From IMG/VR virus record IMGVR_UViG_3300028920_000094, positions 1 to 50,721 of that record: DNA of 50,721 nucleotides; one strand, given 5' to 3'. The notes under the pieces are model-generated. The model made no database searches. It worked only from the letters and a program-made list of their open reading frames with translations, and had not been told where the DNA came from. How positions within the stretch are numbered: position 1 is the first letter of the stretch; the number at the start of each line of letters is the position of its first letter. This document shows positions 1 through 50,721 of the stretch, one piece after another. The DNA comes from a virus. A program made the position numbers and the translations under genes.

Positions 1-127
1 GACATCATCGATATCAACGGGCAGTCCATCGAGCACTCGGCGTTTGAGCGCCTGGTCATCACCGGGGCTACGGGGAATGCGGCACTGATTAGCGACCAGA
101 CGCGATACATCGACTGCTACCTCTATG
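1..127. repeat. Terminal direct repeat (circular contig overlap)
   Basis: The first 127 bases are identical to the last 127 (50595-50721), and the frame of the gene crossing the join stays open. An exact 127-base overlap is what a de Bruijn assembler with k=127 leaves on a circular contig. It is therefore most likely an assembly signature and not a biological terminal repeat. The non-redundant genome is 50594 bases. Confidence 0.95.
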
Positions 128-1332
128 CACACACCAACATTCAGGGCTGGGCAACGCGGTGCAGAGTTGAAAGCGCGTGCTCGATTTGTGACACAGGCTA
201 CGCCGTGTTCGACGAATGCACATTCGGGTCGAGCATCGCCTGCACGCTGACGCTCCAAGCCCCGACGGTGTGCGACATCGAGGACATGGCCGGTGAACTC
301 ACGCTCGCTGGTATGGACGGCGGCGTATGCTCGGTCTCGATGAGCCGTGGTGCCATCCTCACCATCGACAACACCTGCACCGCCGGCACCATCACGGTCA
401 CTGGCGCGGGCACCGTTACCGACAACAGCGGGGTCGGCTGCACGGTCACCGTGCAGGTGGCAGAGGCGGACGTGGTTCAGATCAGCGGTGACGCCACGGC
501 GGCGGACAACGCTGAGTTGGCATTCGACGGAACGGGCTACGGCTTCACCAACTGCACCATGCCGACCGTGACCACCCTGACCAACTGGCACGCCTCGGTC
601 ACCGACTGGACGAACGACGGGCGGCTCGACGTCATCCTCGACGCCATCGCCGCCGACGTGCTCAACCTCGATGGCGATGCGATGCGCGGCACCGACAATG
701 CCGCTCTCGCCGCCACCGCACTCTCCAGCGCGACGTGGACGGCGGAGAAGGCGGGCTTCATCGACATCGCCATCAGCTCGCGCGGCACGGGAACCGCCCT
801 CGACGCGGCGGGGGTGCGCACCGCCCTCGGCCTGGGTGCGGCCAACCTGGACACGCAGTTGGGCGACATCCCGACCGTCGCCGAGTTCGAGGCGAGGACG
901 CTGGTGGCCGCCGACTACTTCGTCGTGGGCGACTACACCGCGCCCCTGGATGCGGCTGGGGTGCGCACCGCACTGGGTTTGGGAGCGGCCAACCTCGATA
1001 CCCAACTCGGCGACATCCCGACCGTCGCCGAGCTCGAGGCCCGCACCCTCGTGGCCGCGGCCTACTTCGACCCCGCGAACGACGTGGTGGCCAGGGTGAC
1101 CCTCGTGGACACCGCGACCACCGTCGCCACCGTGGCCGACGCCGTGGTCGACGCCTTCTGGGACGAGCTCATCGCAGGCCACAACGCCGCAGGCTCCACG
1201 GGCAAAGCCCTCTCCGACGCCCTCGCCGATACCGCAGAGCTCCAGGGCGACTGGGCAGACGGCGGCCGCCTCGACAACCTCCTCGACGGCACGGCCAAAC
1301 CCGCCGACGTGAACATCATCATCGGACCCTAG
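1..1332 (+). CDS. Fibre-like structural protein, C-terminal part (gene continues from 49809-50721)
   Basis: This is the 3' part of a gene that begins at ATG 49809 and crosses the contig junction. Frame 1 is open from base 1, so the GTG at 205 is not the real start. Joined, the protein is about 705 residues. The C-terminal half carries two 40-residue repeats (802-921 and 949-1068) of the type DAAGVRTALGLG..NLDTQLGDIP, followed by a tail with repeated TLVDTATTVA-like segments. Such DLDTQL-type repeats are common in phage tail-fibre and tail-spike proteins. The two repeat copies differ mainly at synonymous positions, so the peptide is under selection. The next gene follows after 3 bases. The exact role (fibre, spike or neck appendage) is inferred from position. 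Confidence 0.85.
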   Translation, partial: DIIDINGQSIEHSAFERLVITGATGNAALISDQTRYIDCYLYAHTNIQGWATRCRVESACSICDTGYAVFDECTFGSSIACTLTLQAPTVCDIEDMAGELTLAGMDGGVCSVSMSRGAILTIDNTCTAGTITVTGAGTVTDNSGVGCTVTVQVAEADVVQISGDATAADNAELAFDGTGYGFTNCTMPTVTTLTNWHASVTDWTNDGRLDVILDAIAADVLNLDGDAMRGTDNAALAATALSSATWTAEKAGFIDIAISSRGTGTALDAAGVRTALGLGAANLDTQLGDIPTVAEFEARTLVAADYFVVGDYTAPLDAAGVRTALGLGAANLDTQLGDIPTVAELEARTLVAAAYFDPANDVVARVTLVDTATTVATVADAVVDAFWDELIAGHNAAGSTGKALSDALADTAELQGDWADGGRLDNLLDGTAKPADVNIIIGP

Positions 1333-1335
1333 GCT

Positions 1336-2430
1336 ATGGTGATCCCGCTCTCACGGTTCCGCACCTACACCGACGCCGGCGGCACGGTCAACGCCGACCC
1401 CACCGCCCTCTCGGCCATCGTCCGCCCGCTCGGCGGCGGAGCCACCATCGAAGACCTCGGCGACATCCTCGCGAACAAGATCGCCACCGGCCTCTACTAC
1501 GCCACCGTCACCGACGCCAGCTACACCAACGGCCAAAACTACGAGGTATACTCCACCGCCACGGTGTCGGGCTCCACGGTCTACGGCATCACGGAGTTCC
1601 AGTTCCGCGCCGTGGGCGACACCACGGCACCTGCGGCCCCGGCCACACTGGCCTGGACCTCGAGCACGGCCACCACCGCCGCCTGCTCCGTGACCGTGCC
1701 CACCGCCGCCGACTACAACCACTGCTCCGCACACCTCACGGCCGTCGGCGCGGGCACCCAGAGCACCGTCAGCCCACTCACCATCACCGACGGGGCGTTC
1801 ACCCTCGAGAGCCTGTCCGCCGACACCACCTACGCCCTCCACCTCCACGCCTACGACGGCGCGGACGACGACACCGCGAACCGCTCCGAGCCGAGCAACC
1901 ACATCACCTTCCGCACCGCACCGTCGGCCACGGTCACCCCCGCCGGCCCGATCAGCCTCCCCCTCTCGGGCGTCGAAGCCCTCATCGCAGCCACCGCGGC
2001 CTGGCAGAGTTGGACCGGCACGGCCGACGCCACCGCCGCCGCCGCCCGCATCCACCGGCCAGGCGTCGCCCCCGAGGACTACGACAGCGACGACTACCCC
2101 TACTGCCTCATCTACCACGGCGACGACGGGGGCTACTCCACCGAGGACGACCTCGCGTGGATGGACAAGGGCACCGTGGCCGCCGTCTTCGTCGACCGCG
2201 TGCCCGCCGCATACCTCGGCGACGACGGCGAGCCCGTCGCCCCCACTGCACTCGACTGGTTCACGAACAAAACAGGGGATGTGCTCTCCGACGCCAAAGC
2301 CCTCGAGGGCGAGGGCTATATCGTGGTCGAGGGATTCGACTGGGAGCCCCCTGCACGCACCACACGCCAGGCCTCCCACGGCCAGGGTATCCGAATGCTA
2401 CAGGCCCTCATCGTGAGGTACGGGCCATGA
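1336..2430 (+). CDS. Structural protein with fibronectin-III-like domain and tail-completion-like C-terminus
   Basis: 364 residues, ATG start 3 bases after the upstream gene. Residues about 95-200 form a Fn3-like domain: TAPAAP opening, alternating hydrophobic strands, and a SADTTYALHL stretch typical of Fn3 strand F. The last 160 residues start with an LIAATAAWQSW segment. This resembles the opening of small phage tail-terminator or minor-tail proteins that precede the tail-tube gene. The gene therefore looks like a fusion of an adhesive module and a tail-completion protein. The stop overlaps the next start (ATGA). The function is inferred from order and fold pattern and is not established. 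Confidence 0.75.
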   Translation: MVIPLSRFRTYTDAGGTVNADPTALSAIVRPLGGGATIEDLGDILANKIATGLYYATVTDASYTNGQNYEVYSTATVSGSTVYGITEFQFRAVGDTTAPAAPATLAWTSSTATTAACSVTVPTAADYNHCSAHLTAVGAGTQSTVSPLTITDGAFTLESLSADTTYALHLHAYDGADDDTANRSEPSNHITFRTAPSATVTPAGPISLPLSGVEALIAATAAWQSWTGTADATAAAARIHRPGVAPEDYDSDDYPYCLIYHGDDGGYSTEDDLAWMDKGTVAAVFVDRVPAAYLGDDGEPVAPTALDWFTNKTGDVLSDAKALEGEGYIVVEGFDWEPPARTTRQASHGQGIRMLQALIVRYGP

Positions 2431-2963
2431 GCGGCGTCGCCAAGCAACACGTCTTCATCAACTTCGAGGGGCACCCAAAGATGCTCCTCAAGCACGTGGT
2501 GTTCTGCAAGACCGCAGCCCTCCGCAAGGCCGCCATGCACTGGCACCGGGTCACCGCGAAAAAGCACTTCACCGGGGCAGGAGCCCGCAGGTACAAGTAC
2601 GCCGATCGAGAGTACGAGTATCAGAGGATATGGGGCGGCTGCCTCTCCCACAGCGGCCTGTCCGAGGACAGGCTCACGGCCACCATGCGCCTCTCGTGGA
2701 AGGGCACCAAGGGCCGCGTCCGCGCCATCGGCAAGTTCAACGGCCCCGACTACTTCTTCATCAAGGGCGGCATCAGCCGCCGATGCCACCAGCGCCAAAA
2801 CCGGCGCAACAACGTGGGGTGCGGCAAGCAGCCCGACAAATTCGACGAGTTCTCCCGGATGACCGACCCCGAGCGCAGGGCGCAGGCCAGCATCGCGCAT
2901 AACAAGTTCATGGAACGGTTCTCCAGAATCATGCGCCGCCGCTCCCGCAGGAGGATCCTCTGA
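2427..2963 (+). CDS. Small basic tail-module protein
   Basis: 178 residues, ATG at 2427 overlapping the preceding TGA. The sequence is strongly basic (many Arg and Lys, ending in an Arg-rich stretch) and has no recognisable enzymatic motif. It lies directly before the tail-tube gene, where siphophages encode tail-completion or neck proteins, and shares its final base with the next start. An RNA- or DNA-binding role cannot be excluded given the charge. The longer open frame upstream of 2427 is a shadow of the previous genes. Confidence 0.72.
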   Translation: MSGVAKQHVFINFEGHPKMLLKHVVFCKTAALRKAAMHWHRVTAKKHFTGAGARRYKYADREYEYQRIWGGCLSHSGLSEDRLTATMRLSWKGTKGRVRAIGKFNGPDYFFIKGGISRRCHQRQNRRNNVGCGKQPDKFDEFSRMTDPERRAQASIAHNKFMERFSRIMRRRSRRRIL

Positions 2964-3892
2964 TGGCAGTTTCCAACGTCTACACACTCTCCCACTTCCT
3001 CGTCGACCGCGCGTCCGACCTCGTGGTCGGCGGGATCCAGTCCTGCAACGTCGACGGCGGCGTGGCCGAGACCATCCTGAGCGGCGACGGATCCGCCTAC
3101 CCCACGTTCGCGGGCATCGGCGAGATCGCGCCCATCGTCGACTTCACCACGACACAGCTCGCCACCGTCCTCGCGGAGGGCAGCGACACCTTCGCCGTCG
3201 CCGGCCTCAAGCTCTCCGCCACCGCCATCGGCAAGTGCTGGCTTCAGAAAATGTCGGAGGGCGCCGTCCGCGCCGGCGGCGCGACCTCCGTCCTGATGGC
3301 CATCAACGAGGGGCTCCTCATCCCGACGGGCATCACCGCTCAGGGCAACACCCCCGCCACCATCGACTGCCGCGCGGTCTGCACCTACGACGGCAGCAAC
3401 GTCCCCCTCACGGTCACGGACAGCGCGACCATGAGCGGCACCCCGACCGTCGGGCATGCCTACTACCGCGGCCCCGTCGAGATCAACGGGTCGGCCATCG
3501 ACGGGATCCAGGGCATCGCCTACGACCCAGGCCTCCGCCTCGTGGTCAAGGGCGACGACCTCTACCCCTCCTTCGTCTCCATCTACGAGGTCATCCCACG
3601 ATTCACGTTCACGCCCGCCGACGCCGGCGTCCTCTACGACTACGGATTCACAGGCACACCGCAGAACGCCACCGACAGCCTGGTCTACTTCCGCAAGGGC
3701 TCCGAGGGCGGCACGCGCACGGCCGACGCCACCGAAGAGCACATCAAGTTCACCATCGACGAGGGGATGATCTGGACGGCGAGCGTCGCCGGCACCCACG
3801 GCCAGCCCTCCGTCCCCACCCTCATCCTCCAGCCGACCTACGACGGCGACAACGCCATCGTCGTCGTCGACACGACCTCCGCGATCGCATAA
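2963..3892 (+). CDS. Major tail tube protein (probable)
   Basis: 309 residues with an even beta-rich composition and no signal or membrane segment. It is the gene immediately upstream of the frameshifting assembly chaperone and the tape measure, which is the conserved place of the major tail protein in siphophages. The protein would polymerise into the tail tube around the tape measure. It starts at ATG 2963, one base inside the upstream gene's stop. The assignment rests on gene order and size, since no signature motif was recognised. Confidence 0.72.
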   Translation: MAVSNVYTLSHFLVDRASDLVVGGIQSCNVDGGVAETILSGDGSAYPTFAGIGEIAPIVDFTTTQLATVLAEGSDTFAVAGLKLSATAIGKCWLQKMSEGAVRAGGATSVLMAINEGLLIPTGITAQGNTPATIDCRAVCTYDGSNVPLTVTDSATMSGTPTVGHAYYRGPVEINGSAIDGIQGIAYDPGLRLVVKGDDLYPSFVSIYEVIPRFTFTPADAGVLYDYGFTGTPQNATDSLVYFRKGSEGGTRTADATEEHIKFTIDEGMIWTASVAGTHGQPSVPTLILQPTYDGDNAIVVVDTTSAIA

Positions 3893-3902
3893 GGAGCGCA
3901 AC

Positions 3903-4661
3903 GTGGCAGGCTTGCTCTACTTCGCCGCCGACCTCAAGAGCATCGGCACCCCCGACCTCGACCGATGGGGGCTGCTCGAGGTCTTTCGCGGCGCCACCAT
4001 CCATCAGAGGGGAGTGCTCCGTGCCGTGGGACCCGGCTCGTCGTGTGGGGTGGCCTTCCGGCCCCACACGCTCGAGCCGCGGCAGCCCGTCCTCGGCTGC
4101 TGGCCAGCCGACAGCGAACGCCCCGAGGCGCGCCAGGCCTGGGAGCCCCTGCTCGGTGCGGACGGCGTGTGGATCGGCCACTACACCGACCAGCCCCCCA
4201 CCCCCGCCGACCTCGCCCGGCCCGAGCAGGTCGCCGGCCACTACACCGAGCTCGAGGACGGCTCGCAGTGGCTCATCCCCGTCGCCCGAGCATTCCCGTG
4301 CGGCACCAGCCTGCCCGAGCGGCTGCTCATCGGCGAGGATAACACGTGGGTCCGCGAGGTGGTGCCGCGCTACGCACAGCTCTCCCGCCGTGCAGGCGAG
4401 TTCTTCGCAGGCTGCGAGGAGCAGCAGCAGTTCATCGTCGAGGACTGGGCCGACCTGGCCTGCGAGGCCATCGCGGTGAACTACCGCATCGACCGCCGCG
4501 GCGCCAGCCACCTCAAGCTGCTCACCACCACCAGCCTGCACCGCGTGCTCACCGCACTGGTCGACGGCCCGACCATCGAGGCCGTCCTCGCCGAGCAGCA
4601 GGCAAACCAAAAAAAAAACCGGCCCGATGGCTCACCTTCGAGCGATGGAGGCGCGGACTGA
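3903..4661 (+). CDS. Tail assembly chaperone, short (gpG-like) product
   Basis: 252 residues, ATG preceded by an AAGGAG-type site. It sits between tail tube and tape measure, where lambda G and its equivalents lie. The 3' end carries a run of ten A (4609-4618). Read in frame 0 the protein ends soon after with a polar tail. A -1 slip there enters an open frame ending at 4801 (see the extended product). The gene is longer than the usual G protein (about 140 residues), so the N-terminal two-thirds may have another role. In the known system the chaperone coats the tape measure during tail assembly and is absent from the virion. Confidence 0.7.
   Translation: MAGLLYFAADLKSIGTPDLDRWGLLEVFRGATIHQRGVLRAVGPGSSCGVAFRPHTLEPRQPVLGCWPADSERPEARQAWEPLLGADGVWIGHYTDQPPTPADLARPEQVAGHYTELEDGSQWLIPVARAFPCGTSLPERLLIGEDNTWVREVVPRYAQLSRRAGEFFAGCEEQQQFIVEDWADLACEAIAVNYRIDRRGASHLKLLTTTSLHRVLTALVDGPTIEAVLAEQQANQKKNRPDGSPSSDGGAD
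4609..4618 (+). promoter_or_regulatory. A10 slippery run, candidate programmed -1 frameshift site
   Basis: Ten consecutive A in a GC-rich genome at the end of the chaperone gene. A -1 slip joins codons 1 to about 238 of the upstream frame to a frame continuing with KPARWLTFERW and ending at 4801, just past the tape-measure start (4791). This is the geometry of lambda G/GT. Confidence 0.65.
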
Positions 4662-4801
4662 TGCCAGGCCACATCCCCACCTACGCCGACCTCCACTGGC
4701 TCGCACGCACACCGTGGCCAGACGACCGATTCATCGAGGCAGCCGACGCCATCGTCGAGGCGGCCGCCGCCTTGATCGCGAGGGGACGCTATGGCCCGTA
4801 G
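4619..4801 (+). CDS. Tail assembly chaperone frameshift extension (gpT-like)
   Basis: About 60 residues expressed as the -1 frameshift tail of the preceding gene, giving a fusion of about 299 residues. Alternatively, a free 46-residue protein could start at ATG 4661, which overlaps the upstream stop as TGATG. The stretch is acidic and aromatic (IPTYADLHWLA, PWPDDRF), unlike a random shadow frame, and overlaps the tape-measure start by 11 bases. In lambda-like tails the T extension contacts the tail tube protein while G binds the tape measure. Confidence 0.6.
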   Translation, partial: PARWLTFERWRRGLMPGHIPTYADLHWLARTPWPDDRFIEAADAIVEAAAALIARGRYGP

Positions 4802-6200
4802 CAAGAACGAAATCGTATGGACAGGCGACAGCGCCCAACTGATCCAGGACCTCGAAAAGCTCAAGACCAACTACGGCAAGCTCGAGCAGCGCATCCGCGA
4901 GACGGGCAAGTCTGGATCCAGGACCCAATCCGTGCTGGGGAGCATCGGAGCACAGGTCACATCGATGGCCTCCGGCTGGCTCTCCGTCAACGCCGCCATC
5001 TCCGCAGGCCGCGCACTCTTCCGGATGTGGGACGAGGATGTCAAGAAATTCGCGGAAAGTGCCAAGGCCGCCCGCGAATCGATGATGGACCTCTACTTCC
5101 TCGAAGGTGCAAAGCCAGGCAGCTTCGAGGCCACCGCCAGGGAGGCGGCAGGACACATGGTCCGGCCCACCGAATACGGGCCTGCCAAGGAAGCCTTCGT
5201 CTCGGGCACGGCGGGCATGGACAAAACCCGCCAGGCCGACCTCTGGCGCCTCGCCATGCAGCACCGCCGCCTCTCCCGCCTCCCACCCGAGCAGATCGCC
5301 GGCTTCTACGGCAAGGCAGGCCTCATGTTCCAGGGGCGCAGCCCCCAGGACATACAGAACTTCATCATCACGACCATCAAGCAGGCGGGCGCCACCGCCG
5401 AGGCCATCGGCCCGCAGTTCCCCCGAGTGATGGCCCTCGCGGGGCTCGGAAAGATGGAGCAGGAGGAACTCGGAGCCCTGTTTGCCGCCGCCACCCAGGC
5501 ATCCGGCACGCCCCGACAGGCAGCCGGCGGCCTCGAAAGCATGGTCCGCGGCATGATGATCGGAGGCCCAGCGTCGGCGGGCATCCTCAAGGGGGCAGGC
5601 GTTACCGAAGGCATGAGCTTCATGGAACGGCTTCAGGCCGTCCAGCGAGCCCGAGCGGCGGGCACGATCTCCGACGAGCAGCTCGCAACACTCATCGGCA
5701 CGCCGGGCATGCGCCTCACCAAGCTCACCGACACCGACATCCTGGCCCCCCACCTCCAGGCATTTCGTGCAGTGCGAGGCCGCCGCCTGGGATCTGAGAT
5801 GGTCGCCGCCGCCGCCAAAGACCCGTCCTACCGCCGAGCCATGCAGTGGCGGCAGCTCGAAGCCGAGGAAGAAGCGGTCGAGGCCACCACGCACGCACTC
5901 GCCGACGTGGAGCGATACGGACGGGCCCTCGACGTGAGCCTCAAGCGGGGAGGGGCCGCCCCCATCCATCGCTACCTCTCCCAGATGAACTACCGATTCG
6001 GCACCTTCCTGGGAGCAGACCCCGCACGCGCCGCCGAGCTCGGGGCATTCACACAAGAGGACAGCTTCGGCGCAGTGATCCAGAAGCTCGACCGCGCCGC
6101 CGACAACCTGCAACAGGGCTCGGGCGACCTGCGGGGGGCCACAGGCGGCCTCAACATCAAGAGCAAAACCCACCTCCGCGATGTCCAGGGGGGCGGCTAG
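4791..6200 (+). CDS. Tape measure protein
   Basis: 469 residues. The N-terminus is coiled-coil forming (QLIQDLEKLKTNYGKLEQRI), followed by a short hydrophobic patch, long Ala-rich helices, and a helical C-terminus. It lies directly after the frameshifting chaperone and before the tail-tip genes, which is diagnostic of the tape measure. It determines tail length and assists DNA passage. At 469 residues it predicts a short tail. No lytic domain is visible. ATG 4791 is used because it overlaps the chaperone extension. Confidence 0.78.
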   Translation: MARSKNEIVWTGDSAQLIQDLEKLKTNYGKLEQRIRETGKSGSRTQSVLGSIGAQVTSMASGWLSVNAAISAGRALFRMWDEDVKKFAESAKAARESMMDLYFLEGAKPGSFEATAREAAGHMVRPTEYGPAKEAFVSGTAGMDKTRQADLWRLAMQHRRLSRLPPEQIAGFYGKAGLMFQGRSPQDIQNFIITTIKQAGATAEAIGPQFPRVMALAGLGKMEQEELGALFAAATQASGTPRQAAGGLESMVRGMMIGGPASAGILKGAGVTEGMSFMERLQAVQRARAAGTISDEQLATLIGTPGMRLTKLTDTDILAPHLQAFRAVRGRRLGSEMVAAAAKDPSYRRAMQWRQLEAEEEAVEATTHALADVERYGRALDVSLKRGGAAPIHRYLSQMNYRFGTFLGADPARAAELGAFTQEDSFGAVIQKLDRAADNLQQGSGDLRGATGGLNIKSKTHLRDVQGGG

Positions 6201-6599
6201 ATGGCTACGCCTAAGATCGGCGACACAGAGTTCATGTTCCTGTTCGGCTCCGTCGACGAGCACGAGATGGCACTCGAGCTCATCCCGCGCCCAGGCATCG
6301 ACGGCGAGGCCGCCGCCGAACTCGGCAAGCGCGCCAGTCAGAGCCTCCTCACCACCTGGTCCGACCACACCTCCGCCGCCAACGCCGACACCGCCTACGA
6401 CGCCTACAAGGCCCTCATCGGCGGCGAGCCCGTCACCATCACCTACTCGAGCGGCCAGACCGTCGCCAACGTCCTCCTCCTCGGCTGCGAACGGCAGGGA
6501 CAGCCCAAGCAGATGGCGGCGACCACGGGCTCCGCTCTCCGCAACGCGGGCACCTGGATCCTCCGGTGCCGATGGACCGTCCTCCACCGAGGCAACTGA
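6201..6599 (+). CDS. Tail-tip / distal tail protein candidate
   Basis: 132 residues, ATG directly after the tape-measure stop. No signal peptide and no enzyme motif. The size and beta-leaning sequence with a conserved-looking core (EPVTITYSSGQTV) fit a small tail-tip or connector subunit. The role is inferred from position only. Confidence 0.65.
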   Translation: MATPKIGDTEFMFLFGSVDEHEMALELIPRPGIDGEAAAELGKRASQSLLTTWSDHTSAANADTAYDAYKALIGGEPVTITYSSGQTVANVLLLGCERQGQPKQMAATTGSALRNAGTWILRCRWTVLHRGN

Positions 6600-6613
6600 G
6601 AAAGGGCTCACAC

Positions 6614-7042
6614 ATGGCTCAAACGCCTCACCGCCACACGCTCCTGCTCGCCGTCCTCGCCGGCATCGTCATCGCCGCCGCCCTCTGCGGGTGCGCCGCC
6701 CCGACCTGGCAGGACCGCGCCCACACCTGGCTCCAGGTGCAGGGCACCGCCACCGCCGCCACCTACGCCCTCATCGAGGCGCAGGCCACCGTCGAGCCCG
6801 ACACCGTGCCCGCCGACCAGCTCAAGGCCGCCCGCGAACTCTACGCCTACTACGTCTCCCTCCACGCACAGGCAGAGCTCGCCGTCGCCAGCGACGACCA
6901 GCCCCTCTACAACCAGATCCGCGTGCAAATGCTCCTCTCCACCGCCCAGCTCCTCCGCATCAAAGCCGCCGTCTGCCCCGTCCTCAACCCCAGGCCCGAC
7001 AGCGCCACCGCCGCCGCCCCCCCTTTTCCGAATGACGCGTGA
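6614..7042 (+). CDS. Predicted lipoprotein
   Basis: 142 residues. The N-terminus has a positively charged start, a hydrophobic core (LLLAVLAGIVIAAA) and a lipobox LCGC at residues 24-27, followed by CAAPTW. This predicts export and lipid attachment at the outer face of a cell membrane. The rest is helical and soluble. Lipoproteins in phage tail or lysis regions can be outer spanins or superinfection-exclusion proteins. At 142 residues it is longer than a classical Rz1. The stop codon lies inside a heptamer repeat array (7031-7063). ATG 6614 follows an AAAGGG site. Confidence 0.72.
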   Translation: MAQTPHRHTLLLAVLAGIVIAAALCGCAAPTWQDRAHTWLQVQGTATAATYALIEAQATVEPDTVPADQLKAARELYAYYVSLHAQAELAVASDDQPLYNQIRVQMLLSTAQLLRIKAAVCPVLNPRPDSATAAAPPFPNDA

Positions 7043-7063
7043 CGGATGACGCGTGACGCGTGG
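7031..7063. repeat. Heptanucleotide repeat array (TGACGCG units)
   Basis: Four to five degenerate copies of the 7-base unit TGACGCG fill the gap between two genes. They supply the stop of the upstream lipoprotein gene and end 9 bases before the next start. The same unit recurs at about a dozen places in this genome. Confidence 0.85.
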
Positions 7064-7071
7064 AGCCGCCC

Positions 7072-7599
7072 ATGTCCGTGACCGCCCTCACCATCACACA
7101 GACCTCCCCCCTCGGATGGCGCCTCGCCTTCACCTCCGACGATGCCACCCCCACGTTCTACATCTGGCGCGACGGGGCGCTGCTCGGCACCACCCCGCTC
7201 GCATACTTCGACGTGGTGGTCCCCATCGGCACCCACCCCGTGTTCGCCGTCTACGACGACGCGGACGAATCGCCCCTCCGCAGCTACCCCGCCGCACTCA
7301 CCCTCCAGTGGCGGCGCGACACGGCGGCCGAGACCTACCTGGTCGAGCACTACGACGGCGCGGAATGGGACACCGTGGCCACCGTCCACGAGCGCGGCGA
7401 GCGGGGCTACTACCAGTGGACCACGCCCCCCCTCGCCGACGCCGCGACGCACCAGTACCGCGTCTCCGCCGTCGCATCCGACGGCAACACCTCCACGGCC
7501 ACCGCCCTCTCCGCCCTCATGGTCCGCCACCCCGACCCCGTCGCCGTCACCATCACCTACTCGAGCGACACGACCAAGCTCACCATCACCGAGGCCTGA
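7072..7599 (+). CDS. Fibronectin-III-like tail protein
   Basis: 175 residues. Start ATG 7072 is preceded by GGAG six bases upstream; an in-frame GTG at 7060 lies in the heptamer repeat and is less likely. Residues about 70-150 have the Fn3 pattern: a WRRD..AETY strand, then a WDTVATV strand, then HQYRVSAVASDGNTS. Such domains decorate tail tips and bind cell-surface carbohydrate. It belongs to a run of structural genes from 6201 to 9976. Confidence 0.7.
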   Translation: MSVTALTITQTSPLGWRLAFTSDDATPTFYIWRDGALLGTTPLAYFDVVVPIGTHPVFAVYDDADESPLRSYPAALTLQWRRDTAAETYLVEHYDGAEWDTVATVHERGERGYYQWTTPPLADAATHQYRVSAVASDGNTSTATALSALMVRHPDPVAVTITYSSDTTKLTITEA

Positions 7600-7602
7600 C
7601 CC

Positions 7603-8625
7603 GTGGCCAGCGAGCACACTCATTCCGACGCCCTCCGCTGGTATCTCACCGGCGCGGCCTCCGACGGCGGGGCGCAGGCCGACCCCGACGCGGCACTGGG
7701 CAACTACCGCTCGAGCACCCGCTACGGATCGATGGGCTTCCGTGCCAAGGGCGGCACGACCAACGTCACCATCGAATTCGTCGCCGGAGCCAACGGCCTC
7801 GGCACAGGCCGCATCCGAGCCGCGAGCACCTCCACCCTCGCATGGACACCGCCAGGCGGCACCGAAGGCACCGCCGTCACCATCGCCAACGGCCAGACCC
7901 GCGTCCTCGAGGGCGACGGCGACAACGATGCCTTCGTGGTCGTGACCCGCGACACCACCGCCGACCTGCTCGGCACGACAAACGTCACCTGCACCGACGT
8001 GTTCAACGGCCTGTGGGATAACATCAGCTCCGCCGAACGGGTGGCGGGCGAGACCGAATACCGCTGCCTGTGCCTCAAGAACGGCGGGAGCTATGAGGCC
8101 GACGCCACCCGCCTGTGGCTCGGCCTCCTCGGCACCGCCGCTGACGTGAACGCCGCAGGCTACGCGGCCGCGGGTGCCGTCACCATCACGGCGGGCGAGA
8201 GCGGGGGCTATGCCGACTGGCCGGAGCAGGGCGTCGTGCACAACGCCCGCACCGACGAGGTGCTCTACTACCACTCCCGCACCGACGACGCCCTGACCGT
8301 CGAGGCGGCGGGCCGCGACTTCTGGGGCGACGGTGCCGCCGCGGGCCTCGAGGACGATGTGCTCCGCCCCATCCCCCCCTGGCGCCTCGCACTCGAAGCC
8401 CCCGCCGCACAGCCCGCGGGCTACGCGCAGACCATCGCCAACGAGGGCACCGCCCCCACCAGCGTGAGCTGGCACCACTCGCCCCACGCGAGCGACCCGA
8501 CCACCGTCCCCGGCCTCCAGGCCGGCTACTGCTACTTCCTGTGGATCGCCCGCAAGGTCCTCGCGGGCTCCACTGCCGACGCCGACGTGCCCGGCTTCCT
8601 CGAAGCCAGCGGCGGCGCGGTCTAA
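7603..8625 (+). CDS. Tail structural protein (baseplate or fibre)
   Basis: 340 residues, GTG start 3 bases after the previous stop. It is beta-rich. A segment near residue 130-155 (ISSAERVAGETEYRC) resembles a motif I associate with virion proteins of other phages. The C-terminal third reads WHHSPHASDP...GYCYFLWIARKV, typical of structural proteins and not enzymes. No membrane segments. Role inferred as tail or baseplate component. Confidence 0.68.
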   Translation: MASEHTHSDALRWYLTGAASDGGAQADPDAALGNYRSSTRYGSMGFRAKGGTTNVTIEFVAGANGLGTGRIRAASTSTLAWTPPGGTEGTAVTIANGQTRVLEGDGDNDAFVVVTRDTTADLLGTTNVTCTDVFNGLWDNISSAERVAGETEYRCLCLKNGGSYEADATRLWLGLLGTAADVNAAGYAAAGAVTITAGESGGYADWPEQGVVHNARTDEVLYYHSRTDDALTVEAAGRDFWGDGAAAGLEDDVLRPIPPWRLALEAPAAQPAGYAQTIANEGTAPTSVSWHHSPHASDPTTVPGLQAGYCYFLWIARKVLAGSTADADVPGFLEASGGAV

Positions 8626-8644
8626 CGCCGAGAGGAGATCCCCC

Positions 8645-9094
8645 ATGGCAGGACTGCTGTACTCGTGTGCCACACCCGCCGAGGTCGCACTCGTCGCCGC
8701 CACCGAGAAAACCGTGCTCCAGGTCTACGCGCCGGCCAACCGCATCATCAAGATCCTCGGCTTCGTTTGGTCGGGCGACGCCCTGGCCAACACGGACAGC
8801 CCCGTGACCATCAAGATCGAGCGGCAGAGCGACGCGGGCACGGTGAGCGCGGGGACGCCCGTCGAGCTCGGGGTGACCGGGGTCACCATCGGCGGTGACT
8901 TCGGCTACAACGCCTCCGGCGAGCCGACGAGCGGAGCCCTGCTGCGGATTTTCCACGTCCACCCGCAGAGCGGCATCGACAAGGTCTTCGCCCCCTTCGA
9001 GGTCATCGAGATCGGCAGCGAAGGCCGCGTCGGGTTCACCTGCACCGCACCGGACGCCTGCAACTGCCTCCTCACCGTCATCTGCGAGGAGTAG
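8645..9094 (+). CDS. Small beta-rich virion protein
   Basis: 149 residues, ATG preceded by GAGAGGAG. A compact beta-rich protein with four Cys in the last third (TCTA..ACNCLLTVIC), without zinc-ribbon spacing. It shares the MAGLLY opening with the chaperone gene at 3903, probably by chance. Position indicates a structural subunit. Confidence 0.66.
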   Translation: MAGLLYSCATPAEVALVAATEKTVLQVYAPANRIIKILGFVWSGDALANTDSPVTIKIERQSDAGTVSAGTPVELGVTGVTIGGDFGYNASGEPTSGALLRIFHVHPQSGIDKVFAPFEVIEIGSEGRVGFTCTAPDACNCLLTVICEE

Positions 9095-9100
9095 AGCCCC

Positions 9101-9976
9101 GTGGGACTGGCCACCGTGAAGCCACCCGCAATGATCGTGAGTTCGGCCCCCCCGCCGAGCCGCAGCACCGTGCCCCAGCCCGTGCGGCTGGGGCCGGTGC
9201 GCGGTTTTGCACCTGCGGCCGTCCCCGCCATCCAGGTCGTCAGCCCCCCGCCGCTCCAGGCCCGTGCCCATCAGCAGGTCGGATTCTTCGGCCCGCACCA
9301 CACAGGCCGCGTGCCCTTCGCACACAGCCTCCGCGACCGGCACCGCATCGCCGACGCCTCCCTCGCCGGCTATACCATCTATATCGGCACCGACGCCTCC
9401 CCCGACCTCACGGGCGACCCGACCGAAGCCGCCGCCAGCCTCCCGCACGAGACCTCCACCACCCTCGCCGCGAGCCACACCTACCACGTCGTCGTCCGCG
9501 CCCGCAACGTCTACGGCCTCGAATCCCTCAACGAGAACGAGGTCACGTTCGAGATCGACGCCGACGGCGACCAGGTGCTCCCGCGCCCATCCGCCCCCCG
9601 CTCCGTGACCGCCGAGGCCGCCGCCGACGGCGCGATCCGCATTCGAGCCCACTACAACGGCCTCCCCGACACCACCAAAGCCACCACCTGGCTCATCTAC
9701 CAGACCGACGACGGCTCCGACCCCGTCGTCGGCGTCGACGAGCCGACCGAAGTCGCCATGACCGTCATGGGCGGCCAGGCCATCCTCGACCGCACCGCGG
9801 GCGAACACGGCGACGGAACCACCGTCAAGACCATGATCGCCACCCGCTACACCGCCGACGAGGTCGACATCGATAGCACAACCTCCGCGATCGTCTCGGC
9901 CACGAGCAACACCGACGCACCCGACGCCCCGAGCGCGGGCATCTACTTCGGCAGCCTGGCGAGGCAGGGGCAGTAG
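9101..9976 (+). CDS. Fibronectin-III-like tail protein, Pro-rich N-terminus
   Basis: 291 residues, GTG start. The first 80 residues are Pro- and Val-rich (SSAPPPSRST, VVSPPPLQA) and probably extended. Two Fn3-like units follow: residues 85-165 (YTIYIGTD, SHTYHVVVRARN) and 165-275 (PSAPRSVTAEA, TTWLIYQTDDGSD). Fits a tail-tip adhesin. It is followed by a heptamer repeat array and then an unrelated DNA methyltransferase gene. Confidence 0.68.
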   Translation: MGLATVKPPAMIVSSAPPPSRSTVPQPVRLGPVRGFAPAAVPAIQVVSPPPLQARAHQQVGFFGPHHTGRVPFAHSLRDRHRIADASLAGYTIYIGTDASPDLTGDPTEAAASLPHETSTTLAASHTYHVVVRARNVYGLESLNENEVTFEIDADGDQVLPRPSAPRSVTAEAAADGAIRIRAHYNGLPDTTKATTWLIYQTDDGSDPVVGVDEPTEVAMTVMGGQAILDRTAGEHGDGTTVKTMIATRYTADEVDIDSTTSAIVSATSNTDAPDAPSAGIYFGSLARQGQ

Positions 9977-9980
9977 GACA

Positions 9981-10012
9981 TCACGCGTCACGCGTCATCC
10001 GTCACGCGTCAC
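9981..10012. repeat. Heptanucleotide repeat array (CGCGTCA units)
   Basis: Four to five copies of the unit in the orientation opposite to 7031-7063, between the tail protein and the DNA methyltransferase. It contains three ACGCGT palindromes. Confidence 0.85.
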
Positions 10013-10023
10013 AGGAAAAGGCA

Positions 10024-11442
10024 ATGCGAGCCCCCGACTACACCCGCGACGGCATCGACCTCTACCTCGGGGACTGCCTCGACGTCCTCCCCGAGCTCGA
10101 CCCCGTCCCCACCATCCTCACCGACCCGCCCTACGGCCTCGGCTTCATGGGCAAGGAATGGGACCATGGGGTGCCTGGCATCCCCTTCTGGCAGGCCATG
10201 CCCCTGCTTCCTGGCGGGCATCTGCTGGCCTTCGGGGGCACCAGGACGTGGCATCGGCTATGGTCTGCCATCGAGGACGCGGGCTTCGAGCTCCGCGACA
10301 CCCTGATGTGGCTCCACGGCCAGGGCTTCCCCAAGAACCACAACATCTCCAAAGCCCTCGACAAGGCTGCCGGCGCACAACGCGAGGTGGTCGCTACTAT
10401 CCCCGACAGGTGGGCAGGTGCAGGCAATGTCCTATGCAGAGCGGGGCAAGCCCCGCGGCCGACTGCCGAGGTCACCGCCCCTGCGACGGCGGCGGCTGTG
10501 GTCTGGGACGGGTGGGGGACGGCACTCAAGCCCGCCTGGGAGCCGGTGGTCGTGGCCATGGCCCCCCTCGACGGCACCTACGCCGCAAACGCCCTCGCCC
10601 ACGGCGTCGCCGGCCTCCACATCGATGCCGCCCGAATCCCCACAGGGGAGGACTGCGCCAGGGGGCGCGCCGTGGTGGGCGACACACCGGCGGCCTTCGG
10701 TCGAGGCTACGCGATGGGAGGCAACGGCTCCCCCCACGGCCGCTGGCCTGCGAATCTCGCACTCGACCCCGTCGCCGCGCGGATGCTCGACGAGCAGAGC
10801 GGGGAAAGGCGGCCGGCAGGTGTGCATCGGGAGAGCGCGGGCAAGATAATTGACAACAAGGTCTTCGGACGCGGATTCCGAAGAACGGATGATGCCCTCT
10901 ATGACGACAGCGGGGGCGCAAGCCGCTTCTTCTACGTGGCGAAGGCATCAGGCGCTGACATCGGCCGCTGGCCTGCGAATCTCGCACTCGACCCCGCCGC
11001 CGCGCGGATGCTCGATGAGCAGAGCGGGGAACTCCACACCCACCCCGGCACGATGCGCAACGACGGCCAGCCCGGGTTCATGTGCTCGGGGCGCAGGGCA
11101 GGCGACGTGCTCAGCCACGGTGAGAAGGGGGGCGCGAGCCGCTTCTTCTACTGCGCCAAGGCCTCCCGCTCCGAGCGGGGGCAGGGCAACGACCACCCGA
11201 CCGTCAAGCCCCTCTCCCTGATGCGATGGCTGGTGCGGCTCACCGACACCCCGAGCCACGGCACCATCCTGGATCCGTTCGCGGGCAGCGGCACCACCCT
11301 GGAGGCGGCCTGGCTCGAGGGCCGGCCCGCCATCGGCATCGAGAGCGACGAGCATAACTTCGCCCTCGCCGTCGCACGCATCGACCGCGCCCTCGACGCC
11401 GCCGCCACCGCCGCCCCACTCTTCGCCGCCGCAGGAGGCTGA
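10024..11442 (+). CDS. DNA N6-adenine/N4-cytosine methyltransferase
   Basis: 472 residues. Motif IV DPPYG is at residues 34-38 and motif I DPFAGSGTT at about 416-424, so the order is that of the beta class of amino-methyltransferases that use S-adenosylmethionine. HPTVKPLSLM precedes motif I, as in phage solitary methylases. The middle carries a segment present twice (about residues 239-260 and 314-335, GRWPANLALDP..AARMLDEQSG), each followed by GGASRFFY. Its place inside the tail module, bounded by a repeat array, suggests a late insertion (moron-like). Likely role: protecting phage DNA from host restriction. The target sequence cannot be read from the protein. Confidence 0.9.
   Translation: MRAPDYTRDGIDLYLGDCLDVLPELDPVPTILTDPPYGLGFMGKEWDHGVPGIPFWQAMPLLPGGHLLAFGGTRTWHRLWSAIEDAGFELRDTLMWLHGQGFPKNHNISKALDKAAGAQREVVATIPDRWAGAGNVLCRAGQAPRPTAEVTAPATAAAVVWDGWGTALKPAWEPVVVAMAPLDGTYAANALAHGVAGLHIDAARIPTGEDCARGRAVVGDTPAAFGRGYAMGGNGSPHGRWPANLALDPVAARMLDEQSGERRPAGVHRESAGKIIDNKVFGRGFRRTDDALYDDSGGASRFFYVAKASGADIGRWPANLALDPAAARMLDEQSGELHTHPGTMRNDGQPGFMCSGRRAGDVLSHGEKGGASRFFYCAKASRSERGQGNDHPTVKPLSLMRWLVRLTDTPSHGTILDPFAGSGTTLEAAWLEGRPAIGIESDEHNFALAVARIDRALDAAATAAPLFAAAGG
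10738..10805 (+). repeat. Intragenic repeat, copy 1
   Basis: 68 bases nearly identical to 10963-11030, within the DNA methyltransferase gene. Only a few bases differ, and they are mostly silent. Confidence 0.85.
10963..11030 (+). repeat. Intragenic repeat, copy 2
   Basis: Second copy of the 68-base repeat inside the methyltransferase gene. The spacing of 225 bases is a multiple of 3, so the frame is preserved. Confidence 0.85.
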
Positions 11443-11445
11443 GCC

Positions 11446-13536
11446 GTGCCGCAAATACAGGTTCCGCCCACCACCTCGCCCGGCACCGGCTCCATCTGGG
11501 ATATCCCACGCGAGCCGGTGTTCGTCCACATCCGAGCGGCCTGGGACGATGAGTGGCACGAGGTGGACTACCTCCAGCCCCTCGAGGTGGTGCGGGCCGC
11601 GGCCCCCACACTGTCGCAGGCCACCTTCCAATGGCGGGTGGGCTCGGTGCTCCAGCACGACGGCTCGACGTTCAACGTCGAGAGCAGGCAGGACTTGCTC
11701 AACTGCTTTGTCCGCATCTCCGTGGCCGCGAAATACGACCCCGACCTCCGGCCCCTCTGGTATGGGATCATCACCGACGAGGACTACCGGATCGGCGGCA
11801 GCCACGCGGGCGGAGGCTCCCACGCGGCGGGCACCCCGACACTCACCGACGGCCAGGCCTGGCAGCGCCTCCGCGCCTACGGCCTCGAACTCCTCCTCCA
11901 CCGCGCGACCATCGAGCATGGCTGGGTGCAAGAAGACGACAACGCGTTCGATGACTTCGGGGACACGACGGAGATCGGCTGGTGCCCGACGTTCAACCGC
12001 AAGGCGCCCTCGGGCTGGGGCCTGATGGGCAACCGAACCACCACGACCACCGCCGACGGCGGGTGGCCGAACGGCGTGCATGCATTCTCCCAAATCTCAG
12101 GGGCGACCTGGACCCCCGACGACATCATCCGATACCTGCTGATGCACTACGGCCCCACCACCGCCGCCTGCTCGGGGATGACCTGGAGCCTGGACACCAC
12201 GAACGTGAGCCTCGACAACGCGACGGGGGTTTACAAGCTGGACGGCTTGAACGTGGCGCAGGCACTCAACACTCTGATCGACCGCCGCCGAGGGCTCGGA
12301 TGGTGCCTCGACGTGGACGACGACGACGTGCGTGTGCGGGTGTTCAGTATGTTCGCCCACGACATCACGGTGGGCGGCACGACGCTGACAGGCAACGGAT
12401 CCTCGTGGGCAATCGTCATGGACAGCACGCCGAACATGTCCTGCGAGATCATCGGCCGCCGCACCCCCCGCGCCAGCTACCTCACGGTCTACGGATCGCG
12501 GGTCAAGAGCACCTTCACCGAATACCACGCGGCCGAGGGCGGAGCGTTCGAGAACGGATGGTCGAACACCGAGGAGACCGACTATCTCCAGACCATCTCC
12601 GACGACGCGCAGGAGACGAGCATCCACCGCGCCCGCCCCGAGTTCGAGCGGGTCTTCTGTTACTTCCGCATCAAGGACGACTGGGACTGGGAGCCCCTCG
12701 ATGGCGGCACCGCAGCCCCCACCGTCAACGCCGACGGCACCCTGGGCACGGGCGTCACCGCCAACGTGTGGATCGGCGGCAAGCGATTCCTCCGCCACCT
12801 CCCGTTCCTCGACACCACGGGCACCAACCAGGCCAGGTTCGAGACCCTGATGGCCTTTGCCCCCCACCCGCAGGACGCCGACAAATACGTCCGCCTCGAC
12901 AAGCCCCCCGAGCGGACGGTCGGGGACACCTACCCGACGATCCCCATCCTCCCCGCGGCGGGTGAGCTGGGGGTGCTCCTGCGAGCCAACCCCAACTACC
13001 TCCTCGCCGGCGGCGGCAACGTCGAGAGCAAACGCACCACACAGGCCGCGCCCTACCGCGTCAACGACCTCGTGTTCACCGTGTGCACGGAGACCGACGA
13101 GCGGATGCGAATCGAGGTCGACCTGGGCGCCAACTACGGCAGCGGCCCCCCCAACCACATCGTCATCTACGTGCCGGAGGCCGAGCTCTGGTACGTCAAC
13201 CAGGGCACGATCGACGGCATCGCCGAGGACGGCTCCCTGCACACCTATACGGGCAGCCAGACACCCCGCGACGACACGGATATGCTCGAGCGCGTCGCGG
13301 CCTACGCCTCCGCCTACTACGGCTGCGACCGCAACGCCGTGCGGATCGGCCTCGCGGGCATCGAAGCGGGCTTCGACGTGGGGCAACTCCTCGAGGCCGC
13401 CTACCACGACGACCCCACGGGCGGAGCCCCCATCGACACCGTGGTCACCGTGGTGATCTGGTCCCTCAGCGACAACCCGCCCACCACCCAGATCCAGACC
13501 GACCACGTGGCCTTCGACCCGAGGGCCGGCCTGTGA
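11446..13536 (+). CDS. Tail hub / baseplate protein (large)
   Basis: 696 residues, GTG start directly after the methyltransferase. The N-terminal part (TLSQATFQWRVG, LLNCFVRI, LWYGIITDED) has the pattern of tail-hub or gp27-like domains: a ring-forming beta domain that ends in a ligand-bridging region. The remainder is long and beta-rich with aromatic motifs (WDWEPLDGG, FDTT). No peptidase motif was identified. It is probably the central fibre or hub that opens the tail. Followed by a heptamer repeat array. Confidence 0.68.
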   Translation: MPQIQVPPTTSPGTGSIWDIPREPVFVHIRAAWDDEWHEVDYLQPLEVVRAAAPTLSQATFQWRVGSVLQHDGSTFNVESRQDLLNCFVRISVAAKYDPDLRPLWYGIITDEDYRIGGSHAGGGSHAAGTPTLTDGQAWQRLRAYGLELLLHRATIEHGWVQEDDNAFDDFGDTTEIGWCPTFNRKAPSGWGLMGNRTTTTTADGGWPNGVHAFSQISGATWTPDDIIRYLLMHYGPTTAACSGMTWSLDTTNVSLDNATGVYKLDGLNVAQALNTLIDRRRGLGWCLDVDDDDVRVRVFSMFAHDITVGGTTLTGNGSSWAIVMDSTPNMSCEIIGRRTPRASYLTVYGSRVKSTFTEYHAAEGGAFENGWSNTEETDYLQTISDDAQETSIHRARPEFERVFCYFRIKDDWDWEPLDGGTAAPTVNADGTLGTGVTANVWIGGKRFLRHLPFLDTTGTNQARFETLMAFAPHPQDADKYVRLDKPPERTVGDTYPTIPILPAAGELGVLLRANPNYLLAGGGNVESKRTTQAAPYRVNDLVFTVCTETDERMRIEVDLGANYGSGPPNHIVIYVPEAELWYVNQGTIDGIAEDGSLHTYTGSQTPRDDTDMLERVAAYASAYYGCDRNAVRIGLAGIEAGFDVGQLLEAAYHDDPTGGAPIDTVVTVVIWSLSDNPPTTQIQTDHVAFDPRAGL

Positions 13537-13548
13537 CCGCTTGTTCCG

Positions 13549-13581
13549 AATGACGCGTGACGAATGACGAGTGACGCGTGA
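13549..13581. repeat. Heptanucleotide repeat array (TGACGCG units)
   Basis: Four to five degenerate units (TGACGCG, TGACGAA, TGACGAG, TGACGCG) fill the gap between two tail genes. Confidence 0.85.
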
Positions 13582-13592
13582 GAGGTTTTCCC

Positions 13593-14690
13593 ATGGACCA
13601 CCACCCCTACGTATCGGACCAGCAGACCGCCCGCACGCTCCAGGCCCTCGAAGCCGACGTGGCCGACCTCCGCGCACAGGTGGCCGACGCCCCCGCACGC
13701 ATCACCGTGCCAGGCGCCACGCGGGGATGGTTCCGAGCCCAAATCGTCGAGACCGCACCCGCGGGCCACTCCATCCCCGCCGACGAGCCGATCTACGCCG
13801 TCAAGGAGGTGAAGGGCAACAACGCCGTCGCGGACGGAGACAGCGAGACCTTCGCCTTCCGCACCAACCCCCGCCACGTGATGGCCACCAACACCGCCGA
13901 GCCCGAGGACAGCCACTCCCTCAACGAGGAGGACACGGCCGATGCCACCGGCCGCGTCATTGTCCAGGTGTTCGAGGACGTGGACGAGAACGCGTGGTCC
14001 AACACCACCCCCTCGGGGCCGCGCTTTTTTTTTTCACGGGGCGTAGCCTCCCGCTGGATCGAAATGGAGCCCAAGCGCGTCGCGGACGATGCCTCCAGCG
14101 CCGACATTCTCCTCGAGTACACGGGGGCCGGTGCCGAGGCGGCACACGCCAACGGCCTCTACGCCTTCTCCCTCGACGGCTCGAACAACGCGGAGGTATT
14201 CCCCGAGACGACGGTCGAGTTCCTCGTCGTCCTCGACGAGTTCCACGCCTACATCGAGGGCGGGGCGGCGGGCCAGGGCGAGTACGACATCTACACCGAC
14301 CTCATGGTCGACTGGATCGCCGGTGCCTGGAACATGGGCGTGACCTACGCCACGCAGCCCGCGTGCAACGTGGTGGCGGCCTACACCGCCCACGGCATCG
14401 CCAGCATCCAGGGGCATCTGCACGACGCTGACCTCTGGGAGACGGGGCTCGTGGACAACGGGGGGTCGGCCGACCGCACCCGGTTCCTGATTCAGAACGG
14501 CGACACGACGGAAGGGCTCACCGTGCCCGCCGACTGCTACGGCATCCGCCTCCGCCTCGCCGAGGGAGGCTTCGTGAGCCACGACAACCAGGACAATGTG
14601 CTCGTGAAGGTCACGCACCCCGACGTTTTCCCCTCGCTGCCCCGCGTCTACTACCGCAAATGCCCCGTCGGCCCCACCCACGTGTTCTAG
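13593..14690 (+). CDS. Tail fibre / receptor-binding candidate
   Basis: 365 residues. The N-terminus is coiled coil (RTLQALEADVADLRAQV), often the trimerising or attachment stem of fibres; the rest is beta-rich. It is the last gene of the tail module. ATG 13593 is preceded by GAGAGG; a GTG at 13578 in the repeat is an alternative. A T10 tract at 14025-14034 reads as three Phe codons and is conspicuous in this GC-rich gene. Slippage there would truncate the protein at about residue 150. Role inferred from position and architecture. Confidence 0.68.
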   Translation: MDHHPYVSDQQTARTLQALEADVADLRAQVADAPARITVPGATRGWFRAQIVETAPAGHSIPADEPIYAVKEVKGNNAVADGDSETFAFRTNPRHVMATNTAEPEDSHSLNEEDTADATGRVIVQVFEDVDENAWSNTTPSGPRFFFSRGVASRWIEMEPKRVADDASSADILLEYTGAGAEAAHANGLYAFSLDGSNNAEVFPETTVEFLVVLDEFHAYIEGGAAGQGEYDIYTDLMVDWIAGAWNMGVTYATQPACNVVAAYTAHGIASIQGHLHDADLWETGLVDNGGSADRTRFLIQNGDTTEGLTVPADCYGIRLRLAEGGFVSHDNQDNVLVKVTHPDVFPSLPRVYYRKCPVGPTHVF

Positions 14691-14717
14691 GGAAGGGGGC
14701 GAACCGTCAAGAAAGAC

Positions 14718-14745
14718 TTGACACAAGAGCGGAAGCCGCTATAAT
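14718..14745 (+). promoter_or_regulatory. Consensus sigma70-type promoter (leader / small RNA)
   Basis: TTGACA at 14718-14723 and TATAAT at 14740-14745, 16-base spacing. It lies just after the last tail gene and drives the structured 14752-14910 region. Confidence 0.85.
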
Positions 14746-14751
14746 AGAACG

Positions 14752-14910
14752 TAGAGGACAGCCTAGCGATAAACGAGAAGCTAGGGACACCCGACAGGAG
14801 GCCGGAGCGATGGGCTAGGGCACCCTACCAGCATTAACAACCCCAGGTAAGTTGCGGCGCTCACAGGCGCCGCCCACACCGCCGACCCGCCCACGGGTCG
14901 GCGGCTGTGG
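14752..14910 (+). ncRNA. Candidate structured small RNA or leader
   Basis: The region between a consensus promoter and a strong hairpin has no credible reading frame. Visible stems: CCTAGC with GCTAGG (about 14763-14789), TAGGG with CCCTA (14815-14827), GCGGCGC with GCGCCGC (14854-14873), and the 11-bp stem at 14879-14904. A second promoter restarts transcription at about 14997, so the RNA is probably independent. The function is unknown. It could regulate the early operon or be an anti-host RNA. Confidence 0.5.
14879..14904 (+). terminator. Strong GC hairpin, probable terminator
   Basis: Perfect 11-bp stem (CCGCCGACCCG with CGGGTCGGCGG) with a 4-base loop. Outer CCACA/TGTGG pairing could extend it. 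Only three T follow, so termination may be partial or the hairpin may be an attenuator. Confidence 0.6.
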
Positions 14911-14962
14911 TTTAACCCCCGACACAGGAGAAAAAAAAGATAAAAAAAAACGGATTCTCCCC

Positions 14963-14990
14963 TTGACATTTATACTTCTTGTGGTATAAT
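14963..14990 (+). promoter_or_regulatory. Consensus promoter of the early operon
   Basis: TTGACA at 14963-14968, 16-base spacer, TATAAT at 14985-14990. Upstream A-tracts (14930-14950) look like an UP element. A purine-rich leader leads to ATG 15025. Confidence 0.88.
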
Positions 14991-15024
14991 ATAGACAGTC
15001 GGGGAGAGAGAAAAGGAGAGAGAG

Positions 15025-15345
15025 ATGAGCAAAGCGGCAAGCACGAAAGCGGCGGACGGGCTGACGGCCGTGGACATCCTGTGCGAGGCCACGATGAAGG
15101 CGGCGGCCGAGCTGCTCGCGATGGGCAAGTATCCCAAGCTCTCCGCTCGCCCCACGAACCTGCGAACCTCCCACATCGCCGGCGCGATGAGGCAGACCCT
15201 TAAGTGCAAGCTCTCCTACATAATGAAGGAGTGGAAAGAAGCCCTCGACGCGGGGCTCGGCAACGGCTGGCTCCGCAAGATGATCGGCACACAGGCCATC
15301 GAGTGTGCGACCGAAACCCTCGACATCTGCGAAGAAGAGCTCTAG
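15025..15345 (+). CDS. Hypothetical early protein
   Basis: 106 residues, first gene after the strong promoter, with an AAAGGAG site upstream. Helical, with a Lys/Arg-rich middle and a C-terminal ECATETLDICEEE tail. No known domain recognised. First-in-operon early genes of phages often act on host takeover or regulation, but nothing here shows that. Confidence 0.75.
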   Translation: MSKAASTKAADGLTAVDILCEATMKAAAELLAMGKYPKLSARPTNLRTSHIAGAMRQTLKCKLSYIMKEWKEALDAGLGNGWLRKMIGTQAIECATETLDICEEEL

Positions 15346-15379
15346 ACACCAAAACCAGGGGAGACGGAAGGAGCACGAG

Positions 15380-15868
15380 ATGTCAGCACGGTTCGAGGTG
15401 CACTACTCAGGCGTCGGCGACCACAACCGCGAGATCGTGGTGATGGAGGCGGCCGACACCCCCGAGCAGGCGATGGGGATGGTCCGCGGCTGGTTCGAGG
15501 AGGCGGAGAAGCAGGGCGCCGACCCCGCAGCCGCCGAGGTCGCCGCCGTCACGGCGGGCGAGATGCTCGGTGCCGTGATGCTCGACCTCCTCGAGCTCGC
15601 GGGCGTCGACGTGGACCAGGGCGATGCCCCGCAGTCCGCCGCCGACGCGGCGGCCTCCCTCATCGACGCCATCGTGGCCGACATCGAGCGCGAGGCCGAC
15701 GACGGCCTCCCCGCAGACCTCGACGACAACCTGGTCTGCACCCGCGCCGCGGGCTGCCCGACCTGCGGCAACCGACGCAAGGACGCCCTGGTCTGGCGCG
15801 AGGACGATACGCTCCGCTGCGAGCGATGCCAGACCGTCTACACGCCGACCGCCACAGCCAAAGCCTGA
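15380..15868 (+). CDS. Hypothetical protein with C-terminal zinc ribbon
   Basis: 162 residues, ATG after GGAAGGAG. The N-terminal 120 residues are acidic and helical. Residues about 128-155 hold CPTCG and, 20 residues later, CERC, a two-knuckle zinc ribbon followed by a short polar tail. Zinc ribbons in phage early proteins usually bind nucleic acid or RNA polymerase. Its upstream leader (15346-15379) is nearly the same as that of the next gene. Confidence 0.75.
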   Translation: MSARFEVHYSGVGDHNREIVVMEAADTPEQAMGMVRGWFEEAEKQGADPAAAEVAAVTAGEMLGAVMLDLLELAGVDVDQGDAPQSAADAAASLIDAIVADIEREADDGLPADLDDNLVCTRAAGCPTCGNRRKDALVWREDDTLRCERCQTVYTPTATAKA

Positions 15869-15900
15869 CACCAAACCAGGGGAGCAGGAAGGAGCACGGG

Positions 15901-16125
15901 ATGGGAACCACTAGAGAGCAGAGGGTCGAGGAGGCACGGATCGGGGCCGTCGTCGAGCAGATGCTCAGGGGCTACGGGCCACAGGAAGGCGAGACGGTGT
16001 CGTTCGACGCCACACTCGGCACCGAAGCCCCCGGCGACTGGACGCGCTTCGAGGATATCCCCATCGAGGCATCGGACATCCCGAAGGCCAAGCGGATCGT
16101 CGACGACCTCCTGAGCCAGGACTGA
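15901..16125 (+). CDS. Hypothetical small acidic protein
   Basis: 74 residues, ATG 15901 with a GGAAGGAG site. Acidic, helical ends, no motif recognised. The leader at 15868-15900 duplicates that of the upstream gene. Confidence 0.7.
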   Translation: MGTTREQRVEEARIGAVVEQMLRGYGPQEGETVSFDATLGTEAPGDWTRFEDIPIEASDIPKAKRIVDDLLSQD

Positions 16126-16147
16126 CGCCCCGACCAGGGGGGATCGG

Positions 16148-16178
16148 TTACGAATCACGCATTACGAATTACGAATTG
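16148..16178. repeat. Heptanucleotide repeat array (TTACGAA variant)
   Basis: Four units of a related heptamer (TTACGAA, TCACGCA, TTACGAA, TTACGAA) just before the next start. It is the AT-richer member of the family. Confidence 0.75.
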
Positions 16179-16186
16179 AGCCTCCC

Positions 16187-16414
16187 ATGCCCCCTCGCCG
16201 CCGCACAAGCCCCGTCGGCTCCCGCCTCGACACCGTCCTCCGCGAGCACGGCATCACCATCACCGCCCTCGCGGACCAGCTCCCGGCTCACCACTACCCC
16301 TATGTGTGGCGAACCGTCGCCGGGCGGCGCGAGATGACACGGTCGGAAGCGATCACCGTGTCATCCGCGCTCGCCCGGCTCGGCGTGACGGTGTCCTGGA
16401 AGTCCATCATCTGA
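16187..16414 (+). CDS. Cro/CI-type HTH protein (candidate regulator)
   Basis: 75 residues. Residues 11-65 read as a five-helix XRE-type HTH: LDTVLREHGI (helix 1), ITALADQL (helix 2), YVWRTVAGRR (recognition helix), SEAITVSSALARLGV (helices 4-5). Such a small protein could be the Cro-like or transcriptional repressor of the early region. No other repressor-like gene was found in the window. The basic start MPPRRRT suggests DNA binding. It is followed by a noncoding gap with a promoter. Confidence 0.7.
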   Translation: MPPRRRTSPVGSRLDTVLREHGITITALADQLPAHHYPYVWRTVAGRREMTRSEAITVSSALARLGVTVSWKSII

Positions 16415-16590
16415 GCGTGCAGCAGGTGGCAGGCCACCCGCGCGCGGGCTTCGAGCCACCCCTGCATCAGGAGGAGCACGATGCCCGCAGGCACCATGAG
16501 CACGGCCAGGCCGATCAGCGCCGCAGATCATACTAGCGCCCTGCGGGGGCTCCGTCAAGGGAAAACCGTCAAAAAAAAAGAATTTAATTA
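16415..16590. other. Gap of uncertain coding content before the 16.6-kb promoter
   Basis: No clear gene. On the + strand AGGAGGAGCACG precedes ATG 16481, which opens a 37-codon frame running into the promoter. On the - strand a frame ending near 16300 contains a membrane-like stretch (LIGLAVLMVPAGIVLLLM). Both are too weak to call. The end of the gap is A/T-rich. Confidence 0.4.
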
Positions 16591-16618
16591 TTGACTTAAT
16601 CCGTCAGCGGAGTATAAT
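16591..16618 (+). promoter_or_regulatory. Promoter of the second early operon
   Basis: TTGACT at 16591-16596, 16-base spacer, TATAAT at 16613-16618, preceded by an A9 tract and AATTTAATTA (UP-like). It decides the next gene's start: the in-frame ATG at 16617 lies in the -10 box, so translation must begin at 16662. Confidence 0.85.
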
Positions 16619-16661
16619 GCGAGTGCGGAATCGGGAAACGGAACCTGTAGAGGAGCCTGAA

Positions 16662-16922
16662 ATGGACGAGCGGATGGGGCAAGCACTCGATGCTGCGGCG
16701 CGGAAGGACGGGCTTTTCGAGTGCAAGGGGGTGCTGCTCAGCTACGCGGCCACCCGCAAGGCGGTCGAGGCCGCCATCATCACGTCCAGGGAGCTCGGCG
16801 ACGTGGCCTGCGTGGACAACGTGATGCTCACACACGTGTTCGAGGAGCTCGACCTCGATGCGTTCGAGGCCACGCTCCGCGAGAAGCTGGTGTGCGACAG
16901 TGTGAAGCGGGGGGGGAGTTGA
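16662..16922 (+). CDS. Hypothetical early protein
   Basis: 86 residues, first gene after the 16.6-kb promoter, with AGGAG before ATG 16662. Helical, mixed charge, two Cys. No family recognised. Its stop overlaps the next start (TGATG). Confidence 0.72.
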   Translation: MDERMGQALDAAARKDGLFECKGVLLSYAATRKAVEAAIITSRELGDVACVDNVMLTHVFEELDLDAFEATLREKLVCDSVKRGGS

Positions 16923-17218
16923 TGGTCACACAGGCGCGCCACATGGTGATAGCAATGGTCAGTGGGATCATCTGTGTGGCAATCGTAGTTGGGGCCGCCA
17001 TCTGCATCGACTACCTCATCACCCCACACGGAGCACCCGCCGTCTGCCCCATCGTGGTCGTGGATGCCAACGGCATGCACTACCCCGCCCGCTGGGACCC
17101 GCCCCACCTCACCATCACCTGCCCCGACCTCCACACCGACCGCGTGCTGCTCTGCCGCATCGAGTTCTCGAACATCACCAGGAGCCTCCCCACACCGCCC
17201 GAGGAGCCCGCCCGATGA
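16922..17218 (+). CDS. Small membrane protein
   Basis: 98 residues. One transmembrane segment at residues about 8-32 (VIAMVSGIICVAIVVGAAICI), then a 65-residue soluble part with three Cys and two CP motifs (AVCPIVVV, TITCPD), likely outside the cytoplasm. No family recognised. Overlaps its neighbours at both ends, so translationally coupled. Confidence 0.72.
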   Translation: MVTQARHMVIAMVSGIICVAIVVGAAICIDYLITPHGAPAVCPIVVVDANGMHYPARWDPPHLTITCPDLHTDRVLLCRIEFSNITRSLPTPPEEPAR

Positions 17219-17610
17219 GTGAACGCCGCCACCTCCGCGTCGCACGCCTCGTCCCCACCGACTACGATGGCAGGGTCGTCGGCTGGATCGTGCACCAGAC
17301 CCACACGGGCGATCAGTTCGCCGCCGATGGCGACACCTACAAGCCCCACGGCAAAGACACCGTCCCCCTGGCATCCAAAGAATGCCCCGAAGTGCGAACC
17401 TCGGAGCCGCAGGGGATCTGCGTGGCGCTGATGCGGGGGCGGGACACGGGGTCGGCCAACGACCTGATGATCTTCGAGACGGAGGCGGACTGGGCGACCT
17501 TCGCCCGCAGCGTCGCGGAGTACAACCGCACCAACGGCGGAGAGTTCGACGGCGCGCCCGACGACGAGCCCCGCGAGGGCGACTGCCCGCTCATCCTGGC
17601 CGCCGAGTAG
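17215..17610 (+). CDS. Hypothetical protein
   Basis: 131 residues, ATGA overlap with the upstream gene. Soluble, mixed alpha/beta pattern, acidic C-terminus. No recognised motif. Confidence 0.7.
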   Translation: MSERRHLRVARLVPTDYDGRVVGWIVHQTHTGDQFAADGDTYKPHGKDTVPLASKECPEVRTSEPQGICVALMRGRDTGSANDLMIFETEADWATFARSVAEYNRTNGGEFDGAPDDEPREGDCPLILAAE

Positions 17611-17624
17611 AGGAGACCTCCCCC

Positions 17625-17840
17625 ATGCGCCGACACCTCACCATCAACGCACGCATCGTGCGAGCCAAGCCCCGCCGCAACTACCACGCGATCCGCACCG
17701 GCGTGAGTGCCCTCGGCGCCCGCCTCCCAGGCCGCACGCCCAAGGACATCGCGATCGAGGCTCTCCTCGAGCTCGCCGACCCGGCGGCCGTCGTCGACCA
17801 CGTCCGCCGCCACATCGAGGCCCGAAAGGTCAAAGCCTGA
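17625..17840 (+). CDS. Small basic protein, possible DNA-binding
   Basis: 71 residues, AGAGGAG site before ATG 17625. Arg/Lys-rich N-terminal half (RIVRAKPRRNY), then helices (PKDIAIEALLELADPAAVVDHVRRHIEARK). The helical hairpin could be a ribbon-helix-helix-like fold, but no family match is claimed. Confidence 0.68.
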   Translation: MRRHLTINARIVRAKPRRNYHAIRTGVSALGARLPGRTPKDIAIEALLELADPAAVVDHVRRHIEARKVKA

Positions 17841-18046
17841 TGCCACCTGAACCACGGCCGAGCAGGCCCCGCCCGCCAGAGCCACCGCCCTCCCAGGGAC
17901 ACCGCTCGGCCTGTACCACCACACCAGAGCCCCGCCTCTGGATATGCCTGCGCCCCACTGCGGGCTATGGCGAAAGCCCCGTGGCCATAGCAACGGCGCT
18001 TTTCGGACAGTTTGTCTCACACCCGCCGTCGAGGCGAATCACATGA
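17840..18046 (+). CDS. Doubtful Pro-rich small frame
   Basis: 68 codons starting TGATG-coupled to the previous gene but with low-complexity Pro/Arg composition. The region also holds an 8-bp inverted repeat (GCTATGGC 17964-17971 with GCCATAGC 17984-17991). More likely a noncoding spacer than a gene; kept as a weak call because of the coupled start. Confidence 0.25.
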   Translation: MPPEPRPSRPRPPEPPPSQGHRSACTTTPEPRLWICLRPTAGYGESPVAIATALFGQFVSHPPSRRIT

Positions 18047-18432
18047 CACAAAACCTCGATGAGGCGAGGCTGGGGCCGGGGACACACGCCAACGCCCTCG
18101 ACCGCAGGCTCCACGAGCTCGCGGTCGAGGGCCTGCCCATCCCCATCGACGAGGTCGAGGCCTACCACACCGCCCTCACCCGCCTGGCCAACGCGGAGGA
18201 GACGGTGCACAGCGCCCACGAGATGCTCGACGCCGTGGGCGTGGTTCGCCACGACCCCGTCGCCGGGCACCTGAGCCTCCTCCCCCGCCTCGGCCACCTC
18301 ATCGCCGAGCACCGCAGGCTGCGTGCCGACATCGACAAGGCTCGCGGCGAGCTGGCCAACCTCTACGCCTCGATCTTCACGAGTGAGTTCGGCCTGGGCG
18401 GTGCCGCCGCCCCCGACGTGGCCACCGCATAA
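18043..18432 (+). CDS. Hypothetical helical protein
   Basis: 129 residues, ATG 18043. Predicted helical bundle (LDRRLHELAVEGL, EVEAYHTALTRLANAEETV, LIAEHRRLRADIDKARGELANLYASI) with coiled-coil character. It ends in AAAPDVATA, the same tail as the next protein. The function is unknown. Confidence 0.72.
   Translation: MTQNLDEARLGPGTHANALDRRLHELAVEGLPIPIDEVEAYHTALTRLANAEETVHSAHEMLDAVGVVRHDPVAGHLSLLPRLGHLIAEHRRLRADIDKARGELANLYASIFTSEFGLGGAAAPDVATA
18403..18425 (+). repeat. 23-base repeat encoding a shared C-terminal tail, copy 1
   Basis: Identical to 18705-18727. Both copies encode the AAPDVAT end of adjacent genes in the same frame. Confidence 0.8.
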
Positions 18433-18446
18433 GAGGACCATGTGCT

Positions 18447-18734
18447 ATGACGCGAATTGCTGCACTCATCGAGCTCCGCCGCCTCGCAATAAGGGGCGAC
18501 GAGAAGGCCAAGGCTATCCTGCCCCCTGTCATCTGGCGTGTCCTCCCGCACATCCTGGAGGCGGCCCAAAAGTACAGTTGGCTCGGCGAGAGCGTGGTCG
18601 AGGATAGCGGCGACTACTGCAATAGGGCAGCGGACGCCGTGGACGACACCGAATGGCTCCGCGCCGAGGTCGCCTCCCCACTCGACCTCACCGACACCGC
18701 GGACGCCGCCGCCCCCGACGTGGCCACAGCATGA
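18447..18734 (+). CDS. Hypothetical small protein
   Basis: 95 residues, ATG 18447. Starts with a basic helix (IELRRLAIRGDEKAKAILP) and ends in the AAPDVATA tail also found on its upstream neighbour. It may be a partial duplicate or the result of recombination at the shared 3' end. No known domain. Confidence 0.7.
   Translation: MTRIAALIELRRLAIRGDEKAKAILPPVIWRVLPHILEAAQKYSWLGESVVEDSGDYCNRAADAVDDTEWLRAEVASPLDLTDTADAAAPDVATA
18705..18727 (+). repeat. 23-base repeat encoding a shared C-terminal tail, copy 2
   Basis: Second exact copy, at the 3' end of the 18447 gene. Confidence 0.8.
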
Positions 18735-18747
18735 AAGGAGTGCCGGC

Positions 18748-19230
18748 GTGAATCGCAGAGCGGTGATGGTCGTTGTGGAGGACACACAGTGGACAGTGGT
18801 TGCCACGGGAGTGCACCTGTCCTACGAGATGCCATACATCGCCGAGTTCTGGCGGCAACTCGCGGTCCAGCTCGAATTGCCCGACCCGCAGACCACGTGC
18901 CTAGGCTGCTCGGACGATGTGCTGGGCGCACAGAGCGAGGCCAACGACCTCCAGGCCAAGCTCCTGACGGCCGAGCAGGGCATCCAGGCCCGCGACGGTG
19001 AGAGCGCACGGCTCGAAGCCGCCCTCGAAGCGGCGAACAACGATGCCCTCCGGTGGCGCGACGCGGCGGCACAGAGGATGGAACAAAATACAACGGTCGC
19101 GGAGATGCTACGAAAGTGCAAGGCCCGGGTGAGGGCGGCCGAGCAGGCCCGCAACCAGGCAATGAGCCAGGCAGGCCATCACGCCAACACCCTCGACGCC
19201 ATCCGAGCCGCCCTCGCAGGCGACGAATGA
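18748..19230 (+). CDS. Coiled-coil protein
   Basis: 160 residues, GTG 18748 after AAAGGAG. Residues 1-50 form a small domain ending in CLGCSDD. The rest is a long coiled coil (AQSEANDLQAKLLTAEQGI, ESARLEAALEAANN, RKCKARVRAAEQARN). It probably oligomerises. No enzyme motif. Confidence 0.72.
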   Translation: MNRRAVMVVVEDTQWTVVATGVHLSYEMPYIAEFWRQLAVQLELPDPQTTCLGCSDDVLGAQSEANDLQAKLLTAEQGIQARDGESARLEAALEAANNDALRWRDAAAQRMEQNTTVAEMLRKCKARVRAAEQARNQAMSQAGHHANTLDAIRAALAGDE

Positions 19231-19248
19231 CGCGTGAAAGGAACCCTC

Positions 19249-19479
19249 ATGCCACGTAGTACCTATCAGATCGTCCCTGAGGGATGGCCGTGTTCCTATG
19301 AGGACTGCCCGCCCGGCCTGTTCATGGTCGACGGCACGCTCTGCTGCAAGACAGAATACAGCGACCAGTCCCCCTTTGTCTGCGAGAGCGGGGAAATCTT
19401 CTGGGGCGGCACCGACACCACCGACGACAGGAACGCTCTCGAGGTACAGCCCGTCCGCGTCATCTCCGTGGCGGTCTAG
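19249..19479 (+). CDS. Hypothetical Cys-containing small protein
   Basis: 76 residues, ATG 19249 after AAAGGA; a GTG at 19234 inside a heptamer repeat is a weaker start. Five Cys (CSYEDCPPG, LCCKTEY, VCESGE) without clear zinc-ribbon spacing. Confidence 0.65.
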   Translation: MPRSTYQIVPEGWPCSYEDCPPGLFMVDGTLCCKTEYSDQSPFVCESGEIFWGGTDTTDDRNALEVQPVRVISVAV

Positions 19480-19501
19480 CCTCGACGAAAGGGACCCTAC
19501 C

Positions 19502-19624
19502 ATGCAGCAGTGGTATACCGACACCGGCGGCTGGCTCAGCCTCGCCCTGATGCTCACCCTCGCCGCCGCCTGCCTCCTCGTCGACCACCCCCGCCACCAC
19601 AAGCAGGGAGGGCGGAAGCTGTGA
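19502..19624 (+). CDS. Short single-pass membrane protein
   Basis: 40 residues. TM segment LSLALMLTLAAACLLV followed by a basic tail (HHKQGGRKL), consistent with N-out, C-in topology. GTGA coupling to the next gene. Its function is unknown. Confidence 0.6.
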   Translation: MQQWYTDTGGWLSLALMLTLAAACLLVDHPRHHKQGGRKL

Positions 19625-19875
19625 AGCCGACATACGCCGAGCGGATGCGGGCGAGGGCACTCGCCGCCAATGAACGGAAGCGCCGGCGGGATATCAAGCG
19701 GATCGACAAGTGGTATACCCGCCAGTTCACGCAGGAGGAACGCGAGACCCGCGCCGACCGTTTCAAGGTGCACCTCGAGCCCGTGCGCGGGGGGATCCCC
19801 AGGGGCGAAGCCCTCTCGGTGGCGGGCATCCTCGCCGCCATGTTCACCCGCAGAAGGAAAGCGGCGGACGAATGA
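19621..19875 (+). CDS. Small basic protein
   Basis: 84 residues, GTG overlapping the preceding TGA. Very basic N-terminus (ERMRARALAANERKRRRDIKRI) and C-terminus (FTRRRKAADE). May bind nucleic acid. Unknown family. Confidence 0.65.
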   Translation: MKPTYAERMRARALAANERKRRRDIKRIDKWYTRQFTQEERETRADRFKVHLEPVRGGIPRGEALSVAGILAAMFTRRRKAADE

Positions 19876-20099
19876 ACCGAACCTCTGATCGCGCGTCACG
19901 CGTCACGCGGCACGTCCACATCACCCGCCGCACGCTCGACCGCCTGGCACGCCGCCGCGAGTGCGAGCCCGAGATCGAGGACACCATCGGCGGGGTCACG
20001 GTGCGGGCGAACAGCCCGCTCGCACTCCAAATTGCCAGGGGAGCCCTGGCGTCACGCGTCACCCGTCACGCGTCATCCGAACAGGAGCCAAGCCCGTGA
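19872..20099 (+). CDS. Small basic protein containing translated heptamer repeats
   Basis: 75 residues. The protein begins and ends with peptide encoded by the heptamer arrays (ASRVTRH at residues 8-14 and again about 60-66). The core between them (HITRRTLDRLARRRECEPEIEDTIGG) looks like a normal helix-rich small protein. The arrays have apparently been recruited into the gene at both ends. ATG 19872 overlaps the previous stop. Confidence 0.6.
   Translation: MNRTSDRASRVTRHVHITRRTLDRLARRRECEPEIEDTIGGVTVRANSPLALQIARGALASRVTRHASSEQEPSP
19891..19911. repeat. Heptanucleotide repeat array (coding)
   Basis: Three CGCGTCA-type units within the start of the 19872 gene. Confidence 0.75.
20050..20079. 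repeat. Heptanucleotide repeat array (coding)
   Basis: Four units within the end of the 19872 gene. Confidence 0.8.
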
Positions 20100-20281
20100 A
20101 CAAGTCGCCCATCGTCCCCTACGACCGCCTGGAGGTGGACGAGGGCGTCTTCGAGGTGCCGGAGGCCGTGCGGGCCGCGGGCGAGGCCTTCAACCAGGCC
20201 ATGGCCGAGGCATACACCGGCCGCTACTTCCTCCCCGACACGTTCGCCGTCGAGTGGCCGCCCGAGGAGCCCCCCGAGTGA
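20096..20281 (+). CDS. Hypothetical small acidic protein
   Basis: 61 residues, GTG overlapping the previous stop, with an AGGAG site upstream. Acidic, aromatic C-terminus (FAVEWPPEEPPE). No family recognised. GTGA overlap with the replication gene suggests joint expression. Confidence 0.65.
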   Translation: MNKSPIVPYDRLEVDEGVFEVPEAVRAAGEAFNQAMAEAYTGRYFLPDTFAVEWPPEEPPE

Positions 20282-20958
20282 GCAACCACGTCCAAGACCT
20301 CGTCCGCCAACGCGCACCCTACGACAAGTCGACATACTCCGTGCTCCTCGCCCTCGCGGACTGGGCGGACGACGAGGGGCGCCTGTTCTGTCTCATCTCG
20401 ACCCTCGCCCACAACGCGCGGTGCAGCAAACGCACGGCGCAGCGGGCGATCCGCAGGCTCGAGGCCGACGGGTTCCTCGAGATCCACCCCCGCCCCCGTC
20501 GCTGCAACGTCTACACCATCAACGTCCGCCGCCTCGCCTTGCAGTCCCGGTGGATCGTGCCCGACGATGCCGAAACTAAGGGTGACAAAATGACACCCCA
20601 GGGGTGTCACCGTGACAGGGGGGGGATGACACAGCGTCGGGGGGGGGATGACACGGGTGACAGGGGGGGGGTGACACCATGTCACCCAGATCCATGTCTT
20701 GATCCATGTCTAGAACCGGAAGAACGCGCGCGCACGCGCGAGGGAGCGGAAATTCAGACCCCGCACCCCGAGTGGGCAGGCGACGGTGTGGCGTGTGTGC
20801 TCGACTTCGGCGGCAGGCCGTTCGACGTGGTGCTCGAGCTCGACGGCGACGGCGACTACACGTTCCCCCACCCCACCATCCCGCGCGTGACCTGCAACGC
20901 CTCGACCTGGTGGGACCACCTCGAGCCCGCCCCCGAGCCCGTCGGCGCGGGGACATAG
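20278..20958 (+). CDS. Replication initiator-like HTH protein
   Basis: 226 residues, GTG start. Residues about 18-72 are a winged-helix HTH of the HTH_36 type (YSVLLALADWADDEGRLF, LAHNARCSKRTAQRAIRRLEADGFLE), the usual N-terminal domain of phage O-like initiators. The middle (residues about 100-137) is low complexity because it is encoded by GGGGATGACAC-like repeats, probably the origin. As in lambda O, the origin would thus lie inside the initiator gene. No helicase or loader gene was recognised nearby, so host proteins may be recruited. The C-terminal domain is acidic and unfamiliar. Confidence 0.75.
   Translation: MSNHVQDLVRQRAPYDKSTYSVLLALADWADDEGRLFCLISTLAHNARCSKRTAQRAIRRLEADGFLEIHPRPRRCNVYTINVRRLALQSRWIVPDDAETKGDKMTPQGCHRDRGGMTQRRGGDDTGDRGGVTPCHPDPCLDPCLEPEERARTREGAEIQTPHPEWAGDGVACVLDFGGRPFDVVLELDGDGDYTFPHPTIPRVTCNASTWWDHLEPAPEPVGAGT
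20582..20686. other. Iteron-like repeats, candidate replication origin
   Basis: Seven TGACA copies, several in the form GGGGGG(A/G)TGACA, plus two TGTCA copies in opposite orientation within about 105 bases, inside the initiator gene. G-runs of 7-9 are unusual even for this genome. Confidence 0.55.
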
Positions 20959-20972
20959 CTCAGGAGGATTCG

Positions 20973-21944
20973 ATGGCAGCGACCAAACGCACCAGAGGCC
21001 CGAGGATCAAGCAGTCCGACAGGCTCCGCCTGCCTCGGCGCCGTCGCCGCAAGGGTGAGCTGTGCCTGGTGGCGGTGAGCGACCTCCACGTCGGCGGGGT
21101 GGACGGCCTGTGCTATCCGTCCCAGCAGAAGCCGGGCGGGGGCACCTACCAGGCGAACGAACGCCAGCTCTGGCTCTTCGAGCAGTGGAAGGCGGCCATC
21201 CGCCGCTGGCACCACCCCGACGCGCTGGTCGTGGTCGGCGATGCCACGGCGGGCTCAGGCTCACAGAAGAAGCTCCGCTCCGCACTCTGGACCACCAATG
21301 CGATGCAGCAGGCGGAGCTGGCAGCCGACCTGGTGAACATGTGGCACGCCGGCCTCGTCTACCTGGTCGAGGGCACGGCGCGGCACGTGAAGATCGACGA
21401 GGAGACGCTGGCCGTCGAGGAGTATATGGGGCGCTACGGCCTCGTGCCCAAGGCCGTCGTGGGCAACGGCAAGCACTACGCACCCGCCGAGCGGATCGTC
21501 CGCCTCGGCGGCATCGCCTTCCACCTCTCCCACTTCCTCTCAGGCACCTCCAGCCCCGTGTCGCCCGCCACCGCGCCTGTCCGCGAGCACATCAACGCAC
21601 TCATCGCCGAGGCCCGCGGCTGGTATCCCCGCTGCGACGTGGTGCTCCGAGCCCACAGGCACTTCTACCTCAGCGTCCACTTCGGCGGCAACCGTTTCGC
21701 CGTGCGGATGCCCTGCTGGCAGATGAAGACCCGCTACGAGCGGGGCCGCAACGCCCTGCTCTGGAACCCGATGATCGGTGCCCTCCAGTTCCGCATCAAG
21801 GACGGCCACGTGTCCCTCGACGAGGGGTGCGTCGAGTGCCCCTTCAACGCCCCCGTGCCCGACGACGTGGAGGCGGACAGGGGGCGCGACCTCGAGGCCG
21901 AGCGGGCCGCACTGCTCGACCCCTTCGGAGACGAGGACGAATGA
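20973..21944 (+). CDS. Calcineurin-like metallophosphoesterase
   Basis: 323 residues, AGGAGG site before ATG 20973. Metal-ligand pattern: SDLHVGG (D37, H39), VVVGDA (GD at 89-90), GTARH in place of the usual GNHD/E at about 131-135, and a late HRH at 228-230. The altered GNH motif may change specificity. The enzyme would hydrolyse phosphodiesters or phosphomonoesters of nucleotides or nucleic acids. It follows the replication initiator, so a DNA-metabolism role is likely. The N-terminal 25 residues are very basic (RLPRRRRRKG), suggesting nucleic acid contact. Confidence 0.8.
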   Translation: MAATKRTRGPRIKQSDRLRLPRRRRRKGELCLVAVSDLHVGGVDGLCYPSQQKPGGGTYQANERQLWLFEQWKAAIRRWHHPDALVVVGDATAGSGSQKKLRSALWTTNAMQQAELAADLVNMWHAGLVYLVEGTARHVKIDEETLAVEEYMGRYGLVPKAVVGNGKHYAPAERIVRLGGIAFHLSHFLSGTSSPVSPATAPVREHINALIAEARGWYPRCDVVLRAHRHFYLSVHFGGNRFAVRMPCWQMKTRYERGRNALLWNPMIGALQFRIKDGHVSLDEGCVECPFNAPVPDDVEADRGRDLEAERAALLDPFGDEDE

Positions 21945-22138
21945 CCAGCATCGACACCTCGCTGCACCGCGTGGTGCAGTTGCCCCGGGCATGGCTCCTC
22001 GCCTCCGAGTGCGAGGCGGCCAGAGCCCCAGAGCCTGAGCCCGACGAGCCCCACTGGCTCGACGACCCCGACGCGGCCGCCGAGTATGCGGCGCTGCCCA
22101 CCGCACGCTGCCCGAGCAACTGGAGGTCTGTGAGATGA
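21941..22138 (+). CDS. Hypothetical small protein
   Basis: 65 residues, ATGA overlap with the phosphoesterase. Acidic middle (EPEPDEPHWLDDPDAAAEYAALP), ends basic. No family recognised. Confidence 0.65.
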   Translation: MTSIDTSLHRVVQLPRAWLLASECEAARAPEPEPDEPHWLDDPDAAAEYAALPTARCPSNWRSVR

Positions 22139-22139
22139 C

Positions 22140-22511
22140 ACAGGGTGCGGCGTGGCAGGGCACGGAGATGCGCGGCACGGCGGGGCCCGGCGGGGCGCGG
22201 CAAGGCACGGCACACTCCCCATCCGCACAGCACTTCAGGAGAGTTTCCCTAGGCGGGGCAAGGCCGGGCGCGGCGCGGCGAGGCAGGGCTCGGCGCGGCG
22301 AGGCAGGGCGAGGCGAGGCAAGGCACGGCACACTCCCATCCCTCGAGCATCAGGAGATCCCCTCGGCACAGACCACGGGCAGAGCGTGGGCACCGCGGCC
22401 ACAGGACTTCAGGAGAGTTTCCCCCAGGCACGGCATGGCGGGGCCCGGCAAGGCGCGGCTGGGCAAGGCGCGGCGGGGCGCGGAGCGGCAAGGCACGGCA
22501 CACTCCCATCC
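22140..22511. repeat. Pentamer (GGCNN) repeat region, three modules
   Basis: A 0.37-kb spacer built of three modules. Each has an array of pentamers of the GGCNN type (mostly GGCAA, GGCAC, GGCGC, GGCGG) ending in CACACTCCCATCC (22211-22224 in variant form, 22329-22341, 22499-22511). CAGGAGAGTTTCCC follows arrays 1 and precedes array 3 (22236-22249, 22410-22423), with a partial CAGGAGATCCC at 22351. Frames through it exist (for example from ATG 22135) but encode only Gly/Ala/Arg low-complexity sequence. It lies immediately upstream of the 22538 gene. Confidence 0.75.
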
Positions 22512-22537
22512 ACTCGATGACTGAAGGAGCACGGGCT

Positions 22538-23158
22538 ATGGCGAAGAAGGGCACCAAGGGCGGCGCGGACAAGCTCAGGTGCGACCGCATGAAGGTCACC
22601 TGCGTGGGCATCCGCCCCGTGATGTTCGACCGCTACGTGGCGCAGGACGAGCTCGACCGTGCGGCGGAGGAGAAGCTCTACCTGGACGACGAGCGGCGGG
22701 TCTGCTTCCCCGCGCTCAACATCTTCAGCTTCCTGGGCGCTGACCAGGGGTCGAAGAGCTGTGCGGCGGTGTTCATGGGCAGGGAGCGCGCCTCCTACGT
22801 GCGGGGCGTCGCCGCCTCCATCCAGATCGACCCCGACCTCGTGCCCTTCACCCGCGAGGGCAAGCCCATCGTGTTCGACAAGTTCGACGCCTCGGAGCGC
22901 GACACGGCGGCGGGCCTGCACATTGAGCACCACGTGGCGCGGGTGAAGAAGGGCGCCCAGCTCATCCCGATGGAGAAGACGCGGCCCGTGCTCGAGCTCC
23001 CCTGGGCACTCGCCTTCACCGTCACCATCTACGACCTGGGGACGCCGGTCAAGCCCGACATCATCCGGCGGTGGTTCCACCGTGGCGGCATCGAGATCGG
23101 CTTCGGCACCTTCCGCCCCGTCTACGGCCGCTTCGTGACCACGGTCGAGATGCTCTGA
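22538..23158 (+). CDS. Conserved-looking phage protein of unknown function
   Basis: 206 residues, ATG 22538 after GAAGGAG. Alpha/beta pattern; starts basic (AKKGTKGG), has a MKVTCVGIRPVMFDRY strand region, and ends in GIEIGFGTFRPVYGRF, a Gly/Phe-rich motif close to the C-terminus that I associate with phage proteins in replication/recombination regions (inference). It directly follows the pentamer repeat region, which may be its regulatory or binding site. No catalytic motif visible. Confidence 0.75.
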   Translation: MAKKGTKGGADKLRCDRMKVTCVGIRPVMFDRYVAQDELDRAAEEKLYLDDERRVCFPALNIFSFLGADQGSKSCAAVFMGRERASYVRGVAASIQIDPDLVPFTREGKPIVFDKFDASERDTAAGLHIEHHVARVKKGAQLIPMEKTRPVLELPWALAFTVTIYDLGTPVKPDIIRRWFHRGGIEIGFGTFRPVYGRFVTTVEML

Positions 23159-23187
23159 CCGCCACAACCACAGGAGGATAAGAGCTG

Positions 23188-23955
23188 ATGGCCGAGACGA
23201 CCCAAGCCCCCGCGGAGCCGACGAACCCGAAGCTGCGGGGCTCGAACCTCATCGACTGCATCCCGCAGACGGGGCCGTGCCCCAACGACTGCCCCGAGTG
23301 CTACTACAACCGGCCCGGGGCGTGGTATGCGGACATCGACACCCCCATCCTCCCCACGGCATCGGCGTGCGAGGGCAAGATCGTCCGCATCAACTCGGGC
23401 AACGACAGCAACAACGACCGCGACGACGTGCTCGAGGTGGCCAACCTCTATGCGTGGCACGACGTGCACTGCTTCCTCAACACCTCCGTGCCCCGTTTCG
23501 ACTTCCCCGTGCAGGACCCCGTCAGCCCGCTCAACACACACGGCTGGGGCCACTTCCCCGTCGTCTTCACCTGCAACGGCAAGTGGCCGGGCTACCTGGT
23601 GAAGTGCCCGACCAACGTGATGGCCGTCCGCATCCGGTGCAACACGTGGGATCTCAGCGAGCAGGAGCGGCTGGTCGACTTCTACCTCGACCAGGGCGTG
23701 CCCATCGTGATGACGTGGATGCGCTACTACCAGCAGCCCATCCCCGACGGCCACGCCCATGAGTACACGTGGCGCAAGCACCTCGCGAACGCCTATTGGT
23801 GCCCGACCTCCGAGGCCATCGTGCAGACGATGAGCCTGTTCGAGGGCTCGGGCGTCCGCATGTGCGGCACGCCGTGGTCGAGCTACTGCGTGGACTGCCG
23901 CAACTGCGAGCTCCTCTACTGGGACTGCCTCCGCAGGATGGGGGTGGAGGTGTGA
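23188..23955 (+). CDS. Radical-SAM-like cysteine-rich protein
   Basis: 255 residues. C31, C35 and C38 form CPNDCPEC, the CX3CX2C signature that holds the 4Fe-4S cluster of radical-SAM enzymes, followed by an aromatic (YYN). A later segment (RINSGNDSNNDRDD) occupies the place of the GGE-like motif. A C-terminal cluster CX2CX2CX6C at about 234-247 could bind an auxiliary iron-sulfur cluster. The protein is shorter than typical radical-SAM enzymes. The substrate is unknown. Neighbours are zinc-ribbon proteins. GTGA-coupled to the next gene. Confidence 0.62.
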   Translation: MAETTQAPAEPTNPKLRGSNLIDCIPQTGPCPNDCPECYYNRPGAWYADIDTPILPTASACEGKIVRINSGNDSNNDRDDVLEVANLYAWHDVHCFLNTSVPRFDFPVQDPVSPLNTHGWGHFPVVFTCNGKWPGYLVKCPTNVMAVRIRCNTWDLSEQERLVDFYLDQGVPIVMTWMRYYQQPIPDGHAHEYTWRKHLANAYWCPTSEAIVQTMSLFEGSGVRMCGTPWSSYCVDCRNCELLYWDCLRRMGVEV

Positions 23956-24224
23956 AGCCGGCATACAGGATCCTTCACCGCGGCAAGGACGAGTGGCGGC
24001 CACAGCGGCGGACGTGGTTCGGATGGCGTTCCCTCATGCACTGGGTGAAGCTCGAGCCGCATTCCCCGAAGTCGTATCTGCGCCCCGACTATGCCTCGCG
24101 TGCGGAGGCTCGGGGTGCGATCATCGCCGACAGGCGGCTACGCCGTGCCCGAGCCGCGAAGCGCAGGCAGAAGTGGCACGTCACCGACGAGTATCCGCCC
24201 AGGAGGATAGGAGGCGACAGGTGA
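23952..24224 (+). CDS. Small basic protein
   Basis: 90 residues, GTG overlapping the previous stop. Aromatic N-terminal half (WRPQRRTWFGWRSLMHWV), Arg-rich second half (RRLRRARAAKRRQKW). Likely nucleic-acid or partner binding. Unknown family. Confidence 0.65.
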   Translation: MKPAYRILHRGKDEWRPQRRTWFGWRSLMHWVKLEPHSPKSYLRPDYASRAEARGAIIADRRLRRARAAKRRQKWHVTDEYPPRRIGGDR

Positions 24225-24625
24225 AGTGCAACCTCTGCCACCGATATGTCCCGGATGATGACTGCCTGTTTAGCAACATGGGCATCGTGTGCCGCGCCTG
24301 TGCGGATGCGTGTGAGCGGACAGGGCGCCTCCCCAAGCCATCGGATTATGAGCCCCCCGCCCCGGGTGCTTTCCGAATCACGCGTCGTTCGCGCTCCGGC
24401 GAACGCACACGCATGTCACGCGTCATCTTATGGGCAGCCACCACCGCCGCGATCGCGGGCAACGTGCTGCTCGTCCACCGCATCCGAGCCGCCTTCCTCG
24501 TGTGGACCGCGGCGAACCTCGTCTTCCTCACCCGCAACCTCCGGCTCCGCGAGTGGGCGCAAGCCGCCCTGTGGGCGACCTACACCGCACTCGCCGTGTG
24601 GGGCTGGTGCCATTGGGGGAAGTGA
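24221..24625 (+). CDS. Zinc-ribbon and membrane fusion protein
   Basis: 134 residues, GTG start. Residues 3-32 hold two CXXC knuckles (CNLC, CRAC). Residues about 66-130 carry two to three hydrophobic segments (VILWAATTAAIAGNVLL, AAFLVWTAANLVFL, AALWATYTALAVWGW). This resembles the small phage or bacterial membrane proteins related to half of PnuC. The join (24374-24428) contains heptamer-repeat remnants around a second possible start, ATG at 24414. The gene may be two genes fused by repeat insertion, or two overlapping starts in one frame. Confidence 0.62.
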   Translation: MKCNLCHRYVPDDDCLFSNMGIVCRACADACERTGRLPKPSDYEPPAPGAFRITRRSRSGERTRMSRVILWAATTAAIAGNVLLVHRIRAAFLVWTAANLVFLTRNLRLREWAQAALWATYTALAVWGWCHWGK

Positions 24626-24628
24626 CCG

Positions 24629-25039
24629 ATGGCTCGCAGGAAATGTGCCGCGCCCGACTGCGACAACGACCTCCCGCCCCGCGCCCCCGGCGTGAGGGGC
24701 CGCGGGCGGACGAAATGGTGCTGCGACGAATGCCGCCAGCGCACGCTCCGCGGCTCGGGCAAACGCAGGCACAGCAACGGCGCACGCTCGAATGCCTGCG
24801 GGGTCACGTTGCGGCGGAACCTCAAGGGTCCGCACGCGGGCAGGCGCACGTGTCTGGCCTGCGGCAAGATGTTCCTGAGCGAGGGCAACTGGAACCGCAT
24901 CTGCAAGCGGTGCGCGCGTCGCGACACCCGCCGAGCCCCGCAGCGCGTGCCGCCCACCATCCTCGGGGCGGTCGGGCCGCTCGCCGACGAGCCGTGCCTC
25001 GACGGCGAGGACTTCGCCGACGTCCGCCGCCACCTGTGA
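24629..25039 (+). CDS. Zinc-finger protein
   Basis: 136 residues, ATG 24629. N-terminal knuckle CAAPDC with CCDEC at 32-36, and a second ribbon CLACG..CKRC at about 75-95. Rich in Arg and Lys throughout. Proteins of this kind in phages are often small DNA- or RNA-binding factors, with no enzyme motif. The C-terminal 30 residues are acidic. Confidence 0.7.
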   Translation: MARRKCAAPDCDNDLPPRAPGVRGRGRTKWCCDECRQRTLRGSGKRRHSNGARSNACGVTLRRNLKGPHAGRRTCLACGKMFLSEGNWNRICKRCARRDTRRAPQRVPPTILGAVGPLADEPCLDGEDFADVRRHL

Positions 25040-25071
25040 TGCGTGAGCGAAACAGAAAAGGAGCAAGACCT

Positions 25072-25743
25072 ATGTCCCTGGCCACTCGAATCCGAACCCA
25101 GCTCGTCAAGGAGGGCCTGAGCCGGCACGTCGACGTGTTCGACCCCGCCCGCCTGCTGCCCGTGCGCGGGCGGATGCACCCCGACGGGCACGACATGCCC
25201 GACACGGCGGGCGTCTACCTCGTCCGCGGCTACCCCCGCACCGTGCAGGGCAACAGCCTCACGGGATTCATCACCGCACACCTCAAGTCCGCTGACGCCG
25301 ATGGCAGCGAACTCTACGACGACCCGGAGTTCACCTACCACGACGTGCGCGAGCTGCCGCCCCTCGATTGGGTATGGGAGCGCCGCCTCACCGCCCACGA
25401 CGAGCCCCTGCCCTGGATGTCGCTCGACGACCTCGTGGAGCCGTGGGAGGTGGACGCCCTGGTGATCGAGCGGCTCGAGGCCGAGATCGACGGGATCAAC
25501 ACAGTGATCGACGCCGACGGCACGGTGATCGGCAGGCTCCACGCCCGCATCGCAACGCTCGCCAACCTCGCCCGAGTGGGGGAGGCCGCGGTGCGGTTCG
25601 CAGGAGCCCTCGACGCCTACCACGGCGTCGAGACCGCCGAGCGCCTCGGCCTCGTCAAGCCCGAGCCCGATCCGAATCACGCGTCACGCGTCACGCGTCA
25701 CGACCCTGAGCCCACCGCACAGGAGCCCGCCGACGGTGCCTGA
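25072..25743 (+). CDS. Hypothetical protein
   Basis: 223 residues, AAAAGGAG before ATG 25072. The first 110 residues are alpha/beta (VYLVRGYPRTVQGNSL), then a helical region with coiled-coil pattern (VIERLEAEIDGINTVIDADG). The C-terminus contains the translated heptamer array (HASRVTRHD, 25674-25702). No family recognised. Overlaps the following methylase start. Confidence 0.68.
   Translation: MSLATRIRTQLVKEGLSRHVDVFDPARLLPVRGRMHPDGHDMPDTAGVYLVRGYPRTVQGNSLTGFITAHLKSADADGSELYDDPEFTYHDVRELPPLDWVWERRLTAHDEPLPWMSLDDLVEPWEVDALVIERLEAEIDGINTVIDADGTVIGRLHARIATLANLARVGEAAVRFAGALDAYHGVETAERLGLVKPEPDPNHASRVTRHDPEPTAQEPADGA
25674..25702. repeat. Heptanucleotide repeat array (coding)
   Basis: Four CGCGTCA-type units near the 3' end of the 25072 gene, read through in frame as SRVTRH. 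Confidence 0.85.
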
Positions 25744-27565
25744 GATTCGCATCCATCACGGCGACGTGGCCGAGCGGCTGGCAGCCCTGCCCGCCGAGCA
25801 CTACCACGCCATCGTCACCTCGCCCCCCTACCACGGCCTCCGCGCCTACCTGGACCTGCCCCCCGTGGTCTGGGGCGGCGACCCCGACTGCTCCCACGAG
25901 TGGGCCGACGCCCTCCCCAGGCCTGGCAACGAATACCGCGAGGGCCTCGGAGAGCACTCCGAGTTCAAGGGCAGGCAGGACAAGGCCGCCATCCGCCGCA
26001 CGCTCAACTGCGGTGCATCCCTCAGGAGCACTCTGGCCACCGACCCCGCCACCGCAGCGAAGACTATCGCCCTGCGCGAGATGAGCGGGAACGTCTCCGG
26101 CGGCACCTTCTGCCGCCTGTGCGGGGCGTGGCGGGGGCATCTGGGGATCGAGCCCGAGGTCGACTGCCTGGCCTGGGCTCGCGGCGAGGACCCCTGCCCC
26201 GCGTGCTACGTCTGCCACATCCGCGCCATCTGGGGCGGCAAGGACCGGCCCGTCGGCCTCTGGCGCGTCCTCCGCGCCGACGGCATCTGCTGGCTCAACA
26301 TAGGGGATTCATTCGGCGGCACGGGCACCGGCTCGGGCACGGGCAACTTCGCCCTCAAGGATAACCCCCTGGCACTGAAGCCGGACCGGTCACGCATTAC
26401 GCATTACGCATCACGCATTAAGCCTTCCGAGCTCTGCCTCGTCCCGCAGCGGCTCGCGCTCGCACTCCAGGCCGACGGGTGGTATGTCCGCACCGAGGGG
26501 ATATGGTTCAAGCGGTCGTGTATGCCCGAGAGCACGCGCAAGCGCCCGACCCGCGCCCACGAGCAGGTGTGGATGCTGACCAAAAGCCCGTCGAGCCGCC
26601 ACTTCTTCGACGCCGAAGCCGTCAAGCAGGCACCGAGCCCCCACACACGGGAGTATAAGGGCTCGCCGCCAGGTGCGAGGGGCAGGGGATGCCCCGCATC
26701 CGCGATGAACATGCGGGCGTACATGCCGAGCAACATCGTCTCCTCCCGCAACCTCCGCACGGTCTGGCGACTGAAGCCTGAGCCATCGAACTACGACTAT
26801 TGCGGGGGGTGCGGCACGCTGTGGGCGGGGAGCGACCGCAAGGCCATCCGCCGCCTCCACTACGATGCGATGGGGGAGTGGCTGGTGGCCGTGGACGGGC
26901 GGTGCCCCGAGGAGGTGCACCTGCTGCTCGGCGCACGCCCCGAGGGGGAGCTGAGGCCGAACTGGCGTCGGCTGCGCGAGCGGAACCCCTATGAATCGCG
27001 GACGTGGCCGATCTGCCCGCACTGCGGGGGCTGGGACGCGTGGATCGCGCACTACGCCGCGTTCCCGAGCGACCTGCCCCGCCGCTGCCTCCTGGCCAGC
27101 ACGAGTGCACGCGGCTGCTGCCCGACGTGCGGCGCGCCGTGGGAGAGGGTGGTCGAGACCATAGGCGATCCACGGGCGTTTGGCCGCGAGCAAGCTGAGG
27201 GACAATCGAGCGCGGGCTCGCATAGGACCATCGCAGGCGTGGTCCCATCCTATAAGGTGCCTTCGTCCACCCCCCTCGGCTGGCAGCCGACGTGCGGGTG
27301 CGGCTCGGAGCCTGTGGCGTGTCGGGTGCTCGACCCCTTTTCGGGGACGGGGACGACGCTGATTGTGGCGGCGCGTCTGGGCCTGGACGGGGATGGCATC
27401 GACGCTTCGGCGCCGTATGTGGCCTTGAGCCGCGAGCGGATCCGCATCGAGGGGGGCGTGGGGGAGGCCAGCCTGCCCCCGCGCGGGGCGATGCCATTGT
27501 TCTCACGCGTCACGCGTCATGCGTCACGCGTCACAGAAGAGGAGCATTCGGATGCGAGCACGTGA
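25736..27565 (+). CDS. DNA N6-adenine/N4-cytosine methyltransferase (large)
   Basis: 609 residues, GTG start. SPPYHGL (motif IV) at residues 29-35 and DPFSGTGTT (motif I) at about 533-541 give the beta-class order. LALALQADGW, MPESTRKRPTRAHEQ and AEGQSSAGS lie between, as in site-specific phage and bacterial methylases (Yhd/DpnA-like layout). Several Cys pairs (CRLCG, CPACYVC, CGGCG, CPHCGG, CPTCGAP) suggest inserted zinc ribbons. A heptamer array (26390-26420) lies in frame inside the gene, and another (27502-27534) is at the 3' end. Likely protects phage DNA. It is long for this family (commonly 300-450), partly because of the insertions. Confidence 0.85.
   Translation: MPEIRIHHGDVAERLAALPAEHYHAIVTSPPYHGLRAYLDLPPVVWGGDPDCSHEWADALPRPGNEYREGLGEHSEFKGRQDKAAIRRTLNCGASLRSTLATDPATAAKTIALREMSGNVSGGTFCRLCGAWRGHLGIEPEVDCLAWARGEDPCPACYVCHIRAIWGGKDRPVGLWRVLRADGICWLNIGDSFGGTGTGSGTGNFALKDNPLALKPDRSRITHYASRIKPSELCLVPQRLALALQADGWYVRTEGIWFKRSCMPESTRKRPTRAHEQVWMLTKSPSSRHFFDAEAVKQAPSPHTREYKGSPPGARGRGCPASAMNMRAYMPSNIVSSRNLRTVWRLKPEPSNYDYCGGCGTLWAGSDRKAIRRLHYDAMGEWLVAVDGRCPEEVHLLLGARPEGELRPNWRRLRERNPYESRTWPICPHCGGWDAWIAHYAAFPSDLPRRCLLASTSARGCCPTCGAPWERVVETIGDPRAFGREQAEGQSSAGSHRTIAGVVPSYKVPSSTPLGWQPTCGCGSEPVACRVLDPFSGTGTTLIVAARLGLDGDGIDASAPYVALSRERIRIEGGVGEASLPPRGAMPLFSRVTRHASRVTEEEHSDAST
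26390..26420. repeat. Heptanucleotide repeat array inside the methyltransferase gene
   Basis: Four units of the TTACGCA/TCACGCA variant read through as SRITHYASRIK, just before the conserved LALALQADGW segment. Confidence 0.85.
27502..27534. repeat. Heptanucleotide repeat array (coding, 3' end)
   Basis: Four to five CGCGTCA units at the end of the methyltransferase, read as SRVTRHASRVT and directly preceding the start of the next gene. Confidence 0.85.
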
Positions 27566-28430
27566 GGCGAACGTGGCGCGGGGCAAGTACTGGGACCGGC
27601 CGTGGGGGCTGGTGGAGGGCTGCACGCCGGTGAGTGAGGGGTGCGACCACTGCTGGGCGCGGGCGATGGACGCGCGCTTCTACGGGCAGCAGTTTGTGCC
27701 CCGCTTCCGCGACGAACACCTCGACATCCCGCTCCGGCGGCGTGTGCCCACGGTGTTCGCGGTGTGGAACGACCTCCTGCACGAATGCGTGACGCCCCAC
27801 CAGATCCACGGGGCGTTTGGTGTGATGAAGGAGCGGCCGGAGCACACGTTCCTCATCCTCACCAAGCGGGCGGAGCGGCTGCCGCTCTGCGCGGAGGCGT
27901 GGGCCTACCACTTCATGGGCAGCGAGGCCCTCCGCCGCATATGGCTGGGGGTGACCGTGGAGAGCGCGGGGCACCTCGACCGCCTCGACGCCCTGCTGCG
28001 CGTGCCCGCCGCCGTGCGGTGGGTGTCCCTGGAGCCGCTGCTGGGGCCGGTGGATATCCTGCGCTACACGGAGAGCGGCCTTGAGTGCTCCGTCTGCAAC
28101 TGGCGTGGCTGCGAGTCTGATACGGACGGCTGCCACTTCAGCGACGTGGGCGAGGAACTGTGGGCCTGCCCCGAGTGCGATGAGCCCTGTACACACACGC
28201 CGCAGGCCGAGGGCCTGGACTGGGTGGTCGTCGGGTGCGAGAGCGGCCCGCACAGGCGCCCCGCCCCGTGGGCGTGGATTCGTTCCGTGGTCGACCAGTG
28301 CACCGAGGCGCGGGTGCCCGTGTTCGTGAAGCAGGTCGGGGCGAACCCCGACGGCACGGGGCCGGTGCGTCGGCGGTTCGACCGAATGCCCGCGTGGGCA
28401 CGCCGCCGCGAGGTTCCGAAGGAGAGCTGA
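27552..28430 (+). CDS. DUF5131 (phage Gp37/Gp68) family protein
   Basis: 292 residues, ATG 27552 after AAGAGGAGC, overlapping the methylase by 14 bases. N-terminal GCTPVSEGCDHCWA (C24, C31, C34), TKRAERL, WLGVTVES and WVSLEPLLG are the familiar motifs of this family. The family is thought to be radical-SAM-related, with the Cys cluster holding iron-sulfur. An insert after residue 180 adds six or more Cys (CSVCNWRGC, CPECDEPC). These proteins are frequent in phages; their reaction is not established. Confidence 0.85.
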   Translation: MRAREANVARGKYWDRPWGLVEGCTPVSEGCDHCWARAMDARFYGQQFVPRFRDEHLDIPLRRRVPTVFAVWNDLLHECVTPHQIHGAFGVMKERPEHTFLILTKRAERLPLCAEAWAYHFMGSEALRRIWLGVTVESAGHLDRLDALLRVPAAVRWVSLEPLLGPVDILRYTESGLECSVCNWRGCESDTDGCHFSDVGEELWACPECDEPCTHTPQAEGLDWVVVGCESGPHRRPAPWAWIRSVVDQCTEARVPVFVKQVGANPDGTGPVRRRFDRMPAWARRREVPKES

Positions 28431-28431
28431 G

Positions 28432-28626
28432 ATGCTTACGTGCCCCGTATGCAGATCGCCGAAGGTGGTCTGCGACACGTATGAGGACGGCTACCGGCGC
28501 GTGCACACTCTGCACTGTGAGGAGTGCCTGCACGCCGTGGCCATCGAGGACCTGGTGCGCGACGCCGCGGCCGCCGCGGAGAAGGGGCGGAAGGCCGATG
28601 AGTGCCGCAAATCATGCACAGGCTGA
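28432..28626 (+). CDS. Zinc-ribbon small protein
   Basis: 64 residues, ATG 28432 one base after the DUF5131 stop. CPVCRS and CEECLH form a classical two-knuckle zinc ribbon over residues 4-33. The rest is a charged helix. Probably nucleic-acid binding; no family name claimed. Confidence 0.7.
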   Translation: MLTCPVCRSPKVVCDTYEDGYRRVHTLHCEECLHAVAIEDLVRDAAAAAEKGRKADECRKSCTG

Positions 28627-28930
28627 GCCCTACTACTGCATCGGCTGCCGCACCCGGTGGGCGGAGAGCGAGGCCGTCCCCTGCCTCTACTGCTCGGAGT
28701 GCGGCGAGACGTTCACGGGCGATGTGCACGGTGGCGAGGGGGAGATGGAGGGCAGCAAGTACGGCGGCTCGTATGCCGCCGCGGACGACCTCGGCGCGTG
28801 CCCCTTCTGTGGGCACGACCACCTGGAGGGGGGGATGGCCTGCCCCCACTGCTGCTGTGGCGGCCCGGACGTCGGCCCCGCGCACACGTTCATGGGGCAG
28901 GGGGATGACGAGGAGGGCTCGGATGAGTGA
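28598..28930 (+). CDS. Multi-zinc-ribbon acidic protein
   Basis: 110 residues, ATG 28598 overlapping the upstream gene by 29 bases. Three knuckle groups: CIGCRTRW, CLYCSECGE, CPFCGHDH / CPHCCCGG. Acidic linker and tail (GEGEMEG, DDEEGSDE). May cooperate with the preceding zinc-ribbon protein and the DUF5131 protein. Unknown function. Confidence 0.7.
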   Translation: MSAANHAQAEPYYCIGCRTRWAESEAVPCLYCSECGETFTGDVHGGEGEMEGSKYGGSYAAADDLGACPFCGHDHLEGGMACPHCCCGGPDVGPAHTFMGQGDDEEGSDE

Positions 28931-29186
28931 GCCTGTGGCCGTGAGCCTGGCGGAGGTGGCGGAGGTGGTGCGGCGCGTGGTGCGCGAGGAGCTGGGCCGC
29001 CTGCCCGGGGAGTGGCTGAGCCTGCGGCAGGTGGCGGAGCACATGGGCGTGTCGCCGCGCTACATCAGGCAGCTCCGCAGCCGGGCCGAGCTGCCCGAGC
29101 CCGCACGGCCCAGCAGCCTGGGCACGGTGCTGAGGTGGCGGCGTCGCGACATCGATGCCTGGCTCGAAAATCGGAAGGGGATGTGA
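28923..29186 (+). CDS. xis: Excisionase / AlpA-like HTH protein
   Basis: 87 residues, ATG 28923 in the tail of the previous gene. After a 25-residue acidic helix, residues 32-83 form a helix-turn-helix of the MerR/excisionase type (WLSLRQVAEHMGVSPRYIRQLRSR) ending in WRRRDIDAWLENRK, the usual DNA-wing of Xis/AlpA-type proteins. It lies just upstream of the integrase, as expected for a factor controlling excision direction. The gene symbol is given by position and fold. Confidence 0.75.
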   Translation: MSEPVAVSLAEVAEVVRRVVREELGRLPGEWLSLRQVAEHMGVSPRYIRQLRSRAELPEPARPSSLGTVLRWRRRDIDAWLENRKGM

Positions 29187-29275
29187 TGTTGCGAAAGCTT
29201 GATCAGTCGGGCGAAACCCCCTATGATAGGGAGCACCGGCCAGCACCCGGCACACAACCAGAGAGGAGCGTGTGA
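29186..29275 (+). CDS. Tiny frame coupling xis to int
   Basis: 29 codons, starting TGATG-coupled to the excisionase stop and ending at 29275, in the A of the integrase ATG. It would translationally link xis and int, but it also overlaps the candidate int promoter, so it may be fortuitous. No family recognised. Confidence 0.3.
   Translation: MLRKLDQSGETPYDREHRPAPGTQPERSV
29199..29227 (+). promoter_or_regulatory. Candidate promoter for the integrase
   Basis: TTGATC at 29199-29204, 17-base spacer, TATGAT at 29222-29227, 48 bases before the integrase start. Less perfect than the early promoters. Confidence 0.5.
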
Positions 29276-30507
29276 TGGGGTATCTCGCCCGACGGCGGCG
29301 GCGTGGCCCGGATGGGCAGGTGCACGTCGACAGGAAATGGACGGCGTTCTGGCGCGACTGCCGGGGACGCCTGCACTCCGAGGCGGCCTACACGGATAAG
29401 GCATCGAGCAAGGCGCTGCTGGCCAAACGCGAGCAGGAGGCGAGGGAGGGGCGGGAGGAGTTCGGCGATCCGTTCCGCAAGTGGCGGCGTGTGCCCCTCA
29501 AGGTGCACACACAAGACTTCCTGACACATCTCGCGGCGAATGGTGTGGGCGAGGCCCACCGGGCGCACCTGGGGCAACACCTGCGGATGGCGTTCAAGGC
29601 GATGGGTGCGCGGTTCGAGGAGGAGCTGAGCCGGAACAAGGTGGAGGCGTGCCTGCTGGAGATGGTGGAGGGGGGCGGGCTGCGGTGGTCGACGCGGAAT
29701 CACAGGCTCGCGGCCATCAGCCAGTTGCTCAGGTGGGGCGTCGAGGAGGGCAGGTGGCGGTCGAACTGTGCGGAGACCATCAAGCGGCTCAAGGCCGTGG
29801 CCGACCCGGGCCGGCGGCAGCGGAGACCCCTGACGGCGGAGGAACTCGAGCGGCTGATCGTGGCGGCCAGGGAGCGGCCCGTCGTGCGGTATGCGGCGAC
29901 GCATCCGGATGCCACGGAGTGGGAGTTGGCGAGGCTGCGGCTGCTCGGCGTGCAGCGGATGTGCCTCTACACCGTCGCGGCGCTGGCAGGTCTCCGACGC
30001 AAGGAGTTGAAGGCGCTGCGGTGGGTGGACGTGCGGCTGGATGGGGGGCGTGTGCCGTGCCTGGTGGTGCGGGCGCAGGTGAGCAAGGGGAGGCGGGAGG
30101 ACATCGTGGAGCTCGCTCCCGCGGCGGTGGCTGCGTTGCGGGAGTGGAGGGAGGTGGCGGCGGCCTACTACAAGGTGGCCATCGAGCCGACGAGCAAGAT
30201 CTACGATTGCGTGACGCACGGGGCGTTGCCTGCCCTGCGGGCGGACTGCGAATATGCGGGCGTGCCCGTGGAGACGGCCGATGGGATCGTCGACCTGCAC
30301 TCGCTGCGGCACACCACCTGCACGCTGCTGTGCCGTGCGGGCGTGCCCGTGCACACGGCCCAACACGTGATGCGGCATAGGGATGCGAGGACGACGCTCG
30401 GTGTCTACGCCCACGTGCAGGCTCAGGACAGGGCCGATGCGGTGGCGAGGCTGCCGCTGCTCGGCCTCGTCGCCGGCCAGCAATCGGCGCGTGAGAGGGA
30501 GCAGTGA
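29275..30507 (+). CDS. int: Tyrosine recombinase (integrase)
   Basis: 410 residues, AGAGGAG seven bases before ATG 29275. The N-terminal basic region (LARRRRRG) and SAM-like domain (residues about 70-165) are followed by the catalytic domain. Catalytic Arg is in AGLRRKE (about residue 240), HSLRHT gives H342 and R345, a second His is near 367, and Y378 lies in GVYAHV. It integrates phage DNA by site-specific recombination. The attP directly downstream carries the 3' part of a tRNA gene, so the target is a tRNA gene. The catalytic region has the style of GC-rich environmental bacterial integrases. Confidence 0.93.
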   Translation: MGYLARRRRRGPDGQVHVDRKWTAFWRDCRGRLHSEAAYTDKASSKALLAKREQEAREGREEFGDPFRKWRRVPLKVHTQDFLTHLAANGVGEAHRAHLGQHLRMAFKAMGARFEEELSRNKVEACLLEMVEGGGLRWSTRNHRLAAISQLLRWGVEEGRWRSNCAETIKRLKAVADPGRRQRRPLTAEELERLIVAARERPVVRYAATHPDATEWELARLRLLGVQRMCLYTVAALAGLRRKELKALRWVDVRLDGGRVPCLVVRAQVSKGRREDIVELAPAAVAALREWREVAAAYYKVAIEPTSKIYDCVTHGALPALRADCEYAGVPVETADGIVDLHSLRHTTCTLLCRAGVPVHTAQHVMRHRDARTTLGVYAHVQAQDRADAVARLPLLGLVAGQQSAREREQ

Positions 30508-30519
30508 TGGACACCCTTA

Positions 30520-30684
30520 CTGGCCCAGTAGTTGGCCCAGTGGCAGCCGTGCCCCAATATGCCCCGCCATGCCGCATCGGCGTGGTAGTGCGGCCTGTGC
30601 ACAGGGGGCAAGTGCAGCCAGGGACACCGCATGGGCTGCCCCGTGCACCACGATGCACCCGTGTGCACAGTGCAGAGGGAGTGG
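30520..30684. other. Integrase arm-type site region
   Basis: No gene. Direct repeats of TGGCCCAGT (30521-30529 and 30534-30542 approx.) and several GTGCAC/TGCACC copies (30598-30675) lie between int and the attP core, as expected of integrase or excisionase binding sites. The functional assignment is inferred. Confidence 0.4.
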
Positions 30685-30715
30685 GCCTAGAAGGACTCGA
30701 ACCTGCTGCCTGCAA
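30685..30715 (-). other. attP core: 3' end of a tRNA gene
   Basis: On the - strand this reads GGTTCGAGTCCTTCTAGGCCCA: the T-loop TTCGAGT, the 3' side of the T-stem CCTTC, seven acceptor bases TAGGCCC and discriminator A. No 5' half, anticodon arm or D-arm lies upstream, so it is not a tRNA gene but the conserved 3' fragment that restores a tRNA after integration. The acceptor implies a tRNA beginning GGGCCTA (an Ile or Ala type would fit). Confidence 0.8.
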
Positions 30716-30908
30716 TGCCGTAACTGTATGTAGCACAATCGCTTACAGAACTCACTTACCCAAATGGCATGCACATTGGACCAGTGCGGAAGAGGATGGG
30801 GGCAATCTGTTTCCGCTCTGGCCCGCCGCCGAACGGCACCGATCCCGTCCACAGCACCGCCATGTTGCCTTGAATCGCCCCAACCGCCACACCCCGCCAC
30901 AGGAAATG

Positions 30909-31000
30909 GTGCGGGTCCTCCGCGGGGGGGTGAGGTGCGTGGTGAAGGTATGGCGGGGGGAGGCATTTTTTGCGCGCGCGAACGCCTGTTTCCTGTCCGC
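30909..31000 (+). other. Candidate cos region
   Basis: About 90 bases before the small terminase: GGGTCCTCCGCGGGGGGG, TGAGGTGCGTGG, a short A/T stretch with TTTTTT and a CGCGCGCG run. No reading frame is credible. The gpA/Nu1-type terminase and this position make a cohesive-end site likely; the exact nick cannot be seen. Confidence 0.4.
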
Positions 31001-31012
31001 TGGGGAGTGGCA

Positions 31013-31474
31013 ATGAAATCTGAGCACCTCCTACCCACCCAAAAGGCGGTCGCTGCCCACTACGCGGTGACTAGCCGCACGGTGCGAAACTGGCGCGCCG
31101 CGGGGATGCCCGTGCGCGAGGACGGCCACTACGACATCCGCGCCATCGACGCCTGGCTCCGCATCCGCGATGTCCCCGGCGGCTCCGACCTCAAGCTCCT
31201 CGGCGACGAGGCGCAGCTCGAGTACCGCCGCACAAAGACCGCACTCCTCAAGTTGCAGCTCGCCGTCAAGGAGGGTGAGCTCATCCGCCGCGAGGACGTG
31301 GACGCCCGCCGCGCACGCCAACTCGCCGCCGTCAAATCCGCCCTCCTCCGCATCCCGCGCGACGTATCCGTCCGCCTCCTCGGCCTCACCCGCGTCGACA
31401 TCGAACGCATCCTCACGCAATCGATCCGTGAAGCCATCGAGCACTTGGCCAATGGCCGCAACGCCACAACCTGA
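31013..31474 (+). CDS. Terminase small subunit
   Basis: 153 residues, ATG 31013 preceded by GGGGAG. N-terminal winged HTH (TQKAVAAHYAVTSRTVRNWRAAG, residues about 7-30) recognises the packaging site; residues 60-110 are helical (LGDEAQLEYRRTKTALLKLQLAVKEGEL), the Nu1 dimerisation and gpA-binding pattern. It overlaps the large subunit by 23 bases. The Nu1-type small subunit fits cos packaging. Confidence 0.85.
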   Translation: MKSEHLLPTQKAVAAHYAVTSRTVRNWRAAGMPVREDGHYDIRAIDAWLRIRDVPGGSDLKLLGDEAQLEYRRTKTALLKLQLAVKEGELIRREDVDARRARQLAAVKSALLRIPRDVSVRLLGLTRVDIERILTQSIREAIEHLANGRNATT

Positions 31475-33524
31475 CCTCTTCTCGCCCATCGAACTCGAGG
31501 CCCTCAGGCTCGACGAGGAACTCACCATCCCCGAGTGGATGGACCGCTACCTCTATCTCCCCCGCGAGGACCACCCGCAGGCCGGCCCGTACCACACAAA
31601 CCGCACACCCTACGCCCGCGGCATCGGCGAAACCATCTCCGACCCCACCACCACCATCATCGACTGGGTCGCATCCCGCCAGGTCGGCAAAACCGTAATG
31701 ATGACAGGCGTCGACGGCTTCTACTGCGACCAACAACCCACCCCCATCCTCCACACCATGCCCACCGAGGACGCCGTCAAGGCCTACGCCGACAACCGAT
31801 TCCGCCACCACGTCGAGCAGTCCGAGGGATTCCAGCGCAACGTCCCCGCCTCCCGCAACGCCATGCGCGGGATGATCAAGCAATTCGTCTCCAACTCCCT
31901 CTACTTCGCCTGGGCGGGCTCCATCGCCAGCGTCGTCTCCACCCCCATCGGCGTCTGCATCCTCGACGAGCTCGACCTCTACCCCGCATCCGCCGAAGGC
32001 CAGGTCGACCCCGCCGAAGCCGCCATCGAGACCACGACCAACTTCCCCGGGCGCAAAATCATCCGCGCCTCCACCCCATCCCTCGCATCCACCGGCATCT
32101 GGCAAGCCTTCCTCACCAGCCTCCAACACCTCTTCTTCGTCCCCTGCCCCCACTGCGGCCGCTACCAGGTCCTCACCTTCCGAGGCACCCGCGAGGGCAA
32201 GGACGCCGAGCGCCTCGGCGAACACTACGGCGTCACCTGGCCCGCCGACTGCCGCGACCGACACCGCATCGCCGCAGAGCAGCTCGCGTGGTACGAATGC
32301 CGCTACTGCGCAGGTCGCATCCCAAACCACCAAAAGCCCTGGCTCCTCCTCCGCGGCCTCTGGCTCCCCATCATCCAGGATAGGAAAAACCCGTATGCCT
32401 GGGACGACACCCTTGCCCAGGAATTCCTCTCCCTCTACGCCAAGCCCATCGCCGACGCCTGCGCCAGCGACACCCCCTCCGCCATCCTCGGCGGCCGCAC
32501 CGCGCACCATGCCCGCCGCCTCCTCGACCCCGACGGCACCATCGAATGGGCCGACCCCTGGTCCACCCACGTCGGATTCCGCCTCGACGGCCTCTACTCG
32601 CCCTTCGACGGACGGTCATGGTGGGCATTCGCCGCCAAGTTCCTCGAGACCAAAGAATTCCCCATCCAGCTCAAAGTCTTCCGCCAGCACTGGCAGGGCC
32701 TCCCCTGGCTCCAGAAAACCATCGAACTCTCCGACGAGCTGCTCCGAAAATACATCGGCACCCACACCATGGGCGTCGTGCCCAAGGGCACCCGCGTCCT
32801 CACCGCAGGCGTCGACGTACACGACTACCGATACGTCCTCGGCGTCTACGGCTGGGGCGACGACGACCGCCTCCCCCTCATCTACTGCACCGAGGTCGAC
32901 ACCTGGGACGCCGTGGTCGAAGTCCTCTTCCGCTCCGCATGGTCCATCGAACAGGCCACACCAGACACACTCCACGTCACCATGGCCTTCGTCGACACAG
33001 GCTGGAACACCGCGGTCGAATACGACCACGTCCGCGAGTGGCCCGACCGCTGCCGAGCCATCAAAGGGGTGACGGGCACCGCCATGGCCGGAGCCCCCTG
33101 GCGCATCCGCAAAATCGAGCACAGCCCCCACACAGGCAAACCCTACCCCGGCGGCCTCCCCCTCGTCCTACTCAACGTCGATATGCTCAAGGACGAGCTC
33201 GTCCTCCGCCGCCTCACCGTCGACCCTGGCCAGCCCGGCAGCGTCATCTTCCCCGTCGACGTCCCGGACTGGTGGCTCGCCGGCCTCACCGCCGAGCAGA
33301 AAGTGCCGCACGTCAACCGCCGCACAGGCCAGGCCACCGAAGAATGGATCGTCGTCGACGGGAAACCGAACCACCCCCTCGACGCCACGGTCTACGGTTT
33401 GGCCGCAGGGAACTTCATCGGCGCCACCCGCCTCCGCCCCGGCACCCAGCCCCCCCGACAGACCCACCACGCACGCACCCGCCGCCCCTGGCACGGCGTC
33501 CGAAAGCAAAAGAGGAGACGATGA
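31452..33524 (+). CDS. Terminase large subunit (gpA family)
   Basis: 690 residues. ATPase: adenine/Walker A region ASRQVGKT at residues about 73-80, Walker B ILDELDLYP at about 169-177 with the catalytic Glu. Two CXXC knuckles (CPHCGR near 231, CRYCAG near 284) fit the lambda gpA-type zinc region. Nuclease part: AGVDVHDY near 451, VDTGW and PLDATVY later, giving the acidic triad pattern of RNase H-like terminase nucleases. Packages DNA and cuts at cos. ATG 31452 gives the expected length. The last residues are basic and Arg-rich. Confidence 0.92.
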   Translation: MAATPQPDLFSPIELEALRLDEELTIPEWMDRYLYLPREDHPQAGPYHTNRTPYARGIGETISDPTTTIIDWVASRQVGKTVMMTGVDGFYCDQQPTPILHTMPTEDAVKAYADNRFRHHVEQSEGFQRNVPASRNAMRGMIKQFVSNSLYFAWAGSIASVVSTPIGVCILDELDLYPASAEGQVDPAEAAIETTTNFPGRKIIRASTPSLASTGIWQAFLTSLQHLFFVPCPHCGRYQVLTFRGTREGKDAERLGEHYGVTWPADCRDRHRIAAEQLAWYECRYCAGRIPNHQKPWLLLRGLWLPIIQDRKNPYAWDDTLAQEFLSLYAKPIADACASDTPSAILGGRTAHHARRLLDPDGTIEWADPWSTHVGFRLDGLYSPFDGRSWWAFAAKFLETKEFPIQLKVFRQHWQGLPWLQKTIELSDELLRKYIGTHTMGVVPKGTRVLTAGVDVHDYRYVLGVYGWGDDDRLPLIYCTEVDTWDAVVEVLFRSAWSIEQATPDTLHVTMAFVDTGWNTAVEYDHVREWPDRCRAIKGVTGTAMAGAPWRIRKIEHSPHTGKPYPGGLPLVLLNVDMLKDELVLRRLTVDPGQPGSVIFPVDVPDWWLAGLTAEQKVPHVNRRTGQATEEWIVVDGKPNHPLDATVYGLAAGNFIGATRLRPGTQPPRQTHHARTRRPWHGVRKQKRRR

Positions 33525-34108
33525 TGGCACGCACAGCCAAGCCGTGCCCAGGATGCGGATGGCGACCCCTCTCGAATGGCCCGTGGCGCGAAGCCGGCAA
33601 GGTCTGCGACAACTGCGCGGCACTCATCGAGGAAGCCCTCGACCGCCGCAAGGAACTCGCCTGCCCAGGGGACACCGACGCCGTGGTCGCCAACTACGAC
33701 ACCCCACGCTTCCCCCACGTCCACTTCGATGAGGGCGAACGGCTCACCGACGCAATGATGGACACACTCCGAGCCGTCGGCGACATCCTGTGGCTCGGGT
33801 CCATGAATCCACGCACGATCGTCTACGAGGACCGCATCGATACAGACGCCGAGATCCCCGAGCCCGAATCCAACTACGGCCACGTCCTCTTTGACCGCCA
33901 CTACCGCACCCTGCGATCCCGATCTACGGGGCAGGTCGCCCTCCCCCGCAACGTCGCCGACGCACTCCACAACCTCTTCGACGAAATGGTCGTCGCCCTC
34001 CACCGTGCCGAGGCCGAAGGATGGCAGCGCGGACGCTCCGCACTCCTCGGCCTCGCACAAGGCGACCTCACGCTCAACGACTTCGAGCAAGGCAGCACCC
34101 CCCCGTGA
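33524..34108 (+). CDS. Zinc-knuckle protein next to terminase
   Basis: 194 residues. Start ATG 33524 (alternatively 33521) after AGAGGAG, overlapping the terminase stop. CPGCGW and CDNC at residues 8-30 form a zinc knuckle. The rest is alpha/beta and acidic (HVHFDEGERLTDAMMDTLRAVGDILWLGS). No family recognised. Its stop overlaps an in-frame GTG of the methylase locus. Confidence 0.7.
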   Translation: MARTAKPCPGCGWRPLSNGPWREAGKVCDNCAALIEEALDRRKELACPGDTDAVVANYDTPRFPHVHFDEGERLTDAMMDTLRAVGDILWLGSMNPRTIVYEDRIDTDAEIPEPESNYGHVLFDRHYRTLRSRSTGQVALPRNVADALHNLFDEMVVALHRAEAEGWQRGRSALLGLAQGDLTLNDFEQGSTPP

Positions 34109-34113
34109 AACAA

Positions 34114-34120
34114 AAGGAGG
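34114..34120 (+). promoter_or_regulatory. Ribosome binding site shared by two overlapping frames
   Basis: AAGGAGG five bases before TTG 34126 (frame A) and nine bases before ATG 34130 (frame B). One site could serve both starts. Confidence 0.6.
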
Positions 34121-34125
34121 ACGCA

Positions 34126-35043
34126 TTGAATGGCCTGGCTCTATGTGCCGGCGTGTCGGGGCTCGAGCTCGGTCTACGGCGCGCACTCGGAAACGCATAC
34201 CACACCGTCTGCCACGTGGAGAGGGAAGCCTACGCCGCGGCGGTTCTGGCCGCGCGTATGGAGGACGGCTGCCTGGAGCCTGCGCCTGTTTGGGACGATC
34301 TCGCGACCTTCGATGGCCGCTTCTGGCGTGGCACGGTGGATATCGTCTCTGCGGGATTCCCGTGCCAACCCTGGAGCTGCGCAGGCCGACGCCTCGGCCA
34401 GGCCGACGCCCGATGGCTCTGGGACCCCATCTGGAGATGCCTTCGCGACGTTCGACCCGCACTCGTCCTCCTGGAAAACGTCCCGGGACTTATTCGGGGC
34501 GGCCTCGACCCTGTCCTCGGCCGACTGGCCAGCCTCGGGTTCGATGCGGAGTGGGACGTGTTTTCGGCGGCCGCGAGCGGAGCCCCCCACCGCCGCCGCC
34601 GCATCCTCATCCTCGCTGCCCACACCGCAAGGATACAGCTTTGCCGACAGCCACCAGCCAGGCATCACCAGGCTCGACATCGCCATCAGGTGGCCGACGC
34701 CGCGAGTGCTCGACAGCCGCAACGTCCCCTACCAGCAGCACCCCCGCAAGCAGGGCCACCGGTGGCCGACCCTGTGCGGCGCGGTGAAGTGGCCGACGCC
34801 CGCGGCCCGAGACTGGCGGAGCGGCAAGGCCAGCCCTGCCACACACGCCCGCAACTCCCGCCCACTCTCCGAGGTGGCAGCAGCGGCTGGTGGGCTGCTG
34901 AACCCGACGTGGGTCGAGTGGCTGATGGGGTGGCCCATCGGGTGGACAGACTGCGCGCATGCGGCAACGGAGTCGTTCCGCAGATGGTCGCTCGGGCTCT
35001 CCCCATCCTCATCCACCGATTGACCAGCGAAAGGACCCGATGA
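34126..35043 (+). CDS. C5-cytosine DNA methyltransferase (frame A)
   Basis: 305 residues from TTG 34126; the usual family opening M-NGLALCAG fits this start, and an in-frame GTG at 34105 is an alternative. Motifs in order: LCAGVSGLELGL (I), PCQPWS at 79-84 (IV, catalytic Cys80), ENV at 117-119 (VI), APHRRRR at 153-159 (VIII), RLRACGNGVVPQ at 275-286 (X). The region between VIII and X is Arg/Pro/His-rich and looks less natural than the other frame there. The same DNA carries frame B (34130-35023) with its own conserved-looking motifs. Transfers methyl to cytosine-5 of DNA, probably to evade host restriction. Confidence 0.82.
   Translation: MNGLALCAGVSGLELGLRRALGNAYHTVCHVEREAYAAAVLAARMEDGCLEPAPVWDDLATFDGRFWRGTVDIVSAGFPCQPWSCAGRRLGQADARWLWDPIWRCLRDVRPALVLLENVPGLIRGGLDPVLGRLASLGFDAEWDVFSAAASGAPHRRRRILILAAHTARIQLCRQPPARHHQARHRHQVADAASARQPQRPLPAAPPQAGPPVADPVRRGEVADARGPRLAERQGQPCHTRPQLPPTLRGGSSGWWAAEPDVGRVADGVAHRVDRLRACGNGVVPQMVARALPILIHRLTSERTR
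34130..35023 (+). CDS. Overlapping frame B with methylase-associated motifs
   Basis: 297 codons, +1 to frame A and contained within it. It starts 4 bases after the frame A TTG and ends 20 bases before its stop. Visible motifs: FDPHSSSWKTS (DNA of the ENV region in frame A), DWPASGSMRSG, LPTPQG, RWPTP, KWPTPAARDWRSGK, NSRPL and NPTWVEWLMGW. These match, from memory, a set of phage proteins often annotated as cytosine methyltransferase or hypothetical. GC-rich third positions favour frame B in 34700-34940. It could be a true second protein, or part of one protein joined by frameshifts. Confidence 0.5.
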   Translation: MAWLYVPACRGSSSVYGAHSETHTTPSATWRGKPTPRRFWPRVWRTAAWSLRLFGTISRPSMAASGVARWISSLRDSRANPGAAQADASARPTPDGSGTPSGDAFATFDPHSSSWKTSRDLFGAASTLSSADWPASGSMRSGTCFRRPRAEPPTAAAASSSSLPTPQGYSFADSHQPGITRLDIAIRWPTPRVLDSRNVPYQQHPRKQGHRWPTLCGAVKWPTPAARDWRSGKASPATHARNSRPLSEVAAAAGGLLNPTWVEWLMGWPIGWTDCAHAATESFRRWSLGLSPSSSTD

Positions 35044-35399
35044 TGCCCCACGAGCCGTTCAAAATGCAGGGAGCCCCCCTCGACTGGAATGCCACCACCA
35101 CAGCGTGTGCCCCCGTCACCATGGAAGACCTCGACCGCGTGGCAGAACTCATCAACGCCTGCCCCGATCCCGATGAGGTCAGGGCACAAGTCGCAGCCTT
35201 CGTCGCCGAGTGCGACGGACGCAAGCTGGTCATCGTCGAGGTCGACAGCATCATCCACATGGTCATCACCCGCGACCAGGACGGCACCCGCTACGTCGTC
35301 CGCCAGCGCGACCCCATGTCCACACCCTTCCCAAACCTCATCAACCACGAGCCGACGCACTTCCTCCGCATCGGCGAGGACACAGCCCCCCTCCCCTGA
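35043..35399 (+). CDS. Hypothetical protein
   Basis: 118 residues. ATG 35043 (alternatively 35040) after AAAGGA; overlaps the methylase stop. Central beta strands (KLVIVEVDSIIHMVIT) with acidic helices around. No family recognised. It precedes the radical-SAM gene by 12 bases. Confidence 0.68.
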   Translation: MPHEPFKMQGAPLDWNATTTACAPVTMEDLDRVAELINACPDPDEVRAQVAAFVAECDGRKLVIVEVDSIIHMVITRDQDGTRYVVRQRDPMSTPFPNLINHEPTHFLRIGEDTAPLP

Positions 35400-35411
35400 A
35401 AGGACGCCCGA

Positions 35412-36539
35412 ATGAACAAGGTCACCGACCTCATGCTCCTCCCCCGTGCCTCCGACGGATGGCTCATGGGCGAAGAATGCTGCTGGCAGCGAAAGTCGCC
35501 ATGGACCCCCTTCTTGCCCCTCATCGCCGCCTCGGCCTGGGGGATCCCCATCGAGCCCTGGGACGTCGACGGCGACCAACAGGCCGCCGCCGACCTCAAC
35601 CACACCATGGTATTCTCCGCCAGCTTCGCCGACGAGCTCGAAGCCTCCCTCGCCCGAATCCCACACGCATCCCTCATCCCCAACCCCGCATGTGCCTTCG
35701 AGCACCTCGCACGCCGAATCCCACACCACTCCACCGTCCTGCCCAACGCATTCTACCGCGACACCCCGCTCGACCTCTCCCTCATCCCCGACGACCTCTG
35801 GCCCACCTTCACCCACATCCTCTACCAGGTCAGCACAGGATGCCCCTGGCACTGCCCGTTCTGCGTGTGGCAAAACAGCCTCCACAAACGCCCGCCCGCC
35901 CTCTGCGTCCGCGAAATCGACGCCCTGCTCGAGCGCGTCCCCGCCGCCGCCGCCGACACCTCGGGCAACTCCATCTCCATCCTCGCCAACGAGCTCAGCG
36001 GCCGCCCCCGATGGCTCGCCGAGTTCGCAGCAGGGATGCACGACCTCCATGTCGCCTGGCGCACCGACCTCAACATCCGAAACACTACCGAGCGCACCAT
36101 CGCAACCCTCGCCTGTGCAGGCTGCCGCCACGTCACCCTCGGCGTCGAGTTCCTCACCACCTCAATGCTCCACACGCTCGGCAAAGGCCACGACATCGAG
36201 GACGCCCTGCTCGTGATGGCCATGCTCCAGGCCGCAGGCATCGGCTACCACTTCAGCCTCCGCCAAGGCGTCGGCGAGACCGTCGCCGACCTCACGGAGA
36301 TGGGCGACAACCTCCAGTTCTTCGCGGCGGAGGGCATCCGCCCCGAATGGGTCCACGTCGGACACATGATCCAGTGGCAGGGCCAGACCTGGCTCGGCGA
36401 CACCCCGAAACGCAACATCGGCACCGAGGCCTGGCCCCGCCACACCGCTATCCTCGCCCCCGACATCCACGCCGCCTGGCAGAAGATCGTCGGCCTCCTC
36501 GCCACCCTCGGCTGGGCCAAAGCCCAGCGCGACGCGTGA
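35412..36539 (+). CDS. Radical SAM protein
   Basis: 375 residues, ATG 35412 after AAAGGA. C144, C148 and C151 form STGCPWHCPFC, the CX3CX2C iron-sulfur and SAM-binding motif. Downstream strands and helices (ILANELSGRP, WRTDLNIR, ITLGVEFLTTSMLHTLGKGHD) fit the partial TIM barrel, with the GVEF segment in place of the usual GIES. The first 140 residues have a Rossmann-like pattern, so a class B (cobalamin-binding-like) arrangement is possible, without a clear cobalamin motif. The substrate is unknown. In this phage it could modify DNA, a protein or a virion sugar. Confidence 0.78.
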   Translation: MNKVTDLMLLPRASDGWLMGEECCWQRKSPWTPFLPLIAASAWGIPIEPWDVDGDQQAAADLNHTMVFSASFADELEASLARIPHASLIPNPACAFEHLARRIPHHSTVLPNAFYRDTPLDLSLIPDDLWPTFTHILYQVSTGCPWHCPFCVWQNSLHKRPPALCVREIDALLERVPAAAADTSGNSISILANELSGRPRWLAEFAAGMHDLHVAWRTDLNIRNTTERTIATLACAGCRHVTLGVEFLTTSMLHTLGKGHDIEDALLVMAMLQAAGIGYHFSLRQGVGETVADLTEMGDNLQFFAAEGIRPEWVHVGHMIQWQGQTWLGDTPKRNIGTEAWPRHTAILAPDIHAAWQKIVGLLATLGWAKAQRDA

Positions 36540-36563
36540 AACCCACGAAAGGAGCAGACGCAG

Positions 36564-36763
36564 ATGGCAGAACGTAAATTGCCCCAAGGCTGGTGCTGGC
36601 CTGGGTGTTCCCGAAAGGCGCACTACTTCGCCGAAGGCGCCCAGCGGTCCTATGTGGCAAGGTCGGGTTCTTCCTCGGCGAGCGCGAGGACACCGAGCAC
36701 GACAGCCCAGACAACTGCGCGGAGTGCAAGCGCCGTCGCATCAAGATGACGCGTGACGCATGA
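36564..36763 (+). pseudogene. Frameshifted zinc-finger gene
   Basis: The frame beginning at ATG 36564 (CWPGCSRKAHYF) is natural to about 36649, then degenerates to Ser/Ala-rich sequence. The -1 frame from 36650 continues well: LCGKVGFFLGERED and DNCAECKRRRIK, completing a four-Cys zinc finger (CWPGC .. CGK .. CAEC) and stopping in the heptamer repeat at 36763. No slippery homopolymer is present at the join, so a single-base indel or sequencing error is more likely than programmed frameshifting. Confidence 0.6.
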
Positions 36764-36777
36764 CGCGTGACGCGTGA
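36746..36777. repeat. Heptanucleotide repeat array (TGACGCG units)
   Basis: Four to five units between the broken zinc-finger gene and the small membrane gene. It provides the stop codon of the former and ends in GTGAAAG, 10 bases before ATG 36788. Confidence 0.85.
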
Positions 36778-36787
36778 AAGGCCGCCC

Positions 36788-36895
36788 ATGCTCCCCCTCA
36801 TCAAGCTCCTGGCCGCCGTGGCGCTCGCCTGGGGCCTGATCACCGTCTTCGAGCGCCTCGCATACCGACCACCCACCAAACGGAGGAAACGCTGA
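36788..36895 (+). CDS. Short single-pass membrane protein
   Basis: 35 residues. LIKLLAAVALAWGLITVF forms a transmembrane segment, followed by a basic tail (KRRKR). TGATG coupling to the next gene supports translation. Unknown function; could be a holin-like or regulatory membrane peptide. Confidence 0.5.
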   Translation: MLPLIKLLAAVALAWGLITVFERLAYRPPTKRRKR

Positions 36896-37344
36896 TGGCC
36901 AAACGCAGGAAGCCCGACGCCCCGCCCACCGCCCCCGCCCTCACCCCCGCCCAGATCGTCGACAAGCTCACCCGCGACCACGACAGCCTCGTCGCCGAGC
37001 ACGCCCGCATCGCCGCCGACCTCAAGGCAGCCCAGGCCCACATCACCGAACTCGAAGCCGCCGACGCACACCGAGCCGAACTCGCCGACGCCGGACCCGA
37101 CGCCGTCCTCTCCCTCCCCTACCGCCAGCTCAAGCCCGGCGAGCCCATGCCCCGCGGCTACGCCTGGCAGGGACGCACCGCAGAGGTCGCACTCCGAGGC
37201 AGCCGCAAGCGCCGCCTCTACGCCGTCGCACGCGGCCTTCAGAAGGCCGACGCCACGGTCGACCTCAACGGCCGCAAGTGCAAAATCGTCCGGCCCGCCG
37301 ACGCCATCCTCTGGATCCTCGACCACCTCGAACTCCCTGCGTAG
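36895..37344 (+). CDS. Coiled-coil accessory protein
   Basis: 149 residues. Basic N-terminus (AKRRKP), a coiled coil at about residues 20-62 (LTRDHDSLVAEHARIAADLKAAQAHITELEAA), then an alpha/beta C-terminal domain (RKRRLYAVARGLQ, GRKCKIVRPADAILWILD). No family recognised. Confidence 0.68.
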   Translation: MAKRRKPDAPPTAPALTPAQIVDKLTRDHDSLVAEHARIAADLKAAQAHITELEAADAHRAELADAGPDAVLSLPYRQLKPGEPMPRGYAWQGRTAEVALRGSRKRRLYAVARGLQKADATVDLNGRKCKIVRPADAILWILDHLELPA

Positions 37345-37370
37345 GCCACCGAACACGAAAGGAGCATACC

Positions 37371-37649
37371 GTGAAGGTCGTCATCAACCTCTGCTTCGGC
37401 GGGTTCGGCCTGAGCCGAGCCGCGCGGCTCCGCTATGCCGCCATCAGCGGCCGCGAACTCCCCGAAGACGAGGACGAAATCGAGCGCACCGACCCCGCCC
37501 TCGTCCAAACCGTCGAGGAACTCGGCAGCGCCGCCAACGCAGCCTTCGCCAGGCTCACGATCGTCGACGTGCCCGACGGCGTGGACTGGGAGATCGAGAC
37601 AACCGACGGCCTGGAAGTGGTCGCCGAGCGCCACCGCACCTGGCCGTAG
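37371..37649 (+). CDS. Conserved small phage protein
   Basis: 92 residues, GTG start with GAAAGGAG. KVVINLCFGGFGLS at the start, RTDPALVQTVEELG in the middle and VPDGVDWEIET with HRTW at the end are characteristic of a small protein I recognise in many tailed phages. Its role is not known. The Cys-Phe-Gly-Gly loop may bind a partner. Last gene before the spacer ahead of the head module. Confidence 0.8.
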   Translation: MKVVINLCFGGFGLSRAARLRYAAISGRELPEDEDEIERTDPALVQTVEELGSAANAAFARLTIVDVPDGVDWEIETTDGLEVVAERHRTWP

Positions 37650-37732
37650 ACCCCCTCGAACTCCCCAGTTAGTGCATAAAACGCAACGGGGGGGACTGTA
37701 GGCACTGTCGGCACATCCTATCCGCGTTTTAA

Positions 37733-37761
37733 TTGCGGCGGCCGAATCCATGTTGTAAAAT
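37733..37761 (+). promoter_or_regulatory. Weak candidate promoter before the head module
   Basis: TTGCGG at 37733-37738, 17-base spacer, TAAAAT at 37756-37761. The hexamers match only partly, but the stretch is AT-rich and precedes the head module. Confidence 0.35.
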
Positions 37762-37837
37762 GATTCCAGGGACAAATGAGGCGGCTTCACGCCGCGTGGC
37801 GCTCGGGGACGCCCGAGCCCCCCTCAAAACCTCTGAA

Positions 37838-37874
37838 GCAGGCCGTGCGGGGCCGCACACCCGGCACGGCCTGC
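37838..37874 (+). promoter_or_regulatory. 11-bp inverted repeat before the gpW-like gene
   Basis: GCAGGCCGTGC (37838-37848) pairs with GCACGGCCTGC (37864-37874), 15-base loop. No T-tract follows, so it looks like an RNA regulatory hairpin or binding site and not a terminator. It ends 3 bases before an ATG that has no ribosome site. Confidence 0.55.
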
Positions 37875-37904
37875 TCCATGTCCCCCACACAGGAGCCCCA
37901 ACGC

Positions 37905-38114
37905 TTGGCCTTCACCGCAGCCGACATCACGACTATCGAGACCGCCATCACATCCACCATCACCTCCGGCGGCGTCCGTCGCATCACGGTAGGTGGACGC
38001 ACCGTCGAGTTCCGCTCCGCATCCGACCTGTTCGAGCTCCTCAACCTCGTCCGCCGCGAGGTCTACGCCTCGACCAACGCCGTCACGAAGGCCGATCTCA
38101 GGAACCGCCCGTGA
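37905..38114 (+). CDS. gpW-like head-tail joining protein
   Basis: 69 residues. TTG 37905 is chosen: AGGAG lies nine bases upstream, and the resulting start (M)AFTAADI is the usual opening of this family. The ATG at 37878 sits directly behind a hairpin with no ribosome site. The sequence has the short helix-strand-strand-helix of gpW (VRRITVGGRTVEFRSASDLFELL). Lies immediately before the portal, as gpW-like proteins do in lambda-type order. It binds the portal ring and helps tail attachment. Confidence 0.75.
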   Translation: MAFTAADITTIETAITSTITSGGVRRITVGGRTVEFRSASDLFELLNLVRREVYASTNAVTKADLRNRP

Positions 38115-39652
38115 GCCGGCAGAGGCACCACACCCACCGCAAAGCCCACCACGAGCCCCTCCACAAGAGGCTCGACACAGTGATCCAGCACTACTTCCCC
38201 GCCTGGGCATTCAACCGCGAGCAGGCACGCGTCCGCGCCGGCCTCGCCCGCCGCGCACGCGAGGGCATGGAACGCCGACGCCGCGCCAAGGGAGCCTCCC
38301 ACTACCAGGACGCACGCTCCGGCCGCCTCAACCGCCGCCGATCCTCACGCGGCGGCTCCGCCGACAGCCACGCCACCCAGAGCATCCTGTTCACGCTCCG
38401 CGAAAACGTCCGACACCTCGTCGACAACTCGACCCTCGCCGAGGGCCTGCTCCAGACCGACTGCGACAACGTGATCGGCCGCGAGCCCATGCCCCAGGCG
38501 CAGACCGCCGACGCCGAATGGAACCGCGAGGCCGAGAAGGTCTGGCACAACGAGCCGCTCGACGTGCGGGGCATCCTCCCCAACTCCGAGTTCCTGCGGA
38601 TGCTCTACACCTCCGTCCGACGCGACGGCGACCTCGCACTAATCAAGAGCGACGGGCGGTTCCAGGCCCTCGAGGCCGAGTTCATCGCCACACCCACCAA
38701 GTACGGCACCGACGACGCCGTGGTCAACGGCATCCGGTTCGACGACATCGGGCGGCCGATCGAGTACTACATCGCCACCGAGCACCCCACCTCCGCCTAC
38801 GTGAATAAGACGACCACGCGCCCCGCCGAGGACGTCATCCACATCTTCCGCCCCGGCAGATTCTCCGCCTCCCGAGGCGTCCCCATCCTCGCAAAAGTGA
38901 TCGACGAGATCGACCGCCTCAACGACTATGTCGAAGCCACCGTGATCGCGGCGCAGATGGCCGCCTGCTACGCCATCGTCCGCAAAACCTCCTACTGGCC
39001 TGAAAAGCGCGGCAACGCCAAGACCAACGACGACACGGGCGACAGCGAACGATGGGAAGAAGTCGAGCCGGGCATGATCCTCTATGCCCATCCCGACGAG
39101 GAAGTGCAGCAGCTCAATCCGAACCACCCCAACCAGCAGTTCGAGACCCTCGTCGACACCCTCTGCCGATTCACGGGCCGCCACATGGGCCTCCCCCTCG
39201 AGCTCGTGTTGCTGAACTTCTCGCACTCGAACTTCTCAAACACCCGCGCCGCCCTGCTCCAGGCGCAGCGGACGTTCGAGAACACACAGCACTGGCTCGA
39301 CAGCGGCGTGTTCCGCCAGATGTGGGGCTACAGCACGGAGCACGCGATCCGACGCGGATGGCTCCAGCCCCACCCCGAGGCGGCCAAGGTCCACTTCGTC
39401 ATGCCGGGCTGGCCGTGGGTCGACCCCCTCAAGGACATCCAGGCCGACATCCTTGCCCTCGCCAACGGCCTCCGCTCCCCGCAGCAGGTCGCCTCCAAAT
39501 GGGGCGTGGACGCCGAGACCGTCATCGAGCAGGTCGCCCTCTACCGCGAGATGCTCGCACGCTACGGCGTCGAAATCGAATACACACTCCGCCCCGGCAC
39601 ACAGGCCGCAGGCGGCGACGATAAAGACGAGCCCGAGGAGAGCAAGGAATGA
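38111..39652 (+). CDS. Portal protein (lambda gpB type)
   Basis: 513 residues, GTG start overlapping the previous stop. Basic N-terminal part (residues 1-75), followed by the portal core: VDNSTLAEGLLQT, WHNEPLDVRG, DGDLALIKSDGRF, HIFRPGRFSASRGVP, LDDY-like DRLNDYVEA, and FNFSH-like LNFSHSNFSNTRAALLQAQRTF near residue 385. A Gly/Asp/Glu-rich acidic tail ends it. Forms the dodecameric vertex through which DNA enters. Matches the gpA-type terminase upstream. Confidence 0.9.
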   Translation: MSRQRHHTHRKAHHEPLHKRLDTVIQHYFPAWAFNREQARVRAGLARRAREGMERRRRAKGASHYQDARSGRLNRRRSSRGGSADSHATQSILFTLRENVRHLVDNSTLAEGLLQTDCDNVIGREPMPQAQTADAEWNREAEKVWHNEPLDVRGILPNSEFLRMLYTSVRRDGDLALIKSDGRFQALEAEFIATPTKYGTDDAVVNGIRFDDIGRPIEYYIATEHPTSAYVNKTTTRPAEDVIHIFRPGRFSASRGVPILAKVIDEIDRLNDYVEATVIAAQMAACYAIVRKTSYWPEKRGNAKTNDDTGDSERWEEVEPGMILYAHPDEEVQQLNPNHPNQQFETLVDTLCRFTGRHMGLPLELVLLNFSHSNFSNTRAALLQAQRTFENTQHWLDSGVFRQMWGYSTEHAIRRGWLQPHPEAAKVHFVMPGWPWVDPLKDIQADILALANGLRSPQQVASKWGVDAETVIEQVALYREMLARYGVEIEYTLRPGTQAAGGDDKDEPEESKE

Positions 39653-41040
39653 ACCACGCTGCCGCCATCTTCGCCCGCCCGTGGGCAATGGAGCCGACGC
39701 GTCTGCTCGACTTCGCCGCCCGCATCCTCCACGGCGGCTCTGCCACCATCCTCCAGCTCGACAAGCTGCCCGACATCCAGCAACTCGGCTACGACCTCAC
39801 CGCAGGCGTCGCCACCATCGCCATGAGCGGAATCTTCATCAAGGGCGGCGACCCCATCCTCGAACGATGGGGCCTCGGCATCATCGACACCGAGCAGGTG
39901 GCCGCCGCCATCGACGACGCCCTCGCCGACGACGCGGTCGAGCGGATCCTCCTCTCCATCGACAGCCCTGGCGGCGATGCCGCAGGCGTCGAAGCTCTCG
40001 GCGACAAGGTCTACGAAGCATCGAAGATCAAGCCCATCGACGCCCACATCGCAGACATCGGGGCCTCCGCCGCCTACTGGATCGCATCCCAGGCACGCAC
40101 CATCACCGCCAACGCCACCGCCACTGTAGGCTCCATCGGCGTGTATATGACGATCTGGGACACAAGCAAGGCGGCAGAAGACGACGGCCTGAAGGTCTAT
40201 CTCATCGCATCAGGCCCCCTCAAGGGCCAGGGCTCCACGGGCGTGCCCGTCAGCCAGGAAGCCATCGACGAGTGGCAGGGCATCATCGACGGAATGGCCG
40301 GCTACTTCGTCAAGGCCGTCGCCCGCGGCCGCCGAACCACGCAAAAGGCCATCCGACAGCTTGCAACGGGAGCCGCCTGGCTCGCCGAGGACGCCAAGGC
40401 CAACGGCCTCATCGACGCCGTCGGCCACCTATCCACAGCACTCCAATCGCCGGGGCGGCTCCGCCGCTCGTCGGCGGAAACCCCCCGACAGGAGGAACCG
40501 ACCATGGCAGACGAGACCGACAAGATGACGCCCGAGGCCCTGCGCGAGCAGTTCGCCGACGCCGTCAAGGACATCGAGGGCAAGGCCAGCGCCAAGGCGA
40601 TGGAGCACACCGGCGACATCCTCCGCGCCCAGCTCGCGGAGTTCGGCGAGACCTTCGCCGAGGACCCCAAGTTCGCCATCGACCGCTTCGTCGCCGGCGA
40701 CACACTCGCCGAGGCCAAGGCCGCCTACGCCGACGTGCTCAAGGTCCGCCTCGCAGACGAGGCCGAGGCCCGCAAGGCCGTCGAGGCACAGCTCGCCGAG
40801 CGCGACAAGCTCGTGCCCCAGACCCACACCGACAAGCAGAAGACCGACGCCGAGGTCGAGGCCGACAAGAAGAAGGCCGAGACCGAGGCCAAGGGCGCGC
40901 CGTCCACATGGGAGGAAGCCATCGCCCTCGTCCTCACCGAGCTCGGCAAGGCCAGCCTCGCAGGCAAGGATCTCCTCGCCGCCCGCACCGAGGCCGCCAA
41001 GATCGCCCGCAACCGCTTCCCCGACTGCCTCGGGAAGTAA
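39649..41040 (+). CDS. S49-family head maturation protease with fused scaffold
   Basis: 463 residues. Residues about 55-240 are a SppA/S49 (ClpP-fold) domain: SIDSPGGDA, DIGASAAYWIAS with nucleophile Ser140, and NATATVGSIGVY. The last 178 residues are acidic, helical and Ala/Glu/Lys-rich, typical of scaffold. A nested start at 40504 would express this part alone (see the scaffold entry), as in lambda C/Nu3. The protease cleaves scaffold and probably other head proteins. Confidence 0.88.
   Translation: MNHAAAIFARPWAMEPTRLLDFAARILHGGSATILQLDKLPDIQQLGYDLTAGVATIAMSGIFIKGGDPILERWGLGIIDTEQVAAAIDDALADDAVERILLSIDSPGGDAAGVEALGDKVYEASKIKPIDAHIADIGASAAYWIASQARTITANATATVGSIGVYMTIWDTSKAAEDDGLKVYLIASGPLKGQGSTGVPVSQEAIDEWQGIIDGMAGYFVKAVARGRRTTQKAIRQLATGAAWLAEDAKANGLIDAVGHLSTALQSPGRLRRSSAETPRQEEPTMADETDKMTPEALREQFADAVKDIEGKASAKAMEHTGDILRAQLAEFGETFAEDPKFAIDRFVAGDTLAEAKAAYADVLKVRLADEAEARKAVEAQLAERDKLVPQTHTDKQKTDAEVEADKKKAETEAKGAPSTWEEAIALVLTELGKASLAGKDLLAARTEAAKIARNRFPDCLGK
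40504..41040 (+). CDS. Nested scaffold protein (Nu3-like)
   Basis: 178 residues in frame with the protease gene, starting at ATG 40504 with AGGAGG nine bases upstream (a strong, in-frame internal site). Helical, acidic, with coiled coil (LRAQLAEFGETFAED, EARKAVEAQLAERDKL). This is the layout of lambda C/Nu3: the protease carries a scaffold C-terminus, and free scaffold is made from the internal start. Confidence 0.75.
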   Translation: MADETDKMTPEALREQFADAVKDIEGKASAKAMEHTGDILRAQLAEFGETFAEDPKFAIDRFVAGDTLAEAKAAYADVLKVRLADEAEARKAVEAQLAERDKLVPQTHTDKQKTDAEVEADKKKAETEAKGAPSTWEEAIALVLTELGKASLAGKDLLAARTEAAKIARNRFPDCLGK

Positions 41041-41061
41041 CCACCAACCAGGGGGCCGGAG

Positions 41062-42078
41062 GTGTTCGACGCCGCTTTCTTCTACGCCAAGCCGCCCTTC
41101 CGCTCGACAGGCTTGAGCAACAACACCCGGCAGTGTGCCGCAGTCCTCAACGAGGAAGGCTACCGTGCCATCGCAATGTGCCTCACCGACCTGCCCCGCT
41201 CCGACGGCAGCCAAGGCCCGCACATCTGGGGTCCCTGGATGGCAGAGCACGCGCCCCGCATGGTCGTCGTCTCCGCTCTCTGCACACCGCCCGAAGACCT
41301 CGAAGCCCTCGCGCGCAAGTTCCGCGACACCATCTGGGTGCAGCGCATCCACAGCAACCTCGCCTGGCTCTTCCAGAGCGGCGACTTCTACAAGACCATG
41401 CAGGTGCTCGAAATGAGCCGCCGCCTCCCCAACGTCAAGCTCGCATTCGTCTCTCCCTACGAGAGCGCACGCCTCCACGGCGCCGGCCTCCACAACGTCG
41501 TCTGCATGCCCAACGTCACCGTTGCCCCCGTCGCCGACACGCCGCGCCGAGGACCCGCAAGGAACCGCAGGGTCGAGCTGTCCGCCATCTTCGCCGTCCG
41601 ACTGCTCAAGCACCCTTCGGGTCACGTCCTCGCCTCTGCCCTGGTCAACGCCCGCCGCCGAGCCTGCCTCCACATGCAGTTCACACGCACCGATCATCGG
41701 CACTACAACGAACGGTGCAAGATGTTCGCCAACGCGTGCCAGCTCCCCCTCGTCGAGGAGCCCTACCGCGACCACGCGGACTTCTGCGCCTGGCTCGGCT
41801 CGAGCATCCACGTCGGGCTCCAGCTCTCCATGACGGAGAGTTTCAACTACGTGGCGGTCGAGCACATGAGCGAGGGGATCCCCGTCGTCGCATCCGAGGC
41901 GATCCCATTCGTCCCCTGGCGCGTCCGCTACGAGGACAGCCAGGCCGCCGCCGATACCGTGCTCGACATCCTCGCCGACTACCGCGGCGCGAGCCAATGC
42001 GCCCTCGACGCCGCCCGCACCATCCGCGACCGCAACCGCTCCCTCTACCTCGAAACCTGCCAAGCCCTGCTCAATTAG
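41062..42078 (+). CDS. Glycosyltransferase, GT-B fold
   Basis: 338 residues, GTG start. GT4-like pattern: N-terminal GLSNNTRQCAAVLNEEG, middle IWVQRIHSNLAWL, and C-terminal TESFNYVAVEHMSEGIPVVAS with the E-x7-E arrangement that binds nucleotide sugar. It would transfer a sugar from a nucleotide sugar. It lies between scaffold and decoration protein, so a virion protein is the likely acceptor (inference). Confidence 0.8.
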   Translation: MFDAAFFYAKPPFRSTGLSNNTRQCAAVLNEEGYRAIAMCLTDLPRSDGSQGPHIWGPWMAEHAPRMVVVSALCTPPEDLEALARKFRDTIWVQRIHSNLAWLFQSGDFYKTMQVLEMSRRLPNVKLAFVSPYESARLHGAGLHNVVCMPNVTVAPVADTPRRGPARNRRVELSAIFAVRLLKHPSGHVLASALVNARRRACLHMQFTRTDHRHYNERCKMFANACQLPLVEEPYRDHADFCAWLGSSIHVGLQLSMTESFNYVAVEHMSEGIPVVASEAIPFVPWRVRYEDSQAAADTVLDILADYRGASQCALDAARTIRDRNRSLYLETCQALLN

Positions 42079-42088
42079 GGGACCTTCA

Positions 42089-42511
42089 ATGGCCAGCCAG
42101 ACCGTGCGAACCTTCACCCGAGTGGTCGGAGGCGAGGAGACCCTCGCCCGGTACCGCCTCGTGCGGCGCGAATCCGCCACGTCCTCCGACGTGATCTTCA
42201 TGGAGGCCACCGCCACCTACGTCCCCATCGGCGTCATCCAGGCCGGCGACAACTCGTCCTACGTCGTCGGCTCCGAGGTCGCCGTCCAGGACTTCAAGGC
42301 CGGGGGCACGCAGAAAGTCGAGGCCGCCGGCGCCATCGTCGACGGCGCCTTCATCTACGCCGCCGCCGACGGCAGGGTGCAGGCACTCCCCGCCGCCGCG
42401 GGCACCTACCTCCGCGTGGGCATCGCCTTCGAGGCCGCCACGGGCGCGGGCTCGATCTTCGAAGCGTGGCTCGACCCCAGCGGCACCACCGAGACCGTCA
42501 CCGGCTCCTGA
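42089..42511 (+). CDS. Capsid decoration / stabilisation protein
   Basis: 140 residues, ATG 42089. The position between protease-scaffold and major capsid and the beta-rich sequence (Gly/Ala-rich, GAIVDGAFIYAAADGRVQALP) fit DUF2190- or gpD-type decoration proteins that cement the mature shell. A glycosyltransferase gene precedes it, so it is a candidate glycan acceptor. Confidence 0.75.
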   Translation: MASQTVRTFTRVVGGEETLARYRLVRRESATSSDVIFMEATATYVPIGVIQAGDNSSYVVGSEVAVQDFKAGGTQKVEAAGAIVDGAFIYAAADGRVQALPAAAGTYLRVGIAFEAATGAGSIFEAWLDPSGTTETVTGS

Positions 42512-42604
42512 CCCCCGACGTGGCCCGATTGACAACCTGAGCCCGTCGAGGCCCGGCCAGGCCACCAGCGGCGACCCTAGACGCCGCCGACGGGAGCACC
42601 GATA

Positions 42605-42645
42605 GGGCGGTGCGAGCTCGAAAGAGCTCCACCGCCCTTTTTTTT
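42605..42645 (+). terminator. Rho-independent terminator before the major capsid gene
   Basis: Stem GGGCGGTG/CACCGCCC plus inner GAGCTC/GAGCTC with a GAAA tetraloop and one bulge, followed by eight T (42638-42645). Textbook form. Partial read-through would set the ratio of head proteins. Confidence 0.88.
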
Positions 42646-42671
42646 GCCACCCCTTGCCGAGGAGAACTCAA

Positions 42672-43631
42672 ATGGCCGAGCTCGCACCCGACAATGTTCG
42701 CCCGCGACGCGACATCCAGGACTGCCTCCGCGAGTTCCTGATGACGCGCCCCTTCATCGGCCTCAAGCTCTTCCCGCTCTTCCCCGTGGATCAGAAGACG
42801 GGCTATTACCCGATGATCCCCACCGAGTCGATGCTCAAGCTCCCCGAATCCATCGAGCGCGCGCCCAAGGCCGCCTACGGCCGCATCGACTGGAACTGGA
42901 CGACCGACAACTACGCCTGCAAGGAATACGGCGTCGAGCAGCCCGTCGACGAGGTGCAGGCCGCCGAGACGGAGAGCTTCTTCGACCTCGAGGAGGAGGC
43001 AGGCCGCACGGTGAGCGACATCGTGCTCCGAATGCAGGAGCAGCGGATCCTCACCATGTGCCAGGTCGCCGCCAACTGGGGCAACACCGGCGCCGTCGCC
43101 GCCGCATGGGATGTGCCCGCCGCTGCCGTGCCAATCACGGACATCCACGCCGCGCGCCTCGTCATCCGCGCCGCCACGGGCCTCCTGCCCGATACGCTCG
43201 TCGTCGGGCGCGACACCTTCCAGTGGTTCACGCTCTGCGACCAGATCACCGACCGCATCCAGTACACCTACCCCGGCATGGACCGCGGCGACTACACCGC
43301 CGAGCTCATCGCCAAGATGCTCGGCCTCCGCCAGGTGCTCATCGCCGACGCCGTCTACGACACCACCGACGAGGGCCAGGCGTCCACCATCGACGACATG
43401 TGGGACGACGACTTCGCCTTCCTCTGCAAGGTCGCCGAGAACCCGAGCCGCCTCCGCGAGCCCTGCATCGGCAGGACGTTCCTGTGGGAGAGGGACAGCG
43501 CCGAGAACCTCGTGTTCGAGAGCTACGCCGAACCGCAGACCCGCAGCGAGATCGTGAGGGCTCGCCACCACACCGACGAGGAGATCGTCCTGGCCAACTG
43601 TGGCTACCTCTTCACCGGCTGCAACACGTAG
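42672..43631 (+). CDS. Major capsid protein
   Basis: 319 residues, ATG 42672 after GAGGAG. Middle-sized head protein with the gpE-like pattern: PFIGLKLFP, IPTESMLKLPESIE, RVDWNW-like RIDWNWTTDN, VVGRDTF, and a C-terminal RTFLWERDSAENLVFESY with NCGYLFTGC at the end. Order after decoration protein and before connectors matches lambda-type heads. It carries its own ribosome site and lies behind a terminator. The likely HK97-fold shell subunit. Confidence 0.85.
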   Translation: MAELAPDNVRPRRDIQDCLREFLMTRPFIGLKLFPLFPVDQKTGYYPMIPTESMLKLPESIERAPKAAYGRIDWNWTTDNYACKEYGVEQPVDEVQAAETESFFDLEEEAGRTVSDIVLRMQEQRILTMCQVAANWGNTGAVAAAWDVPAAAVPITDIHAARLVIRAATGLLPDTLVVGRDTFQWFTLCDQITDRIQYTYPGMDRGDYTAELIAKMLGLRQVLIADAVYDTTDEGQASTIDDMWDDDFAFLCKVAENPSRLREPCIGRTFLWERDSAENLVFESYAEPQTRSEIVRARHHTDEEIVLANCGYLFTGCNT

Positions 43632-43654
43632 CCTTCGCCGCCGCGCCGCACGAG

Positions 43655-43690
43655 CCCGGGGAGAGGGGCCGCTCCTCCCCTCTCCCCGGG
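43655..43690 (+). promoter_or_regulatory. Long perfect hairpin after the major capsid gene
   Basis: CCCGGGGAGAGGGG (43655-43668) pairs over 14 bp with CCCCTCTCCCCGGG (43677-43690), loop of 8. No T-tract follows. It could stabilise the capsid mRNA 3' end or act as a partial terminator that lowers expression of the following glycosyl genes. Confidence 0.6.
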
Positions 43691-43704
43691 CGGGGGCCGA
43701 AACG

Positions 43705-44415
43705 ATGCCACGATTCCTGATCGCAACGCCAAACTACAACCGGCCCGACCTGCTCCGCAGGACGGCCGAATCCTTCGTCCGCCTCTACGGCTCACCCGCC
43801 GACGGCGACTACCGCTGGGTGCTCATCGACGACGATTCCGACGCCGAAACCTGCCAGACCATCAACGCGATACAGGCGGAGCTCGGCTGCTGGTTCCAGG
43901 TCGTCAACACCACGGGCACCCGCGCCGTCATGGCCTGCTTCAACCTCCTCTATGCCAACCAGCCAGAGCCCTACCGCGTCTACATGGAATCGGACTACGA
44001 GTGGCTCCTCCCAGGCTGGCTCGACTACGCCGCCGACATCCTCCAGGCCGACCCCCGCGTCGGCGAGGTCCTCACCGAGCACCTGCCCGGCGTCCTCGCA
44101 CGCAACGAGGCCGCAGGCCACTTCGTCTCCGCCGAGGAGGCCCAACCCCACCCATACCTCCGCACCTGGACCCCTGGCTTCTGGTGCAACCGCTTCGGCC
44201 AGTTCAGTATGCGGGTGCACATGGCACGCCCCGGCCTGCTCCGCGAGCTCCGCCCTTTCCCGCACATCCGAAACCGAGGGATGGAGCCCCACATAGGCCG
44301 CTACTTCCACAGCCTCGGCTGGCAGGTCGCACACCCCCTCCAGACCTACGCCGACCACATCGGCAAGGGCAACCCCGCCGTCCCCTACGCCAACATGGGG
44401 GGCAACCCCCGATGA
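43705..44415 (+). CDS. Glycosyltransferase family 2-like
   Basis: 236 residues, ATG 43705. N-terminal FLIATPNYNRPDLLRRTAESF, LIDDDSDAETCQTI and a DXD-like ESDYEWLLPG segment place it with GT-A type inverting transferases. The C-terminal 100 residues include RFGQFSMRVHMARPGLL. The acceptor is unknown; the cassette of five genes (43705-47076 plus 41062) suggests glycan decoration of the virion. Confidence 0.78.
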   Translation: MPRFLIATPNYNRPDLLRRTAESFVRLYGSPADGDYRWVLIDDDSDAETCQTINAIQAELGCWFQVVNTTGTRAVMACFNLLYANQPEPYRVYMESDYEWLLPGWLDYAADILQADPRVGEVLTEHLPGVLARNEAAGHFVSAEEAQPHPYLRTWTPGFWCNRFGQFSMRVHMARPGLLRELRPFPHIRNRGMEPHIGRYFHSLGWQVAHPLQTYADHIGKGNPAVPYANMGGNPR

Positions 44416-45452
44416 AGGCTCTCATCACAGGCTCGTGCGGGCTCATCGGCTCCGAAGCCGCCCGATTCTACCTCGCCCAGGGCTGGGAGGTCGTCGGCGT
44501 CGACAACGATGCCCGCCGCAGATTCTTCGGCGACGACGCCTCCACCCTCCCCGTCCGCGCTCAGCTCGAGGCCATCCCAGGCTACACCCACATCGCCGCC
44601 GACATCCGGGGCATGCAGCGGGCATTCGCCGACCACGGCCCCTTCGCACTCATCGCCCACGCCGCGGCCCAGCCCTCCCACGACTGGGCCCGCGACCACG
44701 TGCTCGAGGACTTCACGACCAACGCCTGGGGAACCGTGTTCCTCCTCGACCAGGCTCACCGCCACTGCCCCGAAGCCCCCTTCGTGTTCCTCAGCACGAA
44801 CAAGGTCTACGGCGATGCGCCCAACCGCCTCCCCACGGTCGAGCTCGCCACCCGCTACGCCCTCAAGCCACCCCACGAGCACGGCATCAGCGAGCAAATG
44901 TCCATCGACGCCAGCCTCCACTCCTTCTTCGGCTGCTCGAAGGCCGCCGCCGACCTCTACGTCCAGGAGTACGCCCAGACGTTCGGCATGCGCACGGCCT
45001 GCTTCCGGTGCGGATGCCTGACCGGACCTGCCCACAGAGGCGCAGAACTGCACGGATTCCTGTCCTACCTCGTGCACTGCGTCGTCACGGGCAAGCCCTA
45101 CACGATCTACGGCTACGGCGGCAAGCAGGTCCGCGACCAGCTCCACGCCGCCGACCTCGTCGCCGCCATCGAGTGCTTCCGAGCCCGCCCCATCCACGGA
45201 GGGCCGGTCTACAACCTCGGCGGGGGCCCGGGCAACTCCATCTCCGTCCTCGAGGCCATCGGCCGCGCCGAAAAGCTCGCGGGCAAGCACCTCGACTTCA
45301 CGCTCGACCCCACCCCCCGCCTCGGCGACCACCGCTGCTACTACTCCGACACCACGCAGTTCGAGTGCTACTACGACTGGCACGTCGAGCACCGCATCCA
45401 CGACATCCTGGCCGAGATGGTCGCCGCCGAACAGGAGCGCGCCCCGTGCTAG
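44412..45452 (+). CDS. NAD-dependent epimerase, tyvelose/paratose type
   Basis: 346 residues, ATGA overlap. GSCGLIGSE at the N-terminus is the NAD-binding Gly-rich loop. LSTNKVYGDAPNRLP, SMSIDASLHSFFGCSKAAAD and FRCGCLTGPAHRGAELHGFLSYLV are hallmark segments of CDP-paratose 2-epimerase/tyvelose epimerase-like SDRs. The Tyr of YxxxK is Phe in FFGCSK, also seen in that family as I recall it. It probably makes a deoxyhexose nucleotide sugar for the phage glycosyltransferases. Confidence 0.82.
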   Translation: MKALITGSCGLIGSEAARFYLAQGWEVVGVDNDARRRFFGDDASTLPVRAQLEAIPGYTHIAADIRGMQRAFADHGPFALIAHAAAQPSHDWARDHVLEDFTTNAWGTVFLLDQAHRHCPEAPFVFLSTNKVYGDAPNRLPTVELATRYALKPPHEHGISEQMSIDASLHSFFGCSKAAADLYVQEYAQTFGMRTACFRCGCLTGPAHRGAELHGFLSYLVHCVVTGKPYTIYGYGGKQVRDQLHAADLVAAIECFRARPIHGGPVYNLGGGPGNSISVLEAIGRAEKLAGKHLDFTLDPTPRLGDHRCYYSDTTQFECYYDWHVEHRIHDILAEMVAAEQERAPC

Positions 45453-46180
45453 ACCCCGCCACCATCAAGGACCCCGGCCTCGTCGGACCCATCCTCGACG
45501 ACCTCGCGGCCTACACGGGCATCCCCCGCGCCCGCTGCCGCGAGCTCAGCACCCGCAGCCCCAACCAGCCCCACCGCTCATGGGTCGCGTGGGACCCCAC
45601 GTCGCGTCCCGAGCTCGCCTGGTACTACCGCACCACCGCCGCCTACGTGTTCGCCCTCTGCGACCCCCGATGGTGCCACCCCCTCGACCTCCTCGCCGGC
45701 CTCGACGCCGAGGGCAACCCGCCCGTCGCCCTCGACGTGGGAGCGGGCATCGGCACCGACGCCCTCTACCTCGCCCAACGCGGCTGCCTCGTCTTCTACT
45801 CCGATCCGAACCACTGGAACCGAGAGTTCGCACGCTGCCGATACCAGCGCCACCGCGACGACATCCCCGGCGTCGTGAACTTCGATACCGACCCCCCCGA
45901 GGTCGACGTGCTCATCGCCGTCGACGTGCTCGAGCACATCCCCGACTACCCCCGCGTGCTCCGCGAGCAATGGCTGCCACGCGTCAAGCGCAGCGGCCAC
46001 TTCCTCTACTCCGCGCCATTCTGCCGGGCACCCGGCCTGCCCGACAACGTGGGGCTCCACGTCAACCAAACCGAGCCCATCCCCGACATCCTCGCCGAGG
46101 CCGGCTTCCGCTGCGTCAAGCGCATCGCAGGCACCCCCGACCCCACGGGCGACGCCCACTGGCACTGGATCCGCAACTGA
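45446..46180 (+). CDS. SAM-dependent methyltransferase
   Basis: 244 residues, GTG overlapping the previous stop. Class I motif ALDVGAGIGTDALYLA (motif I) at about residues 90-105, and DVLEHIPDYPRVL (motif III-like) about 50 residues later. It lies in the glycan cassette, so the likely substrate is a sugar. Start upstream of VLDPATIKDPG. Confidence 0.82.
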   Translation: MLDPATIKDPGLVGPILDDLAAYTGIPRARCRELSTRSPNQPHRSWVAWDPTSRPELAWYYRTTAAYVFALCDPRWCHPLDLLAGLDAEGNPPVALDVGAGIGTDALYLAQRGCLVFYSDPNHWNREFARCRYQRHRDDIPGVVNFDTDPPEVDVLIAVDVLEHIPDYPRVLREQWLPRVKRSGHFLYSAPFCRAPGLPDNVGLHVNQTEPIPDILAEAGFRCVKRIAGTPDPTGDAHWHWIRN

Positions 46181-47076
46181 TGAACATCGTGCTCCTCCAA
46201 CTCTACCACACCACCGCCGCCGTGGCGGCACTCCGCGCCCTCGGCCACAACGTCGCCGCCGTCAACTTCCGCCACGACACCCTCCCCGGCGACCGTGCCC
46301 TCCGATGGGCGGACCTCCTCATCGTCCAGCAGGGCGACCTCCTCCACCCCCCAGGCTGCCTCCCCACCGCACTCGTCGAGCGAGCCCGCGCACGCGGCTG
46401 CCACACCATCTGGTGGACCTACGACCCGCCCGAGACCAAACGCCCCATCTACGGCGACTTCGCCCGCCACTTCGACCAGCTCGTCGTGTGCACCGAGGCC
46501 GACCGCGACCACTTCGCCCGCCTCGGCTGCAACGTCCGCATCGACTACGCCGGCGCCGACCCCGGCTTCTGGCGGCCCACCAACCTCAAGCCCCCCGAGT
46601 TCGCCGCCCACGGCGCTCCCGCCGGCCTGTTCGGACACCTCTACCCCCACAGGCAGCAGGCCATCCGAATGCTCCTCGACGCCGGCATCCCCACCGCCTG
46701 CTGGGGCATCGGCAACGGCTCGTGGCCGTGGCTCGACCAGCAGCGGATCCGCTGCCAGTTCCACGCCACAACCGTCAACGTCATCCTCCCCTGGCACGGA
46801 CCCTCCGGCCTCGACCCCGAATACCTCATCCTCCGCCACTGGCAGATCCCCATGTGCGGAGGCTTCGCCATCGCCGAGCACAACCGAGCCGTGGACAGGG
46901 AATTCCCCGACATGCCGGTGTTCTCCACCCTCGACCACATGGTCGAGTTGGTCAAATGGCATCTCGACCGCCCCCGGCGCCGGGCCGCCAGCATCGAAGC
47001 CTGCCGAGCCCGAGCACGCCAGAAGTTCACGCTCAAGGCCTTCTACCAGCGAATGCTCGAGGGGGTGCCGTCGTGA
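46180..47076 (+). CDS. Glycosyltransferase (CgeB-like)
   Basis: 298 residues, TGATG overlap with the methyltransferase. WWTYDPPETKRPIYGDF, FDQLVVCTEADR and GADPGFWRP, followed by GLFGHLYPHRQQAIRMLLDAGI, resemble the CgeB/YkvP-type GT-B glycosyltransferases. Catalytic contacts are not assigned. Last gene of the glycan cassette, overlapping the head-tail connector start. Confidence 0.75.
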   Translation: MNIVLLQLYHTTAAVAALRALGHNVAAVNFRHDTLPGDRALRWADLLIVQQGDLLHPPGCLPTALVERARARGCHTIWWTYDPPETKRPIYGDFARHFDQLVVCTEADRDHFARLGCNVRIDYAGADPGFWRPTNLKPPEFAAHGAPAGLFGHLYPHRQQAIRMLLDAGIPTACWGIGNGSWPWLDQQRIRCQFHATTVNVILPWHGPSGLDPEYLILRHWQIPMCGGFAIAEHNRAVDREFPDMPVFSTLDHMVELVKWHLDRPRRRAASIEACRARARQKFTLKAFYQRMLEGVPS

Positions 47077-47429
47077 GCGTCTTCGACGATGCCTTCGCCG
47101 CCGCACGCACCGCCGCGATGGACTACATGGGCACCACCGTCACCTACACCCCCAAGGGCGGCTCGGCCTCCGAAATCACCGCCATCCCCGACCTGCTCGA
47201 CACCGACCGCGACGAGGACGAGCACGGCTCCGCCGACGTGCAGAGCATCAACATCGACATCTCCCTCGCCGACGTGGCCAGCCCCGCCACCGGCGACACG
47301 GTGGCCATCGACGGCGTGGACTACACGGTGGCCGCGGTCCGCGACAAGGCCGCAGGCATGGCCACCCTCGAGTGCCGCCGCGTCGACCGCGTGCAGCACG
47401 CCCGCTCCGGATGGAGGGCAGACCTGTGA
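47073..47429 (+). CDS. Head-tail connector (gpFII-like)
   Basis: 118 residues, GTG overlapping the previous stop. SVFDDAFAAARTAAMDYMGTTVTYTP and a beta core with SLADVASPATGDTVAIDGVDYTV are typical of lambda FII-like and related connectors that seal the portal to the tail. Small size and place support this. Confidence 0.8.
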   Translation: MSVFDDAFAAARTAAMDYMGTTVTYTPKGGSASEITAIPDLLDTDRDEDEHGSADVQSINIDISLADVASPATGDTVAIDGVDYTVAAVRDKAAGMATLECRRVDRVQHARSGWRADL

Positions 47430-47995
47430 GCGACGCCCCCACGATCCACCTCGCCAGCCACCCCGACGAGCATCAGATCCTCGTCTGGCACACCAGCACC
47501 GACCCCCTCGGCCTGGCCATCCAGCTCGAGGACGGCGGCGGAGAGCACTCCGGCCACCACATGGCCATCCGCTACGGATGGGACGTGCTCGAGGCATGGG
47601 TCCCCAGGCTCCGCTTCTACCCCGCCCGCCAGGCCATCACGCGCGGCGGCCACTGCCACGCCTTCACCTGGGCTCCCCCGCTCAGCTTCGACGAAAACGA
47701 GAGCCTGCTCGACTGGTGCAACGAGCTCGCAGCCGCCGCCCCCATCTACGACGGATGGCTCGCAGGCAACCGTGCCATTCGCACCTGGCGGCGCCTGGCC
47801 GGCCAGGGCGGCACCCCCGTCGTCGACCTGCTCGGAACCCTCGCATACATCTGCTACGAGGCCGTCGCCCGCGCCATCAACCACCTCGCCCCCTCCCGCG
47901 GATACCGCGTGGAGCCCGAGACCTTCGGCCCCGCCGAACTCTGGCACCTCACGCAGGCGGGACGGTTCCGCTACCGAGGAGTTCTCCTCCCATGA
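47426..47995 (+). CDS. Putative papain-fold hydrolase / endolysin candidate
   Basis: 189 residues, GTG start. HHMAIRYGWDVLEAW and, about 100 residues later, LLGTLAYICYEAVARA resemble the His and Cys sides of permuted NlpC/P60-type cysteine peptidases, but order and residues are not fully conserved. If correct, it cleaves peptidoglycan. Two small membrane or exported proteins follow, as in lysis cassettes. Alternative: a structural protein of unknown type. Confidence 0.5.
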   Translation: MSDAPTIHLASHPDEHQILVWHTSTDPLGLAIQLEDGGGEHSGHHMAIRYGWDVLEAWVPRLRFYPARQAITRGGHCHAFTWAPPLSFDENESLLDWCNELAAAAPIYDGWLAGNRAIRTWRRLAGQGGTPVVDLLGTLAYICYEAVARAINHLAPSRGYRVEPETFGPAELWHLTQAGRFRYRGVLLP

Positions 47996-48324
47996 GCACC
48001 CCCGTCCCCGTCCCCGCCGCCAACGGTAACGGCACCTCCAAGCTCCTCGGGGCATTCATCAAAAACCCCGCGCAGGTGGTCATCCTGCTCATCGTCCTCG
48101 CCATGGCGGGGGTGAGCGTCAAGGACCTGCTCGGCGGCACGTCGGGCGACACCTCGCAACGCCTCGCCCGCATCGAGGCAGAGCTCGCCGCGCAGCCCGA
48201 GGCCGTGCCCCGACGCGAGCACGACCAGGCCATCGAACGCATCCGCGACGACCTCCGCGACCTCAAGGCCGACATCGCCGAACTCCGCTCCCTCCTCCTC
48301 CAACTCAAGGAGCCGAAGCCGTGA
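47992..48324 (+). CDS. Membrane protein with coiled coil (holin or i-spanin candidate)
   Basis: 110 residues. Polar Pro-rich start, one TM segment VVILLIVLAMAGVSV (residues about 28-43), then a coiled coil (SQRLARIEAELAAQ, IERIRDDLRDLKADIAELRSLLLQL). One TM segment plus coiled coil fits an inner-membrane spanin or a class III holin. Confidence 0.62.
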   Translation: MSTPVPVPAANGNGTSKLLGAFIKNPAQVVILLIVLAMAGVSVKDLLGGTSGDTSQRLARIEAELAAQPEAVPRREHDQAIERIRDDLRDLKADIAELRSLLLQLKEPKP

Positions 48325-48653
48325 AGAAGCTGCTGTGCATCGCCATCCTCGCCGCCGTCGCCGCCTGCGCACTCGCCGCCACCATCCAGCAGGATGCCAC
48401 CTGGCGCGACAACTACCAGGCACTGAAGGCCGGCCGCTCCCGCCTCGTGAGCCTCGCTCAGCAGGCGGTCAAGGTCGCCGACGACATGCAGGCCATCCGC
48501 GCCGCCTGGATCGCCCAGCGCGACGACCCCGAGACCAGCGCCGAGGACAAGGCAAAGCTCGCCGCGTCCATCACCGCCCTCGACGCCGAGATGGCCAACA
48601 TCCCCGCCTTCTACGCCGCCGCCAAGGCATTCCGCGACGCGGAGCAGAACTGA
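48321..48653 (+). CDS. Exported small protein
   Basis: 110 residues, GTG overlapping the previous stop. Signal peptide MKKLLCIAILAAVAAC with a possible lipobox VAAC (residues 13-16), then a helical soluble part (LKAGRSRLVSLAQQAVKVADDM). Could be the outer-membrane partner of the preceding protein (o-spanin-like) or a virion-assembly factor. Confidence 0.6.
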   Translation: MKKLLCIAILAAVAACALAATIQQDATWRDNYQALKAGRSRLVSLAQQAVKVADDMQAIRAAWIAQRDDPETSAEDKAKLAASITALDAEMANIPAFYAAAKAFRDAEQN

Positions 48654-48654
48654 G

Positions 48655-49809
48655 ATGAGCCGCCGCATCCTCACCGCCCTCGCCCTCCTGCTGATCTGTG
48701 CGGGGGCGGTGCGCGCCACCGAGGCCTGGCGCGATGCCGACTGCTCCTACCGCCGCGCCATTACCATCGACAACTCGAACATGGGCTCGACCACCCTGAG
48801 CAACTTCACCGTCCTCGTGAAGATCACCGACACGCACCAGATCGACAAGGACAAAATCGCGGACGGGCAATACACGTTCTGGGATTCGTCGGGGAACGAA
48901 CTCGACTTCGAGAACGAGGCATACAGCGAAGGCGCCAACTATGTGAACATGGAGACGTGGGTCGAGACGCAATCGCTCAACGGCGACGGCAACTCCGCGA
49001 CCGACGACACGATCTGGATCTACTACTCCCACTCGGGGGGCGACCAAGACGACGGCACCGGCGCGTGGGACGCGGACGGCAACTGGCGCGCGGTGTGGCA
49101 TCTGTCCGACAGCAGCGGGGGCGCTGACGACAGCACAAGCAACAGCAATGACCTCTCAGAAAGCGGCACCGTCAACTACTCGCAGACAGGCCAGATCGCC
49201 GACGCCGTGGACCTGCCCGGCACCGACGACTACCTGAGCCGTGCCGACGATGCCGACTTCGATTTCGCCGCAGGCTTCAGCCTGCACGCCTGGGCAGAGC
49301 CGGACGCCACCGACGCCGCCACGCGGATCTTCTACAGGTACGATGCCACGAGCATGGATGGCTATTTTCTTGCACAGAGCCCGACGCATACGGGCTACTG
49401 GCGGTTCACCGTATTGTACTCGCCGACCTACGACGGGTGCTACAGCGACGCCGCCCCCACGGGTAGCTGGGAGCACGTCGTCGGCGTCCGTGAGGCCGAT
49501 GGCACGCTCAAGATGTACTGCGACGGATCGGTACAGGCGGACACGGGGAGCAAGGCGGGCGCCATCGATACCAACGGCGTCTTCTATGTCGGCTGCGACT
49601 TCGTGCAGGCCTCGGACTACAACGGCAGCCTGGACGAGCTGCGCGTGAGCGGCACCGCCCGCAGCGCCGACTGGATCGCCTTCGAGCACGCCAACGGCGG
49701 CGGCGAGGCCGACAACGAACTGACCGTGGCCGCCGAGGAGAGCAAGCCCGCAGCCGGCGGCGCCGTCCCCCAACTCATGCACCAATACAGGCTCAGGAGA
49801 TCAGGCTGA
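48655..49809 (+). CDS. DUF2341 and LamG-domain surface protein
   Basis: 384 residues. Signal peptide (LTALALLLICAGAVRA). Residues about 25-115 match the DUF2341 pattern (YRRAITIDNSN, VLVKITDT, YTFWDSSGNELDFE), and residues 150-335 form a LamG/concanavalin-like jelly roll (SLHAWAEPDATDAATRIF, YDGCYSD, NGSLDELRVSG). Such modules bind carbohydrate. On the virion they would be adhesins; the signal peptide makes export equally possible. It overlaps the following fibre-like gene. Confidence 0.78.
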   Translation: MSRRILTALALLLICAGAVRATEAWRDADCSYRRAITIDNSNMGSTTLSNFTVLVKITDTHQIDKDKIADGQYTFWDSSGNELDFENEAYSEGANYVNMETWVETQSLNGDGNSATDDTIWIYYSHSGGDQDDGTGAWDADGNWRAVWHLSDSSGGADDSTSNSNDLSESGTVNYSQTGQIADAVDLPGTDDYLSRADDADFDFAAGFSLHAWAEPDATDAATRIFYRYDATSMDGYFLAQSPTHTGYWRFTVLYSPTYDGCYSDAAPTGSWEHVVGVREADGTLKMYCDGSVQADTGSKAGAIDTNGVFYVGCDFVQASDYNGSLDELRVSGTARSADWIAFEHANGGGEADNELTVAAEESKPAAGGAVPQLMHQYRLRRSG

Positions 49810-50721
49810 TGTTCCGCACACTCCGCAACCTCGGGCGCACCTGGCTCGGCGTGCTCGTCATGTTCGCCGTCGGCCTCTCCGCCGCCTGGTGGGGCGGCCT
49901 GAGCCTCGCCGATACCATCCTCAAGCAGTCCACGGCCTGCACGGTGAAGCTCGGGCCGTTCCTCGATAGCGGCGACGGCGTGACTGCCGAGACGAATCTC
50001 ACCATCGCGCGGACCGATGTCCGCGTCTCGGTCAACGGCGGCGACTACTCGCAGAAGGCCGACACACGGACCTGCGTGCACGACGAGCTGGGCGAATACG
50101 ACTGCTACCTCTCGACCTCCGACACCGCGACCCTCGGCCGCCTCCGCATCATGGTCAAGGAAACCGGCGCCCTGCCGTGCTGGCGCAACTTTTTCGTCGT
50201 GCCGGCCAACGTCTACGATTCACTGGCCAGTACCGACAAGCTCCAGGTCGATGCGACGCAGTGGGCGGGCGGCGCGACGGTAGCGGGCGCCATCCCCGCC
50301 GCCGCAGCCGATGCGGCGGGCGGCCTGCCCGTCAGCGACGCGGGCGGGCTCGACCTCGATACCGCACTCCAGGAAGGAATGTTCGCAGGCGGCATGGTCT
50401 GGGTGGATAGCGCTGGTACGAACAGCACCGCATGGCCCTACGGCACCGCGCCCTTCCCGACCACGACCATCGCCAACGGCAAGACGATTGCCGACGCGAA
50501 CGGCCTGCGCCTCATGCACATTCACGGCAACCACACACTTGCCGCTGCGATGGAGCACTACACCTTCGTCAACGATGCCCACATCGACGTAACCGACATC
50601 ATCGATATCAACGGGCAGTCCATCGAGCACTCGGCGTTTGAGCGCCTGGTCATCACCGGGGCTACGGGGAATGCGGCACTGATTAGCGACCAGACGCGAT
50701 ACATCGACTGCTACCTCTATG
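49809..50721 (+). CDS. Fibre-like structural protein, N-terminal part (gene continues at 1-1332)
   Basis: The 5' part of the gene that crosses the contig junction; ATG 49809 overlaps the upstream stop. N-terminal hydrophobic segment (GVLVMFAVGLSAAWWGGLSLA) suggests export or membrane anchoring, unusual for a fibre. Then beta-rich sequence, including VSVNGGDYSQKADTRTC and a DTALQEGMF segment. Bases 50595-50721 duplicate 1-127. Joined length about 705 residues. Confidence 0.82.
   Translation, partial: MFRTLRNLGRTWLGVLVMFAVGLSAAWWGGLSLADTILKQSTACTVKLGPFLDSGDGVTAETNLTIARTDVRVSVNGGDYSQKADTRTCVHDELGEYDCYLSTSDTATLGRLRIMVKETGALPCWRNFFVVPANVYDSLASTDKLQVDATQWAGGATVAGAIPAAAADAAGGLPVSDAGGLDLDTALQEGMFAGGMVWVDSAGTNSTAWPYGTAPFPTTTIANGKTIADANGLRLMHIHGNHTLAAAMEHYTFVNDAHIDVTDIIDINGQSIEHSAFERLVITGATGNAALISDQTRYIDCYLY
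50595..50721. repeat. Terminal direct repeat (copy of 1-127)
   Basis: Exact copy of the first 127 bases; see entry 1-127. Confidence 0.95.

Follow-up and report, generated by a model that had tools for sequence, protein, structure and literature searches.

Two reading frames share a methyltransferase locus

The window analysed here is the whole IMG/VR virus record IMGVR_UViG_3300028920_000094, a stretch of 50,721 bases from a tailed phage. Between the genes encoding the terminase (31476-33524) and the portal (37733-39652), with a head protease at 39649-41040, two open reading frames overlap fully on the plus strand, as the original prediction had stated. Frame A starts with TTG and spans 34126..35043 (305 aa); frame B starts with ATG, spans 34130..35023 (297 aa), and lies in the +1 frame of A. 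The ribosome site that they had been said to share is also there: a single Shine-Dalgarno sequence, GGAGG (34116..34120, plus strand), stands 5 nt before the TTG of A and 9 nt before the ATG of B, and is placed to serve both starts, which are 4 bases apart. The correspondences pointed out between the frames are exact to the base, VLLENVP in A being read as SSWKTS in B and EPDVGRVADG in A as NPTWVEWLMG in B. The same phage carries one more DNA methyltransferase, of a different type (10024-11442; phrog_67, 6e-57), and a radical SAM protein (35412-36539; PF04055, 1e-7) is encoded close downstream of the A/B pair, within the terminase-portal interval.

C5-cytosine methyltransferases have ten motifs in a fixed order; the target recognition domain (TRD) lies between motifs VIII and IX. 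Searched on its own, frame A matches this family in PHROGs (phrog_363, 6e-59) and in Pfam (PF00145, 5e-29), the latter over residues 2-192 only. We identified motifs I, IV, VI, VIII, and X, among them PCQPWS with the catalytic cysteine (motif IV, 34360..34377), ENV (motif VI, 34474..34482), and GNGVVPQ (motif X, 34963..34983), all on the plus strand; residues C80, N118, R157, and R159 are invariant across relatives. A single catalytic domain thus holds motifs I, IV (PCQ), VI (ENV), and VIII (QRxR-like) of PF00145, but IX and X do not both belong to the chain that has I-VIII: X is in A and IX only in B. Motif IX was not found in frame A, where its expected place reads EPDVGRVADGVAHRVDRL. The motif set of A, described earlier as complete, is therefore short of one member, which is the NPTWVEWLMGW of frame B. 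The AlphaFold model of A is ordered over residues 1-172 and 275-305 (pLDDT mostly >90), and this part is a structural match to M.HhaI; most of 176-272 has pLDDT <50 and is predicted to be disordered. Base composition varies along the gene. The weaker GC bias noticed at third positions in the N-terminal half of A was recovered (GC3 of 0.76 over codons 1-165 vs 0.82-0.92 in neighbouring genes). Over codons 166-275 of the window, GC1 is 0.86 and GC3 0.62, so that the GC-rich wobble position is there the third position of frame B.

The separate search with frame B gave phrog_1008, 'DNA methyltransferase' (3.9e-27), and no match among Pfam or NCBIfam models. Its N-terminus, MAWLYVP (34130..34150, plus strand), is kept in other loci even where it is displaced from the conserved A start. 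A small conserved core, FATFDPHSSSWKTS...WPASGSMRSG (34442..34555, plus strand), overlaps the part of A with motifs VI-VIII and is truly dual coding: third-position conservation rises over A codons 91-150, stops are absent, the ratio of B-altering to silent changes is 0.38, and pLDDT reaches about 80 in parts. Then come LPTP/WPTP repeats (34621..34895, plus strand), a TRD-like stretch that, judging by substitution phases, is read meaningfully in B, in a segment where constraint on A is weak and disorder is predicted for it. Motif IX follows as LNPTWVEWLMGWPIGWTD (34898..34951, plus strand), the DNA that reads EPDVGRVADGVAHRVDRL in A, and shows a B-frame substitution pattern; the motif IX sequence of frame B, LNPTWVEWLMGWPIGW, includes NPTWVEWLMGW. 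LNPTWVEWLMGWPIGWTD occupies the position of motif IX in those relatives whose motifs all lie in one frame, i.e., the Gordonia phages JKSyngboy and Rabbitrun and the Propionibacterium phage PFR2, which read, for example, LSPVFVEWMMGLPRGW ... LGNGVVP in the same frame. Modelled alone, B has a mean pLDDT of 60, better only in a small core at about 101-150 and in the motif IX helix, and a fold search with this low-confidence model found no PDB match for B. The TRD assignment thus draws on position and motif IX only.

The pair is conserved across phages and bacteria

Searches with tblastn gave 1144 phage records with A as query and 59 with B. The loci examined for both frames came from viral contigs (80 retrieved by B and 34 by A) and from bacterial and archaeal genomes (80 of 428, by B alignment). 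Both frames were present, in the same +1 register, in nearly all of about 235 related loci fetched with A or B as query, and in the two sets scored for relative frame B was +1 of A in every scorable locus (116/116 and 81/81). The loci come from phages and from genomes of Proteobacteria, Actinobacteria, Firmicutes, cyanobacteria, and others. Named records with the same pair include phages of Mycobacterium, Microbacterium, Vibrio, Lacticaseibacillus, Microcystis, Pseudomonas, and Stenotrophomonas, and also a Leptospira plasmid. No standalone B gene lacking an overlapping A was found among the fetched loci. The Klebsiella T4-like phage KP15, which has an ordinary C5 methyltransferase, has no B, and the +1 frame of its gene shows no depletion of stops (5 vs 6.15 expected). 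Regular breakage of frame B beside an intact A was looked for in the homologues and not observed; B is open in essentially all of them. Many loci were retrieved with B as query, which biases them towards intact B, and the set retrieved with A (L087-L120) agrees with them, having 17 stops in +1 vs about 90 expected.

Individual annotators had noticed some of these +1 genes without giving them a functional reading: g56 of Paenibacillus phage Shelly ('g55 internal gene'), gp40 of Streptococcus phage P0091, and gp75/gp76 of Mycobacterium phage Cici. Starts of B are often called late in actinophage annotations; in Cici gp75, ByChance gp64, and DrYang gp78, the annotated start of B lies downstream of the point inside gene A where frame-B homology sets in.

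Two observations bear on how B is initiated. First, an NTG start of A is followed exactly 4 bases later by the ATG of B in 58 of the 133 scorable loci. Second, in 15 loci B has an M(x)WLYVP-type N-terminus that precedes the conserved A start by 8-53 bases, with the motif kept. Retention of this motif where it does not overlap the conserved block of A favours independent initiation over a frameshift product, and separate initiation of B is, from these comparisons, the most likely mode.

Selection acts on both frames

To obtain the number of stops expected, synonymous codons were shuffled inside each A gene. The +1 frame has 84 stops vs 508 expected, and those seen are mostly at the very start, before the start codon of B; under the same shuffle the +2 frame has 1459 vs 1297 expected. 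Over A codons 96-250, the 138 representatives (<70% identity) have 0 stops in +1 vs 295 expected. As a control, 280 flanking ORFs analysed alike gave 2960 stops vs 2987 expected (ratio 0.99). The window alone has 2 stops in +1 vs 4.7 expected, and loci of low GC are open too (Shelly, 0 vs 7.4 expected; R9.1, 0 vs 5.8). The codon shuffles, the flanking-gene controls, and the low-GC loci together rule out the chance openness of a GC-rich frame, and confirm that the two conserved coding frames of the original prediction are more than chance.

Part of the similarity of B across loci is nonetheless an automatic shadow of conserved A codons, which only tests on synonymous sites take out. We used three tests that remove it. 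First, substitution phases: A codons 1-165 and 276-300 vary mostly at the third position of A, and codons 166-275 vary most at the first, which is the third of B. Second, third positions of A are more uniform than codon usage predicts, with a mean Z of about 4 over codons 91-150 and of 10 over 251-276, values that are comparative with the baseline of codons 31-90 (Z of 1.7-1.9) and not probabilities, because the representatives share ancestry. The codon of Pro260 of A, for example, ends in C in 135/137 sequences vs 44 expected. Third, changes in 30 independent close pairs were sorted into four classes by their effect in each frame. Relative to doubly synonymous changes, those synonymous in A and altering B occur at 0.38 over codons 96-150 and at 0.24 over 251-275, and those replacing a residue in A and silent in B at 0.16 and 0.72, respectively. 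Across A codons 2-172, A-silent changes that merely alter B occur some ten or more times as often as those introducing a stop into it. The shadow contributes to the similarity of B, but by the third-position and four-class tests it is not its whole cause.

Constraint therefore alternates A-B-A along the gene: it is in A over A codons 1-165 and 276-300, in B over 166-275, and in both over about 96-150. B is tightly held and A nearly free over 251-275, and both frames are constrained over 96-150. In the AlphaFold model of A, order coincides with the A-constrained segments and disorder with the B-constrained ones. The synonymous sites of A, where a footprint of B had been predicted, are constrained by frame B, and the comparisons show that both frames are under purifying selection in complementary segments. 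That one locus makes two proteins, the first of the two explanations initially offered, is strongly supported by the comparison, B being open, protected from stops, and provided with an N-terminal motif of its own.

Motifs IX and X change frame between lineages

We placed the catalytic domain, the B core, motif IX, and motif X with separate profiles at permissive thresholds. The arrangement of the window, with IX in B and X in A, occurs in 205 loci. Both motifs are in B in 12 loci, e.g., in the Mycobacterium phages Cici, ByChance, and Murai and the Arthrobacter phage DrYang, where A and B are annotated as two genes, mostly both as 'DNA methylase'. Both are in A in 6 loci, in which the B core is usually still present in +1. 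Almost every locus has one motif IX and one motif X, whichever the frame. On the tree of the catalytic domain, whose deep branches are weakly supported, 10 changes of architecture are needed vs a minimum of 3, which suggests that modules changed frame more than once. The second explanation initially offered, that one motif family arose from the other by frameshift, keeps some of its ground, since IX and X lie in different frames across lineages; the frames are not two complete methylases.

The persistence of B where A itself holds IX and X suggests that B does more than deliver motif IX. In Streptococcus phage P0091, the Dcm-like methyltransferase is complete and has motif IX in its own frame, and the +1 gene gp40 (L219, 1943-2362) lies inside it; gp40 has 0 stops vs 6.4 expected at 41% GC, and is thus apparently selected. 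At another locus (L161, 3689-4524), an indel divides the catalytic domain between frames, the N-terminal part of A being in frame with B; this is probably an assembly error, or else a decayed gene.

Discussion

The comparative evidence indicates that A and B are complementary parts of one enzyme, with motif IX in B and the rest in A, a relation that the original prediction had missed. We consider it very probable that the product of the locus is a C5-cytosine DNA methyltransferase of two subunits, each read in its own frame of the same DNA. Subunit A would comprise the S-adenosylmethionine-binding catalytic domain (I-VIII) and the C-terminal motif X helix, with an unstructured linker between them. 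Subunit B would be translated separately, by initiation 4 nt downstream of the start of A from the same ribosome site, and may supply motif IX and the target-recognition region, which ordinary C5 methyltransferases have between VIII and X of a single chain, and may set specificity. The two would assemble into an active heterodimer that methylates phage DNA. Phage C5 methyltransferases usually serve to protect against restriction, and the methylation would most likely shield the phage DNA from host restriction. The frames would time-share the sequence, each being informative mainly where the other is linker, except over A codons 96-150, where both are.

Three other readings have to be weighed. 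Programmed frameshifting, in which a +1 shift after motif VIII on A yields a single chain with the TRD and motif IX encoded in B, would give the normal motif order in lineages with IX and X together in B (Cici, ByChance, DrYang, Murai). The common arrangement, with X back in frame A, would need two shifts. A second frame that existed only for such a fusion would have neither its own start nor constraint upstream of the shift, yet both are conserved: B retains its start and N-terminal motif, and is constrained over the part of A encoding motifs IV-VIII. We regard frameshifting as unlikely. Quite unlikely, too, is the reading that B only overlaps the methyltransferase and is an independent phage protein, e.g., a regulator or anti-restriction factor. 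It would account for the persistence of B without motif IX beside methyltransferases that have IX and X in A (JKSyngboy, Rabbitrun, PFR2), and for gp40 within the complete enzyme of P0091, but in the common type motif IX is in B only and A is incomplete without it. Finally, it is highly improbable that only A is a protein and frame B a by-product of GC-rich codon usage, since, even if shadowing is real (the WKTS and MRSG of B follow from the ENV and DAEW of A) and the window by itself is GC-rich, with 2 stops vs 4.7 expected, this reading is contradicted by the stop-free codons 96-250, the open low-GC loci, the conserved third positions of A, the evolution of the motif IX region as B frame and not as A, and an A that lacks motif IX and is disordered at that very place.

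The two-subunit enzyme that we favour is of a known kind. To our knowledge, such a double-frame arrangement is known from only one characterised R-M enzyme; the small polypeptide of M.EcoHK31I is reportedly encoded within the large gene, in a different frame, and the genes of M.AquI overlap only partially. Compared by architecture and not by sequence, the window is like M.EcoHK31I (E. coli, YGGCCR) in having I-VIII and X in a large chain and IX in a second polypeptide that comes from a different frame of the locus (+1, selected). M.EcoHK31I consists of a larger polypeptide with motifs I-VIII and X and a smaller one with only motif IX, and M.AquI is split differently, its second subunit having IX and X (PMC3404938). 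The TRD of M.EcoHK31I is predicted in the large subunit, whereas the TRD-like stretch of the window evolves in frame B, and A is predicted disordered there. The window further differs in that its frames overlap almost completely and share a start site, and in belonging to a phage-borne and widespread family, whereas M.EcoHK31I is part of an R-M system. M.AquI (cyanobacterial, CYCGRG) is likewise a split C5 methyltransferase, and its second subunit resembles the actinophage type with both motifs in B; its split lies within the variable region, whereas the window keeps X with A. A search of the accessible literature on this overlap in phages did not find the general arrangement described, M.EcoHK31I and M.AquI being the only cases mentioned. 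In PHROGs, family 363 is matched by A, and families 1008, 26627, 27243, 35493, and 16143 by B and B-like proteins; these are labelled 'DNA methyltransferase' or unknown, and the relation of the two frames on the same DNA is not noted there.

What sets the window and its relatives apart is 1) the near-complete overlap of the two coding frames; 2) their wide occurrence in phages; and 3) a second protein that has mostly been missed or mislabelled. It is fairly probable that a large share of phage 'DNA cytosine methyltransferases' are half-enzymes with their recognition subunit hidden in +1, that recognition and C-terminal modules hop between frames, with one of each retained in nearly all genomes, and that these are among the most widespread nearly full-length double-coded phage genes. 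Anyone cloning or annotating the visible ORF alone would lose the motif IX subunit, and probably the specificity with it, and a missed B could explain phage methyltransferases that are silent or cannot be assigned. The family also provides a large natural data set on how two frames share information, with the A-B-A alternation of constraint, one truly dual-coded stretch, and the switching of modules between frames from lineage to lineage.

Follow-up and report, generated by a model that had tools for sequence, protein, structure and literature searches.

Putative virion-glycosylation genes in the head module of an uncultured phage and similar enzymes beside the head genes of unrelated phages

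Analysis of the complete record IMGVR_UViG_3300028920_000094 (50,721 bases, hereafter the window) identified a set of sugar-enzyme genes in the head module of a phage, which probably, though by no means certainly, form a virion-glycosylation cassette kept in this module and serving to glycosylate the phage's own head proteins. This reading builds on the identities of the genes, their order and overlaps, a terminator and a hairpin located between them, and the recurrence of similar gene sets beside the head genes of unrelated phages. Glycosylation of the capsid or decoration protein, put forward in the original prediction from the sequence of the window, remains the best reading and is partly supported overall; it is strengthened by the comparative data, since the head operons of unrelated, uncultured phages repeatedly contain enzyme sets of a similar kind.

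All predicted genes of the window are on the plus strand, and the 3'-most one is incomplete, being truncated by the end of the record. The phage is temperate, judging from its tyrosine integrase gene (Table 1). The order of the head genes is as follows: terminase large subunit, small genes, radical SAM protein, portal, S49 protease, GT-B glycosyltransferase, decoration protein, major capsid protein (MCP), GT2-like glycosyltransferase, SDR, methyltransferase, CgeB-like glycosyltransferase and head-tail connector, with one enzyme gene between the protease and the decoration protein and four between the MCP and the connector. The position (41062-47076) and gene order of the cassette had been predicted correctly, and so had the coupling of the last four enzyme genes by overlaps with the connector directly after them: GT2 and SDR overlap by 4 nt, SDR and methyltransferase by 7 nt, methyltransferase and CgeB by 1 nt, and CgeB and connector by 4 nt. 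GC3 is 0.88-0.94 and is the same in the enzyme genes and the head genes, so by this measure the cassette does not resemble a recent insertion of foreign DNA; with a strong codon-position GC signal in every one of them, the cassette and head ORFs are real genes. The C-terminal part of the protease is probably scaffold-like, as it is long and charged.

Table 1. Features of the window and the fusion enzyme family of the compared contigs
Feature	Position	Strand	Evidence
Tyrosine integrase	29320..30507	+	PF00589 1.8e-16
Terminase large subunit, lambda gpA type	31452..33524	+	PF05876 9e-45, PF20454 2e-44; PHROG 15 7e-123
Radical SAM protein, CPWHCPFC motif, between terminase and portal	35412..36539	+	PF04055 1e-7
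Portal protein, lambda family	38111..39652	+	PF05136 1e-62
S49 head maturation protease	39649..41040	+	PF01343 5.5e-30; PHROG 53 1e-65
Probable GT-B (GT4-like) glycosyltransferase, E-x7-E motif ESFNYVAVE	41062..42078	+	Sub-threshold profiles, motif
DUF2190-type decoration/cement protein, Ser/Thr-rich C-terminal tail DPSGTTETVTGS	42089..42511	+	PF09956, PHROG 673, alignment with relatives
Strong intrinsic terminator between decoration protein and MCP, bulged stem, T8 tail at 42638	42603..42645	+	-30.9 kcal/mol
Major capsid protein (MCP)	42672..43631	+	PHROG 1005 5.6e-45; TBLASTN to annotated MCPs
Perfect 15-bp hairpin without U-tract between MCP and GT2	43654..43691	+	-36.2 kcal/mol, z -4.3
GT2-like (GT-A) glycosyltransferase	43705..44415	+	PF00535 6e-5
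TyvE-like SDR (nucleotide-sugar epimerase/dehydratase superfamily), Phe for the Tyr of YxxxK	44412..45452	+	PF01370 2e-32
Class I SAM methyltransferase	45446..46180	+	PF13489 3e-9
CgeB-like GT-B glycosyltransferase	46180..47076	+	PF13524 2e-7, over cut-off
Head-tail connector (FII/Hc1)	47073..47429	+	PF05354 7e-15; NF049848 over cut-off; PHROG 82
Methyltransferase-GT-A fusion family	L106-L159, e.g. L117:7995-9122 (IMGVR_UViG_3300044645_001094)		Conserved a short distance downstream of MCP

The first enzyme gene does lie between the scaffold-like region and the decoration gene, as predicted, while its identity as a GT-B enzyme rests on sub-threshold matches and the E-x7-E motif. Its matches to glycosyltransferases in Pfam, PHROG and NCBIfam range from 4e-4 to 0.008, the best score against the Pfam Glycos_transf_1 type is 18.4 bits with a cut-off of 26, and a single-sequence structure model with pLDDT 35 does not confirm the fold. 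The GT2 protein passes the curated cut-off of PF00535 marginally (23.4 versus 23.3 bits). TBLASTN searches of phages with the window GT2, methyltransferase, CgeB-like and GT-B proteins found no relatives, nor did these four have detectable relatives in the compared loci; the CgeB-like family was found in the comparison set, besides the window, in G008 only.

The SDR resembles CDP-tyvelose 2-epimerase over the full length: this enzyme is its best solved relative (1orr, 1.6e-36, residues 2-326), and the motifs STNKVYGD and GCSK are common to both (1orr, 9rl0). Unlike the epimerase, the window protein reads HSFFGCSK, with Phe173 in place of the catalytic Tyr of YxxxK. Hence the predicted tyvelose/paratose-type epimerase stands as a likeness and fails at the catalytic Tyr, and assignment to the CDP-tyvelose/paratose 2-epimerase family was rejected for this replacement. 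The Tyr is likewise replaced by Phe in the relative from a huge phage and in six relatives from bacteria, which were found without that motif.

The original prediction assumed co-transcription of the cassette with the head genes and mentioned neither the terminator nor the hairpin. As it turns out, transcription would be interrupted between the decoration and MCP genes by the strong terminator, and the hairpin is located between MCP and GT2. The terminator is the strongest of such sites in the window (z of the surrounding fold, -6.3); it was found by a T-run script, whereas a promoter/terminator scanner missed its bulged stem. Its presence within late head genes implies that the terminator is read through or overcome by antitermination, or that MCP has a promoter of its own. 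Both structures probably act as 3' ends that would lift the decoration and MCP messages above those of the enzymes, and the enzyme transcripts would be supplied by read-through or antitermination.

The decoration protein matches PF09956 (Phage_cement_2) slightly below the cut-off (3e-4) and PHROG 673 at 6e-10; DUF2190-type decoration proteins are located on the capsid surface. Ser and Thr make up 35% of its last 20 residues. Flanked by a glycosyltransferase gene, belonging to a capsid-surface protein type and having this tail, the decoration protein appears to be a good acceptor candidate, although these features are suggestive only. A C-terminal glycan site of the mycobacteriophage kind was considered and not retained: the MCP tail is not Ser/Thr rich, and the decoration tail, which is, remains suggestive.

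No close relative of the window phage was found among viral contigs using 8-mers of MCP, terminase, GT2 and SDR, or among phages using megablast. In the inspected head region of distant phages with the same MCP type, for example Chromohalobacter phage YPCBV-1 and Pseudomonas phage KPP23, no gene is annotated as a sugar enzyme. Scanning with an SDR family motif that demanded the Phe yielded 68 viral contigs. In many of them, including larger ones, the SDR lies within long sugar-gene clusters away from the terminase, and the same family is also part of ordinary sugar clusters in bacteria and other phages; the SDR alone is therefore no pointer to the capsid. For example, the SDR of the huge phage LR745206 is 44% identical to that of the window and has methyltransferases and glycosyltransferase-like genes nearby, but it sits in a long sugar cluster, whereas the window SDR sits among head genes.

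A cassette located among host-surface genes in related phages had been named as the case that would speak against capsid glycosylation. The long sugar clusters came up when this case was looked for, but in seven further viral lineages the SDR is in or beside the head genes: between protease and MCP in L106, L107 and L108/L109, which have HK97-type heads; just after MCP in L085; and immediately 5' of the terminase, in the same orientation, in L160, L161 and L034, accompanied in L160 and L161 by GT2 and methyltransferase genes. Judging by their portal, terminase and MCP families, most of the compared head modules are unrelated to that of the window and to one another. A single capsid clade of SDRs was not established: the tree needs two changes, there may nevertheless have been one origin, and the window and several other rows form long branches. 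L107, which has both the SDR and the fusion enzyme described below, also carries a second GT2-type gene (L107:10141-10785) directly 3' of a head completion gene.

In the contigs with HK97-type heads, the MCP gene is followed by a small decoration-like gene, then by a gene encoding a methyltransferase fused to a GT-A-like domain, and then by the connector. The motifs used to search for this fusion enzyme lie within its methyltransferase domain, and hence the search does not favor capsid neighbors; it identified 54 viral contigs forming 25 clusters at 80% identity. Of the 54 contigs, 48, representing 23 of the 25 clusters, have a detected MCP gene 5' of the fusion gene and in the same orientation, at a median distance of 1.06 kb, and the connector is usually next after the fusion gene. 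Five of the six remaining contigs extend only a short way upstream of the fusion gene, and in the sixth, L133, an MCP is recognized by profile. In L135, L141, L143 and L159, the fusion gene is present on both sides of the connector.

The DxD motif is invariant in the fusion enzyme, and its structure model (pLDDT 86) consists of a methyltransferase domain and a glycosyltransferase domain. The best structural match of the predicted glycosyltransferase domain is STIV A197 (Z 19.5, 2.1 A over 162 residues), further matches being human LH3 (Z 18.3), mimivirus R699 and COLGALT1; LH3 and COLGALT1 are glycosyltransferases acting on collagen. In sequenced phages (cyanophages, a marine virus and a huge phage), only the FkbM part and a short methyltransferase stretch of the fusion match, and by these searches the sequenced isolates covered essentially lack the enzyme. 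The full-length enzyme had no match at 1e-40 in 398 Pseudomonadota genomes, in a search run without a positive control.

The window GT2 shows no homology to the fusion enzyme, and the window methyltransferase has a weak local match only (hhalign E 0.0026, probability 11.5%); by these comparisons neither they nor the CgeB-like protein are homologous to it in a useful sense. What recurs, apart from the SDR, is thus enzyme type and place rather than orthology, which, at the level of sequence, points to convergence and not to one conserved system. It is about an even call whether a widespread and so far undescribed system of the head module is common to uncultured tailed phages from many head lineages; in this system, GT-A enzymes encoded beside MCP and often fused to a methyltransferase, sometimes together with a nucleotide-sugar SDR, would glycosylate the capsid during assembly, and the window would be one multi-enzyme example.

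For the phage of the window we infer which protein is modified, with which sugar, in which order of steps and to what benefit, as follows. Late in infection, transferases and enzymes that tailor sugars would be produced from the phage's own genes; the SDR would alter a host nucleotide sugar; a transferase would put a sugar on one of the head proteins, the decoration protein and MCP being the likeliest; other transferases would lengthen the glycan; and the methyltransferase would cap or modify it. Operon order and translational coupling would link the supply of enzymes to head assembly. A methylated deoxyhexose as the product, also proposed originally, is a guess.

To our knowledge, glycosylated capsids have been shown among tailed bacterial phages only in a few mycobacteriophages. 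It is true, as predicted, that capsid glycosylation is rarely documented, while two papers provide a direct mycobacteriophage precedent (PMC11256854, PMC11600133). Virions of Che8, Rita and cluster O phages are glycosylated by several phage glycosyltransferases (Freeman et al. 2023, via PMC11256854, PMC11600133), and in Che8-type phages both capsid and tail tube are modified (PMC11256854, PMC11600133). In cluster O phages, an O-methyltransferase gene adjoins three glycosyltransferase genes (PMC11600133). Like the window phage, Che8 is a tailed phage encoding several glycosyltransferases; its genes 108-110, however, map to 56-59 kb and are separated by about 50 kb from MCP gene 6, directly after which comes the connector, whereas the window cassette lies between protease and connector and adds an SDR. 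The Che8 gp108-110 proteins had no phmmer match, up to E 10, to the window proteins or the fusion enzyme.

A197 is an essential glycosyltransferase of STIV, whose MCP is glycosylated, and this viral GT-A enzyme is thought to act on the virus's own capsid protein, MCP B345 (PMC10551542). STIV differs in being an archaeal virus of an unrelated type with a single glycosyltransferase and a host-supplied donor, and A197 matches the fusion enzyme of the compared phages, not a window protein. The literature searched, which was open-access and left most subscription journals outside, contained no description of a head-module glycosylation cassette. Virion glycosylation itself is already known; new here is that the genes are located in the head module, that the phage supplies its own SDR and that similar sets recur across many head lineages of uncultured phages.

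The enzymes could also act on targets other than the head. The late genes run on past the connector into tail and appendage genes, and the tail tube, too, is modified in Che8-type phages (PMC11600133); a tail or fiber protein, such as the LamG protein at 48655 or the protein at 49809, might thus be the target, the head location being historical. We consider this unlikely, as the fusion enzyme tracks MCP/decoration and connector genes in 23 of the 25 clusters of the comparison set. It is improbable as well that the cassette remodels O-antigen, capsule or teichoic acid on the host surface, in a lysogen or late in infection, to block superinfection. Such a role would suit a temperate phage and an SDR family that also occurs in the long sugar-gene clusters of many viral contigs, but lysogenic-conversion genes are normally separate from the late head operon, whereas the cassette genes overlap one another and the connector gene, and profiles detected no flippase/GtrA or Gtr-type membrane transferase among the cassette products, in contrast to a gtr cassette.

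Phage glycosyltransferases often have DNA as the substrate, the window contains two DNA methyltransferase-like genes (10024-11442 and 25736-27565), and one GT2 of L160 has a weak, sub-threshold match to a TET-associated glycosyltransferase. Nevertheless, hypermodification of phage DNA with sugars seems very improbable: no gene for a hydroxymethylase, a TET/JBP protein or another base-modifying enzyme turned up near the cassette, the cassette is located among head genes, and protein glycosyltransferases are among the closest folds of the fusion enzyme.

If glycosylation of head proteins is indeed the role of these genes, capsid glycosylation would be common beyond mycobacteriophages, given the conserved MCP-adjacent sugar enzymes in many unrelated uncultured phages, and it would have escaped notice because the sequenced isolates covered by the searches essentially lack the fusion enzyme. 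Gene order would then be a simple test for spotting glycosylated phages, and the cassettes would be a source of compact enzymes to sugar-coat protein shells. The presence of similar enzymes in the same place in dozens of uncultured phages with unrelated shells suggests that many phages may build and sugar-coat their own shells.

Several other genes of the window deserve mention. The radical SAM protein encoded between terminase and portal has distant relatives near the SDR in L160 and L034 and may belong to the sugar pathway. The LamG/concanavalin-like protein (48655-49809), encoded 3' of the connector genes, is a possible appendage or glycan-binding virion protein. Ten genes tested in the region 1-9976 (132-469 aa) had no PHROG match in nine cases and a marginal one in the tenth. 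In the longer DNA methyltransferase-like gene (609 aa), an apparent large insertion separates the two halves of the family profile.
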